The notes under the pieces: generated by a model
Databases searched by the model: none
The model's input: only the letters and a program-made list of their open reading frames with translations
What the model was told of the DNA's origin: nothing
Shown: one piece after another, positions 1 to 64,000 of the stretch
How the letters are laid out: every line of letters begins with the position of its first letter
Position numbering within the stretch: position 1 is the first letter of the stretch
DNA from: Novosphingobium barchaimii LL02
Lineage (GTDB): Bacteria > Pseudomonadota > Alphaproteobacteria > Sphingomonadales > Sphingomonadaceae
DNA: 64,000 nucleotides
Direction of reading: 5' to 3'
NCBI RefSeq assembly: GCF_001046635.1
Contig: NZ_KQ130456.1
Span: 4,589 to 68,588 of the forward strand
Made by a program: the position numbers and the translations under genes

Positions 1-744
1 AGCTTCCCTGGCCTGGCCGAGCTGAACGCCTGGCTGGAAGAGCGATGCATCGCCCAATGGGGCGAGATCCAACATGGTGTCATGCCCGGCACCGTAGCCG
101 ATGCGCATGCTGAGGAAGCTTCCTGCCTGATGCCGCTGGGCAGGCCCTTCGATGGTTTTGTCGAGCAGACCAAGCGCGTGTCGCCAACCTGCCTCATCGC
201 CTTCGACCGCAACCGCTATTCCGTTCCGGCATCCTTCGCGAACCGGCCGGTCAGCCTCCGGGTCTATCCGGATCGCCTGGTCATTGCTGCCGAAGGCCAG
301 ATCGTGTGCGAACATGCCCGGCTCATCGACCGCTCCCATCACAAGCCGGGACGCACAATCTATGACTGGCGGCATTATCTGGCGGTGGTCCAACGCAAGC
401 CCGGCGCTTTGCGTAATGGTGCCCCCTTCCTCGAGATGCCCGAAGCCTTCCGGCAATTACAGGGCCATCTCCTTAAGCGCCCAGGTGGCGACAGGGAGAT
501 GGTCGAGATCCTGTCTCTCGTTCTGCATCACGACGAGCAGGCCGTCTTGCATGCAGTCGAGTTGGCTCTGGAAGCAGGCGTCGCCACCAAGACCCACGTT
601 CTCAACGTGCTGCATCGCCTTATTGACGGCAAGGCGCCGCCGGCAGCGCCGATTGATGCGCCTCAGGCCTTGCGCCTGACGCAGGAGCCCAGGGCCAATG
701 TCGATCGCTACGATACACTCAGGGAGATTCGCCATGCGTCATGA
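1..744 (+). CDS. istA: IS21 transposase IstA, C-terminal part
   Basis: The reading frame is open from the first base and ends at TGA 742-744, so the start codon lies upstream of the window. The visible 247 residues are the C-terminal part of an IstA transposase, including the region with the [19 protein letters not shown] stretch that follows the integrase core in this family. IstA carries out DNA cleavage and strand transfer and works with the ATPase IstB. The stop overlaps the istB start by 11 bp, which suggests translational coupling. Confidence 0.85.
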
Positions 745-1513
745 CCCTGCCAGCGCCGCGGTCGTTGTCATGCTGCGCGGCCTCAAGATGTTTGGCATGG
801 CCCAGGCCGCCGGCGACCTGATCGAACAGGGCGCGCCGGCCTTCGACGCTTCCGTGCCAATGCTGTCGCAGCTGCTGAAGGCCGAGATGGCCGAGCGGGA
901 GGTCAGGTCCATATCTTATCAGATCAAGGCGGCCCGCTTCCCAGCTTACAAAGACCTGGCAGGCTACGACTTTGCCGCCAGCGAGATCAACGAGCCACTC
1001 GTGCGCCAACTCCACCAGGGCGACTTCATGGAAAACGCCGACAACGTCGTGTTGATTGGCGGACCCGGTACCGGCAAAAGCCATATCGCCACTGCCCTGG
1101 GCGTCCAGGCCGTCGAGCATCACCGCAAGAAGGTCCGCTTCTTCTCCACGGTCGATCTGGTCAACGCGCTTGAGCAGGAGAAGACGGCGAACCGTTCCGG
1201 CCAACTGGCCGAACGTTTGCTGCGTCTCGACCTCCTCATCCTCGATGAGCTGGGCTATCTGCCCTTCAGCCCATCAGGAGGGGCCATGCTCTTCCATCTA
1301 CTCAGCAAGCTGTACGAGCGCACCAGCGTCGTCATTACTACCAACCTGAGCTTCAGCGAATGGTCCGGCGTGTTCGGCGACGCCAAGATGACCACCGCGT
1401 TACTCGATCGCCTCACCCATCACTGCCACATCCTGGAAACCGGGAACGACAGCTTCCGCTTCCGCGCCAGCACCGCTGCGCCCAAGGCCAGAAAGGAGAA
1501 GCCAGCATCTTGA
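734..1513 (+). CDS. istB: IS21 helper ATPase IstB
   Basis: This is a 259-residue AAA+ ATPase of the IstB/DnaC type that helps IstA choose and bind target DNA. Walker A (GGPGTGKS) is at about residues 109-116, and Walker B with the following residues ([13 protein letters not shown]) is near 172-184. An ATG at 698 lies in the same frame, but the start at 734 is preferred because GGGAG precedes it and IstB proteins begin with a short MRHDPA-like sequence. It appears complete. Confidence 0.9.
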
Positions 1514-1549
1514 ACCTGCCCGTCAACGGCAGCACATAACTAATACCCA

Positions 1550-1602
1550 CCCGGGTCAATTCTCGACGGTAATCCCGGGTCACATCTCAGTGGCAATCGA
1601 CA
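1550..1602. repeat. IS21 right-end terminal repeats
   Basis: Two imperfect copies of a GGGTCA-(C/A)-type motif follow each other directly after istB and end in ATCGACA. Multiple terminal binding sites are typical of IS21 ends. The exact last base is set by the terminal CA and was not checked against the missing left end. Confidence 0.6.
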
Positions 1603-1687
1603 ATTGGATAGTAAGAGCGGCTAATGGATAAGGGGCGGGTTGCAACGTGACCGCCGTATTGATTTCATCAGAATGAAAAGCGAATGT

Positions 1688-2278
1688 TCAAATTGAACCC
1701 AGGTGCGGAGTGAGGACCGAAGCTGTTTCGAATAAGTCGTTGGCTTCCAGAGCACGCAAGAAATCTTCAGGCGACATTTCGGGCCGCTTCAGGCGCCCTC
1801 GCATTTTGCGGATTGCCGCGATCGCGCGCCCCTCCTCAAGAGCCACCGTGTCGGCAATGAAGTCATCGGCGCTTCGCGCCTCGATGTTGAGTTGCCCGAG
1901 GATCTCAACCGGGAAATCCTTGAGATTTTCGGTTACGAGGGCTTGGGCTTGCGTTTTGACGGCGGCGGCGATGACGTGTTCGTCACCGGGGTCGGGCAGG
2001 CCAAACTGGGCACTGCCGAGCAGCTTAAAGTCTTCGACCATCGCTTCAGGGAATGCCGCCTGCATGGCTTTTATCGCTCGCTCCCCTCGTGCCTCAGCAT
2101 CTTCGAGATCTCGCTCACGCGCCATCTTGATCAGGGCTGTTCTGGTCTCGGTCAGAATGGGCTCTGACCAGCGAATGCGGAAAAACTCGGCTTCGGCAAG
2201 CGACAGCAGCAAGTTTCGTCGCCAAACACTGACGAGCGTACAAGCATCAATCAGGGCGGTATAGCGGTTTGCGAACAC
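1688..2278 (-). CDS. PIN-domain protein, probable toxin
   Basis: This 196-residue protein has a PIN-like pattern: an N-terminal aspartate in a hydrophobic strand (TALIDACTL, D11), an acidic residue after the first helices (E44), and DPGDEHVIAAAV near residue 95. PIN toxins of the VapC type are Mg-dependent RNases. The gene starts with GTG three bases after the stop of an HTH-domain gene, so the two are probably co-translated. It is longer than VapC (about 130 residues) and carries a C-terminal extension. Toxicity and RNA target are inferred from the family and the pairing. Confidence 0.75.
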   Translation of the reverse strand: MFANRYTALIDACTLVSVWRRNLLLSLAEAEFFRIRWSEPILTETRTALIKMARERDLEDAEARGERAIKAMQAAFPEAMVEDFKLLGSAQFGLPDPGDEHVIAAAVKTQAQALVTENLKDFPVEILGQLNIEARSADDFIADTVALEEGRAIAAIRKMRGRLKRPEMSPEDFLRALEANDLFETASVLTPHLGSI

Positions 2279-2281
2279 TGG

Positions 2282-2740
2282 TCAGACCAAGTCGGCATCG
2301 CCGCTGATGAGTTCGTCGAGGGCTCGCGAACGTTCATCATCACGTTCTGCCTTGTAGCGGAAGACATCATCGGCCCGGATACGGCGATGCCGCCCTACCA
2401 GCGTGTGGGGCATCGCTTCCTGCTCAAGCAGCTTGATAAGATAGGGGCGTGACACATTGAGGAGGTCTGCAGCTTGCTGCGTCGTCAGCATCTCCTGGAT
2501 CGGCACAAGCGTTACCGCACTACCGCTGCCGATATGGCGCAGCAATTCAAGGAACAGGTCAGACATGGCGGGAGTGAGTGTGACCTCGACCGGCTTCTTC
2601 GATTCCGGTTCTCGTACGCGCAAGGTCGCTTCGCCCGACTTTTGGGCTGCAAGCATGCGGCGAAGCTGGTTGGCGATCTGGCGGTCATCGGCCGACGGCA
2701 TGTGGCCGCCGAACGGCTCTGAATGCGCGGGCAATGTCAT
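2282..2740 (-). CDS. Excisionase-type HTH protein, probable antitoxin of the PIN pair
   Basis: The 152-residue protein carries a MerR/excisionase-like helix-turn-helix near residues 85-135 (LTTQQAADLLNVSRPYLIKL, then VGRHRRIRADDV). The ORF is open further upstream, but the ATG at 2740 is preferred because GGAGAG lies 6-10 bases before it and the upstream residues do not look like protein. It is the first gene of a two-gene unit with the PIN gene. By analogy with other pairs it would bind its own promoter and neutralise the toxin; this is inference. Confidence 0.7.
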   Translation of the reverse strand: MTLPAHSEPFGGHMPSADDRQIANQLRRMLAAQKSGEATLRVREPESKKPVEVTLTPAMSDLFLELLRHIGSGSAVTLVPIQEMLTTQQAADLLNVSRPYLIKLLEQEAMPHTLVGRHRRIRADDVFRYKAERDDERSRALDELISGDADLV

Positions 2741-3316
2741 GGGATCTCTCCGTAGCAGGGCAATTTCATAGTGCATATTCGAAATAAACGCAACAAAAAT
2801 ATGTTCCCGAGGGGCCATGCATACCGCATTTCGGGCGCCGAATTCCCATCGCTCAGCGCCATAATCGAGCCCCTGACGATCTTGATCCTTGCATATCCAA
2901 GTTACCTGAAAAGGGGCTTCCCACGATGCCTGTCGGGGGCTCTCGCTTACCTGTTCAGGGGGGCATGACGGGAGAGGAATTGATAACCGACGATTTGGCC
3001 CGGCCAACTCTCTCTTCCGGCCGACCGAAATCTGGACGACAGCTACCGGAATGGGGGCGGCCCCACCTGGCAGTGGCACTCGGGCAATCAACGGCAAGAA
3101 AGCATTGATCAGCGATGCGCCGGGATGACAACGCGCCTCGCGCCTCAGATACCGTCATAAAGGCTGCGGGATGCCGGCTTGATCGCTTTAGGATAGGAAG
3201 GTCAAACACAGCCGGCTGAGTGCAAGGGTAGCTATGAACATTTTAACGGCAAGGGGCATGGGCTCGATGATTGGCGGATGGCCGCGACGCTATAGGCGAG
3301 CGCTGGCTCCCGCCTC
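2741..3316. other. Intergenic region, 576 bp
   Basis: No convincing gene is seen on either strand. Open frames here lack ribosome binding sites and family signals. The part next to 2740 is AT-rich (about 2760-2810) and probably holds the promoter of the antitoxin-toxin unit on the minus strand. A TTGTTG hexamer 17 bases before CACTAT can be read there, but this is weak. Confidence 0.4.
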
Positions 3317-3826
3317 ATGAAGGGCATCGCGCACGTCGCGGCGCTGGTAGCTTCGGCGTTTTCATCTTTCCTGTCGGTGAGCTCGGTCGCGGCTGAGGAC
3401 AAGCATTGGACCACATGGCAAAACGCTCGCTTCGCCTTCTCGATTTGTTACCCCGCCGACGTATTTCCCGACACGCGCGAGTCCGCGCAAGGGCATGCCG
3501 TTGCCATGGAGTCCGATGACAGCGCTCAACTCATTGCGGCCGGCATCGACTACACTGCGGCAACTCTGGCTGAGCCAATCCGCTTGGAGAAAGAACGATT
3601 GACCCATATCGCTTTGGTCGGAACTGGCAGGGACTTAACGAACGGCGACACTTGGTTCGTGGTATCAGGTACGCGGGTCGACCAGGTTCTTTACACTAAA
3701 GCCATTCGATCAGGCGACCGACTGATCGCCTTCCGCTTTCGTTACCCGGAAAGTCTTACGACAAAATATGCTCCAATCGTCGAGCGCATTTCAGAGTGCT
3801 TGCAAGCGTCCCGAGATCCTCACTGA
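3317..3826 (+). CDS. Small exported protein of unknown function
   Basis: The 169-residue protein starts with a signal peptide (MKGIAHVAALVASAFSSFLS, cleavage likely after SSVAA near residue 26), so it should be periplasmic or secreted. The mature part has a WQNARFAFSICYPADVF stretch, as in small exported proteins with a single alpha/beta domain, and two cysteines (near 44 and 163) that could pair. No catalytic motif is recognised. It stands alone between the toxin-antitoxin pair and traA. Confidence 0.6.
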   Translation: MKGIAHVAALVASAFSSFLSVSSVAAEDKHWTTWQNARFAFSICYPADVFPDTRESAQGHAVAMESDDSAQLIAAGIDYTAATLAEPIRLEKERLTHIALVGTGRDLTNGDTWFVVSGTRVDQVLYTKAIRSGDRLIAFRFRYPESLTTKYAPIVERISECLQASRDPH

Positions 3827-4090
3827 CCTGCGCCGAGACACTTGTTGAGGCGGTGCGATTTCGTAAAGAATTTGCCGGTCTCGCGCCGACATGCTCAGAT
3901 TGCCGACCTGACACGTGCGCGCATTGGCTGACCTGCCAGGTAGCGATTAGGCACACGATTGACGTTGCCTCCCTCTTCTCGATCATCCTGGTCGAAAAAC
4001 CCGGTAGCCGCTCCAGAGGGATCGACGCGCGAGGCCGGCTTTAACCAGGCCACGCTGCCCAGTCTCGAATAGAGATGAAGGTCGCCTCAT

Positions 4091-6982
4091 TCACAGCCCC
4101 ATCCCGCGTCCCCGGCCAATATCGACCCCGACACTGAAAGCCAGATCATGGCCAAGCGAACGGCCAGTGGTCATATTGATGCCAAGCTGCTGCTTGCGCT
4201 GGGCCAGCACCGACTCCAGCTGTGGGTCGCGGTGCAGACTTTCCGCCATGTCAGCCATCACCGCTCGCGTGGCTCGCATCCCGCTCATCTCACCCGCAAC
4301 GTACTGCCTGTTGCTTTCTGCCCCTAGCGCCTTCCAACGGCTGACGAACCGGTCCGCGCGCAGCTCGGGATTGGTCCGCAATTCGGTCTCGAGCTGGAGC
4401 GCTCGGATCGTTCGATTGATGCTGCCTCCCGCCGCTTCGCGTGCAAGGCCCGGATCTCCGGCATAGGCCGCTTCGGCGTCGCGCGCGCCATGCGGCCGCA
4501 GCGTATCGAAATGTTGGCGTGCATCCTTCAGCTCGCCATATTGGTCAGGGGTCGCACGGCCACCTTCGTCCTGGGCTGTGAACACGGCGTCGACCGCCCG
4601 GGCATGACGCTTGAGCGCCTGCGTGCGCTCCCGCCGCAAGGCGGCCTCGTGAGCGTCATCACCGTCGTCGATGACCTGAGCCGGTGGTAACGGCCGCTCG
4701 TTCGATGGAACACTGCGATGCCGGTCCACACCAAGCCGCAGTCCATCGAAGATACTGCGTTCCGGTTTGACATCTGCGCCCGCGTCGCGCGCGGCGCCGT
4801 AGTCCGACGCCATGTCCTTGCCACGCTCGCGCCCAAGGGTGCGCACGAGCCGGTCGCGATCGGCAAAGTCATCTGTGCCATAGTGCATGTCGACGTGGGC
4901 CTTGTGCCGTGACAGCGCCACATAGGACGCATGGCGATCGAGCCCTGGCGTCGCCAGCACGTGGACGTCGTCGATCGACACGCCCTGCGCCTTGTGGATC
5001 GTCGCCGCGTAGCCGTGATCGACATGGGCGTAGTCCTTCAGGTCAAAGTCGATCGAGCGCCCGTCGTCGAGCGTGACCGCCATACTGACGGCATTGACGC
5101 TCTGGATCGTGCCGAGCGAGCCGTTCTTCACCCCGAGGCTACGCTCGTTCTTGAGGAACATAACCCGCTCCCCGCTGGCAAACTCGCGGTCGCCGCGCTC
5201 GACCTGAAGGGCGACGTCCTCGCCGAGGTCTCCGGCCGCATGCATGCGCTCGCGCGCGGCCTCGTTGAGCAGCCGCACCTCGTCGTTGGTATGGGTGAGA
5301 ATAAGCCGGCTCGCATCGGGCCTGTCCTTGCGGTCCCGGTCCCAGCGTTCGATCAGCGCTTCCCTTGCCCCCGCGCGCGTCTCCGCAGCGTGGATGTGCC
5401 CCGCCTCCTCGTAGGCAGCCAGCGCCTCGCCCGTCCGCCCGGTCGCCAGATGCCGGGTCGCATCGCGCTGCCAGTCGATTTCCTGGCGGCGGATGGTGGT
5501 GATTTCGACACTGCCGTGCCGCTCGGCGACCGAGCGGAAGGCCGCGCCGGCCTCGATCGCCTGGAGCTGTTCGGGATCGCCGACCAGCACGATCTTGGCC
5601 CCGCGCCTCTCGGCTTCGGAGACAACGCGCTCCATCTGGCGCGTGCCGATCATCCCGGCCTCGTCGATGACGAGGATCGAGCGGTCGGTCAGCAGTTCGC
5701 GCCCTTGCCCCCACTGATGCTCCATGCCGGCGATCGTGCGCGAGGCGATCGCCGAGCCGTTCTCGAGGTTCTCGGCGGCGATGCCCGACAACGCCGCGCC
5801 GCGTATCTCGTAGCCGGCTGCCTCCCAGGCCTCGCGGGCCACACCGAGCATCGCGCTCTTGCCGGTGCCGGCATAGCCGATCACCGAGCTGAGCCCTCGG
5901 CTGCCGGTGACATGCTCGAAGGCGCCGCGCTGCTCGGGCGAGAGGATCAGCCCGCGCTGCTCGGCGTGCGCCAGCGCCGCATCCTGCATGCGTTCGGGCA
6001 CGCCGTGGCGCCGGCTCGCGTCGAGGCGGATCGTGGCGTTCTCGAGCCGCCGCTCGGTCTCGATCATCGAGCGCGAAGTGAAGCGGTCCTCGCCGCGCCC
6101 GTCCTTGCCCAGCTTGACCAGCTCGGGAGAAGTGCGCACCGCCGCCATCACCTGATCGAACTGGTCCTTCCCTTCGCTATGCCGGTGCACGAACATCGCA
6201 AGGTCGCGGGTGGTGAAAGTTGCCTGCTGGTGAGTGATCGCATCGATCGCGATTGCCGGGTCGGCGAGGATCTTTGCGCCATTGCCGTGGGCGATGGCGT
6301 GATGTTCCTCGAGCCGCTCGCTTTCCAGCCCCTGGGCCGCCATGCGCGAGGCGGCGGGACCGATCTTGTGCTGGGGTTCCAGATCGATCCCCTGCGCCTC
6401 CAGCGAGCGATGATCGACGCGGGCATCGATGTCGAGCTGTGCCAGCCTCTCATTGACATGGTTAGCCCAGGCCTCGCGCCATTGGGTGAGCAGTTCGGTG
6501 CGGTTCCAGTCGCGGACCTTGGGACCAAAGCCTTCCTCGGTCACCTCGCGCATACCCAGCATCACATGGGCATGGGGTTTGGGGTTTCCGTCCTCGCCGA
6601 TATCCCAGTGCACATTGAGATCGGCGACCATACCGCGCGCCACGAACTCGCGTTCGACGAAGTCGCGGGCCAGCGCGATCCCGTCGGCCTGGCTCATCTC
6701 GCGCGGGATGGCGAACTCCACTTCGCGGGCGACCTGCGCGTCCTTGGGCACCTCGATCGCCTCGACGTCGTTCCACAGCCGCTCGCGGTCGCGCCACTCT
6801 TCGGGCGCGCCCTCGGGGAGCAGGATCTCGGAATGGACGACGCCGGCCTTGTTGGAGAAGTCATGGGCACGATCGAGCCGCTCGTCGCGCAGCCGCGAGG
6901 CCGAGCGGTAGGCGGCCGCTGCCACGGCAGACGAGCCGGCGGCGCGCGATATGACTTTGGCCGAGAAGTGGTAGATCGCCAT
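4091..6982 (-). CDS. traA: Ti-type conjugative relaxase-helicase TraA (MobA/MobL family)
   Basis: This 963-residue protein nicks the plasmid at oriT and unwinds the strand for transfer. The N-terminal MobA/MobL relaxase domain begins MAIYHFSAKVISR and contains a candidate catalytic Tyr at 25 and the metal-binding HAH at 137-139. A RecD/TraI-like helicase domain follows, with Walker A GYAGTGKS at 369-376, Walker B VIDEAGMIGTRQ about 90 residues later, and a C-terminal helicase motif (GYAATIHKAQGVS). The frame is open to 7021, but the conserved family start is at 6982. The gene diverges from traC/traD with oriT between them, as on Ti plasmids. It looks intact. The C-terminal extension is shorter than in Agrobacterium TraA (about 1100 residues). 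Confidence 0.92.
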   Translation of the reverse strand: MAIYHFSAKVISRAAGSSAVAAAAYRSASRLRDERLDRAHDFSNKAGVVHSEILLPEGAPEEWRDRERLWNDVEAIEVPKDAQVAREVEFAIPREMSQADGIALARDFVEREFVARGMVADLNVHWDIGEDGNPKPHAHVMLGMREVTEEGFGPKVRDWNRTELLTQWREAWANHVNERLAQLDIDARVDHRSLEAQGIDLEPQHKIGPAASRMAAQGLESERLEEHHAIAHGNGAKILADPAIAIDAITHQQATFTTRDLAMFVHRHSEGKDQFDQVMAAVRTSPELVKLGKDGRGEDRFTSRSMIETERRLENATIRLDASRRHGVPERMQDAALAHAEQRGLILSPEQRGAFEHVTGSRGLSSVIGYAGTGKSAMLGVAREAWEAAGYEIRGAALSGIAAENLENGSAIASRTIAGMEHQWGQGRELLTDRSILVIDEAGMIGTRQMERVVSEAERRGAKIVLVGDPEQLQAIEAGAAFRSVAERHGSVEITTIRRQEIDWQRDATRHLATGRTGEALAAYEEAGHIHAAETRAGAREALIERWDRDRKDRPDASRLILTHTNDEVRLLNEAARERMHAAGDLGEDVALQVERGDREFASGERVMFLKNERSLGVKNGSLGTIQSVNAVSMAVTLDDGRSIDFDLKDYAHVDHGYAATIHKAQGVSIDDVHVLATPGLDRHASYVALSRHKAHVDMHYGTDDFADRDRLVRTLGRERGKDMASDYGAARDAGADVKPERSIFDGLRLGVDRHRSVPSNERPLPPAQVIDDGDDAHEAALRRERTQALKRHARAVDAVFTAQDEGGRATPDQYGELKDARQHFDTLRPHGARDAEAAYAGDPGLAREAAGGSINRTIRALQLETELRTNPELRADRFVSRWKALGAESNRQYVAGEMSGMRATRAVMADMAESLHRDPQLESVLAQRKQQLGINMTTGRSLGHDLAFSVGVDIGRGRGMGL

Positions 6983-7004
6983 GGCGACATACCATCTACC
7001 CTTA

Positions 7005-7045
7005 AAAGCGCACGTCGGCACGACGTATAAGCGCGCCCTCGAAAG
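7005..7045. other. oriT: Predicted oriT: hairpin plus nic-like sequence
   Basis: ACGTCG-GCA-CGACGT (7012-7026) is a perfect 6-bp inverted repeat. It is followed directly by TAAGCGCGCCCT (7028-7039), one base away from the TAAGTGCGCCCT nic region known for RSF1010 and Ti-type origins. It sits in the divergent interval between traA and the traC-like gene, the position of oriT on Ti plasmids. The exact nick is not proven. Confidence 0.7.
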
Positions 7046-7154
7046 ATTTCATCAGTCTCGGGATGGCAGGATCTCAAGACATTCCAGCATGTTGAGACTG
7101 ATCGGAAGCTTCGATAACTGGTTCGTCCGGCACCATCAATGGAAAGGACAAACC

Positions 7155-7493
7155 ATGCGCAAACCACGGGACTACGACGCCGAGCTGAAAGCTCTGGGCG
7201 ACAAGGCCCGGCAACTCAAAGCGCGCAGGACAAGCCAGCTCGGTGAGCTGGTCGTGGCAACCGGCGCCGACGCACTGACATCGGAGGAACTGGCCGGCGC
7301 GCTGATCGCCATCGCCGCGACCGCCGAGCCGGCGAAGCGGGAGGCATGGCGCAAGCGGGGCGCCGCGTTCTTTTCAGGCGAGCGGGCACTCGAGCCGGAA
7401 CAGCCTCGCCCAGGCGCTGGCAGCGAGCCGCGCCGGCCTGCGGCGGAACCGGGCGGCCATGAACCGGCTCGCAGCGAACAGGGCACGACATGA
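7155..7493 (+). CDS. TraC-like conjugal transfer accessory protein
   Basis: The 112-residue protein begins MRKPRDYDAELKALGDKARQ, the coiled, charged N-terminus seen in small TraC-like proteins beside traA in alphaproteobacterial mobility regions. These are relaxosome accessory proteins. GGAAAGGA lies just before ATG 7155; the frame opens earlier, but those codons would cover oriT. The last 35 residues are rich in Pro, Glu and Arg. It overlaps the next gene by 35 bp. Databases name this small family either TraC or TraD, so the label is loose. Confidence 0.75.
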   Translation: MRKPRDYDAELKALGDKARQLKARRTSQLGELVVATGADALTSEELAGALIAIAATAEPAKREAWRKRGAAFFSGERALEPEQPRPGAGSEPRRPAAEPGGHEPARSEQGTT

Positions 7494-7770
7494 CACCCGG
7501 GAGTGGCGGGTGAAGCGGCGGGAACGCACCCGGCATCTGATCGAGCTCGGCGGGCTCGTAGTGAAGGCCGGACTGGTCGAGCTGGTCGAGGATGACCGCG
7601 CCGTCATCCTGGGCCTGCTGGTCGAGGCGGTGGCCAGGCTGCGCGGCGATGATCGCGAGCAGCCCCTGACCCTGTGGCGGCGGCGCGGCGCCCGTGCCTT
7701 TGCGGAAGATCAGCCTGAACGGGTTGCGCAGGCAGACTGCTCCGGCCTGCAGCGCACCGATCCTACCTAG
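7459..7770 (+). CDS. TraD-like conjugal transfer protein
   Basis: The 103-residue protein contains RVKRRERTRHLIELGGLVVK (about residues 17-36), the signature of the small TraD family encoded after traC in Ti-type transfer regions. It probably belongs to the relaxosome and is not the coupling ATPase of the same name in F-type systems. On Ti plasmids traG follows here; in this window it is replaced by a convergent gene whose 3' end overlaps this one by 8 bp, so the coupling protein is missing from this position. Confidence 0.8.
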   Translation: MNRLAANRARHDTREWRVKRRERTRHLIELGGLVVKAGLVELVEDDRAVILGLLVEAVARLRGDDREQPLTLWRRRGARAFAEDQPERVAQADCSGLQRTDPT

Positions 7771-8503
7771 CGCCGTCAACGCGTCGCAGCGCCGCGCCGC
7801 CAATCCCGAGCGGAACGACCAGGACTTCGCCGTGCGCGCCAGCGACCATCCCGCGCTGGTCGAACGGCTCCACCTCGCTTGGCTCGTAAACATACCGGAA
7901 GCTGTTCGGCCCACCCGTCTCGACAGCGAACGATGCCAGGCGCAGTTCATCGCCGTCGCGCACGATCCAGTTCCTGCCGAGCCGCCACGCCTGTCCCTTC
8001 GGGATCACCAACATACCGTCATCCAGCGACGAGCGAGGATTGGCATCCTCGCCCTCACCGACGAAAAGACCCTGCGCCGGTTTTCCATCCGGGGTCATGA
8101 CGTCAATGCGCAGTTCAACCGCCGGATCGCGGCGGGCTTCGGCGAGGGCCAGCTTCGGCGCCCGCAGCGGCCGGGCGAAGAGACGGAGCCGGGGCCCCTC
8201 GAGCCGCCACTGGCCCGCCAGCGTCGTCTCGTTTTCCATGCCGCCGCCCTCGCGTTCGAACATCGCTTCGTCGGCGGTCATCCGCTCCTCGAACCGGCCA
8301 TCGGCATCGAGACGAAGGGTGATGGTCAAGCCCTCCTCGCTGCAGCGATAGAGGCCCGGCGATACGGCGACGGGGGTCGGACCGGGCTCGTCTTCCCGAA
8401 GCTCGGAACCGGAGCAGGCGACCGGCGCGGAATCCGGGTTCGCGAATGCCGGTGTGGCCGCCAACGCAGCCGCAAAACCCAAGGCGAAGATCGAATGCTT
8501 CAT
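7763..8503 (-). CDS. Exported protein of unknown function
   Basis: This is a 246-residue protein with a clear signal peptide (MKHSIFALGFAAALAATPA, cut after AFA near residue 21). AGGA lies 8 bases before ATG 8503; the longer open frame adds residues that do not look like a leader. The mature protein has two cysteines early (about 30 and 54) and a repeated beta-rich pattern (GLYRCSEEGLTITLRLDADG, LAGQWRLEGPRLRLFAR), which suggests a lipocalin-like or other beta-barrel fold. No family is recognised. It converges on the traD-like gene. Confidence 0.6.
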   Translation of the reverse strand: MKHSIFALGFAAALAATPAFANPDSAPVACSGSELREDEPGPTPVAVSPGLYRCSEEGLTITLRLDADGRFEERMTADEAMFEREGGGMENETTLAGQWRLEGPRLRLFARPLRAPKLALAEARRDPAVELRIDVMTPDGKPAQGLFVGEGEDANPRSSLDDGMLVIPKGQAWRLGRNWIVRDGDELRLASFAVETGGPNSFRYVYEPSEVEPFDQRGMVAGAHGEVLVVPLGIGGAALRRVDGAR

Positions 8504-8579
8504 GCCCAGTTCCTGCCGGGCAATGCCGGCCACCGCAAGCGCATTGCCCGGCGCCGCGCGAACCGTCATAGGCGCCCGG

Positions 8580-8753
8580 ATGGACGACAATCTCAATACC
8601 ATTATCCTGCGGGTGCTCGGACGGACCCCGCAGTGGATCCGGCACGACCTCGACGCCAAGGACGATCCCCTGCGCCAGCGCGCGGAAGAGACGCTCGCGG
8701 CGATGATCGCCAGCGCCGTTCGGGAGGGAACCGCGGACTCGGCCGCAGCTTAA
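8580..8753 (+). CDS. Small DUF6771-like protein
   Basis: The 57-residue ORF reads MDDNLNTIILRVLGRTPQWI and then LRQRAEETLAAMIAS. The pattern resembles the short DUF6771 proteins that are frequent in sphingomonad accessory DNA (aliphatic helix, W-x-R, then L-R-x-R-A-x-x-T-L-A-A). AGGCG precedes the ATG. The longer frame starting at 8454 overlaps the divergent signal-peptide gene and is not favoured. Function unknown. Confidence 0.55.
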   Translation: MDDNLNTIILRVLGRTPQWIRHDLDAKDDPLRQRAEETLAAMIASAVREGTADSAAA

Positions 8754-8783
8754 GGGAGTTCAGGTTACCGGAGCTCTCGTCTT

Positions 8784-9131
8784 ATGCGCCGCGCGGCGTC
8801 TCACTCGCTCGTTCTGCTCGCCGTTCTGGGCAGTGCCGCCGTCACGACAAGTCCCGCGTCGGCCCGGCCCGCGAAAGCGCCCGTCCAGGTACAGTGTGCA
8901 GATGGCCGTCAGTTCCTCTTGCAGGCGGAGCAGCGGCACGCCCGGGTCCGGGTAGGCGAGCGGCAAATCGACCTCGTCCGGAGGCCTTCGTCGATGGGGC
9001 ACCAGTACCAAAGCGCGCAGGCCACGCTGATCCTGGACGGGGACTTCATTGCCTTCGTTCCGAAGGACGACGCAGGCTGGCAGGATTGCCGCGTCGCCAC
9101 GACGATCCCGGCGTCGGCGCCGAACGGGTAG
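8784..9131 (+). CDS. MliC-like periplasmic lysozyme inhibitor-type protein
   Basis: The 115-residue protein has a signal peptide (cleavage near residue 28, ASA-RPAKA). Its mature part matches the C-type lysozyme inhibitor pattern: VQCADGRQFLLQ, a short beta-strand repeat, SMGHQYQSAQATLILDGDFI, and a closing W-QDC. The two cysteines (near 38 and 102) sit where MliC/PliC proteins have their disulfide. Such proteins protect peptidoglycan from host or rival lysozymes. The identification rests on the pattern only. Confidence 0.6.
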   Translation: MRRAASHSLVLLAVLGSAAVTTSPASARPAKAPVQVQCADGRQFLLQAEQRHARVRVGERQIDLVRRPSSMGHQYQSAQATLILDGDFIAFVPKDDAGWQDCRVATTIPASAPNG

Positions 9132-9186
9132 GCAAAGCCGTTACGGCCGCGCGATCCCCCGCATTACCGTGCGGATGAGATCCGGT

Positions 9187-9732
9187 TCAGGCGCCCAACC
9201 GCTCGAGCAGAAAATCGGCGCGGGCTTCTACCGACGCCTTCGGCAGGATCACCACATCGTAGCCCAGGTGCGGATACGCGGCGAGCAGGCGCTCGTACTC
9301 ATCGAGGGCCGCTGTCATGTCGTGCCGGCGATCAGCATCGTGGCGATAAATTTCCGGCCAAGGCGGGGTCAGGAAAACTTCACGGTGGTAGCGGTGCTTG
9401 CGGCAGAAAGACTCGGCCACCGGTTTGCCGCTGGCGTGCTCCAGCGCGACGGCGGCGTCGATCAGCCCGCGATCGAAGAAAACCCATCCCTTATGACGCT
9501 GGGCCTCGGCGCGATCCCGCAACGAAACCTCGATCGCGCGGCGGGCAAAGGCCTGTATGTCGATCCAGGGAAGCGCCGATCCGTCGCCGGCCAGCGTCTC
9601 GGCGATCACCCGGCGGCCGGGCTCTTCGACGACGTCGTGCCCGCGCCGCGCCAGTTCGGCGAGCAGGGTCGATTTGCCGCCGCCCGAGCAGCCCGAGATG
9701 ACGACAAACCTGTTCGATAGAGGGCGGGTCAT
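9187..9732 (-). CDS. AAA-type P-loop ATPase/kinase (NadR/Ttd14-like)
   Basis: The 181-residue protein has Walker A GCSGGGKS at residues 14-21, then EEPGRRVIAE near 36-45 and FFDRGLIDAAVAL near 85-97, the order seen in small P-loop kinases of the Ttd14/NadR-like group. The substrate is not known. The gene lies 9 bp downstream of the nucleotidyltransferase-HEPN gene on the same strand, so the two probably form one operon. Confidence 0.7.
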   Translation of the reverse strand: MTRPLSNRFVVISGCSGGGKSTLLAELARRGHDVVEEPGRRVIAETLAGDGSALPWIDIQAFARRAIEVSLRDRAEAQRHKGWVFFDRGLIDAAVALEHASGKPVAESFCRKHRYHREVFLTPPWPEIYRHDADRRHDMTAALDEYERLLAAYPHLGYDVVILPKASVEARADFLLERLGA

Positions 9733-9741
9733 TCTTGAGGG

Positions 9742-10668
9742 TCAGCCGACCGGCGCATCCGCCTCCAGCTTCGCGATGCGCTCGCTGCAGATCACCTGGA
9801 CGACGCGGCCGAGTTCCTCGACCTGCTTGCCCAGCCAGTTCAGCTCTTCTGCGGTGATCGTATAGTGCTTGGAGTAGCGCGTCTTGACGTAGGCCTCCTT
9901 GAGCTTCTCGAACAGGGCGCGATGGCGGTGATTGTCGCTGGGCCAGACATAGACAAGCCGGGGATCGAGGCGCTCTGCCTGGGTGCGCAGGAATGCGAGA
10001 TTGTGCACGTGGGGCGTGTAGAACGTCGTGACGAGCAGCACGCAGTGATAGAGGCGTTCTGCTGACTGGTGCAAAATGAAAGCGGGCTCTTTCGTCCTGC
10101 CTTGGTGAGCCAAATCTTGTGATGTGTTGAGATAAACGAGCGCGCCCGGAAACCACTCCTCGTAATACTCCTTCGCCATCGCCAGCGCCGCCTCGGGCGT
10201 CTTGGGCTTGGGCGTGTGGAGGGGCGTATCGTCGCTTTCATAGAGCGCGATGCCATCCTTCGCGATGTCCATGAAGAAATAGCGGCCGTGTGCAAGCCCG
10301 TCGTTCACTTCCTGCAAGGTGTGGACGATCAGATTGACCGGCGTCTTGAGGGTGCCGGTGATGCCGTATTCGCGCATCAGCCGGTCATCGACCTTGGCCC
10401 AGTATTTGACCCGGTCGGTCAGCCGCTTGTCGCTGACGATGACGAGCAGGTCGTAGTCGGACTTGTAGCCCTTGGCGGTGTGCGGCTCGTCGACCCAGCC
10501 ACCGCGCGCATAGGAGCCGTAGAGCACGACCTTGAGGATACGCCCCTTCTTCTTCCAGTCGTGGGTGGCGAGCGCGATGCCGTCCTCGAATTCCTCGAAG
10601 ACGAGCTGCAGCACGCGCGCGAGCTCGCGCTGCTTGTTGGCGGGAAGATGGTCGAGATCGCTTCGCAT
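9742..10668 (-). CDS. Nucleotidyltransferase-HEPN two-domain protein
   Basis: The 308-residue protein fuses a MNT-type nucleotidyltransferase domain and a HEPN domain. The nucleotidyltransferase motif is intact: LYGSYARGGW (about 48-57) and SDYDLLVIV (about 70-78), giving the GS...DxD metal site. The C-terminal half has a HEPN helix pattern (FILHQSAERLYHCVLLVTTF) and RYSKHY near 272-277. In MNT/HEPN toxin-antitoxin pairs the MNT protein adenylylates the HEPN RNase; here both are in one chain. AGGAAG precedes ATG 10668. Toxin-antitoxin function is inference. Confidence 0.75.
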   Translation of the reverse strand: MRSDLDHLPANKQRELARVLQLVFEEFEDGIALATHDWKKKGRILKVVLYGSYARGGWVDEPHTAKGYKSDYDLLVIVSDKRLTDRVKYWAKVDDRLMREYGITGTLKTPVNLIVHTLQEVNDGLAHGRYFFMDIAKDGIALYESDDTPLHTPKPKTPEAALAMAKEYYEEWFPGALVYLNTSQDLAHQGRTKEPAFILHQSAERLYHCVLLVTTFYTPHVHNLAFLRTQAERLDPRLVYVWPSDNHRHRALFEKLKEAYVKTRYSKHYTITAEELNWLGKQVEELGRVVQVICSERIAKLEADAPVG

Positions 10669-10729
10669 GTCGCTTCCTACCCTGTCGTCCCCGCCGCCCG
10701 ATGGCAAGCCACCGGACGGCGGGGACCGA

Positions 10730-10987
10730 TCACCATGGCCACAGCCGTCGCCACCACGGCTCGCCTTCGCGCACGCAGCGCATCAGGATCAGCAATGCCT
10801 GGGTGAAAGCCATCTCGATCTCGGCGAGGCCGACGCCATGATGCCGGGCGAGATCGGCATATGTGACCATCTCGATGCGCAGGGCCAGAAACACCTCGCG
10901 CTGGAACGGCGTCATCTGCCTCAGGCCCCGCCGCTCGGCGCGCAGCAGCGCCCGCCGGGAAGGGCGCCGGGAAGGCTGCCGGCTCAT
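10730..10987 (-). CDS. Small sigma-70 region 4-like protein
   Basis: The 85-residue protein has an arginine-rich start (MSRQPSRRPSRRALLRAERR) and then a helix-turn-helix pattern resembling sigma region 4 (MTPFQREVFLALRIEMVTYADLA..HHGVGLAEIE). It lacks region 2, so it is not a full sigma factor. It overlaps the ardC stop by 4 bp and is probably co-translated with it. Small proteins of this kind accompany ardC and rep genes in related accessory regions; their role is unknown. Confidence 0.55.
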   Translation of the reverse strand: MSRQPSRRPSRRALLRAERRGLRQMTPFQREVFLALRIEMVTYADLARHHGVGLAEIEMAFTQALLILMRCVREGEPWWRRLWPW

Positions 10988-11865
10988 GGCCGGTCCTCCC
11001 CGCAGGCAAGCAACCAGTCCGCCCCCTTGCTGGCCGCGCTCGCCGCCCGGAAGATCGCTTTGTCATCCGCCCGGAGCACCTCCAGCCATGCCCCAATGTA
11101 GTCCGCATGGCGAACGGTGGGCTGGATACCCAGCGATGCGCAGGCGAACGCTGCCGTCATTTCCGCGACGAGTTCCTCGCGTGCATACGATGTCGAACCG
11201 AACACCCCGGACTGATCGCGCTCCAGCCGCCCCTTGCCGCCGACATAGTGACCCAGCTCGTGCAGCGCGGTGCGATACCAGTTGATCGGCTCCCGGAAGG
11301 CGACCTGCGGCGGCACCTGCACGAAATCCGGACCCGGCGCATAGAACGCCTCGCTGCCACCGATCCGGAAATCCGCGCCCGACCCGGCAATGATCCGGTC
11401 CGCTTCTGCAATCGCCAAGACCGGATCGGGCAGCACCAAACCCCCGGCCATATCTTCGCCCAGTCCTTCGCATTGATCGATATTGAAGACCACGAAGCGC
11501 TTGAGGAACGCCACCGTCCGCGCCTCGCCGCCCTCGCTTTGCACCCGCACCGCCTCGTCCTTGGGGGTGAAGCGATCGGCATAGCAGATCACCGTCCCCT
11601 TCTCGCCGCGCCGCACGTTCCCGCCCGCCGCTGCCGCCTGCTTGTAAGTCAGCCAGCGCTGCGAAAAGAATCCGCCCCCGACACCCGCCGCCCATAAGAT
11701 GAGCACATTGATCCCCGAGTAAACCCGCGCCGACACCGCATTGGCCGGCATCATGCACGGACACTTGCACGCGTCCCAAGGCTGCACCCATGGCAACCGG
11801 CCCTCCTCCAGCTCGGCGATGATGCGCGCGGTAACCTCGCCATAAAGACTCTGACGTTCGGACAT
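10984..11865 (-). CDS. ardC: ArdC-family antirestriction protein with zincin motif
   Basis: The 293-residue protein has the ArdC N-terminal ssDNA-binding domain (LYGEVTARIIAELEEGRLPW, then YSGINVLILW) and a C-terminal metallopeptidase-like domain with HELGH (near residue 205) and a downstream acidic residue in AREELVAEM. ArdC proteins bind single-stranded DNA and protect incoming plasmid DNA from restriction. That fits its position on a mobilizable element. It starts at ATG 11865 with AAGGAG just upstream on the minus strand. Confidence 0.88.
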   Translation of the reverse strand: MSERQSLYGEVTARIIAELEEGRLPWVQPWDACKCPCMMPANAVSARVYSGINVLILWAAGVGGGFFSQRWLTYKQAAAAGGNVRRGEKGTVICYADRFTPKDEAVRVQSEGGEARTVAFLKRFVVFNIDQCEGLGEDMAGGLVLPDPVLAIAEADRIIAGSGADFRIGGSEAFYAPGPDFVQVPPQVAFREPINWYRTALHELGHYVGGKGRLERDQSGVFGSTSYAREELVAEMTAAFACASLGIQPTVRHADYIGAWLEVLRADDKAIFRAASAASKGADWLLACGEDRP

Positions 11866-12434
11866 GCTCCTTCACTCCTTCCTCAACCGCCATTGACCGG
11901 CGCCAGGGTGGCGGGGGGCGGCAGGAGCGAACCGAAAAGCCCCGCCGGCGAAAGGCGGGGCGCACCTGAAAGGCCGGAACGAAGAGGAGGAGCTGAGCGC
12001 AGCTCAGGTTGCGCCGCGCCGAGGCGGGGCTAGGGGGTAGCGACGCCCCCCGCCACCTTGGGGCCGAAGGCCCAGCGCCGCCGCGCACCCGCGCGGCGTC
12101 CGCATCCGGGACGCACCCGCGCCCCGCCCGGACCGCCACGCGGGCCGCCCTTCGCGTCAGGGATCGCAGCGGCCATGCCGGCGAGACGCCGAAGGCGGCT
12201 CGACCGACGCGAAGCGGGAGGCAGAGCACGGCCCGGCCACCGGCTGCGGGACGCCCAAACTGCACGCTTGAAAATATTTCTGTCGCAGCCCCGGGCAGCT
12301 TCGGAGACGACCGCCAAGCGCAGGATACAATGGCGTAAAATCCGCAGAATCCCGCCATCTTGACCGCATCGAAGCCATCCCAAATGCTGTCTTCGCGAGG
12401 CAATTGCGCCATCGCCGCATCAGGAGACACCGCC
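11866..12434. other. GC-rich intergenic region, 569 bp
   Basis: No gene is supported. The region is strongly GC-rich and full of short inverted repeats, for example GCCCCGCC-ggcgaaa-GGCGGGGC (11939-11961) and AGCTGAGCGCAGCTCAG (11990-12006). It separates divergent ardC and alpA, so it must hold both promoters. An AT-rich patch (AAAATATTTCTG, about 12269-12280) is the likeliest place for the alpA promoter. Confidence 0.4.
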
Positions 12435-12641
12435 GTGACCGACAACGCCCCCGACCGTATCCTTCGCCTCAACGCCGTGCTCGATCGCACCGGACTTTCG
12501 CGCGCGACGCTCTATCGCAAGATCCAGGGCGGGACATTTCCCAGACAGCTGCGCATCGCGACGCGCTGCGCCGGATGGCGCGAAAGCGCCGTCAACGAGT
12601 GGATGCGCAATCCGATGTTCTATTCGGTCGAGGATGGCTGA
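12435..12641 (+). CDS. AlpA-family transcriptional regulator
   Basis: The 68-residue protein shows the AlpA pattern: RILRLNAVLDRTGLSRATLY (the HTH), then FPRQLRI and a W-RESAVNEWM helix. AlpA proteins are excisionase-like regulators on prophages and genomic islands. The GTG at 12435 is chosen because AGGAG lies 8 bases before it; the frame is open from 12360 but with no site there. It may regulate excision of this element through the split integrase; this is inference. Confidence 0.75.
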   Translation: MTDNAPDRILRLNAVLDRTGLSRATLYRKIQGGTFPRQLRIATRCAGWRESAVNEWMRNPMFYSVEDG

Positions 12642-12721
12642 CCGTCATGCCCATCGCTCGGAGCATTGGCCAGACGGAACCGGAGCGACATCGCTTCCGT
12701 TCTGTGCGGATGGAGACCGAG

Positions 12722-13243
12722 ATGACAACGCCCCCGCACACGATCGCCACCGTCCCGAGGCTGGACCTGGACCGATACCTCGGAACCTGGTTCGAGATCT
12801 GCCGGCTACCGCTCAAATGGGAAGATGCGAAAGCGCGCGATATCACCGCCACCTATTCGCTCGATACCAACGGCGCGATCAGGGTGGACAACCGCTGCAT
12901 CGACGAGGACGGCAAGCCCGACCAGGCAATCGGACAGGCCGTCCCCACCGATGCGGGCAAGGCCCGGCTGAAAGTCAGCTTCCTACCCCAGTACCTGCGC
13001 TGGCTTCCCTTCACCAAAGGCGACTATTGGGTCATGCGCATCGCAGCCGACTACTCGGTCGCCTTGGTGGGCACGCCCGATCGGACCAATCTGTGGCTGC
13101 TCTCGCGCACCCCGCAGCTGCCCGGCGATGTGCGCGACGACTACCTGTCGAGCGCTAGCGCGCAAGGGTTCGACCTGACGGCGCTAATCACCCCGCTCCA
13201 GAGCGGCAACATCGTGTCCGACAACCTTCTCGCCCAGGCCTAG
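12722..13243 (+). CDS. Blc-type bacterial lipocalin without signal peptide
   Basis: The 173-residue protein has the lipocalin GxW motif (YLGTWFEICRLPLKWE, near residues 18-33), the central NRCIDEDGK strand turn and a C-terminal TNLWLLSRTPQL segment, as in Blc. Blc binds lysophospholipids and fatty acids. Unlike Blc there is no lipobox or signal peptide, so it may be cytoplasmic. GGAG lies 6 bases before ATG 12722; ATG 12710 is an alternative. Lipocalins also occur beside rep genes in other sphingomonad accessory regions. Confidence 0.8.
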   Translation: MTTPPHTIATVPRLDLDRYLGTWFEICRLPLKWEDAKARDITATYSLDTNGAIRVDNRCIDEDGKPDQAIGQAVPTDAGKARLKVSFLPQYLRWLPFTKGDYWVMRIAADYSVALVGTPDRTNLWLLSRTPQLPGDVRDDYLSSASAQGFDLTALITPLQSGNIVSDNLLAQA

Positions 13244-13318
13244 ACTTTCCGCGAGAAGGTTTGCGGTCGGCACTCTCTCTCGCTGCCCGGCAAACAGCCG
13301 GAATCCTCGCTAATTATC

Positions 13319-13537
13319 CTACCCCGGCTGCCTGCCAGGGCGCACGACATCGACCCGGCAACCCAAAGCGGCAAGAACGGCCAGCGCCTTGCCAAACTGC
13401 ACGGTGGGTTTGCCGCGCTCCAGTTCGACAAGAAAACGCAAACCGACTCCGCTGGCTGCGGCAAGTTCGTCCTGACGCAACCCCTGTGCCTTGCGCTCCT
13501 GGCGGATCAAAGCGCCAAAGGCAGTGACATCATCCAT
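13319..13537 (-). CDS. Orphan HipB-like XRE antitoxin/regulator
   Basis: The 72-residue protein is a compact XRE helix-turn-helix: FGALIRQERKAQGLRQDELA, SGVGLRFLVELERGKPTVQF, then VLAALGCRVDVV, the HipB end. The frame stays open upstream to 13951 but is not protein-like there. No hipA follows: the next gene downstream is the convergent lipocalin. Two palindromes upstream (13555-13568 and 13605-13620) look like its own operators. Confidence 0.75.
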   Translation of the reverse strand: MDDVTAFGALIRQERKAQGLRQDELAAASGVGLRFLVELERGKPTVQFGKALAVLAALGCRVDVVRPGRQPG

Positions 13538-13554
13538 GGCTTTGTCCCAAAAAA

Positions 13555-13620
13555 TTTCCCGATCGGGACAATAGACCATCCATTGCCGGTCGCTACGTCC
13601 ATTCTTTCCCGCTCGGGAAA
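13555..13620 (-). promoter_or_regulatory. Two palindromic operators upstream of the orphan hipB-like gene
   Basis: TTTCCCGATCGGGA (13555-13568) and TTTCCCGCTCGGGAAA (13605-13620) share the arms TCCCG/CGGGA, with centres 50 bp apart. The nearer one starts 18 bp before the ATG at 13537. Paired palindromes upstream of an XRE gene are the usual sign of autoregulation. The interval up to repA (13957) shows nothing else clear. Confidence 0.6.
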
Positions 13621-13956
13621 TCCGAAGAGCAACCTGCACCCCGCGGGTTTTATCATCCGCTCCACCGCACGCATGCGTGACCGCGTGCCGCGGAAGATGT
13701 GGGCTCGAGTGGATGGACCAGGAACCGGCCGTCGATATCGTTCGCACAACAGGTCTCACCGCGTTGTCCGCGCGGGGCGGTTGTGCCACAGGCGCCCCCA
13801 GAACCGAGCAACGGAGCCGCTCTTGTCGAACGCGCAACCCATTTTTTCGCGAAGCGACGGTCCGGCGCCTGGCGGATGCGCCAGCCCTCGACGCGCCGGG
13901 TTCCACACCGCTTTCGTGATGCACCGTCAGAGTGGTTCCCCGGGGCAACATCCCTC

Positions 13957-15219
13957 ATGACACGCGGACGCGTAACCGTCAGCGAGCAGTTCGACCTGTT
14001 CCTGCCCTACATCGCCGACCTGCCCTTGCGCGACCAGCGCGAGATGATGGAGCGGCCGTTCTTCAGCCTCGCCAAGTCCAAGCGTGTCAAGCCGATCGAC
14101 TACACCAGCCCGGACGGCAAGGTTCGCGTCCACGTCTCGGCCAATCCCGACTATGGCATGGCGACGATCTGGGATGCCGACATCCTGATCTATTGTGCCA
14201 GCATGCTCGCCGACATGGCGCGCCGGGGCGCCAACGACGTGCCCCGCAAGCTGCACCTGATGCCCTACGACCTGCTGCGCGCGATCGGACGCCCCACCAC
14301 GGGGCGCGCCTACGAACTTCTCGGCCAGGCGCTCGACCGTCTCGTCGCGACGACGATCAAGACCAACCTGCGCGCCGAGAACCGTCGCGAGGCGACGTTC
14401 TCGTGGCTCGATGGCTGGACCCAGCTCGTGGACGAGCGGACCGAGCGATCGCGCGGCATGACGATCGAGCTGTCGAACTGGTTCTGGGAAGGGGTGATGA
14501 TGAAGGGCGGCGTGCTCGCCATCGACCGGGCCTATTTCGACATCACCGGCGGGCGCGAACGGTGGCTTTACCGTGTCGCACGCAAGCATGCCGGCGGGGC
14601 CGGGGAAGCGGGCTTTGCGATCTCGATGCCGGTCCTGTTCGAAAAGTCGGGGGCGGAAGGGCCCTATCGCCGCTTCAAGTTCGAGATGCTCAAGCTCGCG
14701 CAGAAGGACGATCTGCCCGGATACGCGCTAGGCATCGAGGCTGCCAAGGACGGTGAACCGATGATCCGCATGCGCCGCGTGGACGGCAAGGGCGGCGCCG
14801 AAAACGCCTTGCCCGCATCGATTCAAGAACCGGACGGCGCTCCGGGGACCTCCGCATCGGGGATTGCCTCCGTACCTAGTAGGACGCCGACACCCGATCC
14901 CCGTTCCCCGCAGGCAGCCGCGGCAAGGCGGGTGTCAGAAGATGTCTTGCCTGGCCAACCCGAGGTCATTGATGCCCGCAAGCTCATCAGGTCGACGATC
15001 GCCGGCCTCTCAGACGCGGCGACGCGCGGGTTCATGACCGACGAGACCATCGATCTCCTGCGCCGACAGTGCCCGGGATGGGACCTGCATGCCCTGCATG
15101 CCGAATTCGAGCGCTGGACTGGCCAGGACACGCAGCGCACGCCTGTCGACTGGCAACGCGCCTTCATCGGTTGGGTAAAGCGTCACCACGCCAAACATCG
15201 TCATCAACTGCCGGGCTGA
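13957..15219 (+). CDS. repA: RPA-type plasmid replication initiator RepA
   Basis: The 420-residue protein matches the alphaproteobacterial replication initiator A family. Its N-terminus reads QFDLFLPYIADLPLRDQREM. It continues with MERPFFSLAKSKRVKPIDY, a winged-helix region around LLRAIGRPTTGRAYELL, and IELSNWFWEGVM. RepA binds iterons and opens the origin; iterons lie downstream at 15411-15665. The C-terminal about 150 residues look like a linker followed by a small helical domain. ATG 13957 begins the conserved region; the longer frame from 13699 covers the hipB operators. Intact. Confidence 0.9.
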   Translation: MTRGRVTVSEQFDLFLPYIADLPLRDQREMMERPFFSLAKSKRVKPIDYTSPDGKVRVHVSANPDYGMATIWDADILIYCASMLADMARRGANDVPRKLHLMPYDLLRAIGRPTTGRAYELLGQALDRLVATTIKTNLRAENRREATFSWLDGWTQLVDERTERSRGMTIELSNWFWEGVMMKGGVLAIDRAYFDITGGRERWLYRVARKHAGGAGEAGFAISMPVLFEKSGAEGPYRRFKFEMLKLAQKDDLPGYALGIEAAKDGEPMIRMRRVDGKGGAENALPASIQEPDGAPGTSASGIASVPSRTPTPDPRSPQAAAARRVSEDVLPGQPEVIDARKLIRSTIAGLSDAATRGFMTDETIDLLRRQCPGWDLHALHAEFERWTGQDTQRTPVDWQRAFIGWVKRHHAKHRHQLPG

Positions 15220-15410
15220 CTGCGGAGCCGATGCGCAGCTGGATCGGAGCGCTTTCCCCCGCCGCGCTCGGTTGAGAACGCTGCAATAGCTACCGTGCCA
15301 GCGTGGACCGTACTCACCGCAGTTTTGGCCACGGGCGAGAGGAAGCGGTCGGAGCGGAGGCCTTGGCTGAACCCGACTCGCCTTAACCCGGCGAGTCTCG
15401 CATTTCGCAG

Positions 15411-15665
15411 GCGTTCCTGAAGTGTCGCGTCTCGCCTCGTATCGTACCAAACCTTGCGACCACCGATTCGCAGCCGCTTCGAAAATGAACGTGATTCGGC
15501 AAGGGGAGAACGCAGCCAAGCCATATTTTTCCCCGATTTGCGTGGGTTCGACACTTCAGGAACGCTAGCCGCACCTTGCATCGATACATCCGGAACACTT
15601 CGTCGATCCTACGGGAACGACAGCTTCGAACCTTCAGGAACGGGTCGCCGACACTTCGGGAACGG
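15411..15665. repeat. oriV: Iteron array, predicted replication origin
   Basis: Five direct copies of a motif like CGACACTTC(A/G)GGAACG start at 15549, 15582, 15604, 15627 and 15649. The spacings are 33, 22, 23 and 22 bp, close to whole helical turns. One inverted copy (CGTTCCTGAAGTGTCGC) is at 15412-15428. An AT-rich stretch (CATATTTTTCCCC, about 15521-15533) lies between the inverted and direct copies and could be the melting site. The array sits 190 bp after repA. The rest of the gap to 15950 shows no gene. Confidence 0.75.
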
Positions 15666-15950
15666 GCGACCGGCGCGACTCGTGATCAGAGCCAGAGTCG
15701 CGGGGCTAACTCGGCAGCCTAACCTTGTAACAGAGTCGATAAAGACCTCTAACGTCCGGAAGCTTCTGGCAATTTGAAAAAGCTGAAAATAGCCAGGCGA
15801 ACGGTTGGCACGTCCGCTCCCGGCCGATAGTCGCAGCCGGCGGCACGACCATTCTGCCTTTCGCGCGCCGAGCAGCATGATTAATTCTATTAAGACCTTC
15901 CTTGCTTCCGTGTGGTCGCTTTCTAAACAGGGTGGGAATCGGGGGGATCG

Positions 15951-16484
15951 ATGTTCGCTAAGTTTTGCTGTGCCGTTATTGTATCGTTGGCCGCGTCGAG
16001 CGACGCCCATTGTGCGGAGCAAGCAGCCTCGCCGATACCGCGTTCCGTGATGGCCCTCGAAGGCTGCTGGGAAGGCAGCGGGGACGTGACGGGCAAACCG
16101 GTCGCATTAGCCGTGAACGCCTACCTCATCGTGCAGGATGCTATGCTGGCTATCGAGGCTGTGAGCAGCGCAATCGCCGATCCCAAGGATCAATATTCGG
16201 CCCACCTGGTCTTCGGGGGAACTGGCAAACAGTCTGAGTCAGAAGCCGATCAGATTGTCGGATATTGGGCGGATAGTTTCGGCGGCGCTTTCGCAGCGCC
16301 GGGGCGCGGCATCGGCGGCGCGGATGGATTTGAGATCACCTACCAGTATCCCGACGATGCCTTTGTAAACCGGTGGCGCATCTCGGGAGATCGCCTGACA
16401 TGGCAAATCGCAGCTCGCGACCGGAAAGGCGTTGAAAAACCATTCGCCAGCTACGTCCTTCACAAAGCAGCGTGCGGATCATGA
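15951..16484 (+). CDS. Exported protein of unknown function
   Basis: The 177-residue protein has a signal peptide (MFAKFCCAVIVSLAASSDAH, cleavage near CAEQA). The mature part begins LEGCWEGSGDV and ends in an aromatic-rich RWRISGDRLTWQI segment, a beta-barrel-like pattern seen in DUF1579 or THAP4-type small exported proteins, but no family is certain. GGGGGGAT precedes ATG 15951. It stands alone. Confidence 0.55.
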   Translation: MFAKFCCAVIVSLAASSDAHCAEQAASPIPRSVMALEGCWEGSGDVTGKPVALAVNAYLIVQDAMLAIEAVSSAIADPKDQYSAHLVFGGTGKQSESEADQIVGYWADSFGGAFAAPGRGIGGADGFEITYQYPDDAFVNRWRISGDRLTWQIAARDRKGVEKPFASYVLHKAACGS

Positions 16485-16863
16485 GCCGGCTGTCCCGCAC
16501 CGCGCCAATATCCCCTATTCGGTGCCTAGCGCTTCCCTCCGCACCAGACAAAGACTGCCTGACAACCGGGTAACAAAGACACTTGGCCAGCGCGCCGGAT
16601 CGATCTTGCCAGAACATCGATCTACTCTGCATCGCCGAACGTGGGCCCCGACTGGCGCTTTTTCGTAAATCCTCGCAACCGGCCAAATCGGCGCTCGTCC
16701 AATCACTCTTTCTTGATGGCCAGCCCTTTTACCCGCGATGAAGTGCTATTGACCTGCACCAGGCCAGCACGCGGAAAACGCAGCACGACACGCAGCTTTA
16801 GAGTGCCGGCCCCGCCTTCAGCCTCCCTGCGAAAATGTCTCGGCGCCTTCTTCACGCGGCGCA
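16485..16863. other. Intergenic region, 379 bp
   Basis: No gene, RNA or clear repeat is seen. The open frames here overlap in conflicting directions and lack ribosome binding sites. Confidence 0.35.
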
Positions 16864-17421
16864 TTGACGGACGCGAAGCCAGCAGCGACACACAACCAGG
16901 TGTCGACGATCCTCAAATTCGCACTTGGGCTGTCACTCCTGCTGGCCGGGTGCAACACCCAGCCAGCTGCCGAACGGACGGGCTCTGCGTCGACCATGGC
17001 CGCGATACCCCTGACGGGCAGGGTTACGGACGCCGCAAACATCATTCCTCCGGGAGCGGAGGACGCGATCACTGCGAGGCTTGCGGCGCTCGAGCGTTCG
17101 ACCAAGCACCAGATGGTCGTCGCAACGACACCCTCTCTGGGCGGCGAGGACATTTCGACATTCACGACTAGGCTTGCCAATGCGTGGGGTGTCGGCCGCA
17201 AGGACCATAACGACGGCGTTGTACTGATGATCGCGCCGAACGAACGCAAGGTGCGTATCGCCGTAGGCTACGGTCTGGAAAAGAGCCTTCCCGACGATGT
17301 TTGCCTAGAAATCATCCAGAACGACATCTTGCCGCACTTCAAGGCCGGTGACCTGCCCGCCGGAGCGAAAGCGGGCGTCGCTTCGCTCGCGCGGCACCTG
17401 ATGGCAGCGCCCTCGCCCTAG
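16864..17421 (+). CDS. TPM-domain lipoprotein (YgcG-like)
   Basis: The 185-residue protein has a lipoprotein signal ending in LLLAGC (Cys30). A TPM domain follows: TGRVTDAANIIPPGAEDAIT, QMVVATTPSLGG, and NDGVVLMIAPNERKVRIAVG. TPM proteins are periplasm-facing membrane-anchored proteins; in plant TLP18.3 the domain has phosphatase activity. The start is TTG 16864, needed to include the lipobox. It lacks the C-terminal TM and Gly-rich tail of full YgcG. Confidence 0.75.
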   Translation: MTDAKPAATHNQVSTILKFALGLSLLLAGCNTQPAAERTGSASTMAAIPLTGRVTDAANIIPPGAEDAITARLAALERSTKHQMVVATTPSLGGEDISTFTTRLANAWGVGRKDHNDGVVLMIAPNERKVRIAVGYGLEKSLPDDVCLEIIQNDILPHFKAGDLPAGAKAGVASLARHLMAAPSP

Positions 17422-17486
17422 CCGCGACCTATGTGACGGCAAAGGCAGGATGGCGCGATCATTCGATGATCTGACCGCTGCCGCCG

Positions 17487-17833
17487 TCAGCACGAGATGG
17501 ACCCGTAACGCCGGACGGCATGGCCGTCCTCGATCTGCTGGCATGACAGATCGGCGCCGCCCGACGTGCAACGTGCGATGATGCGGCCGTAAGTATCCAG
17601 ATCGAACAGCGCCGCACCAACCGCTTGAACGTCTCGCAGCGAGTCATCTCGTCGGACCTCCCACTTGTCAGCCCCGACGAAATGGTAGCGCAGTTCCAGA
17701 GGTTCGTTGACGCGTACGACATCCTGACCGCCGAAGGCGTCGCGAGAAAAGAACGTCGTCCGAAGCCGCCCCGGGATCGTGGCGACGACCTCTTCGACGG
17801 TCCGGCGCCCGCCTGACAGCGGGTACCGACGTC
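17487..17833 (-). pseudogene. Possible nuclease (SNase-like) C-terminal remnant
   Basis: Read on the minus strand without a start codon, this stretch is open from a stop near 17833 to TGA 17487-17489. It ends YGRIIARCTSGGADLSCQQI, then HAVRRYG, which resembles the C-terminal part of thermonuclease-family proteins. The N-terminal half of the domain (DGDT motif) is not present, and the upstream residues are unassigned. A protein-like frame also runs on the plus strand (17546-17816), so this reading is uncertain. Confidence 0.3.
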
Positions 17834-17906
17834 AGATTAGCTACTGATCGCTTACCGGGCGTGGCTGCTGCATCAGCGGGGCTGCACATGCGCCGGAACA
17901 GCGCTG

Positions 17907-18404
17907 TCACTGGATCGTGCTGCCTTTCCTCGCGGCCAGCGTGGTTGCAGCATCCACCAGGTCCTTCATCTCTTTCATCCAGTGATCTATGGAATCGTAG
18001 GGACGATCGCGGGCTTCGACCTTCCCGTCCGGGAACAAGACAGCGTTATCTGCTTCCATGAAGGCAAAGTGTTCGTCCAGGACAACCGGCTCCAGAGCGC
18101 CATGAACCGAAGTTCGCCACGCAAGGATATTGCGCTGTTCCATCCAAGGACCAGGGTCGGATGTGCCGGGAAAGTAGCAGAAGGCCACGAGCGCATGGCC
18201 GTCAGCAACAGGGATGAGCTGTGACTGAAGCTTGAGGATCTGATCGATCACCGCGTCTTCGACTTCGATCGTCTTCCCGCTCTTCATGGCCACGACAGCC
18301 GAATGATGCTCACCTGAGGATCGCGAGACCCACCCACGCTCCATTCGCTCGATATCGGCAACGGGAAGCAGCCCATCCGGACCGCCGGTGTCGAAGAATG
18401 CCAT
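17907..18404 (-). CDS. Hypothetical protein
   Basis: The 165-residue protein is not recognised. It begins MAFFDTGGPDGLLPVADIER and has an acidic central part and a KEMKDLVDAATTLAARKG helix at the end. It has no signal peptide or membrane segment and should be cytoplasmic. Codon usage looks coding. ATG 18404 is the first plausible start, but no strong ribosome binding site is visible. It lies downstream of hipA on the same strand, 126 bp away. Confidence 0.5.
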   Translation of the reverse strand: MAFFDTGGPDGLLPVADIERMERGWVSRSSGEHHSAVVAMKSGKTIEVEDAVIDQILKLQSQLIPVADGHALVAFCYFPGTSDPGPWMEQRNILAWRTSVHGALEPVVLDEHFAFMEADNAVLFPDGKVEARDRPYDSIDHWMKEMKDLVDAATTLAARKGSTIQ

Positions 18405-18529
18405 ATGATACTTACGCTTTCGAGTTGGATCGTGGTTCGACGCCGCCGAGTTCCACGAATGCCTCGGCATATCGGCTCAGCAGGCCCGGGGCCAACCGAT
18501 TGCCCAGGCAGCCTCACTGCATACCGCTA

Positions 18530-19864
18530 TCATTCACCAAGATCTGCCATGGAACTGGCCAGTCGCGGCAATCGCGCTGTCAATGCAGCTGAGATGCTTT
18601 CGTGCACCCCGGCGGAAAAGTCTTCGGGCATGACCGACAATGCCTTTTCCGGGGCATTGCCCGCAATATCCAGAAGCTCCGTGATACTGTCGGACATCAG
18701 TTTCGCACTGAGGCCTGCAGCTTTGCCACTCTGCACAAAATGTCGCCCCATTATTTCCAACATCCGGTAATGGCGGCTCTTGCCCGCCGACATTGCGATG
18801 CGGAACTGATTTTGGGCGATCTGGCCCTTATCGAACGTTGGCTGGGCCGACAGGACGTCATAGAATGGCGTCGATCGGAACCCGCCTCCCGGCTCGAGGA
18901 AAATGCTGAAATTCTTTGCGTGCCCGTCCGTCGCGCCCATGAGCCAGAACAGTATCTGACTCTTGAAGAAGGCGGCCTGGTCGCTTTGCGGATCATTGGT
19001 ACCCCGGAGCAATTCGAGGATCTGCCGCATGCCTGGCCCACCATCGCTCTGGTATTTGCGCGTTGGTGGAATTCCGATCGCCTGACAGCAATCTTCCTGA
19101 GGGAGGCGCAGAATGCGGCTACCATCGCGCCAGCGCCGATCAAACCGCTCTACGACGAGGACGCGCCGTTGCCCAAATGTCATTATCTCGGTCGACGCCA
19201 CTTTCAGCCCGAAGGCTTCCATCAGCTTCAGACAATAGTGCTCGTTGTCAACGCTGTCGGACATGTCGATCATGCCCTCAGACGTCGGAATCTGGCCGAG
19301 CTGCGGTTTGAGGATATGTGTGGTCGGAGTGGTGCCTAGCGGTCGACACCAGCGCCCATCCCTCAGCAGCAGCGCGGTCTTCTCCTGCGCGCCTGCCACC
19401 GATATCCGGAATTCCTGTTCACGGTCGACGCCCAGAGGAGCGCTGGCGAGGTCCGCCAGCATGGCCTCTATCTCCGCATCGCTGATGTCCTGGGCCTCAA
19501 TTGGTCTAGCCGTATCCAGATCCGCTCCCTCGGGAATGAACTGCATCGCGCCGACGCAGTCGCGTCCAATTGCCTGCAGCAAGCTGTAATAGTCTGTACC
19601 TTGCGCCCCCATCCGCTCTGCAACACGCCTTCGCACGGCATCGCGATCCGGCAGGAGATTATCGAAGACGGCGGCGACCTCTGCGCCGCGGTATGCATCC
19701 AGGCGCAGCGGCAGGGACATCGATACCGCGAACCGGTGCTCCCATTGAAGCCATTCTGCTACGTAATGAAAGGAGGTCGCACCATTGGCGGCCTTTTCAA
19801 GACGGCCGACAAGACGCCCGTTGATCAGGACATCTAGAGGAGCATGGCTTTTCTTGCGCGCCAT
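18530..19864 (-). CDS. hipA: HipA-family serine/threonine kinase toxin
   Basis: The 444-residue protein has the HipA N-terminal subdomain (LDVLINGRLVGRLEKA), the loop with the autophosphorylation site (ISVAGAQEKTALL, like Ser150 in E. coli HipA) and the kinase core GATDGHAKNFSIFL followed by PFYDVLS in the metal-binding position. E. coli HipA phosphorylates glutamyl-tRNA synthetase and causes persistence. All key residues are present. The gene follows hipB with a 3-bp gap. Confidence 0.9.
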   Translation of the reverse strand: MARKKSHAPLDVLINGRLVGRLEKAANGATSFHYVAEWLQWEHRFAVSMSLPLRLDAYRGAEVAAVFDNLLPDRDAVRRRVAERMGAQGTDYYSLLQAIGRDCVGAMQFIPEGADLDTARPIEAQDISDAEIEAMLADLASAPLGVDREQEFRISVAGAQEKTALLLRDGRWCRPLGTTPTTHILKPQLGQIPTSEGMIDMSDSVDNEHYCLKLMEAFGLKVASTEIMTFGQRRVLVVERFDRRWRDGSRILRLPQEDCCQAIGIPPTRKYQSDGGPGMRQILELLRGTNDPQSDQAAFFKSQILFWLMGATDGHAKNFSIFLEPGGGFRSTPFYDVLSAQPTFDKGQIAQNQFRIAMSAGKSRHYRMLEIMGRHFVQSGKAAGLSAKLMSDSITELLDIAGNAPEKALSVMPEDFSAGVHESISAALTARLPRLASSMADLGE

Positions 19865-19867
19865 AGC

Positions 19868-20116
19868 CTAGAAAATATCCTCGATCGATTTGCCAACCTT
19901 ACGGCGCGGTACGATCTGCATATCCAGATCCAGAGCAGCTATGATCCCTAAAAGCGTCTCGAGCTTCACTCCCTCACTTCCGTTTTCGATGGCAGAAATC
20001 GTCTTTTGATGCGTCCCAACTTTGCTCGCAAGGTCTGTCTGGCTCATGGATCGACGCCGTCGCTCCGTCTGAAGCAGAGCGCCTAGTTGGCTGGCAAGCC
20101 GTACCACTTGTTCCAT
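19868..20116 (-). CDS. hipB: HipB antitoxin, XRE helix-turn-helix
   Basis: The 82-residue protein has an XRE HTH (QLGALLQTERRRRSMSQTDL, KVGTHQKTISAIENG) and the HipB end VKLETLLGIIAALDLDMQIV. HipB binds HipA and represses the operon. ATG 20116 is preferred over GTG 20122 because GGAG lies 8 bases before it. Four operator-like palindromes lie directly upstream. Confidence 0.88.
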   Translation of the reverse strand: MEQVVRLASQLGALLQTERRRRSMSQTDLASKVGTHQKTISAIENGSEGVKLETLLGIIAALDLDMQIVPRRKVGKSIEDIF

Positions 20117-20131
20117 GAGCACTGCTCCACC

Positions 20132-20230
20132 TATAACCCAAAAGGTATATTCATTATATATACCCTACAAGGTATTATCAAGAGATATACCCTGTAGGGA
20201 TTAAGTTCCAGATATACCCCTTAGGTTATG
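20132..20230 (-). promoter_or_regulatory. Four phased HipB operators
   Basis: Four imperfect palindromes of the form ATAACCC/ATACCC...AGGTAT are centred at about 20141, 20167.5, 20194.5 and 20221, each about 27 bp apart. Examples are TATACCCTACAAGGTAT and TATACCCTGTAGGGAT. The stretch is AT-rich and holds the hipBA promoter. E. coli hipBA also has four operators; here the sequence differs. Confidence 0.8.
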
Positions 20231-20253
20231 ATTTTCCAAATCACTCCGTCATG

Positions 20254-20390
20254 TCAGGCCGCGTCTGGACGGTTCCGCGTTGCAAAGTTGGGCTTGAGGA
20301 TATTAGCTTCATCACGAAGACGTTCCAGCTCGTCAGACCAAAACTGCATCAAAGCGACCCGCTCGCTCCAATATTCACCGCGAGTATTCG
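20254..20390 (-). pseudogene. C-terminal remnant of a second tyrosine integrase
   Basis: The minus-strand frame reads TRGEYWSERVALMQFWSDEL and then ERLRDEAN. This is the tail that follows the catalytic tyrosine in P4-type integrases (compare YNRGLYWGERTAMHQWWSDY in the split integrase at 22466). Nothing of the catalytic core remains. It is fused at its 5' side to the end of the excalibur-domain gene and marks an older integration event. Confidence 0.6.
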
Positions 20391-20692
20391 CAAGCCCGGC
20401 CATCGTTGTCGCGGTCGAGTCGGGCACGATACCCGGGATCTCCCCGTCGCAACGCCGCGGCGCCGGCTGCCCGGGCAACAGCGCAGTCCGGGTAATAGGT
20501 TTCACCCGCCAGTGCTCGCTGCGGGCGCGAGGAAGGAGCCGGGCCGCGGCCTCCACTGCCTCGATGGCAGTGATAGTCGCCGGTCTTGCGGTTGTTATGA
20601 CAGCCTGCCGCATCGAGGCCGCCCGGATGGGCGTCGGCCGCGAACGGCGCCAGCACACAGACCAGCGCCGATGAACCCCCCCTGATCCTCAT
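20375..20692 (-). CDS. YHYH/excalibur-domain exported protein
   Basis: The 105-residue protein starts with a weak signal peptide (ALVCVLAPFAADA) followed by HPGGLDAAGCHNNRKTGDYH, a metal-binding His/Cys pattern, and ends with an excalibur calcium-binding motif (YYPDCAVARAAGAAALRRG, LDRDNDGRACE). The last three codons come from the integrase remnant behind it. Such proteins are exported and may bind Ca or Zn. The first residues (MRIRGGS) are unusual for a signal peptide, so the 5' end may be rearranged. Confidence 0.7.
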   Translation of the reverse strand: MRIRGGSSALVCVLAPFAADAHPGGLDAAGCHNNRKTGDYHCHRGSGGRGPAPSSRPQRALAGETYYPDCAVARAAGAAALRRGDPGYRARLDRDNDGRACEYSR

Positions 20693-21190
20693 TGCCCCAA
20701 ACTGCGATGAACGATCTGCAATGTCGAGCTGAGAAGCCGCTGATGTGAGTGCGATTCAAATGGCCACGGATCCGTGATGAAAGCCGCTTCGCCGCAAACA
20801 AGCAGGCAGCCGATCCAGAATGACCTCATGACGCAGCGCGCATTGAAGCGCTGGAAGATGAAGCACTCCATTTGCGCCTCGAATTAAACGACGCCCGCGA
20901 AGCGATGGGATTCTCGGCCAGTCAAGCGCAGCGACCAGCGACTGGTTGGTCAGCGCAAGGCGGGAACGAAACCAGCGCAGCGCTGTTCCTGTATCGAACG
21001 CCCTGCAAAGGGCTGGAATCTGAAGGTCCCGCTTCCCCACCCCCTCCGTGGGACCGCCACTCATCAAGGGCCGCTTCTTTTGAAGTTGCCCTTTTTTCGT
21101 CGATACCACTGGTCGCACGAATCCGTTGCTGCCGCCAGACCACCGCCCTCTACAGAACTAGCTGTCTGGTCGTGAACCCGTAAATGGGAC
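20693..21190. other. Intergenic region, about 500 bp
   Basis: No gene is supported on either strand. The region lies between the excalibur gene and the tRNA-Leu-like remnant and probably consists of element debris. Confidence 0.35.
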
Positions 21191-21276
21191 GCCAGCGGCA
21201 GGGGATCGAACCCGCACCTAAGCCTCAAGGCTCAGGATCACTGTGGTGATACGTCTACCAATTCCGTCACGCTGGC
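21191..21276 (-). pseudogene. tRNA-Leu-like remnant with abnormal arms
   Basis: Read on the minus strand, the 86-nt stretch has a perfect 7-bp acceptor stem (GCCAGCG/CGCTGGC), a Leu-type D arm (GGAATTGGTAGAC) and a long variable stem with a TTGA loop. The anticodon arm pairs only as ATCAC/GTGAT around a 4-nt CACA loop, with no room for a 7-nt loop. The T stem pairs only if the T loop has eight bases. The discriminator is G and CCA does not follow directly. It is therefore likely a decayed tRNA-Leu gene, perhaps an old attachment site. Confidence 0.5.
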
Positions 21277-21355
21277 CCCGGCGGTTTAACGCGAAGTTGG
21301 GCATGCGGCTACCAAACTCCCTTCCTTGGCGGTTGGGAGCTGATTCAGGTTCGGC

Positions 21356-21690
21356 ATGAGCCGATATGATTTGACCGACTTCGAATGGCGGGTGGTTGAG
21401 CCAATGCTACCTAATAAGCCGTGAGGCGTGCCCCGCGTTGATGATCGCCGCGTGCTGAACGGCATTTTTTGGGCGCTTCGGTCCGGTGCGCCCTGGCGCA
21501 ACCTGCCTCAACGATATGGTCCGCGCACCACCTGCTACAATCGCTTCACTCGATGGCGAAAGGCGGGCTCACGACTAAAATCCACGCGCTGGTCGGTGGG
21601 CAAGGCCTCCCGATCCGGTTGCGCCTGACCGCCGGGCAAAGCCATGATGGTCAAGCGGCAAAGGCCACGAAACGACAGATAGCGAAGCTG
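21356..21690 (+). pseudogene. IS5-family transposase, degenerate
   Basis: The frame begins MSRYDLTDFEWRVVEPMLP and would continue into VPRVDDRRVLNGIFWALRSG, but a TGA sits where related transposases have an Arg codon (after NKP). After the RFTRWRKAG region the middle of the gene is missing, and the sequence resumes at LTTKIHALVGGQGLPIRLRL. A nonsense mutation and an internal deletion make it inactive. Ends and target duplication were not found. Confidence 0.8.
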
Positions 21691-21779
21691 ACGATTCAGC
21701 CAGCCGCAAATGAGAACAGCGGGCAATGTGCGTACGTGGGTGACTCTGCGGGGCAGATATCAGATACGAACCATAACCC

Positions 21780-22142
21780 TCAGCCGATCTGCGTCGGCGC
21801 AGTACCGTAATAGCTCGATACACGATCCGCGTAGGCTTGATTGAACTCGGGAGCGTTGTTTGCCCAACTGGGGCCGCCTTCAAGCACTCGGCGGTCAATC
21901 GTGACAATGTAATCGTCCCCGGCCGCATCATAGGCCAGCACGTCGAAGGGTACGGGGTAGAAGCTCTTGTTGAACCCCAGGAAGCCTCCTAGGCTCAGAA
22001 CCGCGAACGTCGATTGCCCTGAACGCTTGTCGACCATGAACGCCTTGATGTGACCAAGGTTATCGCCGTCGCGCGAACGCACCTTCAGCCCTGAAGTATC
22101 CGCTTCAACGAGGGTCGGCGTTGCTGCTGATACTTCTGTCAT
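21780..22142 (-). CDS. PRC-barrel domain protein
   Basis: The 120-residue protein has the PRC-barrel pattern: SGLKVRSRDGDNLGHIKAFM, then STFAVLSLGGFLGFNKSFYPVP. PRC-barrel proteins occur in RNA processing factors, in photosynthetic reaction centres and as stress-related cytoplasmic proteins. It is a single-domain protein without a signal peptide. AAGGAG lies 5 bases before the ATG. Confidence 0.8.
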   Translation of the reverse strand: MTEVSAATPTLVEADTSGLKVRSRDGDNLGHIKAFMVDKRSGQSTFAVLSLGGFLGFNKSFYPVPFDVLAYDAAGDDYIVTIDRRVLEGGPSWANNAPEFNQAYADRVSSYYGTAPTQIG

Positions 22143-22465
22143 CGATAGCTCCTTGTGGCCGTGCTTCCGCTGGCAATGCGGTAAAGGTCAGGTATACGCC
22201 GTCCCACGAACAAGGACGGCGTGGGTTTAACACCTAACGCCTCACACCGTTCCGCGAGCATCGCGCGAGGCGTTCGAATGAAAAGCAATGCTGCCGAGCG
22301 AGCTTCCGCCGCGCTGCGATGAGATCGCGGCCAAGCGCATGCCCTCACGTTACTTGACGTGTTGCGCCGCTTTTGTTGCTGGCGCTACGCTCGCTTCCGC
22401 CGATCAATCCTCGACGAAGAAAGGCTACCGCGTTAACCTAGCTGGCACCGGATCAGATCCAAGGT
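22143..22465. other. Intergenic region, 323 bp
   Basis: It lies between the PRC-barrel gene and the integrase 3' end. No gene, tRNA or repeat was recognised. Confidence 0.35.
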
Positions 22466-22949
22466 TTATGCACGACGTAAGTCATATGCGTGCCCAGTCA
22501 ACGGCTCGACTTCAACCCCTTCGCGAAGCTGATCAAGATAGTCACTCCACCATTGATGCATGGCGGTTCGCTCGCCCCAGTAGAGCCCGCGATTGTAGAT
22601 TCCCCGGATCGCATTGGTGTCCATATGGGCAAGCGAGCGCTCGATCGCATCCGGGCTCCACCGCCCGCTTTCGTTGAGCAATGTCGAGGCGGTAGTTCGG
22701 AGGCCATGCGCGGTGACTTCGTTCGGGCCATAGCCCATGCGGCGGAATGCATTGTTGACGGTGTTCTCGCTCATTGTCCGGCGCGATGTATGAAACGCCG
22801 GGAATACGTTTCCGGTCGCTCCCGTCAAACTCTGCAATTCACGCAGATAGCCTATCACTTGGCGCGAAAGCGGCACCCGGTGTGGAAGTCGCATTTTCAT
22901 TCGTTCCGCAGGAACCGTCCACACTGCGTGCTCGAGATTGAACTCCGAC
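22466..22949 (-). pseudogene. int: Tyrosine integrase, C-terminal half (cut by IS66)
   Basis: The frame resumes at SEFNLEHAVWTVP directly after the IS66 left end. It contains the catalytic core: AHGLRTTASTLLNESG (H-x-x-R box), LAHMDTNAIRGIYNRG with the catalytic tyrosine, and the tail YWGERTAMHQWWSDYLDQL. Joined to the N-terminal half at 26018-26773 it gives an integrase of about 410 residues, the usual P4-type length. The first residues before SEF are read from the IS end. Confidence 0.9.
22942..22949. repeat. 8-bp target duplication of IS66, left copy
   Basis: ACTCCGAC here is repeated exactly at 26018-26025 on the other side of the element. Eight bp is the duplication length known for IS66. 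Confidence 0.95.
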
Positions 22950-22995
22950 GTAACCGCTGATCCTGTCCCACGCATTGGTGGTGGCGGGATTTATA

Positions 22996-23577
22996 TCAGG
23001 CTGCTGGCGTCATGCGCGCGAAGGCGCACTGGTCATTGATCAGCGAGATGATTTGCGGGACCATGCGCCACGTATCGACTAGTGCCAGATTGGCGCTCGG
23101 ATCACCCAGTTGTTCGATCCATGACGGGCCACCTGTAATGGTGCTGTGGCCAAGCAGTGCCGCGAGCGGGTAGCCGAACTGCGGGTCGGCGATGAAGGGC
23201 TTCCACGCCTCCATGTCGAGATGCATGGCTGTGAAGAACCCGTTGGCGAAGTCCTCGAGCAGTACCTCGCCTTCCTCGGTGCGCATGTAGATCGGCGCGT
23301 ACGCCTCGGGCTTCTCGGCAAGCTCGATGCAGATGCGGTTATACCGCTTGAGGATCGTTCGGCGCGCAGGCGCCGAGCGCGCGTTGAGAGCGTGCTCGCG
23401 CAGGATGCTCTTAATCCATACGTCGGGGTCAATGACGCTGGGGCCTGCGGCGACTGCGGCCAGGAAGCCGTCGATCGATGAGACGCCAGCTACGGGGGGA
23501 TCAAGCTCGTCGAGCCATATCTCGAGCTGTTCGAGCGAGAGGGTCCGGCCCTGCGATGTGCGAGGTTTGAAGTTCAT
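22996..23577 (-). CDS. UPF0149/YecA-like passenger gene of IS66
   Basis: The 193-residue protein shows the YecA/UPF0149 pattern: LEQLEIWLDELDPPVAGVSS, IDGFLAAVAAGPSVIDPDVW and a long helical C-terminal half (DFANGFFTAMHLDMEAWKPF). It lacks the C-terminal zinc-binding SEC-C motif often attached to such proteins. The ATG overlaps the tnpC stop (ATGA, 23574-23577), so it is translated with the transposase. It lies inside the IS ends. Its role in transposition is unknown. Confidence 0.75.
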   Translation of the reverse strand: MNFKPRTSQGRTLSLEQLEIWLDELDPPVAGVSSIDGFLAAVAAGPSVIDPDVWIKSILREHALNARSAPARRTILKRYNRICIELAEKPEAYAPIYMRTEEGEVLLEDFANGFFTAMHLDMEAWKPFIADPQFGYPLAALLGHSTITGGPSWIEQLGDPSANLALVDTWRMVPQIISLINDQCAFARMTPAA

Positions 23578-25133
23578 GCCGCCAGCGCTTTTACCGGTTC
23601 TGCCGCCGGCCGCCAGTTCCATGGGAGCAAGATGTCCAGTTCGTTGATCTTCACAGCGCCCGTGACGATACGCTCCAGCACGTCATTCAGCCAGGTGTAG
23701 GGATCCAGGCCCCCCAGGCGAGCCGTCTGGAGAAGCGATGCCATGACGGCCCAGGTCTGAGCTCCTTCCTCGCTACCAGCGAAGAGGCTGGACTTGCGGC
23801 CCTGGGCCACATTTCTCATGCCGCGCTCGACGGTGTTGGTATCGACCTCGATCCGGCCGTCTTCCAGGAACAGGGTTAGCCCCTTCCAGTGGTTGAGCGT
23901 GTAGCGCATCGCCTTGGCCAGGTCGGACTTGGGCGACAGACCTGGAAGCATGATGTCGATCTGCGCCTTGATCTTCGCCATGACGTCGGCGGTTTCGGCG
24001 AGACGAGCCTGGAGGCGCTGTGCGGCGGTGCCTTTGCGCACACGCGCCTCGATCGCGTAGACCTCACCGATCAGGGTAAGGATCGCCGCTGCCACCGGCG
24101 ATGGCGATTTGCGGAAGGCATCGACGAACTTGCGCCGGGCGTGGGCAAGACAGAAGGCGAGTGTGATCTTGCCTCGGCCCGGACCACCGCGCACAAGCGC
24201 CTTGTAGGCACCATAGCCGTCGACCTGGATAACGCCCTGGTAGCGGGCGAGTTGTTCGAACGCCTCGGCATGCCGCCGTCCGCGAGCATGGATATACACC
24301 ACTGCCGGATGGGCCGGGCCTGACCACGGTCCGTCATCACAAGCGTGCGCCCAGAACTGTGTCGTGCGGGTTCGTCTTCGCCCTTTCTCGAGGACCGGCA
24401 TGCGGGTCTCATCGCAGAAGATCCGGGACTGGCTGTGGATGTAGGCAAGCAGGCGATCATAGAGCGCCTTCACCCACCATGCGATCTTACGCATCCAGCG
24501 GCTCGGTAACGCCCGATCGAGGATGACGCCCTGGCCTGCGAGCATCTGCAACTGCCGATTGAGCGGGATCGACCAGGCGTAGCGCGCCGTCGCCATCCAG
24601 GCCAGCGTCGAGGTAGTGACCATCGAGCCTGGGATCGCGCGGCGCGGCGCCGGCGCTTGAACGACGCCCTCCCGGCATTCCCGGCAGGCGTAACGAGGGC
24701 GCACTGTGCGGATGACGCGAACGATGGCCGGCACCCAGTCGAGTGCCTCACTGGCATCTTCGCCGATCCTGTGGAGCTTGCCGGCGCAGCAGGGGCAATC
24801 CAGCGTGTCGGGATCAATCACGCGCTCCACGCGCTCGATATGGGCCGGCAGTGCCATCAGGCCGCGCTTGCGGCGTGGGCGACCGACGGCAGGCTTGTCT
24901 TCGGCGTCGCCATCGTCGTTGGCTGCGGTAGCCGGCGTGGTTACGAGGTCGCCGAGATCAAGGAGACCTTGATCACCCAGGATGACGCTGGCGCGTTCTG
25001 AACGGCTGCCGAAGGCCTGGTGGGCCATGCCTTTGAGCAGTGCGCGCAGTTGGGCGTTTTCTGCCTGCAGTTCACGCACCAGAGCCGCCATTTGCTCCAT
25101 ATCTTCAGGGAGATCGTCGGCTTGGGCGGGCAT
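23574..25133 (-). CDS. tnpC: IS66 transposase TnpC
   Basis: The 519-residue transposase has an N-terminal coiled coil (MEQMAALVRELQAENAQLRA) and a zinc-finger-like CPCCAGKLH segment near 110. The DDE core follows, with IFCDETRMPVLEKG, IQVDGYGAYKAL and DTNTVERGMRNVA. The C-terminal region ending NELDILLPWNW is the IS66 signature. It is intact. Confidence 0.93.
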   Translation of the reverse strand: MPAQADDLPEDMEQMAALVRELQAENAQLRALLKGMAHQAFGSRSERASVILGDQGLLDLGDLVTTPATAANDDGDAEDKPAVGRPRRKRGLMALPAHIERVERVIDPDTLDCPCCAGKLHRIGEDASEALDWVPAIVRVIRTVRPRYACRECREGVVQAPAPRRAIPGSMVTTSTLAWMATARYAWSIPLNRQLQMLAGQGVILDRALPSRWMRKIAWWVKALYDRLLAYIHSQSRIFCDETRMPVLEKGRRRTRTTQFWAHACDDGPWSGPAHPAVVYIHARGRRHAEAFEQLARYQGVIQVDGYGAYKALVRGGPGRGKITLAFCLAHARRKFVDAFRKSPSPVAAAILTLIGEVYAIEARVRKGTAAQRLQARLAETADVMAKIKAQIDIMLPGLSPKSDLAKAMRYTLNHWKGLTLFLEDGRIEVDTNTVERGMRNVAQGRKSSLFAGSEEGAQTWAVMASLLQTARLGGLDPYTWLNDVLERIVTGAVKINELDILLPWNWRPAAEPVKALAA

Positions 25134-25182
25134 GCCTGACTATACCACACCGACTCCTCGTCGCCACAGAAAACCGCAGATA

Positions 25183-25536
25183 TCAGCCAAAAATCAGGGG
25201 TCTGCGCACCTCGGGTGCGGGCAGTTTCTTCCAATCCAGACCCGACAGCAATGCCGTGCATTGCGGTCCGCTCAGGACCATCGTGCCGCCTTGCACGGCA
25301 GGCCAGTAAAACCTTCCTCGGTCGAGCCATTTCGTCGCCATAACCGCGCCTGACCCGTCATGACGGAGCAACTTCACCTTATCCGCGCCCTTGTTGCGGA
25401 ACACGAAGACATCGCCCGCGCAGGCATCATGCCCCAGCACGTGCGTCACCAGCCCCATCAATCGGTTAATCCCGGCTCTGAAGTCGACCGGCTGTGTCGC
25501 CACGAAGATCCGTACGCTTCCGTCGATCGGGATCAT
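25183..25536 (-). CDS. tnpB: IS66 accessory protein TnpB
   Basis: The 117-residue protein begins MIPIDGSVRIFVATQPVDFR and contains RAGINRLMGLVTHVLGHDAC and DVFVFRNKGADKVKLLRHDG, typical for the TnpB (Orf2) of IS66, which is required for transposition together with TnpA and TnpC. The ATG overlaps the tnpA stop by 4 bp. The frame is open upstream but not in use. Confidence 0.92.
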   Translation of the reverse strand: MIPIDGSVRIFVATQPVDFRAGINRLMGLVTHVLGHDACAGDVFVFRNKGADKVKLLRHDGSGAVMATKWLDRGRFYWPAVQGGTMVLSGPQCTALLSGLDWKKLPAPEVRRPLIFG

Positions 25537-25937
25537 TCCCGGATCGCCGCCAGTACCGCGCGCAGGTGGTCCATCTCGACCGCGCCCATGATCCGAACCG
25601 TCACGTCTCGTACCACCAACTCCAAGCCGCCAGGTTCGAGTTGCTTCTCCTGAGCCAGCGTGACGGGTACGAACCGCAATTCCTCGACGGCTCCTGCTGC
25701 TCGCGCTTGCCGACGCCAATAGTGCAAAAGGCCAAGGCCGACGCCGTTATCGCGGGCGACCTGCGCCACAGTCATTCCTGGCACAAAGCTCTCAGCCAGA
25801 ATGCGGTCGCGTACGTCATCCGGCCAACGCTCGTAGCGCCGACGTCCGGGCGGCAAACTGACGGTCAAACGCGCAGTTGTACTGTGCGACGCACACGTCA
25901 AACCGCCGTTTGACCCTGCATCAATTTCATCCGACAT
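25533..25937 (-). CDS. tnpA: IS66 accessory protein TnpA
   Basis: The 134-residue protein contains an HTH of the IS66 Orf1/IS3 OrfA type (RILAESFVPGMTVAQVARDN, GVGLGLLHYWRRQAR) and the C-terminal strand-helix LVVRDVTVRIMGAVEMDHLR. It is the first gene of the IS66 operon and is coupled to tnpB. Confidence 0.88.
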   Translation of the reverse strand: MSDEIDAGSNGGLTCASHSTTARLTVSLPPGRRRYERWPDDVRDRILAESFVPGMTVAQVARDNGVGLGLLHYWRRQARAAGAVEELRFVPVTLAQEKQLEPGGLELVVRDVTVRIMGAVEMDHLRAVLAAIRE

Positions 25938-26017
25938 TGCCCGATCTCCTCCTCGTCTCGGGCGAGCCTAACCATCAGCAAGCTCTCGGAATACGTGGGG
26001 CGGGTGCAGCGGTTACA

Positions 26018-26025
26018 CTCCGACC
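26018..26025. repeat. 8-bp target duplication of IS66, right copy
   Basis: ACTCCGAC, identical to 22942-22949, directly abuts the right inverted repeat. Confidence 0.95.
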
Positions 26026-26773
26026 AGTCAGCTTTTCGCAGCTCACCGGGCCGCGTCATCACGTGTGGTGCGATCTGCATGGCAAGCCGGGTCAACGCGT
26101 TGCCTGAGTATTTATCAATATCCCGAAGCAACTGACCGACCTGTGCCGGCTCGAGCAGCGCCGCGTGATGCTTTACTTTTGGGGTGATCAAGGCGCCGCG
26201 AAGAATAAACGTCGGGTCACTCTCTCCGCGGCCGGTGGCCACGGCGTATCGAAAGATGCGGCTTGCAAATGACCGGCAGCGGTGGGCCGTCTCCCGCTTG
26301 CCCTGCGCTTCGATCCCCTTGAGAACGGCCATGATCTCGAGCGGTTTGATATCGGCGACGGGCCGCTTTGCTATCGGTTTCAGCCGACTGAGGAGCCAGT
26401 TGGCCTTGACGATGGTCGCTTGGGCCCGCTCTTCGGCCACCATTCGCTCGATGAACTCCTTGGCAATGTCCTCGAAAGTGTTAGCCGCATGGAAAGAGGC
26501 GATAAGCTTCTTCTGCTTGCGCAGCGCGAGCGGATCCTCCCCGGCCTCCAGAAGCCTTCTCGCCTCGTCAAGCTTGCGCCTTGTACCGGCAAGGCCGACG
26601 TCCGGGTAACGCCCCAGCGCGAGACGCTTCTGCTTTCCTGCGAACCGGTACTTGAAGCGCCAGAGCTTCGACCCTGCGGGGTGGATTTCAAGATAGAGCC
26701 CCCGGCCATCGCTGCATCGGTAGGCCTTCTCCGCAGGCTGGAGGTGGCGGATCTGCATTTCCGTAAGCGCCAT
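26018..26773 (-). pseudogene. int: Tyrosine integrase, N-terminal half (cut by IS66)
   Basis: The frame starts MALTEMQIRHLQPAEKAYRC, the DUF4102 start of P4-type integrases, with AGGAG 8 bases before ATG 26773. It continues through the SAM-like core-binding domain (FEDIAKEFIERMVAEERAQA) to MTRPGELRKADWSE with the first catalytic arginine, where the IS66 sequence begins. It is next to the att copy at 26982, the normal place for an integrase gene. As it stands the gene cannot make an active enzyme. Confidence 0.92.
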
Positions 26774-26981
26774 TGGCGATTCTCCTCGACGGGTCGAGGA
26801 GCGTGACAGCAGGCAAGTGGCCACGGGTTCGATGCCCGATGGGGCAAATTCCCGGTCTCCCGTGGCACCACTCGTTCAGGATACCCTGATTTTACCTGAC
26901 ACGCTCCGAGACTATTGAGGCTCAGAAATGGCAGAAAACCGCCATTTTTTCAACCTTGGGAGACGTTTTGGGAGGGGTCAA

Positions 26982-27026
26982 TGGTGCCGCTTACAGGATT
27001 CGAACCTGTGACCCCATCATTACGAA
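26982..27026. repeat. att copy: 45-bp duplicate of the tRNA-Thr 3' end
   Basis: The 45 bases from TGGTGCCGCTTACAGG to CATCATTACGAA are identical to 31498-31542, which is the 3' part of tRNA-Thr(CGU) including its CCA. The match starts exactly at the CCA end and stops in the anticodon loop region. It lies 209 bp upstream of the integrase start. This is the structure of an attachment site left by integration into a tRNA gene. Confidence 0.88.
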
Positions 27027-27390
27027 CACGAGCGATAGACCGGCAGAAATCGAGGGTTTTCGAGGCTTGTGATGCCGAAATTCGTCCAATCTTACGGGTC
27101 GCCCAAGCGATACCCAGATTGTGCCGAAGTCCGATCTGGGCGTCTTCCTACTGAAAGCACTTTGGCTCGGTGGAGATTCGGAAATTGACCCGGTCAAAAC
27201 CCGGTCGGGATAAGTCGGTAGAGGCCGCCGAGCCTAAGTTACAGGCGCGGTTCATGCGATAGCTGCCGTTGAAGTAACGACCGCTGCCCCTTTGAGGCGA
27301 AGGAACGTGGACAAAACCGCTGGTAAATAAAAACAAATCAAAACCGTAACTTCGAGCGAATCTATCGTAGCGTTGGTAGGATATAAGTGG

Positions 27391-28407
27391 TTATCGAGCG
27401 CGTCCTCCTTGGTAGGTTCGGCTATTCATATTCGCAGTATCGCCGCGCGTAGACTGATGAAGGACCGATTCAAGCCAACCTTCGCCAGCCTCTTGGGCAC
27501 GTTCCCTGAACGTCTCGAATATCGCGTTCGTCATGGTTTCGACGCTGTAACCCGTCTCCTTGGCCGCTAGGTCAAACGCAGCTTGATACAAGCGCAATAG
27601 CAACTCCGCGCCATTCTCGCTGCCGGTCAATATGCGAAATGAAGCGTCGCCAACGGTGACTATTAACGCAGGTTCAGCACGCAACATGCCGCCCATTGAT
27701 CGATGCCCGCGGAGTGTGTTGCCCACTAGCGAATGAGCATAGAGTTCAGCACCGGGATAGGCCATGCGCAGAGTACGCATTTGTTCCGCCAATCGCTTGC
27801 CGCCGCTACTGTTCATACTACCGGTTTTGCTTTTTACCTGATGGAGTCGCAATGGCTCGCCATCTGCAACAGGAGGCTGAATTACATCGGCACCGGGAAA
27901 AGGGTTAAATTGAAAATCGAGAAGTTCCGCGTTTTCGGCGCGAGGCTCAGGATTCCGAACGTTTCCACGCATTCGTCCAATCACTTCTTCGTGAAGGTGC
28001 CCCATCAAGCCTTCGAGTATCATCAAAGCTTTGTGCGTAACCGTCGCACCTATCGCGCCTCTAAAATCGCCCTCACACAAAAGGGATTGCGTTGCGGCAA
28101 GAAGGTAGGGGTCCAAGACATCACCAGGATTTCTGCCGCATTCTATTTCGCGCGCAGTTCGCGGAAGATCGGCGGTGATCGCGATCACTTTGGCCGTCGT
28201 CCATTGAAGAACAGCGTCGGGATCATCAAACGCGCGCAACAGCTGCGCCCGACGGGCCAAGTTCGTTGCCGACAAAGCGATCCCACTTTCAGGCGTACCA
28301 GCGCGATCAAGGGCAGTAGCGAACAGCGCCTCAAGGTCGGCAATGGTAAGGTTTGCAATTGCCTCAACAGGTTGCTCGTTGAGCTCAGGCGGAACATCAA
28401 CCGCCAT
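27391..28407 (-). CDS. Protein of unknown function with nuclease-like (E/Q)xK motif
   Basis: The 338-residue protein is not clearly assigned. Near residues 180-205 it reads GADVIQPPVADGEPLRLHQV followed by KSKTGSMNSSGGKRLAEQM. A D...(E/Q)-x-K arrangement on a strand followed by a polar helix is what PD-(D/E)xK nucleases show, so it may be an endonuclease or restriction-type effector. There is no signal peptide or membrane segment. The N-terminal half is helical. Its ATG is 17 bp from an IS3-family end, so its native promoter is probably lost. Function is inference only. Confidence 0.55.
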   Translation of the reverse strand: MAVDVPPELNEQPVEAIANLTIADLEALFATALDRAGTPESGIALSATNLARRAQLLRAFDDPDAVLQWTTAKVIAITADLPRTAREIECGRNPGDVLDPYLLAATQSLLCEGDFRGAIGATVTHKALMILEGLMGHLHEEVIGRMRGNVRNPEPRAENAELLDFQFNPFPGADVIQPPVADGEPLRLHQVKSKTGSMNSSGGKRLAEQMRTLRMAYPGAELYAHSLVGNTLRGHRSMGGMLRAEPALIVTVGDASFRILTGSENGAELLLRLYQAAFDLAAKETGYSVETMTNAIFETFRERAQEAGEGWLESVLHQSTRGDTANMNSRTYQGGRAR

Positions 28408-28442
28408 TCGTAGATCAGCGAAGATGAGTAGCCCCTAGTTTT

Positions 28443-29354
28443 CTAGACGCCTTCTGCTTTCAAAATCTGCTGCCGTTCGAACTGGGCGGGTGACAGCATC
28501 CCGTTTCTGACCTGCTTGCGCACCGGGTTGTAGAACATCTCGATGTAGTCGAACACATCCTGCCGGGCTTCCTCGCGTGTTTTGTAGGTCCGGCGCCGGA
28601 TGCGCTCTCGCTTGAGCGAGGAGAAGAAGCTCTCGGCGACAGCGTTGTCATGGCAGTTGCCGCGCCGGCTCATCGAATGCTCAAGATTGTGAGCCCGGAT
28701 GAAGGCAGCCCAGTCCATGCTGGTGAACTGCGAGCCCTGATCCGAATGGATCAGCACCCGCTGCTTCGGCTCGCGCCGCCATACCGCCATGTGCAGCGCT
28801 TGCAGCACCGCATCGGTGGTCTGCCTGCTCTGCATCGACCACCCCACCACGCGGCGGGAATAGAGATCAATCACAACGGCCAGATAAGCAAAGCCCTCTA
28901 GGGTGCGGATGTAGGTGATGTCGGTCACCCAGGCCCTGTCGGGGGCAGCGACGTCGAACTGCCGGTCCAGAGTATTGTCGACCGCCAGGGATGGCTTGCC
29001 GCCATAGCTCCCCGGCCGACGCTTGTAGCCGATCTGCGCCTTGATACCTGCCAGCCTGGTCAACCGGGCAACACGGTTCGGGCAGCAGGTCTCGCCCTGA
29101 TCCAGCAGGTCGTCGTGCAACTTGCGGTAGCCATAGACTTTGCCGCTGTCGTTCCAGGCTTGCCGGATCAACTTCGTCTGCCGAACATCTTCCCGGGCCC
29201 GTTGGCTCAGCGGGTTCTTCTGCCAGGCATAGAAGCCGCTGGGCTGGATGCGCAGGCACCGACACATCGATCGAACCCGGAACTGGTCACGATGCTCGGC
29301 AACAAATGCGTATCTCACTTTGCATCCCTGGCGAAATACGCGGTGGCTTTTTTT
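28443..29354 (-). CDS. IS3-family transposase OrfB (produced by frameshift)
   Basis: This is the DDE integrase part: YAFVAEHRDQFRVRSMCRCL, an HTH_21 region, then WVTDITYIRTLEGFAYLAVV with the first D, LIHSDQGSQFTS with the second D and DNAVAESFFSSLKRE with the E. It is reached from OrfA by -1 slippage on a run of seven A (29348-29354 on the minus strand). It is intact up to the stop near the IS end. Confidence 0.9.
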   Translation of the reverse strand, partial: KKSHRVFRQGCKVRYAFVAEHRDQFRVRSMCRCLRIQPSGFYAWQKNPLSQRAREDVRQTKLIRQAWNDSGKVYGYRKLHDDLLDQGETCCPNRVARLTRLAGIKAQIGYKRRPGSYGGKPSLAVDNTLDRQFDVAAPDRAWVTDITYIRTLEGFAYLAVVIDLYSRRVVGWSMQSRQTTDAVLQALHMAVWRREPKQRVLIHSDQGSQFTSMDWAAFIRAHNLEHSMSRRGNCHDNAVAESFFSSLKRERIRRRTYKTREEARQDVFDYIEMFYNPVRKQVRNGMLSPAQFERQQILKAEGV

Positions 29355-29584
29355 AGTATATCGCGCTCCTCGGTCACCCGGGCCAGCTCGCGCTTCAACT
29401 GGCGGATCTCGGCATCCTTGCTGGCATCGCCAGACACCACCTTCGCCAATTGCCGCTTCCATGCGTACAGCGAATGCTGACTGACGCCGAGCCGTTCAGA
29501 AACCTCCGCTACCGGATACCCGCGCTCGGTGATCTGGGCCACCGCATCACGCTTGAACTCATCGCTGAAATTGGGCTTCCCCAT
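29315..29584 (-). CDS. IS3-family OrfA, HTH protein
   Basis: The 89-residue protein begins MGKPNFSDEFKRDAVAQITE with an HTH (PVAEVSERLGVSQHSLYAWK) and a leucine-zipper-like end (EIRQLKRELARVTEERDILK). It binds the IS ends and provides the N-terminus of the OrfAB fusion transposase. Confidence 0.92.
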   Translation of the reverse strand: MGKPNFSDEFKRDAVAQITERGYPVAEVSERLGVSQHSLYAWKRQLAKVVSGDASKDAEIRQLKRELARVTEERDILKKATAYFARDAK

Positions 29585-29632
29585 CGTCGTCTCCTGTCCT
29601 CAAAATTAGGATAGAAGGCGTCCAGAAATCTA

Positions 29633-29968
29633 GGGGCTACTCATGTCGATCGGCACGAAGAGGATCAGCCCGAAGCCATCGTCTGACAGGATGAACGCCA
29701 GCTCGAACCAGCGTTGATGCCTCTGGATGATCTCGGGTGGCTGATTAAAGGCTCCGGCGTCATCGATCAGCGATCGGCCAAGGTCGTCCTCGATGCTGTC
29801 CAGGGTATCCCCCGGCATCACGACAGCGAACATGGCGAGGTCGGTCAGGTCGAAGTCGGCGTAAACGCTGAGCCGTTCAACGTGGGCTTCCAGCAGGCCA
29901 TGGACTTCGTTGCCTTCGAGCACCGCCGAGACGTCGGACAAGGCCGCATAGGTACGAATTACAATCAT
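29633..29968 (-). pseudogene. Gene truncated at its 3' end by the IS3-family element
   Basis: The first 109 residues (MIVIRTYAALSDVSAVLEGN to ILFVPIDM) are native. The next codons come from the IS end, and TAG at 29630-29632 supplies the stop. The protein is acidic with no recognised domain; it has a small alpha/beta look (FDLTDLAMFAVVMPGD, FELAFILSDDGFGLILFVP). The missing 3' part would have lain directly upstream of the 338-residue nuclease-like gene, so the two may once have been neighbours in an operon. Confidence 0.6.
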
Positions 29969-29981
29969 GTACGTGATCCAT

Positions 29982-30012
29982 AAAAAAAGGCCCCCGGAAT
30001 TATCCGAGAGCC
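29982..30012 (-). terminator. Rho-independent terminator
   Basis: On the minus strand GGCTCTCGGA-TAAT-TCCGGGGGCC forms a 10-bp stem with two G-U pairs and is followed by seven T (29982-29988). It lies just after the 33-residue ORF and ends the transcript of the small membrane genes and the DUF805 gene. Confidence 0.85.
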
Positions 30013-30040
30013 TTGGGAAAGGTGGTTATGGTGGGGTCGT

Positions 30041-30142
30041 TTAGGGCATCAGCGACAGTAGGCTAAACGCCCTTGCAATAAGGGCCAACGTGTTGCTGCC
30101 GAAGTAGAGCAGCAGGCCACCGACGATGAATTGAGGGATCAT
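30041..30142 (-). CDS. 33-residue single-pass membrane peptide
   Basis: The ORF reads MIPQFIVGGLLLYFGSNTLA and ends FSLLSLMP: one hydrophobic segment and almost no charge. AAAGG lies about 8 bases before the ATG. It is placed between a 79-residue membrane gene and a strong terminator on the same strand. Tiny membrane peptides may be toxins or subunits; nothing more can be said. Confidence 0.5.
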   Translation of the reverse strand: MIPQFIVGGLLLYFGSNTLALIARAFSLLSLMP

Positions 30143-30162
30143 GATGTGGCCTTTCAATCTGT

Positions 30163-30402
30163 TTATGACGAAGGGACAGCCTCGTGAGCTTCCGGACGAA
30201 GCAATGCTCCAACCGCGATAAAAATAGCACCGACTATCGCTAATGAACCGCCCATCATCATCAGATTAGTTTTGTCGTTTAGGAGCCCAATATTGAGAGT
30301 TTCTGAGTATTCTGCAGCGCCGCTTTTTAATAAAGCATACACTTCAACGACGAAGCCGGTCGCCAACGCCGCAATACCTGCAATTTTGAAAAAAGCATTC
30401 AT
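30163..30402 (-). CDS. Small membrane protein, two segments
   Basis: The 79-residue protein has two hydrophobic stretches (IAGIAALATGFVVEVYALL and MMMGGSLAIVGAIFIAVGAL) with a polar loop between them and a short charged C-terminus. No family is recognised. It is 15 bp downstream of the DUF805 gene and 20 bp upstream of the 33-residue ORF, so the three likely form one operon. Confidence 0.65.
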   Translation of the reverse strand: MNAFFKIAGIAALATGFVVEVYALLKSGAAEYSETLNIGLLNDKTNLMMMGGSLAIVGAIFIAVGALLRPEAHEAVPSS

Positions 30403-30417
30403 TGTTTATCTCCAAGA

Positions 30418-30984
30418 TTAGCCGCGACCCTTTGGGTCGGGTCCGAATTGATTGTCGCCGGGGGTGCCGTCGATCAGCATAAATCCCGCGATAATGAGGG
30501 GCCCGATGTATGGGACGAGGTTCAGTAGCGCGAACCAGCCGGTCTTCTCTTGGTCATGGAAGCGACGGACCTGCAGGGCGAGCCCGGGAACTGCCAAACC
30601 GCCAAGTATGATTACACAAATGGTGACGAACGTCAGGTTGCCGTCGCTATCCTCGCCGGGCAGCGATTTGAAAAGGATGATCGTTAAGACAGCTAGGATT
30701 GCGTGGAACGTCCAATATTCCTTGCGACAGGACCGGCCTGTGAAGACAGCGTACCGGCGCAAAGGGTAAACTGCCCAGCCCCCGACATCCTGCTCACCGG
30801 GCAACTCGGGATATGGCTCGATGTCGCCACTAAAGCCGATCGCAATTGGGGGTTTGCTGCGCTTGCGGCTTCCCCCTTCCAACAAATCCTGCTTGGCCCT
30901 CTCGAAATCGGTGTCGGAGATAATGCCGCTCTGCTTCATCTGGTAGAGTTTCTCGATGCTCCGCAGAGCTTCTTCGTCAATCAT
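30418..30984 (-). CDS. SHOCT-DUF805 membrane protein
   Basis: The 188-residue protein starts with a SHOCT helix pair (LRSIEKLYQMKQSGIISDTD, FERAKQDLL) and continues with a DUF805 domain of about four membrane segments, including the conserved RRYAVFTGRSCRKEYW and VRRFHDQEKTGWFALL motifs. DUF805 proteins are inner-membrane proteins of unknown role, often carried by phages and islands. It is the first gene of the small membrane operon. Confidence 0.85.
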   Translation of the reverse strand: MIDEEALRSIEKLYQMKQSGIISDTDFERAKQDLLEGGSRKRSKPPIAIGFSGDIEPYPELPGEQDVGGWAVYPLRRYAVFTGRSCRKEYWTFHAILAVLTIILFKSLPGEDSDGNLTFVTICVIILGGLAVPGLALQVRRFHDQEKTGWFALLNLVPYIGPLIIAGFMLIDGTPGDNQFGPDPKGRG

Positions 30985-31497
30985 TTGGCTGTTCCCTATC
31001 TCGTGAAATGACGATCGCGCCGATGGGCACGACGGAACAGACCGCTAAGAATCTTGCTGTTGATGCACGCTCACGCCCCCACGCTACGCCGCTCACGGAA
31101 ACGGACGACTCCCGCTATCAGCTGAAACCATTATCGAATTCGGTGTTATCGTTGGCGTGCCCGGCCCCTGAAGGGACGCAGGCTTTTGGCGTGTTAACAA
31201 TGACATCGCAAGAGATTCCAGGCCTATCCATATAAGATGGCCCGTTTTGCGCGTCGCAATTTAACTCTAAGGTAGCTGGCGCGGCACGAGGAAACCGCTG
31301 ACAGGAACGAGGAGTTGAATGCAGCACGACTAGATTGGTTAAGGCGGCTGCTCGCCACCAATCTCAACCGGGTTTGGCGCGGGTAGCCGACCTCAATCGG
31401 CCCAAAGACGCCCCAGCCTTGACCCAAGCGCTCCCCAAGCGGAAAGCCCTTCCCGTGGGAAACCGCCGATGTCTGGGTGGAAGTGCCTTTAGGAAGG
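30985..31497. other. Intergenic region, 513 bp
   Basis: This is the end of the mini-island up to the tRNA-Thr. A plus-strand frame at 31008-31235 has no ribosome binding site or protein character. No further feature is seen; the promoter of the DUF805 operon must lie near 30990-31050 on the minus strand. Confidence 0.35.
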
Positions 31498-31573
31498 TGG
31501 TGCCGCTTACAGGATTCGAACCTGTGACCCCATCATTACGAATGATGTGCTCTACCAACTGAGCTAAAGCGGC
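31498..31573 (-). tRNA. tRNA-Thr(CGU), intact, CCA encoded
   Basis: On the minus strand a 76-nt gene runs from GCCGCTTTAGCTCAG to the encoded CCA. The acceptor stem GCCGCTT/AAGCGGC, the D arm, the anticodon stem CATCA/TGATG with loop TTCGTAA (anticodon CGT) and the T arm with TTCGAAT all fold. Its last 45 bp are the att sequence repeated at 26982-27026. Confidence 0.96.
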
Positions 31574-31960
31574 GTGCCTTGCGGGCAGGCGGGCCATTTA
31601 CATGGCGAAGGGGTGAGAAGCAATCGCCTTTCGTGCCTTTTTTATGCGGTCCGCTCTGGGGTACCGGCGCCGGTGCCGGATCTTCTGAAAACCACATTTG
31701 TGCGCTTTGGCCCCGCACCCCCGAAAGGGGGTATACTAATGGGTGGTAGCGCTTGCCCCTATCCGGGGCGCAAATGGCGCCGCCTGCGGTGCAGGGCTGC
31801 GGGTCCATGGACCGCGTGGCCGCATAGGCCCAATCGCCGTCTGGACATCTTTTCTATTTTATCGAACGTATGTCTCTATTTTATCCATCTTTATCGAAGT
31901 TCGGATTTCCGCGAGAAAGACCGCACCGGGCAAGAGCGCCCCTCACCGAGGAGTTTCAAC
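31574..31960. other. Intergenic region with the upstream promoter motif
   Basis: There is no gene in these 387 bp. The region holds a hairpin ACCCCC-gaaa-GGGGGT (31717-31732) and an AT-rich stretch with ATCGAAC (31861-31867) and ATCGAA/TTCGGAT (31893-31906). These elements also occur upstream of the VOC and YoaK genes. Confidence 0.45.
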
Positions 31961-32632
31961 ATGACCATCACCGCCGCCCCGACCGCCACCGCAACCCCCG
32001 GCAAGTCACTGATTTCGCCTGACAACCATGCCCTTGTCTTGATCGATTTCCAGTCGCAGATGGCCTTCGCCACCAAGTCCATTTCGGCCGAACTGCTTCG
32101 CAACAACGCTGCGCTTATCTCGCGCGGGGCCAAGTCGTTCGGCGTGCCCACCATCCTTACCACGGTTGCCGAGAAGAGCTTCTCCGGCCCGATGTTCGAC
32201 GAGATCACCGATGCCTTTCCCGGCCAGGAATTGCTCGACCGCACTTCGATGAACACCTGGGAAGATGCTGCCGTGATCGCCGAGATCAACCGGATCGCCA
32301 AGCCCCGCATCGTCTTCGCCGGTCTGTGGACCTCGGTCTGCATCGTCGGCCCGGTGGCATCGGCCATCGACCAGGGCTTCGAGGCGTACTTCATCGCCGA
32401 CGCCTGCGGCGACATCTCGGATGAAGCGCATGAGATCGCGGTCCAGCGCATGATCCAGCTTGGCGCCGTGCCGATGACTTCGCTCCAGTACCTGCTCGAA
32501 CTGCAGCGCGACTGGGCCCGTACCGAAACCTACGACAGCACCACCGGCATCGCCAAAGTCTGGGGTGGTTCCTACGGCCTCGGCATCAAGTACGCCAAGG
32601 CCATGTTCGGCGCTTCCGAAGGCGCGCACTGA
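31961..32632 (+). CDS. Isochorismatase-family hydrolase (YcaC-like)
   Basis: The 223-residue protein has the cysteine-hydrolase pattern: ALVLIDFQSQMAFA (Asp29), a basic residue in LLDRTSMNTWED and the nucleophile in FAGLWTSVCIVGP (Cys127). YcaC-like enzymes form large rings, and their substrate is usually unknown. GAGGAG precedes the ATG. It is followed at 87 bp by the chloroperoxidase-like hydrolase; the two likely share the promoter region at 31860-31910. Confidence 0.85.
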   Translation: MTITAAPTATATPGKSLISPDNHALVLIDFQSQMAFATKSISAELLRNNAALISRGAKSFGVPTILTTVAEKSFSGPMFDEITDAFPGQELLDRTSMNTWEDAAVIAEINRIAKPRIVFAGLWTSVCIVGPVASAIDQGFEAYFIADACGDISDEAHEIAVQRMIQLGAVPMTSLQYLLELQRDWARTETYDSTTGIAKVWGGSYGLGIKYAKAMFGASEGAH

Positions 32633-32719
32633 GTTAAGCTCGGGACCGGCGCCACCTCACCCCCCACCTGCCGCCGCCGGTCCCATCCCTTTCCTTTTTA
32701 CAACTGAAGGAGTTTTACC

Positions 32720-33556
32720 ATGAGCTTCGTAACCACCACCGACGGCGTCGAGATCTTCTACAAGGACTGGGGCCCGAAGGACGCCCAGCCGATCGTCTTT
32801 CACCACGGCTGGCCGCTGTCGTCGGACGACTGGGACGCGCAGATGCTGTTCTTCCTGTCGAAGGGCTACCGCGTCGTCGCGCATGATCGCAGGGGCCACG
32901 GCCGTTCGGCGCAGGTGAGCGAAGGTCATGACATGGACCACTACGCCGCCGATGCCGCCGCCGTGATGGAACACCTCGACCTGAAGAACGCCGTCCACAT
33001 CGGTCACTCGACCGGCGGCGGCGAGGTTGCCCGCTACGTCGCGCAGTACGGCATTCCGCAAGGCCGCGTCGCCAAGGCGGTGCTGGTCAGCTCGGTCCCG
33101 CCGATCATGCTCCAGACCGAGGCTTACCCCGGCGGCCTGCCGATCGCGGTGTTCGACGGCCTTCGCGCCGCGCTGGCCGCCAACCGCGCGCAGTTCTTCC
33201 ACGACCTCGCCGCTGGCGCCTTCTACGGCTTCAACCGCGAGGGTGCGACGGTCATCCCCGCCGTGATCGACAACTGGTGGCGCCAGGGCATGATGGGCAG
33301 CGCCAAGGCCCATTACGACGGTATCAAGGCCTTCTCCGAGACCGACCAGACCGACGATCTGAAGGCGATCACCGTCCCCGTGCTCGTCCTCCAGGGCGAT
33401 GACGACCAGGTCGTGCCTTACAAGAACGCCGCCGAGTTGCAGGCCGAGATCCTGCCCAACGCGACGCTCAAGATCTACCCCGGCTTCTCGCACGGAATGC
33501 TGACCGTGGACGCCGAGATCATCAACCCCGACCTGCTCGCCTTCGTGCAGGCCTAA
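32720..33556 (+). CDS. Alpha/beta hydrolase of the non-heme chloroperoxidase type
   Basis: The 278-residue protein has the nucleophile elbow GHSTGG (Ser97), the acid in LQGDDDQVVPY (near 227) and the histidine in GFSHGM (near 256). Length and the start TTTDGVEIFYKDWGPKDAQP fit the cofactor-free haloperoxidase/esterase group. The true activity is probably ester or perhydrolysis chemistry. AAGGAG lies upstream of the ATG. Confidence 0.88.
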   Translation: MSFVTTTDGVEIFYKDWGPKDAQPIVFHHGWPLSSDDWDAQMLFFLSKGYRVVAHDRRGHGRSAQVSEGHDMDHYAADAAAVMEHLDLKNAVHIGHSTGGGEVARYVAQYGIPQGRVAKAVLVSSVPPIMLQTEAYPGGLPIAVFDGLRAALAANRAQFFHDLAAGAFYGFNREGATVIPAVIDNWWRQGMMGSAKAHYDGIKAFSETDQTDDLKAITVPVLVLQGDDDQVVPYKNAAELQAEILPNATLKIYPGFSHGMLTVDAEIINPDLLAFVQA

Positions 33557-33582
33557 GCCAACGACACGCCGAGGAAACCGAT

Positions 33583-33858
33583 ATGAAACCCTACCTTCTC
33601 TCGCTTGCCGCCGGGCTTTTGGTAGGCGTCGTCTACAGCTTCCTCGGCGTTCGTTCGCCTGCCCCGCCGATGATCGCATTGGTCGGCCTGCTGGGCATCC
33701 TGTTGGGCGAACAGGTGGTGCCGCTGGCCAAAAAGGCCTTTGCCGGCACCGAAGACGTCGCCCACTTCGTCCAGACCGACTGCCGCCAGCATGTGCTGGG
33801 CCGCCTGCCGGGTGACAAGTTCCCCTGCCGCGCTTCAACCGACAAGGCCGAGGCGTGA
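33583..33858 (+). CDS. XapX-domain (DUF1427) small membrane protein
   Basis: The 91-residue protein has two membrane segments (YLLSLAAGLLVGVVYSFLGV and MIALVGLLGILLGEQVVPL) with the RSPAPPMIALVGLLGIL XapX signature between them. A cytoplasmic or periplasmic tail with two cysteines follows (DCRQHVLGRLPGDKFPCRA). The role of the family is unknown. The stop overlaps the next start (GTGA). Confidence 0.85.
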   Translation: MKPYLLSLAAGLLVGVVYSFLGVRSPAPPMIALVGLLGILLGEQVVPLAKKAFAGTEDVAHFVQTDCRQHVLGRLPGDKFPCRASTDKAEA

Positions 33859-35798
33859 TTACCCGCCGCCAGACGATTGCCGGCGTCGCTGCCTCATCGC
33901 TACTGCCCGGCATGCTCTCTGCCCAACCGGCCCGATCAAAGGAAAGCCCCCCAATGACCGATACGATCATCATCAACGCCAAGATCACCACGCTGGACCG
34001 CGAAAACCCGCAGGCCGATGCCGTGGCGATCCGGGACGGCAAGTTCCTGGCCGTCGGCAGCGAACAGGAAGTGCGCGCGGCGGCGCCGCAAGCCACCGTG
34101 ATCGACGCCAGGGGCCACCGCCTGATCCCCGGCCTGATCGACAGCCACATGCATATCATCCGCGGCGGCCTGAACTTCAACATGGAGCTGCGCTGGGACG
34201 GCGTGACCAGCCTGTCCGAAGCGATGGCGATGCTGAAGGCCCAAGTCGACAAGACCCCCGCCCCGCAGTGGGTGCGCGTGGTAGGCGGCTTTACCGAACA
34301 CCAGTTCGCCGAAAAGCGCCTGCCCACCATCGCCGAGCTGAACGCGGTAGCGCCCGATACCCCGGTGTTCATCCTGCACCTCTACGACCGCGCGCTGCTC
34401 AATGCCGCCGCTCTGCGGGTGGTGGGCTATACCAAGGACACGCCCAACCCGCCCGGCGGTGAAATCGTGCGCGATGCACAGGGCAACCCCACCGGCCTGC
34501 TGCTGGCCCAGCCCAACGCGACGATCCTCTATTCGACGCTGGCCAAGGGGCCGAAACTGCCGCCGGAATACCAGATCAACTCGACCCGCCACTTCATGCG
34601 CGAAGTCAACGCGCTGGGCGTCACCGGCGTGATCGACGCGGGCGGGGGCTTCCAGAACTACCCCGACGACTACGAGATCATCGAGAAGCTGCACGCCGAC
34701 GATCAGCTGACCGTTCGCATCAGCTACAACCTGTTCACCCAGAAGCCTAAGGAAGAACTGGCCGACTTCCAGGGCTGGGTGAAGCAGGTGAAGCCCGGCC
34801 AAGGCGATGATACCTACCGCCACAACGGCGCGGGCGAGATGCTGGTCTACTCCGCCGCCGACTTTGAAGACTTTCGCGTGGAGCGCCCCGACATGGCGCC
34901 CAGTATGGAAGGCGATCTCGAACCCGTCATCCGCCTGCTGGCCGAGCACCGCTGGCCCTGGCGCCTCCACGCCACTTATGACGAGACGATCGGCCGTGCG
35001 CTCGACGTGTATGAGAAGGTCAACCGCGACATCCCGCTGCAAGGGATCAACTGGTTCTTCGACCATGCCGAGACGATCAGCGACCGCAACATAGACCGCA
35101 TCGCGGCCCTTGGCGGCGGCATCGCCGTGCAGCACCGCATGGCCTATCAGGGCGAGGACTTCGTGCAGCGCTACGGCGCAAAGGCAGCGGAGCGCACCCC
35201 GCCGATCGCCAAGATGCTGGCCGCCGGAATCCCGGTGGGCGGCGGCACCGACGCCACCCGCGTCGCCAGCTACAACCCCTGGGTCTCGCTCTCGTGGCTG
35301 GTTTCGGGCCGTACCGTGGGGGGCCTGCGGCTGTACCCCAATGCCAACCGCGTCAGCCGTGAAAAGGCGCTGGCGATGTGGACGCACGAGAACACCTGGT
35401 TCTCCAGCGAAGTGGGCAAGAAGGGCCAGATCAAGGCCGGTCAGCTTGCCGACCTCGCGCTGCTCTCGGACGACTTCTTCGCCGTGCCCGAGCACGAGAT
35501 CGTCCATATCCGCGCGATCCTGACGATCCTGGGCGGCAAGGTGGTCCACGGTGACGGCGACTTCCGCCCGCTCGCCCCCGAGCTTCCCCGCCCAATGCCG
35601 GACTGGTCGCCGGTCGCCACTTTCGGCGGCTATTACCAGACGCCCGAAGCGAAGGAAAAGCTGGCCTCGGCCTGCGGCTGCGCCAGCAGCTGCGGCGTCC
35701 ACGGCCACGATCACGCCGCAGCGCTGGGCGCCAATGTGCCGGCGGCGGATGTCCAGACCTTCTGGGGATCGCTGGGCTGCGGTTGCTGGGCGGTTTGA
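33855..35798 (+). CDS. Exported amidohydrolase (YtcJ-like) with Cys-rich tail
   Basis: The 647-residue protein begins with a Tat-like leader (MITRRQTIAGVAASSLLPGM). The amidohydrolase fold of the YtcJ group follows: the metal motif LIDSHMHI (near residue 98), ATYDET and DHAETI in the middle, and GGGTDATR near 470. It acts on amides or cyclic amides; the substrate is unknown. The C-terminus adds an unusual tail, SACGCASSCGVHGHDHAAA then GCGCW, likely metal-binding. GTG 33855 overlaps the XapX stop; ATG 33954 (MTDTIIIN) is an alternative without the leader. Confidence 0.85.
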   Translation: MITRRQTIAGVAASSLLPGMLSAQPARSKESPPMTDTIIINAKITTLDRENPQADAVAIRDGKFLAVGSEQEVRAAAPQATVIDARGHRLIPGLIDSHMHIIRGGLNFNMELRWDGVTSLSEAMAMLKAQVDKTPAPQWVRVVGGFTEHQFAEKRLPTIAELNAVAPDTPVFILHLYDRALLNAAALRVVGYTKDTPNPPGGEIVRDAQGNPTGLLLAQPNATILYSTLAKGPKLPPEYQINSTRHFMREVNALGVTGVIDAGGGFQNYPDDYEIIEKLHADDQLTVRISYNLFTQKPKEELADFQGWVKQVKPGQGDDTYRHNGAGEMLVYSAADFEDFRVERPDMAPSMEGDLEPVIRLLAEHRWPWRLHATYDETIGRALDVYEKVNRDIPLQGINWFFDHAETISDRNIDRIAALGGGIAVQHRMAYQGEDFVQRYGAKAAERTPPIAKMLAAGIPVGGGTDATRVASYNPWVSLSWLVSGRTVGGLRLYPNANRVSREKALAMWTHENTWFSSEVGKKGQIKAGQLADLALLSDDFFAVPEHEIVHIRAILTILGGKVVHGDGDFRPLAPELPRPMPDWSPVATFGGYYQTPEAKEKLASACGCASSCGVHGHDHAAALGANVPAADVQTFWGSLGCGCWAV

Positions 35799-35851
35799 GC
35801 CCATACGGCCCCTCTCCATCGGGAGGGGCCGTATCGTCGCTATTCAATAAT

Positions 35852-35881
35852 ATCGAACATTTCAGTCTAGATTATTCGGAT
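35852..35881 (+). promoter_or_regulatory. ATCGAAC-N16-TTCGGAT motif before the VOC gene
   Basis: ATCGAAC at 35852-35858 and TTCGGAT at 35875-35881 are 16 bases apart in an AT-rich intergenic region. The same pair with the same spacing lies at 38677-38706 before the YoaK gene, and a variant lies at 31861-31906. This may be a shared regulator or sigma site. Confidence 0.55.
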
Positions 35882-35962
35882 CGATAGGCTTTCAAAGACC
35901 CCCTACACAGGTCTTGCGCCATCGACCGAGCAGCGCCGCACCTCTCCATCGGAGCCACAGAC

Positions 35963-36868
35963 ATGAAGACCTTCACCCTGATGATCGCGGCCGCCATGGT
36001 GGTCGCGGGCCCCGCAGTCACGCCCGCGTTCGCCGCGGCCCCCGCTCCAGTGGCAGCCGACTATGCCGTCGGCGCCCAGTACGACACCACCCACGTCTAC
36101 GTCCCGCAAGACCAGTTCGACACGTTCGTCGCCAGCTTCGTCGCCACGTTCGGCGGCACCACCAGCAAGCAGGGCGAATTCCAGGTCACCCCGACGCCCA
36201 GCCTCACCAAGTCGCAGCTGGTGCTCACGCCTTCGGGCACGATTTCGGTGTTCGGCTTCAAGACGCCGATCCCCTACCCCTTCGGCGATGAACGCACCGG
36301 CTATCTGACGACCGATCTCGACGCTGCGGTAAAGTCGGCGGTCAGCCACGGCGCAGTGCGCAGGCTGGAGAGCTTCCCCGATCCCATCGGCCGCGATTCG
36401 GTGATCCAATGGCCGGGCGGCGTCAACATGCAGCTCTACTGGCACACCGCGAAGCCCAACTATGCCCCGCTGACCACCGTACCCGAGAACCGCGTATACC
36501 TGACCGCGGACGCAGCGCCCGCCTTTCTCAAGAGCTGGACCGGCTTCGCCCACGCCAAGGTCGTGGCCGACGACAAGGCCGCTTCGGGCGCCGAGATCGG
36601 CGAGCCGGGCAAGACCATCCGCCGCGTTTCGCTGGACAGCGGCTACGGCAAGATGGTGGTCTACGTGTCGGACGGACAGCTGCCCTGGCCCTATGGCCGC
36701 GACATGACCGGCTACGAAGTGACCGACCTCGCCGCGACGCTTGCCAGGGCCAGCGCAGCGGGCGTGGAAACGCTGGTAGCGCCGTTCGCGGTGGGTCAGC
36801 GCCAGAGCGCGGTCGTGCGCTTCCCCGGCGGATACATCGCCGAAATCCACTCCAGCAAGGTGGGCTGA
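35963..36868 (+). CDS. Exported glyoxalase/VOC-like protein
   Basis: The 301-residue protein has a signal peptide (MKTFTLMIAAAMVVAGPAVT, cut near AFA-AAPAP) and two VOC-like modules, each with the YDTTHVYVP or FAHAKVV strand and a VVYVSDGQL or FGFKTPIPYPFG strand. It would be periplasmic. Metal ligands cannot be assigned surely and the substrate is unknown. The DoxX gene starts 3 bp after its stop. Confidence 0.75.
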   Translation: MKTFTLMIAAAMVVAGPAVTPAFAAAPAPVAADYAVGAQYDTTHVYVPQDQFDTFVASFVATFGGTTSKQGEFQVTPTPSLTKSQLVLTPSGTISVFGFKTPIPYPFGDERTGYLTTDLDAAVKSAVSHGAVRRLESFPDPIGRDSVIQWPGGVNMQLYWHTAKPNYAPLTTVPENRVYLTADAAPAFLKSWTGFAHAKVVADDKAASGAEIGEPGKTIRRVSLDSGYGKMVVYVSDGQLPWPYGRDMTGYEVTDLAATLARASAAGVETLVAPFAVGQRQSAVVRFPGGYIAEIHSSKVG

Positions 36869-36871
36869 GCC

Positions 36872-37300
36872 ATGGGCACCGATACCACCCCCCGCTTCGC
36901 GATATCGGTGCTGAACTTCGCGCCGACCGGCTTCCTTGCCCGCCTGCTGCTGGTTAGCGCATATCTCGTCGGCGGGGTTACCAAGCTGTCCGACTGGCCC
37001 TCCGCGCTGGCCGAACAGGTCCACTTCGGCCTGACCCCGCCCGCGCTGTGGGCCGGGCTGACGATCGCGGTGGAACTGGTCGGCCCTCTGCTGATCCTGA
37101 CGGGGCGGCTGGTGTGGCTGGGCGCGGGTATGCTGGGCGTGTTCACGTTCCTCGCCGCGCTGACCGCCAATGCCTTCTGGGCCATGCCGGCAGGCGCGGA
37201 GCGCTTCGCCGCGACCAACGCGTTCTTCGAGCACATGGGCCTCGTCGGCGGCTTCATCCTCGCCGCGATGCTGGCGTACCGGGCAAAGCAAAGTGGCTGA
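36872..37300 (+). CDS. DoxX-family membrane protein
   Basis: The 142-residue protein has four hydrophobic segments with the DoxX pattern LLLVSAYLVGGVTKLSDWPS and HMGLVGGFILAAMLAY at the end. DoxX-like proteins sit in the inner membrane and are linked to redox or thiol metabolism. It is between the VOC and porin genes in one operon; its stop overlaps the porin start. Confidence 0.85.
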   Translation: MGTDTTPRFAISVLNFAPTGFLARLLLVSAYLVGGVTKLSDWPSALAEQVHFGLTPPALWAGLTIAVELVGPLLILTGRLVWLGAGMLGVFTFLAALTANAFWAMPAGAERFAATNAFFEHMGLVGGFILAAMLAYRAKQSG

Positions 37301-38663
37301 CGGTGCGACCAGGGCCGCGCTGGCGCTCGCCCTCGCGACCTGCCTGCCCACCGCTGCCCACACGCAAACCACGGAAGCATGGCAGGCCCCAACGCTCACC
37401 ATTACCCGCTACGACGAAGACTGGTCGGACCTCGCCGAGGCGAAAGAGCGCGCTGACCACTGGACCGGCCCGTTCAAGTACATCCCGCTCGGTGATGACG
37501 CCTGGCTCTCCACCGGCATAGAGCTGCGCGCCCGCAGCGAGACCTATGACGACAACCTGTGGGGCGGCGCCGAGGCCCCCGATGACGGCTATGTCTGGCT
37601 ACGCGCCATGCCCTATGCAGACCTTCACGTCGGACGCTTGCGCGCCTTCGTCCAGCCGATCGCGGCAACCTCGATCGGCGTTGCGCCTTCCCCCGGCCCG
37701 GTGGACCAAACCGGCATCGACCTGCTGCAAGGGTTCGTGGAAGCCGATCTCGGGCCCGTCACCCTGCGCGGCGGCCGGCAGATGCTTTCGCTGGGCACCG
37801 AGCGCCTGATCGGCACCCGTTACGGCCCCAACGTACCGCTCGCGTTCGACGGACTGCGCGCCGACGTCATGGTAGGTGCCGCCAAGGTCAGCCTGCTGGC
37901 GGTGCGCCCGGTGCAGCCCGGCAAAGGCGATTTCGACGACCGCACCTCATCGGACAAGGCGCTATGGGGCGCCTATGCCGCCATGCCGGAACTGGACCTC
38001 TACTACCTCGGCTACCGCAACGACGCTGCCCGCTGGGGCGCCCGCACCGGAGCGGAAACCCGCCACAGCCTGGGCGCACGCTGGCACGGAGCCCGCGAGA
38101 ACTGGCACTGGAACGTCGAGGGCGTGGCCCAGTTCGGCCACTTCGCAGGCGGCCGGATCCGCGCCTGGACGCTGGGCACGGAGCTGGGCCGCGCCTTCCC
38201 GGACGCCCCGCTGGCACCGGATTTCACCCTGCGCACCAACGTGGTGAGCGGTGACACCAACCGCTCCGACAACCGCCTCGGCACCTTCAATGCTCTGTTT
38301 CCCAAGGGAAAGTACTTCGGCGAACTCTCGCCAGTCGGCCCCTACAACATGATCAACGTGAACCCCTCGGTCGGCCTGCAACTGGCCCCCACCGTCTCCG
38401 CCAGCGTCGGCGCCGCAGCGTTCTGGCGCTTCTCCCGCGCCGACGGCGTCTATGACATCCCCGGCAACCTGATCCGGGGCGCGGGAGACAGCCGTGCCCG
38501 GTTCATCGGCAAGGAAGTGGAAGCCACCGTGGCATGGCAGGCCAGCGCCGAACTCGAACTCTCGGCCTCGATCTCCGCCTTCGCGCCGGGCGCCTTCATC
38601 CGCGAAACCGGCAGCGGCAAGACGATCCACATGCTCGGCCTGGAAAGCAATTTCCGTTTCTGA
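37293..38663 (+). CDS. Alginate-export-family outer membrane porin
   Basis: The 456-residue protein begins with a hydrophobic leader (ALALALATCLPTAAHTQ) and continues as a beta-barrel with the alginate-export pattern (WLSTGIELRARSETYDDN, GGRQMLSLGTERLIGTRYGP). It ends in aromatic FRF, as outer membrane proteins do. It probably lets a small substrate cross the outer membrane. GTG 37293 is the likely start, overlapping the DoxX stop by 8 bp; the longer frame from 37170 overlaps DoxX deeply. Confidence 0.82.
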   Translation: MADGATRAALALALATCLPTAAHTQTTEAWQAPTLTITRYDEDWSDLAEAKERADHWTGPFKYIPLGDDAWLSTGIELRARSETYDDNLWGGAEAPDDGYVWLRAMPYADLHVGRLRAFVQPIAATSIGVAPSPGPVDQTGIDLLQGFVEADLGPVTLRGGRQMLSLGTERLIGTRYGPNVPLAFDGLRADVMVGAAKVSLLAVRPVQPGKGDFDDRTSSDKALWGAYAAMPELDLYYLGYRNDAARWGARTGAETRHSLGARWHGARENWHWNVEGVAQFGHFAGGRIRAWTLGTELGRAFPDAPLAPDFTLRTNVVSGDTNRSDNRLGTFNALFPKGKYFGELSPVGPYNMINVNPSVGLQLAPTVSASVGAAAFWRFSRADGVYDIPGNLIRGAGDSRARFIGKEVEATVAWQASAELELSASISAFAPGAFIRETGSGKTIHMLGLESNFRF

Positions 38664-38676
38664 ACTTTTCAGTTTC

Positions 38677-38706
38677 ATCGAACAGATGGAGCGATTTTAT
38701 TCGGAT
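38677..38706 (+). promoter_or_regulatory. ATCGAAC-N16-TTCGGAT motif before the YoaK gene
   Basis: ATCGAAC at 38677-38683 and TTCGGAT at 38700-38706 have the same 16-base gap as the copy at 35852-35881. The motif sits 56 bp before ATG 38762 in an otherwise GC-rich region. Confidence 0.55.
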
Positions 38707-38761
38707 ATTCGCGAGCGCGCTTCCCCCTTAAACCAGCTCCATAGCCCATTCGGAGACCATC

Positions 38762-39451
38762 ATGACCCCCGCCCCGTCCACCACCCTGCCCCGGCTGCTG
38801 CTGCTGCTTTCCGCCACGACCGGCCTCGTCGATGCCGCTTCGGTGCTGGGACTGGGCAAGGTCTTCACCGCCAACATGACGGGAAACGTCGTGTTTCTGG
38901 GCTTCGCAGCTGCCGGGACACCGGGCTTCAAGGTGATCCCCGCCGTTCTCGCGCTGCTGTCGTTCATGGTCGGAGCCTGGGGCGCGGGGCACCTTGCCCG
39001 GCGCCATGTCGAGCGTCCGCTTCGCCGCTGGCTGCTCTGGGCAGCGCTGGTCGAAGGCGGATTGCTGTGGATCGCTGCCCTGATCGCGCTGAAGATAGAC
39101 GTGGCCGCACAGGCCCCGGAACTGGCCGTTCTCACCGTGATCGCGCTGACCGGCTTTGCGATGGGTCTGCGCAATGCGACCGTACGCCAGCTCAAGGTCC
39201 CCGACCTGACGACCACCGTGCTGACCCTGACCATCACCGGCATCGCCGCCGACCGCGCCGACGGAAAATCTCCCAACCTCGTGCGCCGCTTCGGCGCGGT
39301 CGTGTCGATCTTCGCGGGAGCGGCCATCGGCGCGCTGCTGCTGCGTTACGGCGGGCTGCCCTTGCCGCTGGCACTGGCCGGCACCGTGGTTCTGGGCGCG
39401 ACCCTGATTTTCAACCGCGATCCCGCCTCCGCCCTGCCGCACCGGTCGTAA
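38762..39451 (+). CDS. YoaK-family (DUF1275) membrane protein
   Basis: The 229-residue protein has about six membrane segments and the DUF1275 signature: LVDAASVLGLGKVFTANMTG near the start and GFAMGLRNATVRQLKVPDLT in the middle. The family is thought to be a transporter or membrane sensor, but its substrate is not known. It has its own putative promoter with the shared motif. Confidence 0.88.
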   Translation: MTPAPSTTLPRLLLLLSATTGLVDAASVLGLGKVFTANMTGNVVFLGFAAAGTPGFKVIPAVLALLSFMVGAWGAGHLARRHVERPLRRWLLWAALVEGGLLWIAALIALKIDVAAQAPELAVLTVIALTGFAMGLRNATVRQLKVPDLTTTVLTLTITGIAADRADGKSPNLVRRFGAVVSIFAGAAIGALLLRYGGLPLPLALAGTVVLGATLIFNRDPASALPHRS

Positions 39452-39467
39452 AGCGTCCGCCGCAGCG

Positions 39468-39557
39468 AAAATCCAGCAGCATTTCACCGCCCTGACCCCG
39501 CGTGAACGGCAGGTGATGGCCAGCGCGGGGCGCGGCCCGAAGCGTCCACCCGGATAA
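39468..39557 (+). pseudogene. Short LuxR-type HTH remnant
   Basis: An open frame reads KIQQHFTALTPRERQVMASA then GRGPKRPPG and stop. LTPRERQVM is the start of the LuxR/NarL DNA-binding domain, but the recognition helix is lost. It appears to be a fossil of a response regulator between the YoaK and egtB genes. The rest of the interval to 39728 shows nothing. Confidence 0.4.
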
Positions 39558-39728
39558 CGGGGGCCTCGACTGGCCGCCCTTTTACCGCGGCAATGGAACC
39601 TTGGCGGCTTCCGCGCACTAAACACACTCATACATTCGTATCGTTCAGCCTCGCGCCCGCACTCGATAGCAAGGCGCCTGTCTGGCGAATGCCGGGCGTG
39701 CCCTCGTGGGCAGCGGGGAGGAGTGACG

Positions 39729-41003
39729 ATGAGGGACCAGTCGGACGCCGTTGCCGGATCGCGAGCACAAGGCGCGCTTCTCGAACGCTTCCGCCTCACA
39801 CGGGACCTCAGCCGCGATCTCGTCAATGGTCTGAACGAGGCGGACATGACGGTGCAGTCGATGCCCGACGCCTCGCCCGCCAAGTGGCACCTGGCGCATA
39901 CGACGTGGTTCTTCGAAACCTTCCTGCTGCGCGATCAGGTGCCTGGTTACCGCCTGTTCGACGAGCGCTGGCCGTTCCTGTTCAACAGTTATTACGAAGC
40001 TGAGGGCGCACGTATGGCCCGCCCCGAGCGCGGACTGCTGACCCGCCCCACGGTAGCGGAAATGCTGGCCTACCGTGACCATGTCGACGAGGCCATGACC
40101 GCCGCGCTGCCCCGTTTGATGGAGCGGCACGGCGACCTCGTGGAGATGGGCATCCAGCACGAACAACAGCACCAGGAACTGCTGCTGACCGATATCAAGC
40201 ACCTCTTCTCGCGCAATCCACTCGGCCCGGCGGCCTACCCCGCCGGCGACGGCGCTGCGGGGGCGGACGTTCCACTGCGCTGGATCACGGGCACCGAAGG
40301 GCTGGCCGAAATCGGTAGCGACGGGGAAGGCTTCGCTTTCGACAACGAATTGCCGCGCCACCCCTCCTGGCTCGCACCCCATGCGCTGGCGAACCGGCCG
40401 GTGACCAATGGCGAGTGGATCGAATTCATCGCCGACCAAGGCTATGCCACCCCCTCGCTCTGGCTGTCGGACGGCTGGGACTGGGTGCGGCGCGAGGGCG
40501 TCTGCACTCCGCTCTACTGGCGCGGACAGGGCGGCGCATGGGAACATTTCACGCTGAGCGGCTGGCAGCCGCTCGATCCCCACGCACCCGTCACCCACAT
40601 CTCGTTCTACGAAGCCGACGCTTTCGCGACATGGGCCGGCGCCCGCCTGCCCACAGAGCAGGAATGGGAATCCGCCGCCCAGTTCCGCGATCCGCTGAGC
40701 GGCGTCCAGCTGGACCGGGCCGACGGCGTAACGCCGCACGCCGAGAACAAGGACGGCGCCTTCGCCTCGCTGTTCGGCAACGTGTGGGAATGGACCGGCT
40801 CTGCCTACCGTCCCTGGCCAGGCTACCGTCCTGCGGCGGGCGCCGTGGGCGAATACAACGGCAAGTTCATGTCGGGCCAGTTCGTCCTCAAGGGCGGTAG
40901 CTGCGCCACCCCGCGCGGCCACGTCCGCGCCTCGTACCGCAATTTCTTCCATCCTCACCAGCGCTGGCAGTTCACCGGCCTGCGTCTTGCAAGGAGCCTA
41001 TAG
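39729..41003 (+). CDS. egtB: Ergothioneine biosynthesis sulfoxide synthase EgtB
   Basis: The 424-residue iron enzyme joins hercynine to cysteine or gamma-glutamylcysteine as a sulfoxide. The N-terminal DinB-like domain carries the iron ligands HLAHTTWFFE and HEQQHQELLL. The C-terminal FGE-sulfatase domain shows ISFYEADAFATWAGARLPTE, FGNVWEWTGSAYRPWPGY and GGSCATPRGHVRASYRNFF. Length fits the family. GGGGAGGAG precedes ATG 39729. egtD follows 2 bp later. Confidence 0.95.
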   Translation: MRDQSDAVAGSRAQGALLERFRLTRDLSRDLVNGLNEADMTVQSMPDASPAKWHLAHTTWFFETFLLRDQVPGYRLFDERWPFLFNSYYEAEGARMARPERGLLTRPTVAEMLAYRDHVDEAMTAALPRLMERHGDLVEMGIQHEQQHQELLLTDIKHLFSRNPLGPAAYPAGDGAAGADVPLRWITGTEGLAEIGSDGEGFAFDNELPRHPSWLAPHALANRPVTNGEWIEFIADQGYATPSLWLSDGWDWVRREGVCTPLYWRGQGGAWEHFTLSGWQPLDPHAPVTHISFYEADAFATWAGARLPTEQEWESAAQFRDPLSGVQLDRADGVTPHAENKDGAFASLFGNVWEWTGSAYRPWPGYRPAAGAVGEYNGKFMSGQFVLKGGSCATPRGHVRASYRNFFHPHQRWQFTGLRLARSL

Positions 41004-41005
41004 GC

Positions 41006-41998
41006 ATGCTGTTCACGCCGACGCGCCCCGAAGATGATATCCGCGGCGATACGCCCGCCATCGACCCGGCGTTCCGCGCCGACGTGCTGCGCGGGCTGGG
41101 TCAGGCCGCCAAGGCAATCCCCGCACGCTGGTTTTACGACATGCGCGGGTCGCAACTGTTCGAGGCGATCACGCAGGTTCCCGAATATTACCCCACCCGC
41201 ACCGAAACCGCCCTGCTCCATACCCACGCTCCGACCGTGGCGCAGACGGTGGGCGCGGACGCTACAGTGGTGGAGTTCGGATCGGGCAGTTCGATCAAGA
41301 CCCGCATCCTGCTGAAATCCATGCCGCGCGCGACCTATGTCCCGATCGACATCTGCGGCGAGTTCCTCGACGAAGCCTGCGCGGATCTTGCGGCGCTGTT
41401 CCCGCAGCTGCGGATCGTGCCGGTGGAAGCGAACTTCATGAACCCGGTACACCTGCCGGTTCGGCAGGGCGGGCAGGCGATGCTGGGCTTCTTCCCCGGC
41501 TCGACCATCGGCAACATGACGGCGTCCGCAGCCGTCGACCTGCTGCGCTCGATGCGCCAGACGTTGGGGCCGAATGCACACCTGCTGATCGGCATCGACC
41601 GGGTGAAGGACCCGCAGCGCCTCATCGCCGCTTACGACGATGCGCAGGGAGTGACGGCGCTGTTCAACCTCAATCTGCTCCAGCGCATCAACCGCGAGCT
41701 GGGAGGGACCATCCCGGTAGACGAATTTCGCCACCTCGCCCGCTGGAACGAGGGCGCGAGCAGGATCGAAATGCATCTCGAAGCCCGCAGTGCCGTCCGC
41801 TTCGATGTTGCCGGGCAGTCCTTCCACATGGACGGCGGCGAAACCATCCACACCGAGAATTGCCACAAATACCGCCCGAGCGAGATGCGACTGCTGCTCG
41901 CCGCCGGTGGCTGGAACCAGCTGGAACATTGGACCGATTCGCAGGAGGATTTCTCGCTGGTACTGGCCGGGGCTGAAGGCGATCAGCAGGCTCCCTGA
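41006..41998 (+). CDS. egtD: L-histidine N-alpha-methyltransferase EgtD
   Basis: The 330-residue SAM-dependent enzyme trimethylates histidine to hercynine, the first step of ergothioneine synthesis. It shows YDMRGSQLFEAITQVPEYYP, the SAM site VVEFGSGSSIKTRILL, and FFPGSTIGNMTASAAVDLLR, all typical. AAGGAG in the end of egtB serves as ribosome binding site. With egtB it makes a two-gene pathway; no egtC or egtE is seen nearby. Confidence 0.95.
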   Translation: MLFTPTRPEDDIRGDTPAIDPAFRADVLRGLGQAAKAIPARWFYDMRGSQLFEAITQVPEYYPTRTETALLHTHAPTVAQTVGADATVVEFGSGSSIKTRILLKSMPRATYVPIDICGEFLDEACADLAALFPQLRIVPVEANFMNPVHLPVRQGGQAMLGFFPGSTIGNMTASAAVDLLRSMRQTLGPNAHLLIGIDRVKDPQRLIAAYDDAQGVTALFNLNLLQRINRELGGTIPVDEFRHLARWNEGASRIEMHLEARSAVRFDVAGQSFHMDGGETIHTENCHKYRPSEMRLLLAAGGWNQLEHWTDSQEDFSLVLAGAEGDQQAP

Positions 41999-42076
41999 GC
42001 CGGAACACCATGCGGCGCATCAAGCGTTGCCCGGCAGGTCGGAACCGGACGGGACACCGTTCCCGGTCAGGGGTAT

Positions 42077-42379
42077 TCAGTAAAAACGCGGTATCGGCCC
42101 CCATTGCGGGGTTTGATCGGGCAGGTCTACCTGCACCTCGTCAACCCAGCACCAGCCCCAGCCTTCGGGTGGATCGTAGCCTTCGATGATGGGATGGTGC
42201 GTCTCGTGAAAATGGGCGCGGGCGTGGCGGTGCGGGGATTCGTCGCAGCAGCCGACGTGTCCGCAGCTACGACACAGGCGCAAGTGAACCCACGGACTGC
42301 CGATCTTGAGGCACTCCTCACACCCCTTCGCGCTGGGAGTGACGTCGGCGATTGTCATGCTGTGCGAGCAGCCGGTCAT
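42077..42379 (-). CDS. UBP-type zinc-finger protein
   Basis: The 100-residue protein is a single ZnF-UBP domain: GCEECLKIGSPWVHLRLC, SCGHVGCCDESPHRHARAHF and HHPIIEGYDPPEGWGWC with the Cys and His zinc ligands present. In eukaryotes this domain binds ubiquitin C-termini; bacterial copies are usually next to flavin oxidoreductases. Its ATG overlaps the stop of the reductase gene by 4 bp (42376-42379), so the two are translated together. Confidence 0.9.
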   Translation of the reverse strand: MTGCSHSMTIADVTPSAKGCEECLKIGSPWVHLRLCRSCGHVGCCDESPHRHARAHFHETHHPIIEGYDPPEGWGWCWVDEVQVDLPDQTPQWGPIPRFY

Positions 42380-44016
42380 GGAGCTTCCTTCCGGTTGGCG
42401 GCGAACATCGTATGAATTTGGGCGACCACCGCAGCGCCCTCGCCCACTGCGGCGGCAACGCGCTTGGTCGAACCGGCGCGCACGTCGCCAATGGCAAAGA
42501 CGCCGGGCATAGCTGTTTCCAGAGGGAGATGCCTCCGGCCGGTCTCGACGAACCCCTTGGCGTCGGTTTCCACCCCGGGCGGCAGCCAGCCCGAATTGGG
42601 GTCGGCGCCGATGAACAGGAACATGTGGCGTAGCGGCCTGTGGTGGAGGGTGCCGTCCGCGTTGTGCCGGATCGTCGCGCCGGACAGCCCACCCGCCGAG
42701 TCTCCCTCCAGCGATACGACTTCCGCGCCGACATGAAGCTCGACATTGGGCAGCTGGGATATCCGGTCGACCAGATAGCGCGACATCGTCTCGGCAAGGT
42801 CGCGGCGCACGATCATGTGCAGCTTCTTCACCTGCGGTGCAAGGAAGACCACCGCCTGCCCGGCCGAATTGCCGCCCCCGACAAGGGCGATATCTTCGCC
42901 CGCGCAGAACCGCGCCTCAATGGGCGAAACCCAGTAGGACACGCCCGCACCTTCGAAACGGTCCAATCCCTCCACCGCAAGGCGGCGGTAGCGCGCGCCC
43001 GAAGCAACCACCACCGCGCGCGCCTGCACGCCGTGCCCGCCTGCAAGCTGCAAGTGCAGACGATCGCCGCGCCGCTCCAGGTTTTCCACTTCGGCCGGGA
43101 TCGCCATCTGCGCCCCGAACTTGAGCGCCTGGTTGAAGGCCCGCCCCGCCAGAGCCTGCCCGGAGATACCGGTGGGAAAGCCAAGGTAGTTCTCGATCCG
43201 CGCCGAGGCCCCGGCCTGTCCGCCCATGCTGCGCGCATCGAGTACGACCACTGACAGCCCTTCCGAAGCGGCATAGACCGCAGCAGCAAGGCCGGCCGGG
43301 CCGGCACCGACGATCACCACGTCGTTCACCGCATCGGGATCGATCTGCGCGGAAAGGCCCAGGCAGGCGGCCAGCTCCGTCTCTCGCGGACGGCGCAGGA
43401 TCGGGCCGGTCGGGCATACCACCAGCGGATATTCCGCCGAGGCCACGCCCAGCCGCTCCACCAGCGCCTTGCCCTCGCCGTCCTCGCTCACGTCGAGGAC
43501 TAGGTAGGGGTAGCCGCTGCGGCGCAGGAATTCTCCCAGGCGAACCACGTCCGGGCTACCCGGCACACCGATGAGGACAGTACCGGCGCCGCCTTCCTCA
43601 ATCAGCCCGACACGGCGCAGGATCAGGGCGCGCATTACCGTTTCGCCCAGCTCGGCCGAACCGATCATCAGCGCCCGCAGATGCGCGGCATCGATAGGGA
43701 TCGCCGTGCAGCCATCCGGCCCGGCGCGCCCGCCCGCGATCGAGGGGCGGCCAGCCAGCTGGTTGATCTCGCCGGTGAACTGGCCGGGACCATGCATGGT
43801 GACCCGTGCTTCTCGGCTCAGCCCGTCGCGGCGCAGAACCTCGATATGGCCGGTCACCACCAGCCAGGTGGGCGCCTCGCGGTCGCCGATGGCATAGACG
43901 CTGTCGCCGGGCGCGAAGACACGTTCCGGGCCGCTGGCAAAGCGCCGGGCGGCAGCCACTTCGGCGGCACCCAGCACCGGAAACATCTGGTATTCACGGC
44001 TTGCGATCGTGCTCAT
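42376..44016 (-). CDS. cNMP-binding-domain FAD-dependent reductase (thioredoxin reductase-like)
   Basis: The 546-residue protein has a cyclic-nucleotide-binding-like domain (about 20-130; FAPGDSVYAIGDREAPTWLV, GPGQFTGEINQLAGRPS), a short thioredoxin-like part (LIGVPGSPDVVRLGEFLRRS), and a TrxR-type flavin domain with FAD site VGAGPAGLAAAVYAASEG and NADPH site LVGGGNSAGQAVVFLA. The canonical CxxC of thioredoxin reductase is not seen where expected (SYWVSPIEARFC). It probably uses a different acceptor. It starts at ATG 44016 and is coupled to the UBP zinc-finger gene. Confidence 0.88.
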   Translation of the reverse strand: MSTIASREYQMFPVLGAAEVAAARRFASGPERVFAPGDSVYAIGDREAPTWLVVTGHIEVLRRDGLSREARVTMHGPGQFTGEINQLAGRPSIAGGRAGPDGCTAIPIDAAHLRALMIGSAELGETVMRALILRRVGLIEEGGAGTVLIGVPGSPDVVRLGEFLRRSGYPYLVLDVSEDGEGKALVERLGVASAEYPLVVCPTGPILRRPRETELAACLGLSAQIDPDAVNDVVIVGAGPAGLAAAVYAASEGLSVVVLDARSMGGQAGASARIENYLGFPTGISGQALAGRAFNQALKFGAQMAIPAEVENLERRGDRLHLQLAGGHGVQARAVVVASGARYRRLAVEGLDRFEGAGVSYWVSPIEARFCAGEDIALVGGGNSAGQAVVFLAPQVKKLHMIVRRDLAETMSRYLVDRISQLPNVELHVGAEVVSLEGDSAGGLSGATIRHNADGTLHHRPLRHMFLFIGADPNSGWLPPGVETDAKGFVETGRRHLPLETAMPGVFAIGDVRAGSTKRVAAAVGEGAAVVAQIHTMFAANRKEAP

Positions 44017-44259
44017 GCCAGTTCTCCCTGTTCACGGCCATTCTTCCCGCCGTGGTTCCGGTAGATCGCGAATGCCCTGTCGAGGCGTCTTCGATGCCTC
44101 CTTATCTCGCGCTCCCGCATCGCCCGCCATCATACACTGGTTTGTGGCAGCTTCGAGATCGGCGCCCCAAACCTGCGTATGATGGCGGCGGCGGACGAGG
44201 CAGGCAAAAAGGCGGTCATGCCAACCCTGCCCACGCGGCCAGTCAACAAGGAACGCCGG

Positions 44260-44913
44260 ATGCCGATGGCCCAACGCTCGTCCAGCCGGGAAGCACACGC
44301 CGGCCCTGCCGCCTCGCCTGTCGGCGCGGACGGGGCGTTCGAAAGCGACCACCGGATCGCCAACAACCTCCAGCTGCTCATGGCGATGATCGCGGCCGAA
44401 CGCCGCGACATCGTCGATCCGGCGGCTGCCTTGGCCCTGGAACGGATGCTCGGCCGGATCGGCGCGATTGCGGGAGTCCACCGCCAGCTGACGCGCCCGC
44501 AGGAAAGCGGGATGGTGGAAATCGGCGGTTATCTCCAGACGCTGGCGCTCCAGATCGAGGCCGGCTGCTGCGATGTCGTCGCCGGACGGCAGCTGAGGGT
44601 CGCATCCGATACTGCACTGGTGCCCGCGCGACTGGCGGCGGCGATCGGCCTGATTGCCTCCGAATGCGTGCTCAACGCCTGCAAATACGCCTACCACGCG
44701 CAGGAGGCCGGCGAAGTGCGCATCGTCATGCGGCTGGCGAGCGCCCACGCCCTGCGATTTTCGGTGGAGGACGACGGCATCGGCTCCGGCTCGCCCGAGC
44801 CGGGCTTCGGCACCCGGCTCATCGAAATGCTTGCCGCGCGCATCGGCGCTGCCCTGATCCGCGAGAACACCCGGCCCGGAACCCGCATCGTACTTGCAGT
44901 TCCGCTAAGGTGA
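44260..44913 (+). CDS. HisKA_2-type sensor histidine kinase, soluble
   Basis: The 217-residue protein has the phosphoacceptor box ESDHRIANNLQLLMAMIAAE (His near 32) and a HATPase domain with N box ASECVLNACKYAYHAQEAGE and G boxes VEDDGIGSG and GFGTRLIEMLAARIGA. It has no sensor domain or membrane segment, so it must get its signal from a partner. AAGGA lies 7 bases before ATG 44260. It is divergent from the flavin reductase. Confidence 0.82.
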   Translation: MPMAQRSSSREAHAGPAASPVGADGAFESDHRIANNLQLLMAMIAAERRDIVDPAAALALERMLGRIGAIAGVHRQLTRPQESGMVEIGGYLQTLALQIEAGCCDVVAGRQLRVASDTALVPARLAAAIGLIASECVLNACKYAYHAQEAGEVRIVMRLASAHALRFSVEDDGIGSGSPEPGFGTRLIEMLAARIGAALIRENTRPGTRIVLAVPLR

Positions 44914-45026
44914 CTCGCAGCAGCAGGCATGTCCGCTCACCCATCCGAAGGTTGAGGTTGCGCGCGTCGCCTTGGAGCGGCAACCTCGCCGCCCGGTCCG
45001 TTGGCGGATACTGGCAGGAGGACGCG

Positions 45027-46538
45027 GTGTACGGGGCGGGGACATTGGCACGCAGGCTCTACGCGCCCACCGCAGCGGTGCTGGCACTGGGCATCTTCGC
45101 GCTGGACGTGCTCAGCCCGCTGCAGGGCGCGGTGGCAGTGCTATATACCACGGTCGTCGTGCTGGTGGGGCGTACCCATTCGCGCGGGCTGATCCTGTCC
45201 GCCGCCGGCCTATGCACGGTGCTGGCCATCATCGGATACTGCGCGTCGCACTGGGACGATCCGCTGGGATCGCCGGCCATGCGGCTGGCGGTGAGCCTGA
45301 TCGCGCTTGGCGTCACCACCGCATTGTTCCTGCGCCAGCTTGCCGAAAGCACCGAGCGCGAGCTGGCGGATGCGCGCTATCGCACGATCTTCACCGCGGC
45401 CGGGTTTCCGATCTGGGAATCCGACTGGTCCGGCGCCTACGCACTACTCCTCAAGGCCAGTAGCCTCGACGAGGCATCGGTGAGACGCGCGTTCCAGCTG
45501 GCCCGTGTGCGCAACGCCAACGATGCCGCCGCGCGGTTGTTCGGCCTTGCCGACCGGAGCGAGCTGATGGGCGGTACGGTAGACGACTTCGCTACCCCCG
45601 CCGCCTTCGAATCACTGGCACGCATCTACGGCGCCCTGCTGCGCGGCCGCATGGCGGTGGAGGAGGAGACCTGCTTCGTCACCCGCAGCGGCGAGGCGAT
45701 CGACGTTCTGCTGCAAGTCTCGTTGCCGCCCGACCACGGCGGCTGGAAGCGGGTGCTGGTCATGGCCGCAGACGTGACCGAGCGGAACCGCGCCCAGGCC
45801 CGCCTTGCGCAGTCTCAGGCCGCGCTTACCCACATGTCGCGAGTGACGACGCTGGGGCAGATCGCCGCGTCGATCGCGCATGAGGTGAACCAGCCGCTTT
45901 CCGCTATCATCACCTATGCCCGCTCTGGCAGGCGCTGGCTGGAGCGCGAGGCGCCCGGCGCCGCCGAAGTGGCTGACTGCCTCGACCATATCACCAGCAA
46001 CGGCACGCGCGCGGCGGACGTCATCGCGGGTATCCGCGAACTGGCGCGCAAAGCCGACCCCAGCCATGAACGCATGGCGCTGAAAACCCTGATCGAGGAT
46101 ACCGAGGCGCTGCTGCGCCGCGACCTGCAGGTCCACGACGTGACCTTGCGGATCACCGTGGAGCCCGAGTTGCCGACCCTGATGGGCGACCGGGTACAGT
46201 TGCAGCAGGTACTGATGAACCTGGTGCTCAATGCCCAGCAGGCGATGGCGGATCTACCGCCCGGCCAGCGCGAGATGTGCCTGACCGCAGCGCAGGACGG
46301 GGATGCCCTGATCGTCGAGGTAAGCGACTGCGGCATCGGCTTGGCCGATGATCCCGAGACGGTGTTCCGCCCGTTCTTCACCACCAAGGACGACGGCATG
46401 GGCATCGGCCTCGCAATCTGCCGCTCGATCCTGGAGCAGCACCACGGCACGCTAACGGCCCGCAATAACCCCGGCGGCGGCGCCAGCTTCCGGCTGCGCC
46501 TGCCCGCCGCCTTGGATACGGAGGCTTTCGCGGCATGA
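45027..46538 (+). CDS. Membrane PAS sensor histidine kinase (FixL/DctB-like)
   Basis: The 503-residue protein has about four N-terminal membrane segments (ALGIFALDVLSPLQGAVAVL, then LILSAAGLCTVLAIIGYC), a PAS-like region (about 130-255), the HisKA box IAASIAHEVNQPLSAIITYA, and a HATPase domain (VLMNLVLNAQQAM, VEVSDCGIGLADD, GMGIGLAICRSILEQ). GTG 45027 is chosen because AGGAGG lies 5 bases before it. Its stop overlaps the response-regulator start by 4 bp. Confidence 0.85.
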   Translation: MYGAGTLARRLYAPTAAVLALGIFALDVLSPLQGAVAVLYTTVVVLVGRTHSRGLILSAAGLCTVLAIIGYCASHWDDPLGSPAMRLAVSLIALGVTTALFLRQLAESTERELADARYRTIFTAAGFPIWESDWSGAYALLLKASSLDEASVRRAFQLARVRNANDAAARLFGLADRSELMGGTVDDFATPAAFESLARIYGALLRGRMAVEEETCFVTRSGEAIDVLLQVSLPPDHGGWKRVLVMAADVTERNRAQARLAQSQAALTHMSRVTTLGQIAASIAHEVNQPLSAIITYARSGRRWLEREAPGAAEVADCLDHITSNGTRAADVIAGIRELARKADPSHERMALKTLIEDTEALLRRDLQVHDVTLRITVEPELPTLMGDRVQLQQVLMNLVLNAQQAMADLPPGQREMCLTAAQDGDALIVEVSDCGIGLADDPETVFRPFFTTKDDGMGIGLAICRSILEQHHGTLTARNNPGGGASFRLRLPAALDTEAFAA

Positions 46539-47194
46539 TCAACACCGGCAGCGATCCCACCGCCCGCGCGTGCGTCTGCGTGCTGGACGATGACGCGGAA
46601 GTGCGCAGCAGCATCGGCAGCCTCCTGCGATCGAGTGGGCTGGACGTGGCGCTGTTCGCCTCGATTTCGGAGTTCCTCGCCGCCGGGGTGCCGCAGGTCG
46701 CCTCTTGTCTGGTGCTGGACATTCGCCTGCCGGGCGAGAACGGGCTGGAATTCCAGGAACGGCTTGCGGCCGAAGGACTCGTCATTCCGGTCATCCTCAT
46801 TACCGGGCACGGCGACATTCCGATGACCGTGCGCGGTATGCGCGCGGGTGCGGTGGACTTCCTGCCCAAGCCTTTCGACGACGAACAGCTGCTGTCGGCA
46901 GTCGGCTCCGCCCTGGACACCGACCGCGCCCGGCGCGCGGCGCAGCAGGGCAATACGTCGCTGCGCGAGGCGCATGCCGCGCTTACCCCGAGGGAGCGCG
47001 AGGTCATGGCGCTGGTCGTCACCGGGCTGATGAACAAACAGGTCGCCGCGCGGCTGACCCTTTCCGAGATCACCGTGAAAATCCACCGTGGCAACGTCAT
47101 GCGCAAGATGCAGGCTCAGTCGCTCGCCGACCTGGTGCGCATGGCCGAGCAGCTGGGCGTGCGCGACGACACCATCCATCGTTATAACACCTGA
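46535..47194 (+). CDS. FixJ/NarL-type response regulator
   Basis: The 219-residue protein has a receiver domain (VCVLDDDAEVRSSIGSLLRS; phospho-Asp in CLVLDIRLPGENGLEF near 61; Lys in VDFLPKPFDDEQ) and a LuxR-type HTH (LTPREREVMALVVTGLMNKQ, SEITVKIHRGNVMRKMQAQS). It is coupled to the kinase upstream, so the pair forms one two-component system. Target genes are unknown. Confidence 0.92.
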   Translation: MINTGSDPTARACVCVLDDDAEVRSSIGSLLRSSGLDVALFASISEFLAAGVPQVASCLVLDIRLPGENGLEFQERLAAEGLVIPVILITGHGDIPMTVRGMRAGAVDFLPKPFDDEQLLSAVGSALDTDRARRAAQQGNTSLREAHAALTPREREVMALVVTGLMNKQVAARLTLSEITVKIHRGNVMRKMQAQSLADLVRMAEQLGVRDDTIHRYNT

Positions 47195-47261
47195 GTATGA
47201 TGGTGTGCCGGTGATCCCAGGCCCAACTGGAACCGGGGGCTATTCCTTCGGGTTGAACCCG

Positions 47262-47648
47262 ATGACACCGGAGAAGATATTGGTCGCCCCCTCCCCCCTG
47301 ATTGCCATTGTCGACGACGATTCCGGTGTGCGGGGAAGTCTCGACAGCCTCCTGCGCTCCGCGGGTATGCGAGGCATCGGCTTCGCGCACGCCGAGGATC
47401 TGCTGGCATCGACGTTTAGTGAACGGGTTGCCTGCGTGGTCACCGACCTGCACATGCCGGGCATGACCGGCCTTGAACTGCAGTCCGAGATGACCCGGCG
47501 CGGCTGTGCGGCGCCGGTAATTCTGATGACCGCCTTTCCCACCGAGGCAGCACAGAACCAGGCGATGGCGGGCGGTGCGACTGCGTTCCTGGTCAAGCCC
47601 ATCGATCCCGATGCCCTTCTGGATGCAATAGAAAGCGTGCTGCCCTAA
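47262..47648 (+). CDS. Stand-alone receiver-domain response regulator
   Basis: The 128-residue protein is one receiver domain: IAIVDDDSGVRGSLDSLLRS, ACVVTDLHMPGMTGLELQSE with the phospho-Asp near 60, and TAFLVKPIDPDALLDAIESV. No output domain is present, so it may divert phosphate from the two kinases upstream. ATG 47262 is the first good start. A long-hairpin repeat begins right after its stop. Confidence 0.85.
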   Translation: MTPEKILVAPSPLIAIVDDDSGVRGSLDSLLRSAGMRGIGFAHAEDLLASTFSERVACVVTDLHMPGMTGLELQSEMTRRGCAAPVILMTAFPTEAAQNQAMAGGATAFLVKPIDPDALLDAIESVLP

Positions 47649-47801
47649 GAGACCGTTTGAAAATGCGCAGAAGAGCGCATTTTGAAGGCGGCACCAGCCC
47701 ACTCCCCCACCCGGCCACTCAACGGCAGTATTCTATGGGTGGTCGGGTGGGGGAGTGGGCTGGTGCGGCAGAATGGGCAAAGCCCATTCTCAAACGGTCT
47801 C
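47649..47801. repeat. 153-bp palindromic element with three hairpins
   Basis: The element is bounded by 12-bp inverted ends GAGACCGTTTGA (47649-47660) and TCAAACGGTCTC (47790-47801). Inside are AATGCGC/GCGCATT, a 23-bp perfect inverted repeat with arms 47691-47713 and 47744-47766, and GAATGGGC-aaa-GCCCATTC (47771-47789). It starts directly at the stop of the receiver gene. The structure is like a MITE or REP-type element. Confidence 0.75.
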
Positions 47802-47912
47802 CAAGAGCGCTCCCATACCTTGGTGTGGATGGGAGCGGCTGCTCGCCGCGGCTATCTTCGGCACTATCGAGGCGGCACCGCGCCGCCGCGTATTCCCCGA
47901 AGGAGGCTTGCC

Positions 47913-48437
47913 ATGTCCGACCAGCATACTCTCGTTTCGCCCGCAGCACGCAAGCTGGGCACCCCTAGCGACCTTGGCGCCGATGCCACGCGCGATATCT
48001 CCGGCGGCCTCAAGGCGCTGCTGGCGGATGTCTTCGCCCTCTATCTCAAGACCAAGAACTTCCACTGGCACATGAGCGGCCCGAACTTTCGCGACTATCA
48101 CCTGATGCTCGACGAGCAGGGCGAGCAGATTTTCGCGATGACCGACGCAATCGCCGAACGTGCCCGCAAACTGGGCGGCACGACAATCCGCTCTATCTCG
48201 GACATCGCCGGCCACCAGCGCCTGCTCGACAACAATGCCGATTATGTCGAGCCGCAGGACATGCTGGCCGAGCTGCACGGCGACAACAAACAGCTGGTCG
48301 CCGAGATGCGCCGCGTCCACGAGCTATGCGACGAATACCGCGACATCGCCACCGCTAGCCTCATCGAGGTCTGGATCGACGAGACCGAGCGCCGCGCATG
48401 GTTCCTCTACGAAAGCGGGCGCACGACCCGGCTGTGA
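47913..48437 (+). CDS. dps: Dps-family DNA-binding ferritin-like protein
   Basis: The 174-residue protein has the Dps ferroxidase pattern KTKNFHWHMSGPNFRDYHLM then LDEQGEQIFAMTDAIAERAR, and a charged flexible N-terminus. Dps forms dodecamers that store iron, use hydrogen peroxide and protect DNA. AAGGAGG lies 9 bases before ATG 47913. Confidence 0.93.
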   Translation: MSDQHTLVSPAARKLGTPSDLGADATRDISGGLKALLADVFALYLKTKNFHWHMSGPNFRDYHLMLDEQGEQIFAMTDAIAERARKLGGTTIRSISDIAGHQRLLDNNADYVEPQDMLAELHGDNKQLVAEMRRVHELCDEYRDIATASLIEVWIDETERRAWFLYESGRTTRL

Positions 48438-48512
48438 TCGCCGGGCACATGCGCCCCTGAACTACCGATTGCCTCCCCTTCCCGCGACCTGGTTTTCCAT
48501 ATCGCGGGCGTT

Positions 48513-48547
48513 GGAGGAGGCGGCCCACGGCAAGGGCCGCCTCCTCC
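48513..48547. terminator. Strong hairpin between dps and the collagen-like gene
   Basis: GGAGGAGGCGGCCC (48513-48526) and GGGCCGCCTCCTCC (48534-48547) form a perfect 14-bp stem with a 7-nt loop between two convergent genes. There is no T-run, so it may be a barrier or a structured 3' end rather than a standard terminator. Confidence 0.45.
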
Positions 48548-48629
48548 CCGACCCCGTCAGACGGAGTCGGGTAGAGGCGTGTCCGACCAGGGGGAGGGCA
48601 ACAAGAGCGGCGGACACGCCATCCTTGTT

Positions 48630-50357
48630 TCAGCTCCCCGTGAGGCCGCCAAGCAGACCCGTCACCGGCGACAGCAGGGATGAGGTGCCTGAACCCGTTC
48701 CCCCGCCGACACCGCCGAGCAGGCCGCTAACGACACCACTGACCGGGGCGAGAGCACTGCCCGCTCCGCTGCCGCCACCGACACCGCCCAGCAGGCCGGT
48801 CACCACGCCGGTCACAGGGGTGAGCACCGTACCAGCGCCGCCGCCGCCACCGACACCGCCGAGCAGGCCGGTCACCACGCCGGTCACAGGGGTGAGCACC
48901 GTACCAGCGCCGCCGCCGCCACCGACACCGCCGAGCAGGCCGCTAACGACACCGGTGACCGGGGCGAGAGCACTGCCCGCTCCACTGCCGCCACCGACAC
49001 CGCCCAGCAAACCGGTCACCACGCCGGTCACAGGGGTGAGCACCGTACCAGCGCCGCCGCCACCACCGACACCGCCGAGCAGGCCGCTAACGACACCGGT
49101 GACCGGCGCAAGCACAGTGCCTGCGCCCGAACCGCCACTCACGCCGCCGAGAAGGCCGCCCACGGCACCGGTAACGGGCGACAGCACCGAGCTGCCGGTC
49201 TCCCCCGCACCAAGGCCGCCGACCACTTGGCCGACCACCGGACCAAGCGCCCCGTTCACGGCGTCCAGCACCGGCGAAGTCACCGTATCCACCACGAGGG
49301 TGACAGGTGCCACGACAGGCGCCAGCCCGTTGGTGACCTGCGTTACGCCGCTGCCGACCTGCGCGCCCAGCAGGGCACCGGCAAGGTTGCCAACAGGCGC
49401 AAGCCCCTGCGCTACGCTGGTGGTTGTCGTCGGCAGCGTCACGTCAAGTACCGCGCCATCGGCAAGTACGTCAGCCGTCACCAGCTGCCCCGAGACGAGA
49501 CCCGGATTGTCCGACAGCACGTTTGCGCCCACCAGGGTGCCGCTCGTGCTCGCGCCGGTCAGGCCGTTGTTCGCAAGGTCCAGCCCGACGAGCGGGCCGG
49601 TATAAGTCGGCGCGGGACCGGAGCCACTGCCCGGCAAGCTGCCGGCGACGCCGCTTACCAGGCCGCCCAGCTGCCCGGTAAGCGGCGCCAGCAGGCCGCC
49701 GGACCCTACCACCGGGGCCAGCACTGTATCGACGGTATCGAGCAGCGGCGTGGTCACGCCGCTGACGGTGGACGTCACGGCGGCAACCGTGGGCGAAAGC
49801 CCGTTGGTCAGGCCGGTCACTGTCGTTCCGACCGGCTCGCCAAGCAGTGCTCCCGCCAGTGCGCCGACGGGGGCCAGGGCCTGCTGCGTCTGCGCCGCCG
49901 TGGTGGGCAGGGTCACCTGCACAACGCTGCCGTCACCCGTCAGCACGTCGACTACGATGTTGCTGCCTCCGCCGCTGGAACCGGTGGGCGGGGCTACATT
50001 GACGTCGATCAGGCTGCCCGGACCGCTGGGGCCAAGAATGGGCACGCCGCCTACGCTAACCCCGGTCGCGGGGCCGGTGATGGTGGTCGTCCCGGTTGGG
50101 CCCGAGGGGCCGCTAGGGCCGGTTGGGCCGGTTGGGCCGGTTGGGCCGGTTGGGCCGGTTGGGCCGGTTGGGCCGGTTGGGCCGGTGGGTCCAGTAGGTC
50201 CCGTCGGGCCAGCGGGTTCGCTGGGGGTCGACGGGCCCGAAGGCGTGCCGGCATGGAAGCCGACGTTGTCGGCGCACGCGCCCAGCAGCAGTAACGGGAT
50301 AGTCGTTGCGCAAAGCAGGGTTTGCCGTGCCGTCGGGCGCCGTGTCCGGTTGGTCAT
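48630..50357 (-). CDS. Collagen-like repeat lipoprotein
   Basis: The 575-residue protein has a lipoprotein signal ([10 protein letters not shown], Cys28), then about ten GPT triplets plus GPS triplets (about residues 50-90) that look like a collagen triple-helix stalk. A long Gly/Val/Thr-rich part follows. It ends with about seven copies of a 24-residue unit like [18 protein letters not shown]. It is likely anchored to the outer membrane and surface-exposed, perhaps in biofilm or adhesion. GGAGG lies 9 bases before ATG 50357. The DNA repeats (9-bp and 72-bp units) can vary by slippage. Confidence 0.82.
48690..49170. repeat. 72-bp tandem repeats coding for 24-residue units
   Basis: About seven copies of a 72-bp unit run through the 3' part of the lipoprotein gene. 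Copies alternate between an ACAGGGGTGAGCACCGTACC and a CCGGGGCGAGAGCACTGCCC version, which suggests that pairs of units were duplicated together. Confidence 0.85.
50118..50200. repeat. 9-bp tandem repeat coding for GPT triplets
   Basis: On the plus strand GGTTGGGCC is repeated about seven times with almost no change, then drifts (GGTGGGTCC, AGTAGGTCC). It encodes the collagen-like part of the lipoprotein on the minus strand. Such uniform copies suggest recent expansion. Confidence 0.9.
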
Positions 50358-50890
50358 TGTGTTGTCCTCCATGAATTGCCGTATGCGCAAGGCGTAAGGC
50401 AGATCGGGAGGAGATATCGCGCCCAGAAGCAGCCGCTTCGGCCCTGTGCCGGGCGCCGCCAACCTGGCAGCCCAAAGCCGTTTCGGGCAGGTAGCCAGAC
50501 ACGCCGGAACGACGGCCAGCAGGGTGCGCAATCCGCACGCAAAGCTATTACGCCCGCGCGCAAGGGCCGGGAAAAACGCCTCTGCGCATACGCAAAAAGG
50601 AGATTGCGCCTTGTTAGCCCCTTGGTGCCGGGTCGGCGGCAATTGTGACCGACCCGACCCGGCTCTCCTACGATCGGATCGGGGACGAGCGTTTTCAGGC
50701 AGACTGGCGGCGAATCTTCCTTGCGGCAACTCGCAGTTCAGGCTCCGGGCGAGTGTTCAGCCAGCCACCACCTTGCCCACACACGCCGGGGTGTCGCTGG
50801 CTTGCGGCTTGCGCAGCCCCGTCAGGGCTCATTCGATCGGCCCGCCCCCCGAAAGGAGCGGGCCCTGTCCTGTAGCCGGGAACCGGAGAT
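50358..50890. other. Intergenic region, 533 bp
   Basis: It lies between the TonB receptor stop and the collagen-like gene on the minus strand. A hairpin GGCCCGC/GCGGGCC (50839-50845 and 50858-50864) just after the receptor stop is terminator-like. Otherwise no gene is supported. Confidence 0.4.
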
Positions 50891-53197
50891 TCAGTACTTC
50901 AGCGAAAGCGTCGCGAAGGCCGAGCGGCCCGGCGCCACGGTCGCGAAGTGGGTCGAGTACGTGCGGTCGTAGTACTTCTTGTTGGTCAGGTTCTGCACGT
51001 TCACCCGCACCGATACGTTGTCGGTGAGCGTGGCCGAAGCCGTCGCGTCGAAGCGCCAGTAGCCGTCGATCGAACGGACGATGGTACCGTAGTTCGAAGC
51101 ACCAAAGCCCGCATACTGACGCGAATTGTAGATCGCGCCGCCGCCGATCCGGAAACGCTCGGCGATGTCGAACGTGGTCCAGGCGGTGAAGCTGTGCTTG
51201 GGCGTGTTGGGGAAGGGCTTGCCCAGATTGATGAGCGTGGCCGCCGCAGTGCTGGTTCCGACGTCGGTGATCTCGGAGTCCATGTAGGTATAACCGCCAA
51301 AGACGCTCCAGAACGGAAGCGGCTTGCCGTTGAAGCCGACCTCAAAGCCCTGGATGCGTCGTTCACCGACGTATTCCAGCAGACCGTTGGCGCCAGTGGT
51401 TCGGGCGTTCTTGGTCTCGGTGCGGAATGCCGCCAGGCTCAGGCCGAAGGCGTCGTCCATGAACGACCACTTGGTGCCGACTTCATAGGACTTGGTGCCC
51501 TCGGCCTTGAGATCGTTCAGCGTCGTCAGGGCGATCGCGTTGCCTTCCTGACCTTCGCCGACAAGGCTGCCGGGAGGGGTGGTCGACTTCGCGTAGGAGA
51601 CATAGATGCTGCCGTTGGACATCGGCTTGAAGATCAGGCCGGCCTGATAGTTCAAGAAGTTGTCCTTCTTTTCCAGCACCGGCGCGGCAGCCGTTGCCGG
51701 GATCGTGGTCTGGACCGTCTTGTACCAGTCCTGACGAATGCCCAGGCTCACCAGCAGCTGATCGGTGATGCTGATCGTGTCGAGGGCGTAGATCGCGTAG
51801 GTGGTGGCTTCGGTCTTGGCGCTGATCGCGTTGCGGGCGACCGGGATAACGCTGCCATCCACTTGGACGTTCTGCCAGGGATCATTGGCGTTCGGGCTGG
51901 TCAGGCTGGTGCAGTTGTACGCAGCCTGGTTCGCCACACTGCAGCGCGCGGCGGCGGCGGCGCTGGTGTTGGTGCTCACGTTGAACGAGCCGCGCTTGGA
52001 CTGTTCCCAGCTTGCCTCGGCGCCGACCGAGAACGAGTGCTCGATGCCGCCGGTATCAAACTTGCCCGACACGTCGAACTGTCCGACCATCGAATCGACG
52101 TTGCTCCAGCGCGTGTTCGCACGGCGCCAGACGAGGCCGTTCTGCACGTTGCCCTGGCTGTCGTCGGGCTGGGTGACGATGTAGGCCTGCTTGACGTTGG
52201 CATACTTTGCCGTGCCGCGCACCTTGATGCGGTCGGACAGGTCATGCTCGGCGCGCAAGAACAGCTCGTCGACGTTGGTAGTGCGGAAGTCGCGGTTCTT
52301 GAGGCCGTAGAAGGTATCGCGGTCGACCTTGGCCGGACCGATCTTGAGCAGACTGGCACTGGTCACCTGCGCGGCGGCACGCTCGAACGGGATGCCCGGG
52401 TCGGGCATGTCGTCGCTCTCAAGGTGATAGTAGTTGATGAAGGCGCGGGTCGCGGTGCCCAGACCCAGCGCCGCCGAGGGCGAGATGCCCCAGCGGTTGT
52501 AGTTCACCACATCGCGCCCGGCGACATCGGCGTCGTGCCACATGCCGTTGACACGGATCGCAGAGGTTTCGCCGATCTGGTAATTGGCGTCGACGGTAGC
52601 GCGCTTGTAGTCGTCGGTGCCGTAGCTGAAATCACCCAGGATGCTGGTGCCCAGGTGCGGCATCTTGCTGACGAGGTTGAGGCTGCCGCCGGCGCTGCCG
52701 CGTCCGCCCATGGTCGAATCGCCGCCCTTGACGACTTCGATCTGCTCGATCGCGAAAATCTCGCGCGACTGGCCGCCGACGCTGCGAACGCCGTCGATAT
52801 AGGTGCTGCCCTGTGCGTCAAAACCACGGATGAAAGGACGATCGCCCTGCGGGTTGCCGCCTTCACCGGCGCCGAAGGTGATGCCCGGTACGGTGCGCAG
52901 TGCCTCGGCGAACGTGCTCGAGCCGCTCTCGCGGATGACCTGCGAGGGGACGACAATCACGGTCTTGGCGGTGTCGAGCAGCGGCGCCGTGTACTTGGGA
53001 GAAGCGGCCTCATCGACCTTGTAGCCGGATTCGTCGATCGCGGTATCGGAAACGGTCACGCCGCCCAGGCTGGGCGGGGTTGCGCTGGCGGCAACATCCT
53101 GAGCCATGGCCGGCGAGGCGGCGAAACCGACGCAGGAAAGCGCCAGATAAGCCGGCGCAACGGTAGCCGACGAATTACGAAGACGAGACAGAGACAC
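50891..53197 (-). CDS. TonB-dependent siderophore receptor (Fiu-like)
   Basis: The 768-residue outer membrane receptor has a signal peptide (cut near AMA-QDV), a plug domain (KTVIVVPSQVIRESGSSTFA, FIRGFDAQGSTYIDGVRSVG, IEQIEVVKGGDSTMGGRGSA) and a 22-strand barrel ending in FATLSLKY. The plug motifs resemble catecholate receptors such as Fiu. It would import ferric siderophores with TonB-ExbBD energy. A Fur-box-like palindrome lies 50 bp upstream. Confidence 0.9.
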   Translation of the reverse strand: MSLSRLRNSSATVAPAYLALSCVGFAASPAMAQDVAASATPPSLGGVTVSDTAIDESGYKVDEAASPKYTAPLLDTAKTVIVVPSQVIRESGSSTFAEALRTVPGITFGAGEGGNPQGDRPFIRGFDAQGSTYIDGVRSVGGQSREIFAIEQIEVVKGGDSTMGGRGSAGGSLNLVSKMPHLGTSILGDFSYGTDDYKRATVDANYQIGETSAIRVNGMWHDADVAGRDVVNYNRWGISPSAALGLGTATRAFINYYHLESDDMPDPGIPFERAAAQVTSASLLKIGPAKVDRDTFYGLKNRDFRTTNVDELFLRAEHDLSDRIKVRGTAKYANVKQAYIVTQPDDSQGNVQNGLVWRRANTRWSNVDSMVGQFDVSGKFDTGGIEHSFSVGAEASWEQSKRGSFNVSTNTSAAAAARCSVANQAAYNCTSLTSPNANDPWQNVQVDGSVIPVARNAISAKTEATTYAIYALDTISITDQLLVSLGIRQDWYKTVQTTIPATAAAPVLEKKDNFLNYQAGLIFKPMSNGSIYVSYAKSTTPPGSLVGEGQEGNAIALTTLNDLKAEGTKSYEVGTKWSFMDDAFGLSLAAFRTETKNARTTGANGLLEYVGERRIQGFEVGFNGKPLPFWSVFGGYTYMDSEITDVGTSTAAATLINLGKPFPNTPKHSFTAWTTFDIAERFRIGGGAIYNSRQYAGFGASNYGTIVRSIDGYWRFDATASATLTDNVSVRVNVQNLTNKKYYDRTYSTHFATVAPGRSAFATLSLKY

Positions 53198-53246
53198 TCA
53201 AACCCCCCTTATTTTATTGCAAGTGCGTATCAATTCGTTGCGCTAA

Positions 53247-53262
53247 TGCGAATGATTTGCGA
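53247..53262 (-). promoter_or_regulatory. Possible iron-regulator (Fur-like) box
   Basis: TGCGAATGATTTGCGA is an imperfect palindrome 50 bp before the TonB receptor start, in an AT-rich patch. It resembles alphaproteobacterial Fur boxes built on GCAAAT/GCGAAT halves. The assignment rests on shape and context. Confidence 0.4.
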
Positions 53263-53799
53263 CAAATGCAAGGGGAATTTTTCTCAATTAATTCAAAGCG
53301 AAATGCACCTCACAATAAAACCATAAAGAAAAATTGCAGCAGAAGGCGTCAGATCGCCGCGACCCATGATTACCGTTATCGATTCAGACTAATTATTCGA
53401 GAATTAGCCAGCCTTCGACAGATGATGGATTTTCGCCGGGTTGAAGACTTGCCGCAGCGGCTGACGGGGCCTGTTCTGCGAAAGTTGCTCCGCGCACACC
53501 TTGAGCGATAGCTCGAAGGGATTGATCAATCGCCGCTGGACCCTCTTGGCAGGCCGCCTGCGCTTGATTTGCCAAATGGCGTCAGGACGCTGCGCAGCCA
53601 TTCCAACAGGGCGCCGAAACTGTTACGCTCCCAAGACTATAGGCATGCAGAGTTCACAAGATTCTGGTAATCCTCGATCACCAATACGCGCATTCGCCCC
53701 CACCACGTTACCCCGAATAGCCCGATAGGCCCAACCAGAAACTGAACCACCCCGCCAGGCGACGCCTGCGGGGTAAGAAAATTCCGTTACTTTGGGAAA
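53263..53799. other. Intergenic region, 537 bp
   Basis: It lies between the TonB receptor promoter and tRNA-Val. No convincing gene, hairpin or repeat is seen; open frames conflict and lack start signals. Confidence 0.35.
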
Positions 53800-53875
53800 T
53801 GGTGGGCGGTGAGGGGCTCGAACCCCCGACCCTCTCGGTGTAAACGAGATGCTCTACCAACTGAGCTAACCGCCC
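53800..53875 (-). tRNA. tRNA-Val(UAC), intact, CCA encoded
   Basis: On the minus strand GGGCGGTTAGCTCAG starts a 76-nt gene with anticodon stem TCTCG/CGAGA around the loop TTTACAC (anticodon TAC), a T arm with TTCGAGC, and CCA at the end. All stems pair. Confidence 0.96.
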
Positions 53876-54023
53876 TCTTGCGCTATGCGGCGCTATTGCT
53901 GCGTTTTCACGCTCCCGTCAATGCCCGAAGGCACACATGTTATTAGACAGCGCCCGGCACCGCATGGCTCACCGCGCATTTCCAGTCAGTTAGGCTGCAT
54001 TTTCCTCTGTTGTCCGAGGCTTG

Positions 54024-55814
54024 ATGAATTTTCAACAATGGCTGTCCATCGCCGTTCTGGCAGGAATGATGGTGCTCTTCATCTGGGGCCGTTTCCGTTA
54101 CGACGTGACCGCCGTGATCGCCCTGCTCGTCGCGATGGCGCTTGGTCTGGTCACACCGGAGAAGGCATTCCTGGGATTTTCTGACGATATCGTCATCATC
54201 GTCGCCTCTGCGCTGGTGCTTTCGGCGGCGGTGCAGCGTTCAGGGCTGGTGGAAAAGGCAGTGGCCTGGGCCGGGCAGTACCTCAAGCGTACCGGGGCGC
54301 AGCTGCTGGTGCTGACGGCTTCTGTCGGCGTGGCCTCGGGTCTCATCAAAAACATCGGGGCGCTGGCGATGCTGATGCCGGCAGCCGGGCAACTCGGGCG
54401 CAAAAGTGGGACAAACCCCTCGCGCTTCCTCATGCCGATGTCCTTCGCGGCGCTGCTGGGCGGGCTGACGACGCTGGTCGGCACATCGCCCAACATCATC
54501 GTCAGCCGCGTTCGCGAGCAGATGATCGGCGAGCCTTTCACCATGTTCGACTACCTGCCTACCGGCCTTGGCCTGCTGGTGATCGGCCTGATCTTCCTGC
54601 GCCTGTTCTACTGGCTGCTCCCCGCCGACCGGCGCGCGGCGGCGACCATGGGCGAGGCGCTCAACATCTCGGACTACACCATCGAGGCACGGGTGCGTGA
54701 GCAATCGCCGGTGGTGGGCAATACCGTCGCCTCATTCATCAAGGAGCACGACGGAGAAATCGACGTGACCGCCGTGCTGCGCCACGGCCTGGCCGGCGAA
54801 GTGCGCCCAGACCTGGTGATCGATGCCGACGACGTGCTGATCCTGGCCGGCGATCCCGATGCACTGGAACGAGCCGTCGCCGCCTCGCAGCTCGACCCTA
54901 GCGGGCACGGCGAGGACGAGGAGGACGAGGACGAACAGCACGCCCGCGCCCGCGATGACGTGGGCGTGATCGAGGGCGTGGTCACCGCACGCTCGGCGCT
55001 GGCAGGCAGTTCAGCGGCGCGGCTGATGCTGCGCGACCGGCTTGGCCTGCGGCTCGTCGCAATCTCGCGGGAGGGGGAAAGCCTGCGCAACAAGCCCGCC
55101 AGTATCCTGATGCAGCCCGGCGACGTTATCGTGCTGCAGGGCATTCTCTCGGCAATGCCAGGACGGCTGCGGCAGTTGGGTGTGCTGCCCTTGGCAGCGC
55201 GCCCGATCAGCCTTGGCATGACCCGCAAGGGCTGGCTGGCGTTAGCGATACTCGCCGCGGCGATGCTGGCCACGGCGACCGGCGTGATCCCGGTGGCGGC
55301 AGCGTTCTTCACGGGTGCTGGGCTGGTCATCATCACCGGCGCATTGCCGGTGGACGATGCCTACGAGGCGGTGGAATGGCCGATCCTCATCATGCTGGGC
55401 GCGCTGATCCCGGTCAGCGGCGCGCTGCAATCGACGGGCGCTTCGGACGTGCTGGCGACTCAGCTCGCCGCCCTGGCGGCGGACCTGCCGCCCTGGGGAG
55501 CGGTGGCGCTTGTCCTGGCCGCATCAATGGCGGTGACGCCGTTCCTCAACAATGCGGCGACGGTGCTGGTCATGGCGCCGATCTCCGCTGTGTTCGCAGG
55601 CGATCTGGGTTACCGGCCGGACGCTTTCCTGATGGCGACGGCGATCGGGGCGGGCTGCGATTTCCTCACCCCGATCGGACACCAGTGCAATACCCTGGTG
55701 ATGGGGCCGGGCGGGTATCGCTTCGGCGACTATGCTCGGCTGGGAGCGCCGCTATCGCTGCTGGTGCTGGTGCTGGGCACACCGCTTATCATGCACTTCT
55801 GGCCGGTGCGGTGA
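54024..55814 (+). CDS. SLC13-family anion transporter with RCK_C domains
   Basis: The 596-residue inner membrane protein has two transporter halves with the SLC13/ArsB-like pattern (VTPEKAFLGFSDDIVIIVAS and TLVGTSPNIIVSRVREQMIG; CDFLTPIGHQCNTLVMGPGG). Between them are two RCK_C domains (about 210-380) separated by an acidic stretch EDEEDEDEQ. Such proteins carry sulfate or carboxylates. It has no partner gene and converges on kup. Confidence 0.85.
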   Translation: MNFQQWLSIAVLAGMMVLFIWGRFRYDVTAVIALLVAMALGLVTPEKAFLGFSDDIVIIVASALVLSAAVQRSGLVEKAVAWAGQYLKRTGAQLLVLTASVGVASGLIKNIGALAMLMPAAGQLGRKSGTNPSRFLMPMSFAALLGGLTTLVGTSPNIIVSRVREQMIGEPFTMFDYLPTGLGLLVIGLIFLRLFYWLLPADRRAAATMGEALNISDYTIEARVREQSPVVGNTVASFIKEHDGEIDVTAVLRHGLAGEVRPDLVIDADDVLILAGDPDALERAVAASQLDPSGHGEDEEDEDEQHARARDDVGVIEGVVTARSALAGSSAARLMLRDRLGLRLVAISREGESLRNKPASILMQPGDVIVLQGILSAMPGRLRQLGVLPLAARPISLGMTRKGWLALAILAAAMLATATGVIPVAAAFFTGAGLVIITGALPVDDAYEAVEWPILIMLGALIPVSGALQSTGASDVLATQLAALAADLPPWGAVALVLAASMAVTPFLNNAATVLVMAPISAVFAGDLGYRPDAFLMATAIGAGCDFLTPIGHQCNTLVMGPGGYRFGDYARLGAPLSLLVLVLGTPLIMHFWPVR

Positions 55815-55851
55815 GGCGCCCTTTCTCTCCCCGGTAAGGGGAAAGGAACGA

Positions 55852-57774
55852 TCAGATCTCCAGCTGGCTCCCCAGTTCGATCACGCGGTTTGTCGGAAGT
55901 TTGAAGAATTCCATCGCGCTCTGTGCATTGCGGACCATCCAGGCAAACAGCTTCTCGCGCCAGATAGCCATGCCCGGTCGGCTGGAAGCGATCAGGGTCT
56001 GGCGTGAAAGGAAGTAGCTGGTTTCCATGGCCCGGAAAGGCCCCCCTGCTCGGTTCTCGGCGGCGAGTTCGGCAGGAACGTCGATCTCGTCCATGAAGCC
56101 GTGGCGCAGGACCACGCGATAGAAGCCCTGCCCCATGTCCTCGACGCTACAGCGCTTTGGCCCGGAAACGTGGGGTACTTCCAGCGTCTGGACGGTCAGG
56201 ATCACCACCCGTTCGTGCAGGATGTGGTTGTGCTTGAGGTTGTGCAGCAGCGCATGGGGCACTCCCTCTGCGGCGGAGGAGAGGAAAACCGAGGTCCCGG
56301 CGACGCGGCGCACACGCTCTCCGACGGATTTCAGGAACAGGTCGAAGGGGATCGAATCCTCGCGCAGACGCGCCAGCACGATGCGCCGGCCGGTGGCCCA
56401 GGTGGTCAGCAGCAGGAACACCACGGCGGCGACCAGCAGGGGGAACCAGCCGCCGTCGGGTATCTTGGTGGCGTTCGAGGCGAAATAGAGGCCGTCCACC
56501 AGCAGGAACGCCGTAGTCAGTAGCACCGAGACCACGGGGTTCCACTTCCACACCGCAAAGGTCAAAACGCCCAGCAGGCAGGCAGTGATGACCATCGTCC
56601 CGGTCACTGCGATACCGTATGCGGCGGCCAGGCTGCTCGAACTGCCGAAGCCGAAGACCAGCAGCAACACCATGACAAGCAGGCCCCAGTTGACCAGCGG
56701 GATGTAGATCTGCCCGGCCGCCCGGGCGCTGGTGTGCAGGATCTTGAGACGCGGCAGGAAGCCCAGCTGCACCGCCTGCTGGGATACCGAATAGGCGCCC
56801 GAGATCACGGCCTGGCTGGCGATGATCGTCGCCATCGTCGCCAGCGCGACAAGCGGCAGGCGCGCCCATTCCGGCGCCATCAGGAAGAAGGGGTTGGACG
56901 CGGCCTCCGGGCTCCCCAGCAGCAGCGCAGCCTGGCCAAGATAGTTGAGCATGAGGCACGGGAACGCGACATAGAGCCACGAAACCATGATCGCCTTGCG
57001 CCCGAAATGGCCCATGTCGGCATAGAGCGCCTCCGCGCCCGTCACCGCCAGAACCACCGAGCCCAGCGCCAGGAATGCCAGCTTGGGGTCGATCAGGAAG
57101 AACTCCACCGCATGGACCGGGTTCAGCGCGGCAAGGATGCCGGGGTGCTGAAGAATGCCGTTGACGCCCAGCACCGCGAGGACGGCGAAATAGACGATCA
57201 TCACCGGGCCGAACAGCTTGCCCATCGCCGCCGTCCCGCGCGACTGGATGGCGAACAGGCCGATAAGGATGCCGGTGGAGATCGGCAGCACCCAGTCGGA
57301 GAAGGCCGGGTTCACCACCGTCAGCCCCTCTACCGCCGAAAGCACCGAAATGGCCGGGGTGATGATCGCATCGCCGTAAAACAGCGCCGTCGCCACCACG
57401 CCCAGCCCGGCGATCAGCGGGGTCAGGCGGTTCTCGCCGAGTTCCCGCCGGATCAGCGCCAACAATGCCAGGCTGCCGCCCTCTCCCTTGTTGTCGGCGC
57501 GCAGGATGATGAAGACGTACTTGATCGTGACGATCACCATCATCGTCCAGAAGATCAGCGACAGGACGCCGAAGATGTGCAGCTTGTCCACCACCAGCGG
57601 ATGGTGCCCCACAAAGCTCTCCTTCATGGCATAAAGCGGCGAGGTGCCGATATCGCCGAACACCACGCCGATGGCGCCCAGGGCCATGGCGGGCAGGCCT
57701 TCACGCTGATGGCCTTCGTTTTCGTGGCTCTGACCATGCGCGGGGGCGGCAAAGTCCGTGGCAGATTCGCTCAT
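55852..57774 (-). CDS. kup: KUP-type potassium transporter
   Basis: The 640-residue protein has about twelve membrane segments and the KUP signature: ALGAIGVVFGDIGTSPLYAM, KESFVGHH, and EGGSLALLALIRREL. It imports K+ with protons at moderate K+ levels. The C-terminal cytoplasmic part ends with FFKLPTNRVIELGSQLEI, typical. ATG 57774 is used; an upstream ATG at 57810 would add 12 residues. It is divergent from the kdp cluster. Confidence 0.92.
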   Translation of the reverse strand: MSESATDFAAPAHGQSHENEGHQREGLPAMALGAIGVVFGDIGTSPLYAMKESFVGHHPLVVDKLHIFGVLSLIFWTMMVIVTIKYVFIILRADNKGEGGSLALLALIRRELGENRLTPLIAGLGVVATALFYGDAIITPAISVLSAVEGLTVVNPAFSDWVLPISTGILIGLFAIQSRGTAAMGKLFGPVMIVYFAVLAVLGVNGILQHPGILAALNPVHAVEFFLIDPKLAFLALGSVVLAVTGAEALYADMGHFGRKAIMVSWLYVAFPCLMLNYLGQAALLLGSPEAASNPFFLMAPEWARLPLVALATMATIIASQAVISGAYSVSQQAVQLGFLPRLKILHTSARAAGQIYIPLVNWGLLVMVLLLVFGFGSSSSLAAAYGIAVTGTMVITACLLGVLTFAVWKWNPVVSVLLTTAFLLVDGLYFASNATKIPDGGWFPLLVAAVVFLLLTTWATGRRIVLARLREDSIPFDLFLKSVGERVRRVAGTSVFLSSAAEGVPHALLHNLKHNHILHERVVILTVQTLEVPHVSGPKRCSVEDMGQGFYRVVLRHGFMDEIDVPAELAAENRAGGPFRAMETSYFLSRQTLIASSRPGMAIWREKLFAWMVRNAQSAMEFFKLPTNRVIELGSQLEI

Positions 57775-57915
57775 CAAACCGAAATAAGGCCCCGCGCGCG
57801 GGAGCGCCACGAACTTTACGGTTTCTTTATGGGTGAAGGCCGCATTTCCCGTGGAACCTTAACGCCCCGAAGGTCCACTTGAGCATCCGTCCCGCAAGTC
57901 GACGGATTCCCGGCC

Positions 57916-58227
57916 ATGCACAAGTCCCCCTTCTTTCGCTCAAAGCTCGCCTCGCTGCGGCGGGGTGAGCGGTGGTGGCCAGCCGAGATCGCCCTGCGCG
58001 CGCTTGGCCTCGCCCTGCTGGCCGGGTGCTGGCGGCTGGCGATCACCGCGCAGCGCATGGTTACGCAGCCCGCGCCCCACCCCGCAGGGCCAGCCGATCT
58101 TGCCGTCTGCGCGGGCGTGGTGGTGCTGCTCTGCGCAGGGCTGATGCTGGGCCTCGAAGGGCCGGGGCTGCTGCGCGACGTCCCGCTGACAGACTGGTTC
58201 ACCCATACAAGAGGTTCCCGCTCATGA
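57916..58227 (+). CDS. Small membrane protein upstream of kdp
   Basis: The 103-residue protein has a basic N-terminus (MHKSPFFRSKLASLRRGERW) and two hydrophobic stretches (ALRALGLALLAGCWRLAI and AVCAGVVVLLCAGLMLGL). No family is recognised. Its stop overlaps the start of a 27-residue ORF (ATGA), and kdpF follows, so it belongs to the kdp transcript. Confidence 0.6.
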   Translation: MHKSPFFRSKLASLRRGERWWPAEIALRALGLALLAGCWRLAITAQRMVTQPAPHPAGPADLAVCAGVVVLLCAGLMLGLEGPGLLRDVPLTDWFTHTRGSRS

Positions 58228-58307
58228 CCGATCTTACCTGGCTGGCTGTGCTCGCCGGCCTGTTCGCGCTCACCCTCGCCTTCGCGCGGCTCTGCGAAAG
58301 GGCCTGA
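58224..58307 (+). CDS. 27-residue membrane peptide before kdpF
   Basis: The ORF reads MTDLTWLAVLAGLFALTLAF and ends ARLCERA. It has one membrane segment, a KdpF-like size and a 4-bp overlap with the gene before. It may be a second small subunit or regulator of the Kdp complex. Confidence 0.6.
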   Translation: MTDLTWLAVLAGLFALTLAFARLCERA

Positions 58308-58310
58308 GCG

Positions 58311-58400
58311 ATGACACTCCCGCTCATCCTCGCCGGAGCGACCGCGCTCGGCCTGCTCGTCTATCTCCTCGCCGCGCTGCTGCGGCCAGAGAAGTTCTAG
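58311..58400 (+). CDS. kdpF: K+-transporting ATPase subunit KdpF
   Basis: The 29-residue peptide has one membrane segment ([20 protein letters not shown]) and the end RPEKF, the KdpF signature. KdpF stabilises KdpABC. It is 13 bp upstream of kdpA. Confidence 0.88.
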
Positions 58401-58413
58401 GAAAACCAAGGCC

Positions 58414-60117
58414 ATGACCATTCAGGGCTGGAGCCTCATCCTCCTGTTCACCGCGCTCGTCGCGGCGCTTGCCAAGCCCATGGGGGCCTGGCTTTTCGCG
58501 CTTTACGAAGGGCGCACCACGCCGCTGCACCGGGTCCTCGCTCCGGTGGAGCGCGGCTTCTACCGGCTCGGCGGCATCGACCCGGGCGAAGAGCAGCACT
58601 GGCTGCGCTACGGCCTGCACCTGCTGGTGTTCCAGCTGGCGCTGCTGGCGTTCACCTATGCGGTGCTGCGCCTGCAAGGCGTATTGCCGATGAACCCGCG
58701 CGGCCTTGCCGGGATCGGCGCGGACGGCGCCTTCAACACCGCCGTCAGCTTCACCACCAACACCAACTGGCAGTGGTATTCGGGCGAGGCGGCGCTTTCC
58801 AACCTGTCCCAGATGCTGGGGCTGACGATCCACAACTTCCTCTCGGCGGCGACCGGCATCGCGGTGGCTTTCGCGCTGTTTCGCGGCTTTGCACGGCGCG
58901 AGGCGAAGACCGTCGGCAATTTCTGGGCGGACTGCACGCGCGTCACCCTGTACCTGCTGCTGCCCGCCTGCATCGTCTACGCGCTGTTCCTGATCGCCAG
59001 CGGCGTGCCGCAGACGCTTTCCGCGCAGGTCGATACGACCACGCTGGAAGGCGCGAGGCAAGCCATCGCGCTTGGCCCGGTCGCCTCGCAGGAGGCGATC
59101 AAGATGCTGGGCACCAATGGCGGCGGCTTCTTCAACGCCAACTCCGCCCATCCTTTCGAGAACCCCACCGCGCTCACCAACCTGGTGCAGATGCTCTCGA
59201 TCTTCGCGCTGGGCGCGGGGTTGACCTGGTGCTTCGGCAAGGCGGTAGGCAACACCCGGCAGGGCTGGGCAATCCTGGCCGCGATGATGGCGCTATTCCT
59301 GATCGGCACCGGCGTCGCCTACTGGCAGGAAGCGGCGGGCAATCCGGTGCTGCACCAGCTTGGCGCGGCAGGCGGCAACATGGAGGGCAAGGAAGTCCGC
59401 TTCGGCATTGCCGCCAGCGCCCTGTTCTCGGTGGTCACCACCGCTGCTTCCTGCGGTGCGGTCAATGCCATGCATGACAGCTTCACGGCGCTGGGCGGCA
59501 TGGTTCCGCTCATCAACATGCAACTGGGCGAAGTGGTCGTCGGCGGCGTTGGCGCGGGTATCTACGGCTTCCTGCTGTTCGCACTGCTGGCGGTGTTCGT
59601 CGCCGGGCTGATGGTGGGGCGCACCCCCGAATACGTCGGCAAGAAGATCGAGGCGCGTGAGGTCAAGCTGGCCGTCCTCGCCATCGCGGTGCTTCCGCTG
59701 TGCATTCTGGGCCTCACCGCGCTGAGCGCCGTCCTGCCCGCCGGCCTTGCCGGGCCGCTCAACAAGGGCCCGCACGGCTTTACCGAAATCCTCTACGCCT
59801 TCGCATCCGGCGCGGGCAACAACGGGTCGGCCTTTGCCGGGCTTTCGGCCGGCACGCCGTTTTACAACGGACTGCTCGGGATCGCGATGTGGATCGGGCG
59901 GTTCTTCGTGATCGTGCCCGTGCTGGCCATCGCCGGCAGCCTTGCCGCCAAGCGCCACACGCCCGCCACCTCGGGGTCTTTTCCGACCACTGGCCCCTTG
60001 TGGATCGGCCTGCTGATCGGGGTGATCCTGATCCTTGGCGGCCTCACGTTCCTGCCCAGCCTCGCCCTTGGCCCCATCGCCGATCACATCGCGATGGTCG
60101 CCGGCCAGCTGTCCTGA
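58414..60117 (+). CDS. kdpA: K+-transporting ATPase subunit KdpA
   Basis: The 567-residue channel-like subunit selects K+. Four filter regions are visible, including [33 protein letters not shown], and [15 protein letters not shown] near the end. Length and order fit the family. It starts at ATG 58414 with kdpF just upstream. Confidence 0.96.
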
Positions 60118-60128
60118 AGGCGCATCCC

Positions 60129-62147
60129 ATGACCACCCAGACACCCACTTCCATGTTCTCGGCAAAGCTGGTCGCACCGGCGATCGGCGAGGCTTTCCGC
60201 AAGCTGGAACCGCGCCAGCTGATCCGCAACCCCGTGCTGTTCACCACTGCCGTCGTCGCGCTGCTGCTGACCGTCCTGCTGATCGTCGGCCGCGAGCCGC
60301 TGCCCGCCGGCTTCCAGATCCAGCTGATCGGCTGGCTCTGGCTCACCGTCCTGTTCGGCACTTTTGCAGAGGCGCTGGCCGAAGGGCGCGGGCGGGCACA
60401 GGCCGCTTCCTTACGCGCCACCCGCTCGGAACTCAGCGCCCGCCTCCCTGATGGCCGCACTCTGGCCGCCTCGCAGCTCAAGAAGGGCGACGAGGTCATG
60501 GTCGCCGCCGGGGAACTGATCCCGGCGGACGGCGAGGTTGTCGCCGGTGTCGCCTCGGTCAACGAGGCCGCGATCACCGGAGAGAGCGCCCCTGTCATCC
60601 GCGAGGCCGGCGGAGACCGTTCCGCCGTCACCGCAGGTACGCGCGTCATCTCCGACGAAATCCGCGTCCGGGTGACGCAGGAAGCGGGCCAGGGCTTCCT
60701 CGACCGCATGATCGCGCTGGTCGAAGGCGCCGAACGGCAGAAGACCCCTAACGAGATCGCCCTCACCATCCTGCTGGTCGGCCTCACCATCATCTTCCTG
60801 ATCGCCGTCGCGACGATCCCCGCCTTCGCGCATTATGCGGGCGGCGCGATCCCCGTCGCGGTGCTGGCGGCGCTGCTCATCACCCTGATCCCCACCACCA
60901 TCGCCGCGCTGCTGTCCGCCATCGGCATTGCCGGGATGGACCGTCTGGTACGCTTCAACGTCCTCGCCAAGTCCGGCCGCGCCGTCGAGGCGGCCGGCGA
61001 TATCGACGTGCTGCTGCTCGACAAGACCGGCACGATCACCGTGGGCGACCGTCAGGCCAGCGAATTTCGCCCCGTTGGCGGCGCCAGCGCTGCTGCGCTG
61101 GCCGAAGCGGCGATGCTGGCCAGCCTTGCCGACGAGACGCCCGAAGGCCGCTCCATCGTCGTCCTCGCGCGTGAGCGGTTCGGCCTTTCGCTGGCTCTGC
61201 CCGGCGACGCGGAAGTGATCCCCTTTACCGCGCAGACCCGGATCTCCGGCGTCAGGAGCGCGGCGGGCCTCGTCCAGAAAGGCGCCGTCGATGCGGTGCT
61301 GCGCGCCAACCCGGAAGCCGCCGCCTCCCCCGCCGCGGCCGAACTGCGCCGTCAGTCGGAGGACATCGCCCGCCTTGGGCAAACCCCGCTCGCGGTCGCC
61401 CGCGACGGACGATTGATCGGCCTCGTTGCGCTCAAGGACGTGGTCAAGGCAGGTGTGCGCGAGCGCTTCGCCGAACTGCGCCGCATGGGCATTCGCACGG
61501 TGATGATTACCGGCGACAACCCGCTCACCGCCGCCGCCATCGCCGCCGAGGCCGGCGTGGACGACTTCCTCGCCGAGGCCACGCCCGAGGACAAGCTGGC
61601 GCTGATCCGGCGCGAGCAGCAGGGCGGCAGGCTGGTGGCGATGTGCGGCGATGGCACCAACGATGCCCCCGCACTGGCGCAGGCCGACGTCGGCGTCGCC
61701 ATGAACACCGGCACCCAGGCCGCGCGCGAGGCGGGCAACATGGTCGATCTCGACAGCGACCCCACCAAGCTCATCGAGATCGTCGGCCTCGGCAAGCAGC
61801 TGCTGATGACGCGCGGCGCGCTGACCACGTTCTCGGTCGCCAACGACGTGGCGAAGTATTTCGCGATCATCCCGGCCATGTTCACCGCGCTCTATCCCGG
61901 CCTGGGCGTGCTCAACGTGATGGGCCTTGCCAGCCCGCAGAGCGCGATACTTTCTGCGATCGTGTTCAACGCCCTGATCATCCCGGCGCTGGTCCCCCTT
62001 GCACTGCGCGGCGTGACGTACCGCCCGATGGCCGCAGGACCGCTGCTGGCGCGCAACCTCGGGGTTTACGGTCTGGGCGGACTGGTGGCGCCGTTCGTCG
62101 GGATCAAGCTGATCGACATGGCGGTTTCCGGGCTGGGGCTGGTGTGA
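60129..62147 (+). CDS. kdpB: K+-transporting ATPase subunit KdpB
   Basis: The 672-residue P-type ATPase subunit hydrolyses ATP. It shows the phosphatase TGES motif ([10 protein letters not shown]), [20 protein letters not shown], the phosphorylation site [10 protein letters not shown], and the hinge [18 protein letters not shown]. It is 11 bp after kdpA and complete. Confidence 0.97.
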
Positions 62148-62224
62148 TGATCCGCAGCTTCTCTGTCCACGCCATCGCGTTGCCGCCCCCATCGCGCTGC
62201 CAGCATGGTCCCGTTCGCACGCAC

Positions 62225-62314
62225 CGTCATCCTGAACTCGTTTCAGGATCCATCGTGCCGATCAGGCGGCGGTTCGAAAGGAAAAATGGACCCTGAAACG
62301 GGTTCAGGGTGACG
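62225..62314. repeat. Inverted-repeat element between kdpB and kdpC
   Basis: Two 29-bp arms (62225-62253 and 62286-62314) pair with three mismatches and share CCTGAA(C/A)...GTTTCAGG or its complement. Each arm is itself palindromic (CCTGAACTCGTTTCAGG). The element lies within the kdp operon transcript. Confidence 0.75.
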
Positions 62315-62382
62315 CTTTCCTTTCGGGGACGCGCACCCCTTCCCTTCACGCTGCCCCGCTCGCTGTCCCAAGGAGACACACG

Positions 62383-62979
62383 ATGACCCACCACCTCACC
62401 ACCGCCCTGCGCCCTGCGCTGGTGCTTACCGCGCTTTTCGCCCTGCTGCTGGGTCTTGCCTACCCTCTCGCCCTCACCGGCATCGCGCAGGCCCTGTTCC
62501 CCAGCCAGGCCAATGGCAGCCTGATCGAGCGAGACGGCCGCGTCGTCGGCTCGCACCTGATCGGGCAGGCTTTCGCCGCGCCAGGCTACTTCCACGGACG
62601 CCCTTCCGCCGCCGGGGCCGGGTACGATGCCATGGCCTCGTCCGGCTCCAACCTCGGCCCGGCCAGCAAGGCGCTGGCGGACCGGGTCGCGGGGGATGTC
62701 GCCAAATTGCGGAAATCACCGGGGACCAACGTTCCGTCCGACCTGGTGACGACTTCCGCCTCGGGACTTGACCCCCACGTCAGCCCCGAGGCGGCCCTTT
62801 GGCAGGTGGAGCGCGTCGCCAGGGCGCGCGGCCTCGACCCGGCGCGGGTCAAGGCGCTGGTAACGCTGCACGAGGAACACCCCCTGCTCGGCTTCATCGG
62901 CGAAGACCGCGTCAACGTCCTCGAACTCAATCTGGCCCTCGACAGCATGGCGAAGACCGGCGCACAAGCAGCCCGGTGA
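62383..62979 (+). CDS. kdpC: K+-transporting ATPase subunit KdpC
   Basis: The 198-residue subunit has one N-terminal membrane segment ([20 protein letters not shown]) and the KdpC motifs [26 protein letters not shown] and [10 protein letters not shown] with [11 protein letters not shown] near the end. AAGGAG is 8 bases before ATG 62383. It is separated from kdpB by a 235-bp gap with a repeat. Confidence 0.95.
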
Positions 62980-64000
62980 ATCTGCCTGACAACCCCCTCC
63001 GGCCCGACCCCGACGCCCTGCTCCGCGCCGCAGCGCGCGAGGGGCGCGGCCGCCTCAAGGTCTTCCTCGGGGCGGCTCCGGGCGTGGGCAAGACTTACGA
63101 GATGCTGGGCGAAGGCGCCGCGCGCCGCGCCGCCGGGACCGACGTTGTGGTCGGCGTGGTCGAAACCCACGGCCGCGCCGAAACCGCCGCTCGCCTGCGC
63201 GGGCTGGAAATCGTGCCCCTCCAGCGCATCACCTACGAAGGCCACGCGCTGGAGGAGATGGACATCGACGCGGTGCTCGCCCGCCGCCCCGCCCTGGTGC
63301 TGGTGGACGAGCTGGCCCACACCAATGCGCCCGGCAGCCGCCACGACAAGCGCTGGCAGGACGTGGAAGAACTGCTCGATGCCGGGATCGACGTCTGGTC
63401 CACCCTCAACGTCCAGCACCTCGAAAGCCTGAACGACGTCGTCGCCTCGTTCACCCATGTGCGCGTGCGCGAAACCCTGCCCGACCGCATGCTGGACGCC
63501 GCCGACCTCGAAGTGGTCGACATCCCGCCCGACGAACTGATCGAGCGCCTGCGCCAGGGCAAAGTCTACGTCCCTGAGGAAGCAGGCCGCGCGCTGGGCA
63601 ACTTCTTCTCCAAATCCAACCTGTCCGCTTTACGCGAACTTGCCCTGCGCCGCGCCGCGCAGGCGGTCGACGCGCAGATGCTGGAGCATGTGCGCGCTCA
63701 CGCCATGGCCGGGACATGGGCGGCAAGCGACCGCGTCGTCGTCGCCGTCAGCGAGCAGCGCGCAGGCATGGAGCTGGTGCGTACTGCCAAGCGCCTTGCC
63801 GATGCGCAGCGCGTACCCTGGACCGCCGTGCACATCGAAACCCCGCGCACCGCCCGCCTCGGCGCCGCAGACAACGCCCAGCTCGCCGAAACCCTCCACC
63901 TCGCCGCGCAGCTGGGTGGGCAGGTCGCCAGCGTACCCGCCGAAAGCGTCCTCGCCGGGCTGAGCCAGTTCGCTGCCGAGGCCCGCGCGACGCAGCTGGT
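62976..64000 (+). CDS. kdpD: Osmosensitive K+ sensor kinase KdpD, N-terminal part
   Basis: The frame is open from GTG 62976, which overlaps the kdpC stop (GTGA), to the window end. The first 341 residues contain the KdpD sensor domain with Walker [36 protein letters not shown] and [15 protein letters not shown], then a USP-like domain starting near residue 250 ([20 protein letters not shown]). The membrane and kinase parts and kdpE lie outside the window. KdpD senses K+ limitation and activates kdp through KdpE. Confidence 0.95.

Follow-up and report, generated by a model that had tools for sequence, protein, structure and literature searches.

Structure of the tRNA-Thr locus

The window, which is the entire 64,000-nucleotide stretch of Novosphingobium barchaimii LL02 DNA that was analysed, contains a short segment lying between a tRNA-Thr gene and an unrelated neighbouring element. 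This segment is referred to as the mini-island. The following features were assigned in the region.

22466..22949, minus strand: 3′ part (catalytic end) of the tyrosine integrase gene of the neighbour element, from domain searches and relatives
22950..26016, minus strand: IS66 element inside this integrase gene, with the 8-bp target duplication ACTCCGAC at 22942-22949 and 26017-26024
26017..26824, minus strand: 5′ part of the same integrase gene, from domain searches and relatives
26982..27026, no strand assigned: inner att copy, flanked by the neighbour element on the left and the mini-island on the right
27027..27205, plus strand: left end of the mini-island, putative attachment arm, conserved in family-B islands (end model 137 bits, window included in the model)
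27391..28424, minus strand: gene for a restriction-endonuclease-like protein without its first 50 or so residues (ORF 27391-28407; homology continues in frame up to the IS3 edge)
28425..29643, minus strand: IS3-family element, 1,219 bp long, not flanked by a target duplication and lying at the putative deletion junction
29630..29968, minus strand: B-island backbone gene p112 (112 aa), assigned by homology, 3′ end cut by IS3
30418..30984, minus strand: DUF805/SHOCT protein gene, open frame, common to G006 (two islands) and G097
31389..31497, plus strand: right end of the mini-island, putative attachment arm (end model 95.8 bits, window included in the model)
31498..31542, no strand assigned: att copy within tRNA-Thr, exact repeat spanning the anticodon loop to the CCA end
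31498..31573, minus strand: intact tRNA-Thr with the anticodon CGT, the integration target, predicted by ARAGORN

The two 45-bp att copies are 100% identical, are spaced 4,516 bp apart and enclose 4,471 bp. Because the tRNA-Thr gene is located on the minus strand (31498-31573), the right copy starts at the CCA end of the tRNA. The inner copy begins with the same bases as the right copy has at the CCA end. A 34-base part of the repeat was searched for with up to 3 mismatches and occurs at two sites only in the window, against a mean of 0.00 in 100 shuffles; a chance origin of the repeat was rejected. The G+C content of the segment is 0.562, compared with 0.626 in the window part 1-26981 and 0.664 in the part 31574-64000.

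In the nearest relative examined, G001, the neighbour element is joined straight to the tRNA gene via a single 45-bp copy and the segment is absent. Positions 26017-27026 of the window align to positions 8680-7671 of the G001 sequence L021 and positions 31498-32688 to positions 7715-6556, with nothing between them. When up to 3 mismatches were allowed, G001 yielded no second 45-bp copy. The G001 locus is a natural unoccupied site for the mini-island. The initial annotation had described a low-GC segment framed by an exact repeat beside tRNA-Thr and had regarded it as a separate unit accreted in tandem at one tRNA. This description agrees with the repeat, the G+C values and the ARAGORN tRNA, and the single copy through which the neighbour element meets the tRNA in G001 supports the separateness of the unit.

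Ends of the mini-island and family-B islands

Related genomes contain at the same tRNA an island family, designated B, which matches both ends of the mini-island and encodes its own integrase, a distant relative of that of the neighbour element. When the core was included, blastn against the complete island of G097 gave 98% identity over 152 bp for the right end and 89% over 223 bp for the left end. The end models match 27028-27205 and 31389-31497; since both were built from sequences including the window, their matches to the window and to the first relatives follow by construction. In the left end, the motif CCCAR is found at 27102 and 27113 and the motif ACCCG at 27188 and 27199, in each case 11 bp apart. 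In the right end, CCCAR occurs at 31401, 31412, 31423 and 31434 with a spacing of exactly 11 bp, which was obtained in 0 of 10,000 mononucleotide shuffles. The ends are putative integrase arm sites and may still work in recombination.

Five complete B islands (two in G006 and one each in G097, G043 and G012) carry the gene of a 383-468 aa integrase between the ends. The order integrase, p112 homologue and DUF805 gene is found in both G006 islands and in G097; the islands of G043 and G012 have the integrase and the p112 homologue in common with them and contain no clustered DUF805 gene. The interval probably missing at the IS3 element of the mini-island holds the integrase and a primase-like or VapE-like gene in the related B islands. 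No relaxase or conjugation gene was detected among the nine B-island proteins scanned. A complete family-B island is a tRNA-Thr island in which the 45-bp core is bordered by the left and right ends typical of the family and which encodes an Arm-DNA-bind_3/Phage_integrase protein. The mini-island has these ends around the core and lacks such a protein, and because its own integrase is absent, it was filed as a remnant and not as a complete member of the family.

Gene content and the IS3 element

None of the five ORFs scanned between the att copies encodes a tyrosine integrase, and the IS3 transposase was the sole recombinase seen. The B integrase, primase-like and VapE-like proteins gave no significant tblastn match in the mini-island. 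No transfer genes were found among the non-overlapping ORFs of at least 80 aa, to which the scan was confined; besides the transposase of IS3, these ORFs encode p112, the DUF805 protein and what is left of the endonuclease-like protein. The absence of an integrase claimed in the initial annotation was thus reproduced. The cargo that it had also ascribed to the segment is largely broken: the endonuclease-like gene is truncated at its 5′ end at the left IS3 edge, p112 is truncated at its 3′ end at the right edge, and the DUF805 gene has an open frame. The p112 product comprises 112 aa, compared with 130-137 aa in its four closer homologues. No target duplication is present at the IS3 flanks. A missing target repeat could also stem from recombination between two IS copies.

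The endonuclease-like gene lies directly 3′ of a C5 methylase gene (PF00145) in all three relatives found, and no C5 methylase is encoded beside it in the mini-island. This pairing is the only lead to a possible defence function of the cargo. Pfam gave no family for the protein, nor, with E values up to 1 admitted, for the three longer proteins related to it. Searches against PHROGs and NCBIfam at E up to 0.01 also gave no match, and none of three mini-island proteins matched a PADLOC defence family at E up to 1. When a four-sequence profile was compared with solved structures, the hits were two chains of designed helical repeat proteins, with E values of 0.002 and 0.0056; they were disregarded. 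No B ends were detected near the three relatives in the stretch searched. The ancestral gene order was taken from other B islands, because no intact B island carrying this endonuclease together with the methylase was found. A plasmid search returned 74 records; among the 20 listed, the matches cover the IS3 region only.

The neighbour integrase

The initial annotation had placed an integrase next to the inner att copy and had suggested that the segment may move only with its help. The integrase gene does start at 26824, and its 5′ part encodes Arm (PF13356) and core-binding (PF22022) domains, but it is not intact, being broken by IS66 at 26017. This split argues against cis-mobilization with the accreted neighbour in the source strain. 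The neighbour flank 26825-26981 is unlike the right end of the mini-island. The B-island integrases share 23-33% identity with the neighbour integrase over 81-241 aa, as compared with the N-terminal part of the latter only. Since the neighbour integrase belongs to another family and is broken, cis-mobilization by this enzyme is not expected. The ends of the mini-island match islands that encode a different integrase, and the neighbour integrase is probably not the helper.

In G001, a 17-bp exact partial copy of the 45 bp (C1:522,890-522,906) is a candidate for the far boundary of the neighbour element. This copy, 17 of 45 bp, is a hint that the neighbour and B integrases may use different cores. 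For the 4.6 kb past the candidate, the matches in relatives were short and partial throughout, with any match at all in 12 of 21 genomes, G001 included.

Origin and mobility of the mini-island

The segment 27027-31497 is, very probably, the CIME-like remnant (CIME, cis-mobilizable element) of an integrase-encoding family-B island that inserted into tRNA-Thr(CGU) beside an unrelated element and lost its middle part in a deletion at IS3. According to this model, a family-B island would have entered the 3′ half of the tRNA-Thr(CGU) gene, between the tRNA and the resident element, and its integration would have doubled the 45-bp target. A deletion ending at the internal IS3 copy would have taken the integrase, the primase-like gene and the DNA methylase, together with the bordering parts of two further genes, and would have left behind both attachment ends, the DUF805 gene and gene fragments. 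Self-movement would have been lost, with the pair of recombination sites probably still usable by an incoming family-B integrase. The mini-island would be a stranded passenger, probably movable only by the enzyme of a related island. As to timing, it could also have arrived already shortened rather than having been deleted after insertion.

That the segment is ordinary chromosomal DNA with a second tRNA fragment gained by chance or duplication is hardly conceivable: nothing but the presence of a repeat speaks for it, and it is contradicted by the precise absence of the segment in G001 and by the occurrence of the ends and backbone genes of an island family in more than one genome. Movement of an integrase-less cargo island by the integrase of the adjacent element is very unlikely. 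Both elements do occupy the same tRNA, and the 17-bp candidate falls inside the 45-bp repeat, so that the neighbour enzyme may recognise part of it; however, this integrase is split by IS66 in the window, the DNA flanks differ, and the ends are those of the B family, whose members have an integrase of their own.

The mini-island could also be a non-autonomous, satellite-like B-type element that spreads without an integrase and is moved in trans by the B integrases of other islands, rather than a product of one-off decay. We give this a small chance. Of the 13 B islands whose two ends lie on a single contig, 4 likewise show no integrase, three of them with weaker end matches. These islands without a recognised integrase are the proximal island of G043 (7.2 kb) and those of G008 (about 1.5 kb), G069 (3.6 kb) and G014 (10.5 kb). 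All four possess the left and the right B end and are flanked on either side by att-like copies, the G043 island stands in tandem with a complete B island, and the ends of the mini-island are well conserved relative to G097. However, the IS3 deletion and the broken cargo would explain the loss in the window and resemble decay. In G008, G069 and G014 the end matches are weaker or partial (left ends 103.5, 58.7 and 44.8 bits; right ends 34.3, 31.2 and 43.3 bits), the outer att copies are partly degenerate, and the Pfam annotations of the cargo are unlike each other and unlike those of the mini-island. A stronger form of this idea is quite improbable. It holds that the integrase-less B-type islands (1.5 to 10.5 kb) form a standing class of trans-mobilised satellites at tRNA-Thr(CGU) in the genus, and that the displaced tRNA fragment at their outer edge has lost the same single base of its acceptor-stem part in case after case; excision would then restore a faulty tRNA, and the island would be locked in. 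A B integrase may also be encoded elsewhere in the genome of the source strain; in G001, none matched at E up to 1e-40.

Comparison with known elements

Examples of CIMEs are those related to ICESt1 of Streptococcus thermophilus. By the definition given in PMC5704250, a CIME is an element without integration and transfer genes in which attL and attR are kept, and the article describes CIMEs that share their target with a further element, arranged in tandem. Similar to the CIMEs of that account, the mini-island has neither integration genes (by the five-ORF scan and the B-integrase tblastn) nor transfer genes (among the ORFs scanned), retains direct att repeats and stands in tandem at a shared integration target. 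Its attL and attR are recognisable at the sequence level, as both ends match a complete island and the family models. It differs in that the integrase of its neighbour is disrupted and comes from a different family. A CIME descends from an ICE or IME; the ancestor of the mini-island was probably an integrase-encoding island, and the nine B-island proteins scanned include no relaxase or conjugation protein. On these sequence features the mini-island was filed as a CIME-type remnant.

The ssrA islands of Dehalococcoides, in the account of PMC3146451, are arranged in tandem at a single RNA gene; 15 of these islands lack integration modules and were suggested to be cis-mobilizable. The mini-island resembles them in the tandem arrangement at one RNA gene and in the absent integration module. 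Its target is tRNA-Thr(CGU) instead of ssrA, and it comes with a probable deletion junction and a relative in which the site is unoccupied. The microcin H47 island of Escherichia coli is, as presented in PMC3191183, small and without recombinase genes, and relies for its excision and integration on functions supplied by other parts of the genome. The mini-island is likewise small and without its own integrase. The H47 island differs, as described there, by extensive imperfect repeats, several crossover regions, a microcin cargo and experimentally proven mobility.

As an example of the way in which a mobile island may end as a stranded passenger, the mini-island is well resolved: a relative has the site unoccupied, complete cousins exist, the ends are still recognisable, and an insertion sequence marks the likely deletion junction. 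The few islands of the census in which no integrase was recognised lend themselves to direct trans-mobilization tests. An integrase that lies next to an island need not be its helper; the end sequences, and not the neighbourhood, indicate the enzyme.

Boundaries and content of the mini-island

The initial annotation described two identical 45-bp copies, 26982–27026 and 31498–31542, ending at the CCA of a tRNA, with no integrase between them. Repeat comparison confirmed their identity. An intact tRNA-Thr(CGT) contains the right copy, which makes up its 3′ part from the anticodon loop as far as the CCA end. A 34-base part of the repeat has no further place in the window with up to three mismatches allowed. 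The mini-island between the copies comprises 4,471 bp with a G+C content of 0.562, and a tyrosine integrase is indeed absent from its scanned ORFs. It contains one IS3 element, outside which the non-overlapping ORFs encode 338, 112 and 188 aa. The features of the mini-island and of the neighbouring element on its left are as follows:

4091–7021, MobA/MobL relaxase-helicase, neighbouring element
10984–11865, ArdC, neighbouring element
13699–15219, replication initiator, neighbouring element
18530–20122, HipA and HTH partner, neighbouring element
22466–22949, catalytic part of the neighbouring element's integrase
22950–26016, IS66 element within this integrase, with inverted ends and the 8-bp target duplication ACTCCGAC
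28425–29643, IS3 element, mini-island
31498–31573, minus strand, tRNA-Thr(CGT), intact

The neighbouring element and the unoccupied site

An integrase had been placed just outside the inner copy. An ORF does start at 26824, 157 bp to the left, and a domain scan recognised in it the phage-type integrase Arm and core-binding domains without the catalytic domain, but the gene is broken at 26017 by the IS66 element. In the related genome G001 the integrase is uninterrupted, with a PF00589 match within a 444-residue stop-free frame, and the two window parts share 98.5–98.7% identity with this protein. The HipA/HTH pair is possibly a toxin-antitoxin that stabilises the element. The IS66 element also encodes, beside its transposition genes, a UPF0149 family gene (22996–23622), and the stretch 21187–21280 of the neighbouring element is tRNA-Leu-like by eye and has no ARAGORN call.

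A tRNA-Thr(CGU) site without the mini-island, to be sought in relatives, was found in G001, where the neighbouring element lies directly against the tRNA: window positions 26017–27026 and 31498–32688 align to adjoining stretches with one 45-bp copy common to both. The mini-island, which lies between the tRNA and the neighbouring element, is therefore a precise presence/absence unit. This pattern is expected if the mini-island came after the neighbouring element, into the tRNA-side site; it is also expected if exact excision removed the mini-island in the lineage of G001. An exact 17-bp match to the tRNA 3′ end at C1:522890–522906 of G001 (L074 12891–12907) is a candidate for the far end of the neighbouring element.

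Family B islands

The mini-island ends (27027–27204 and about 31395–31497), its 112-aa gene p112 and its DUF805/SHOCT gene recur, by blastn and tblastn against fetched relatives, in islands of G006 and G097 that are bordered by copies of the tRNA-Thr(CGU) 3′ part; the matches in G043 and G012 are weaker or partial. In G097 the sequence adjoining the right-hand att copy gave no tRNA call. Complete islands of this family, B, encode an integrase of 383–468 aa. Five of these share 45–73% identity with one another, and 23–33% over 81–241 aa with the N-terminal part of the neighbouring element's integrase, the sole part compared. Arm-DNA-bind_3 and Phage_integrase domains were recognised in the single B integrase scanned; two other scanned B-island proteins gave a VapE-like domain and a RepB_primase match that falls just below the curated cut-off. 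The leftward order in both G006 islands and in G097 is DUF805, p112 homologue, primase-like/VapE-like gene, integrase, other genes and left end. The G097 att copies at L034 9058 and L035 2319, one of which adjoins non-tRNA sequence, differ in their T-stem allele, suggesting that the 3′ allele of the tRNA comes with the island.

Four CCCAR motifs at exact 11-bp spacing (31401, 31412, 31423 and 31434) lie in the right end of the mini-island, and the three pairs were matched in none of 10,000 mononucleotide shuffles. The exact phasing is present in three other B right ends (two in G006, one in G097) and partly kept in three further ones (G043 proximal, G043 distal and G012). At the left end, CCCAR occurs at 27102 and 27113, a pair found in all five other left ends compared, with G043 distal left out. 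Judging from this sequence pattern, the repeats are putative integrase arm sites.

Probable loss of the integrase at the IS3 element

The p112 gene matches its homologues up to the right IS3 edge and then stops within the IS, with about 20 residues missing. Relative to its homologues of 390–393 aa, the 338-aa ORF is short of about 50 residues at the N-terminus, and homology in its frame continues to the left IS3 edge. No target duplication was seen at the IS3 flanks. All three relatives found of the 338-aa ORF, from MAGs labelled Sphingomonadaceae, Magnetospirillum and Gammaproteobacteria, directly follow a C5 cytosine methylase gene. The two genes therefore probably act together in restriction-modification, although the 338-aa ORF showed no recognisable endonuclease domain. 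The Sphingomonadaceae MAG contig has the same length as contig 124 of G149 and is apparently identical to it.

Where an integrase and a primase-like/VapE-like gene were identified in the other B islands compared, they occupy the interval from p112 to the left-end cargo. A single deletion with an end at IS3 would therefore account for the loss of the methylase, the integrase, the primase-like gene and both gene ends. An equivalent route would be recombination of one IS copy with another.

Census of the family

Models of the right end (eight sequences) and left end (seven), both without the 45-bp core, were searched against 195 genomes of the genus at E up to 0.001, with strict filters that drop weak matches. 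The right-end model matched in 26 genomes and the left-end model in 28; B integrase matches at E up to 1e-40 occur in 34. Thirteen islands have both B ends on a single contig and in matching orientation: G006 (two), G114, G127, G097, G084, G067, G043 (two), G012, G014, G008 and G069. A stop-free B integrase match is present in eight of the 13, and the G067 match has one stop. The match is absent from the remaining four, G043 proximal, G008, G069 and G014. Among these four, G043 proximal alone is matched strongly at either end (84.3 and 120.1 bits); the values are 31.2 (right) and 58.7 (left) in G069, 43.3 and 44.8 in G014, and 34.3 bits for a partial right-end match in G008. PF00589 matches were listed completely for G043; those listed for G008, G069 and G014 extended down to weak scores, and therefore ORFs were also scanned with Pfam. 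No recombinase was recognised in the ORFs scanned (one of three listed in G008, two of three in G069, seven of 11 in G014, six of seven in G043 proximal). A short or divergent recombinase may have been missed in these islands. Beside tRNA-Thr of G093 only a 47-bp piece of a B right end remains (L036 6704–6750), which may be what an island left behind when it was lost.

In eight of the 195 genomes an outer att copy has TGGTGCGC in place of the TGGTGCCGC seen in the examined tRNAs and inner copies (L054 9082; L055 9684; minus strand L027 13909, L062 18085 and L066 7145; L078; L081; L083). This one-base loss lies in the acceptor-stem part, and the rest of the 45-bp block is mostly kept. Seven of the eight adjoin left-end model matches, the exception being G079. 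The 1-kb outer flanks of five showed no mutual similarity by blastn; for the other three, 30 bases were inspected. The loss is not universal, as a leftmost copy in G012 has TGGTGCCGC. One idea for its recurrence is that the island would be locked in place by a defective tRNA after excision.

Status of the mini-island and its possible helper

The neighbouring element's integrase had been proposed as helper. This is not borne out: the gene is interrupted by IS66, the mini-island's ends match islands with another integrase, and the flank 26825–26981 showed no resemblance to the B right end in alignment. This flank has no CCCAR in this orientation and two in the opposite one, 12 bp apart. No B integrase match was found in G001 at E up to 1e-40. 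Excerpts of PMC3146451 describe ssrA islands of which 15 have no integration module. In excerpts of PMC3191183, experiments show that a small island with no recombinase gene of its own is mobilised from elsewhere. The mini-island is best read as a CIME-type remnant, as defined in an excerpt of PMC5704250, and its helper, if one exists, should be a B integrase.
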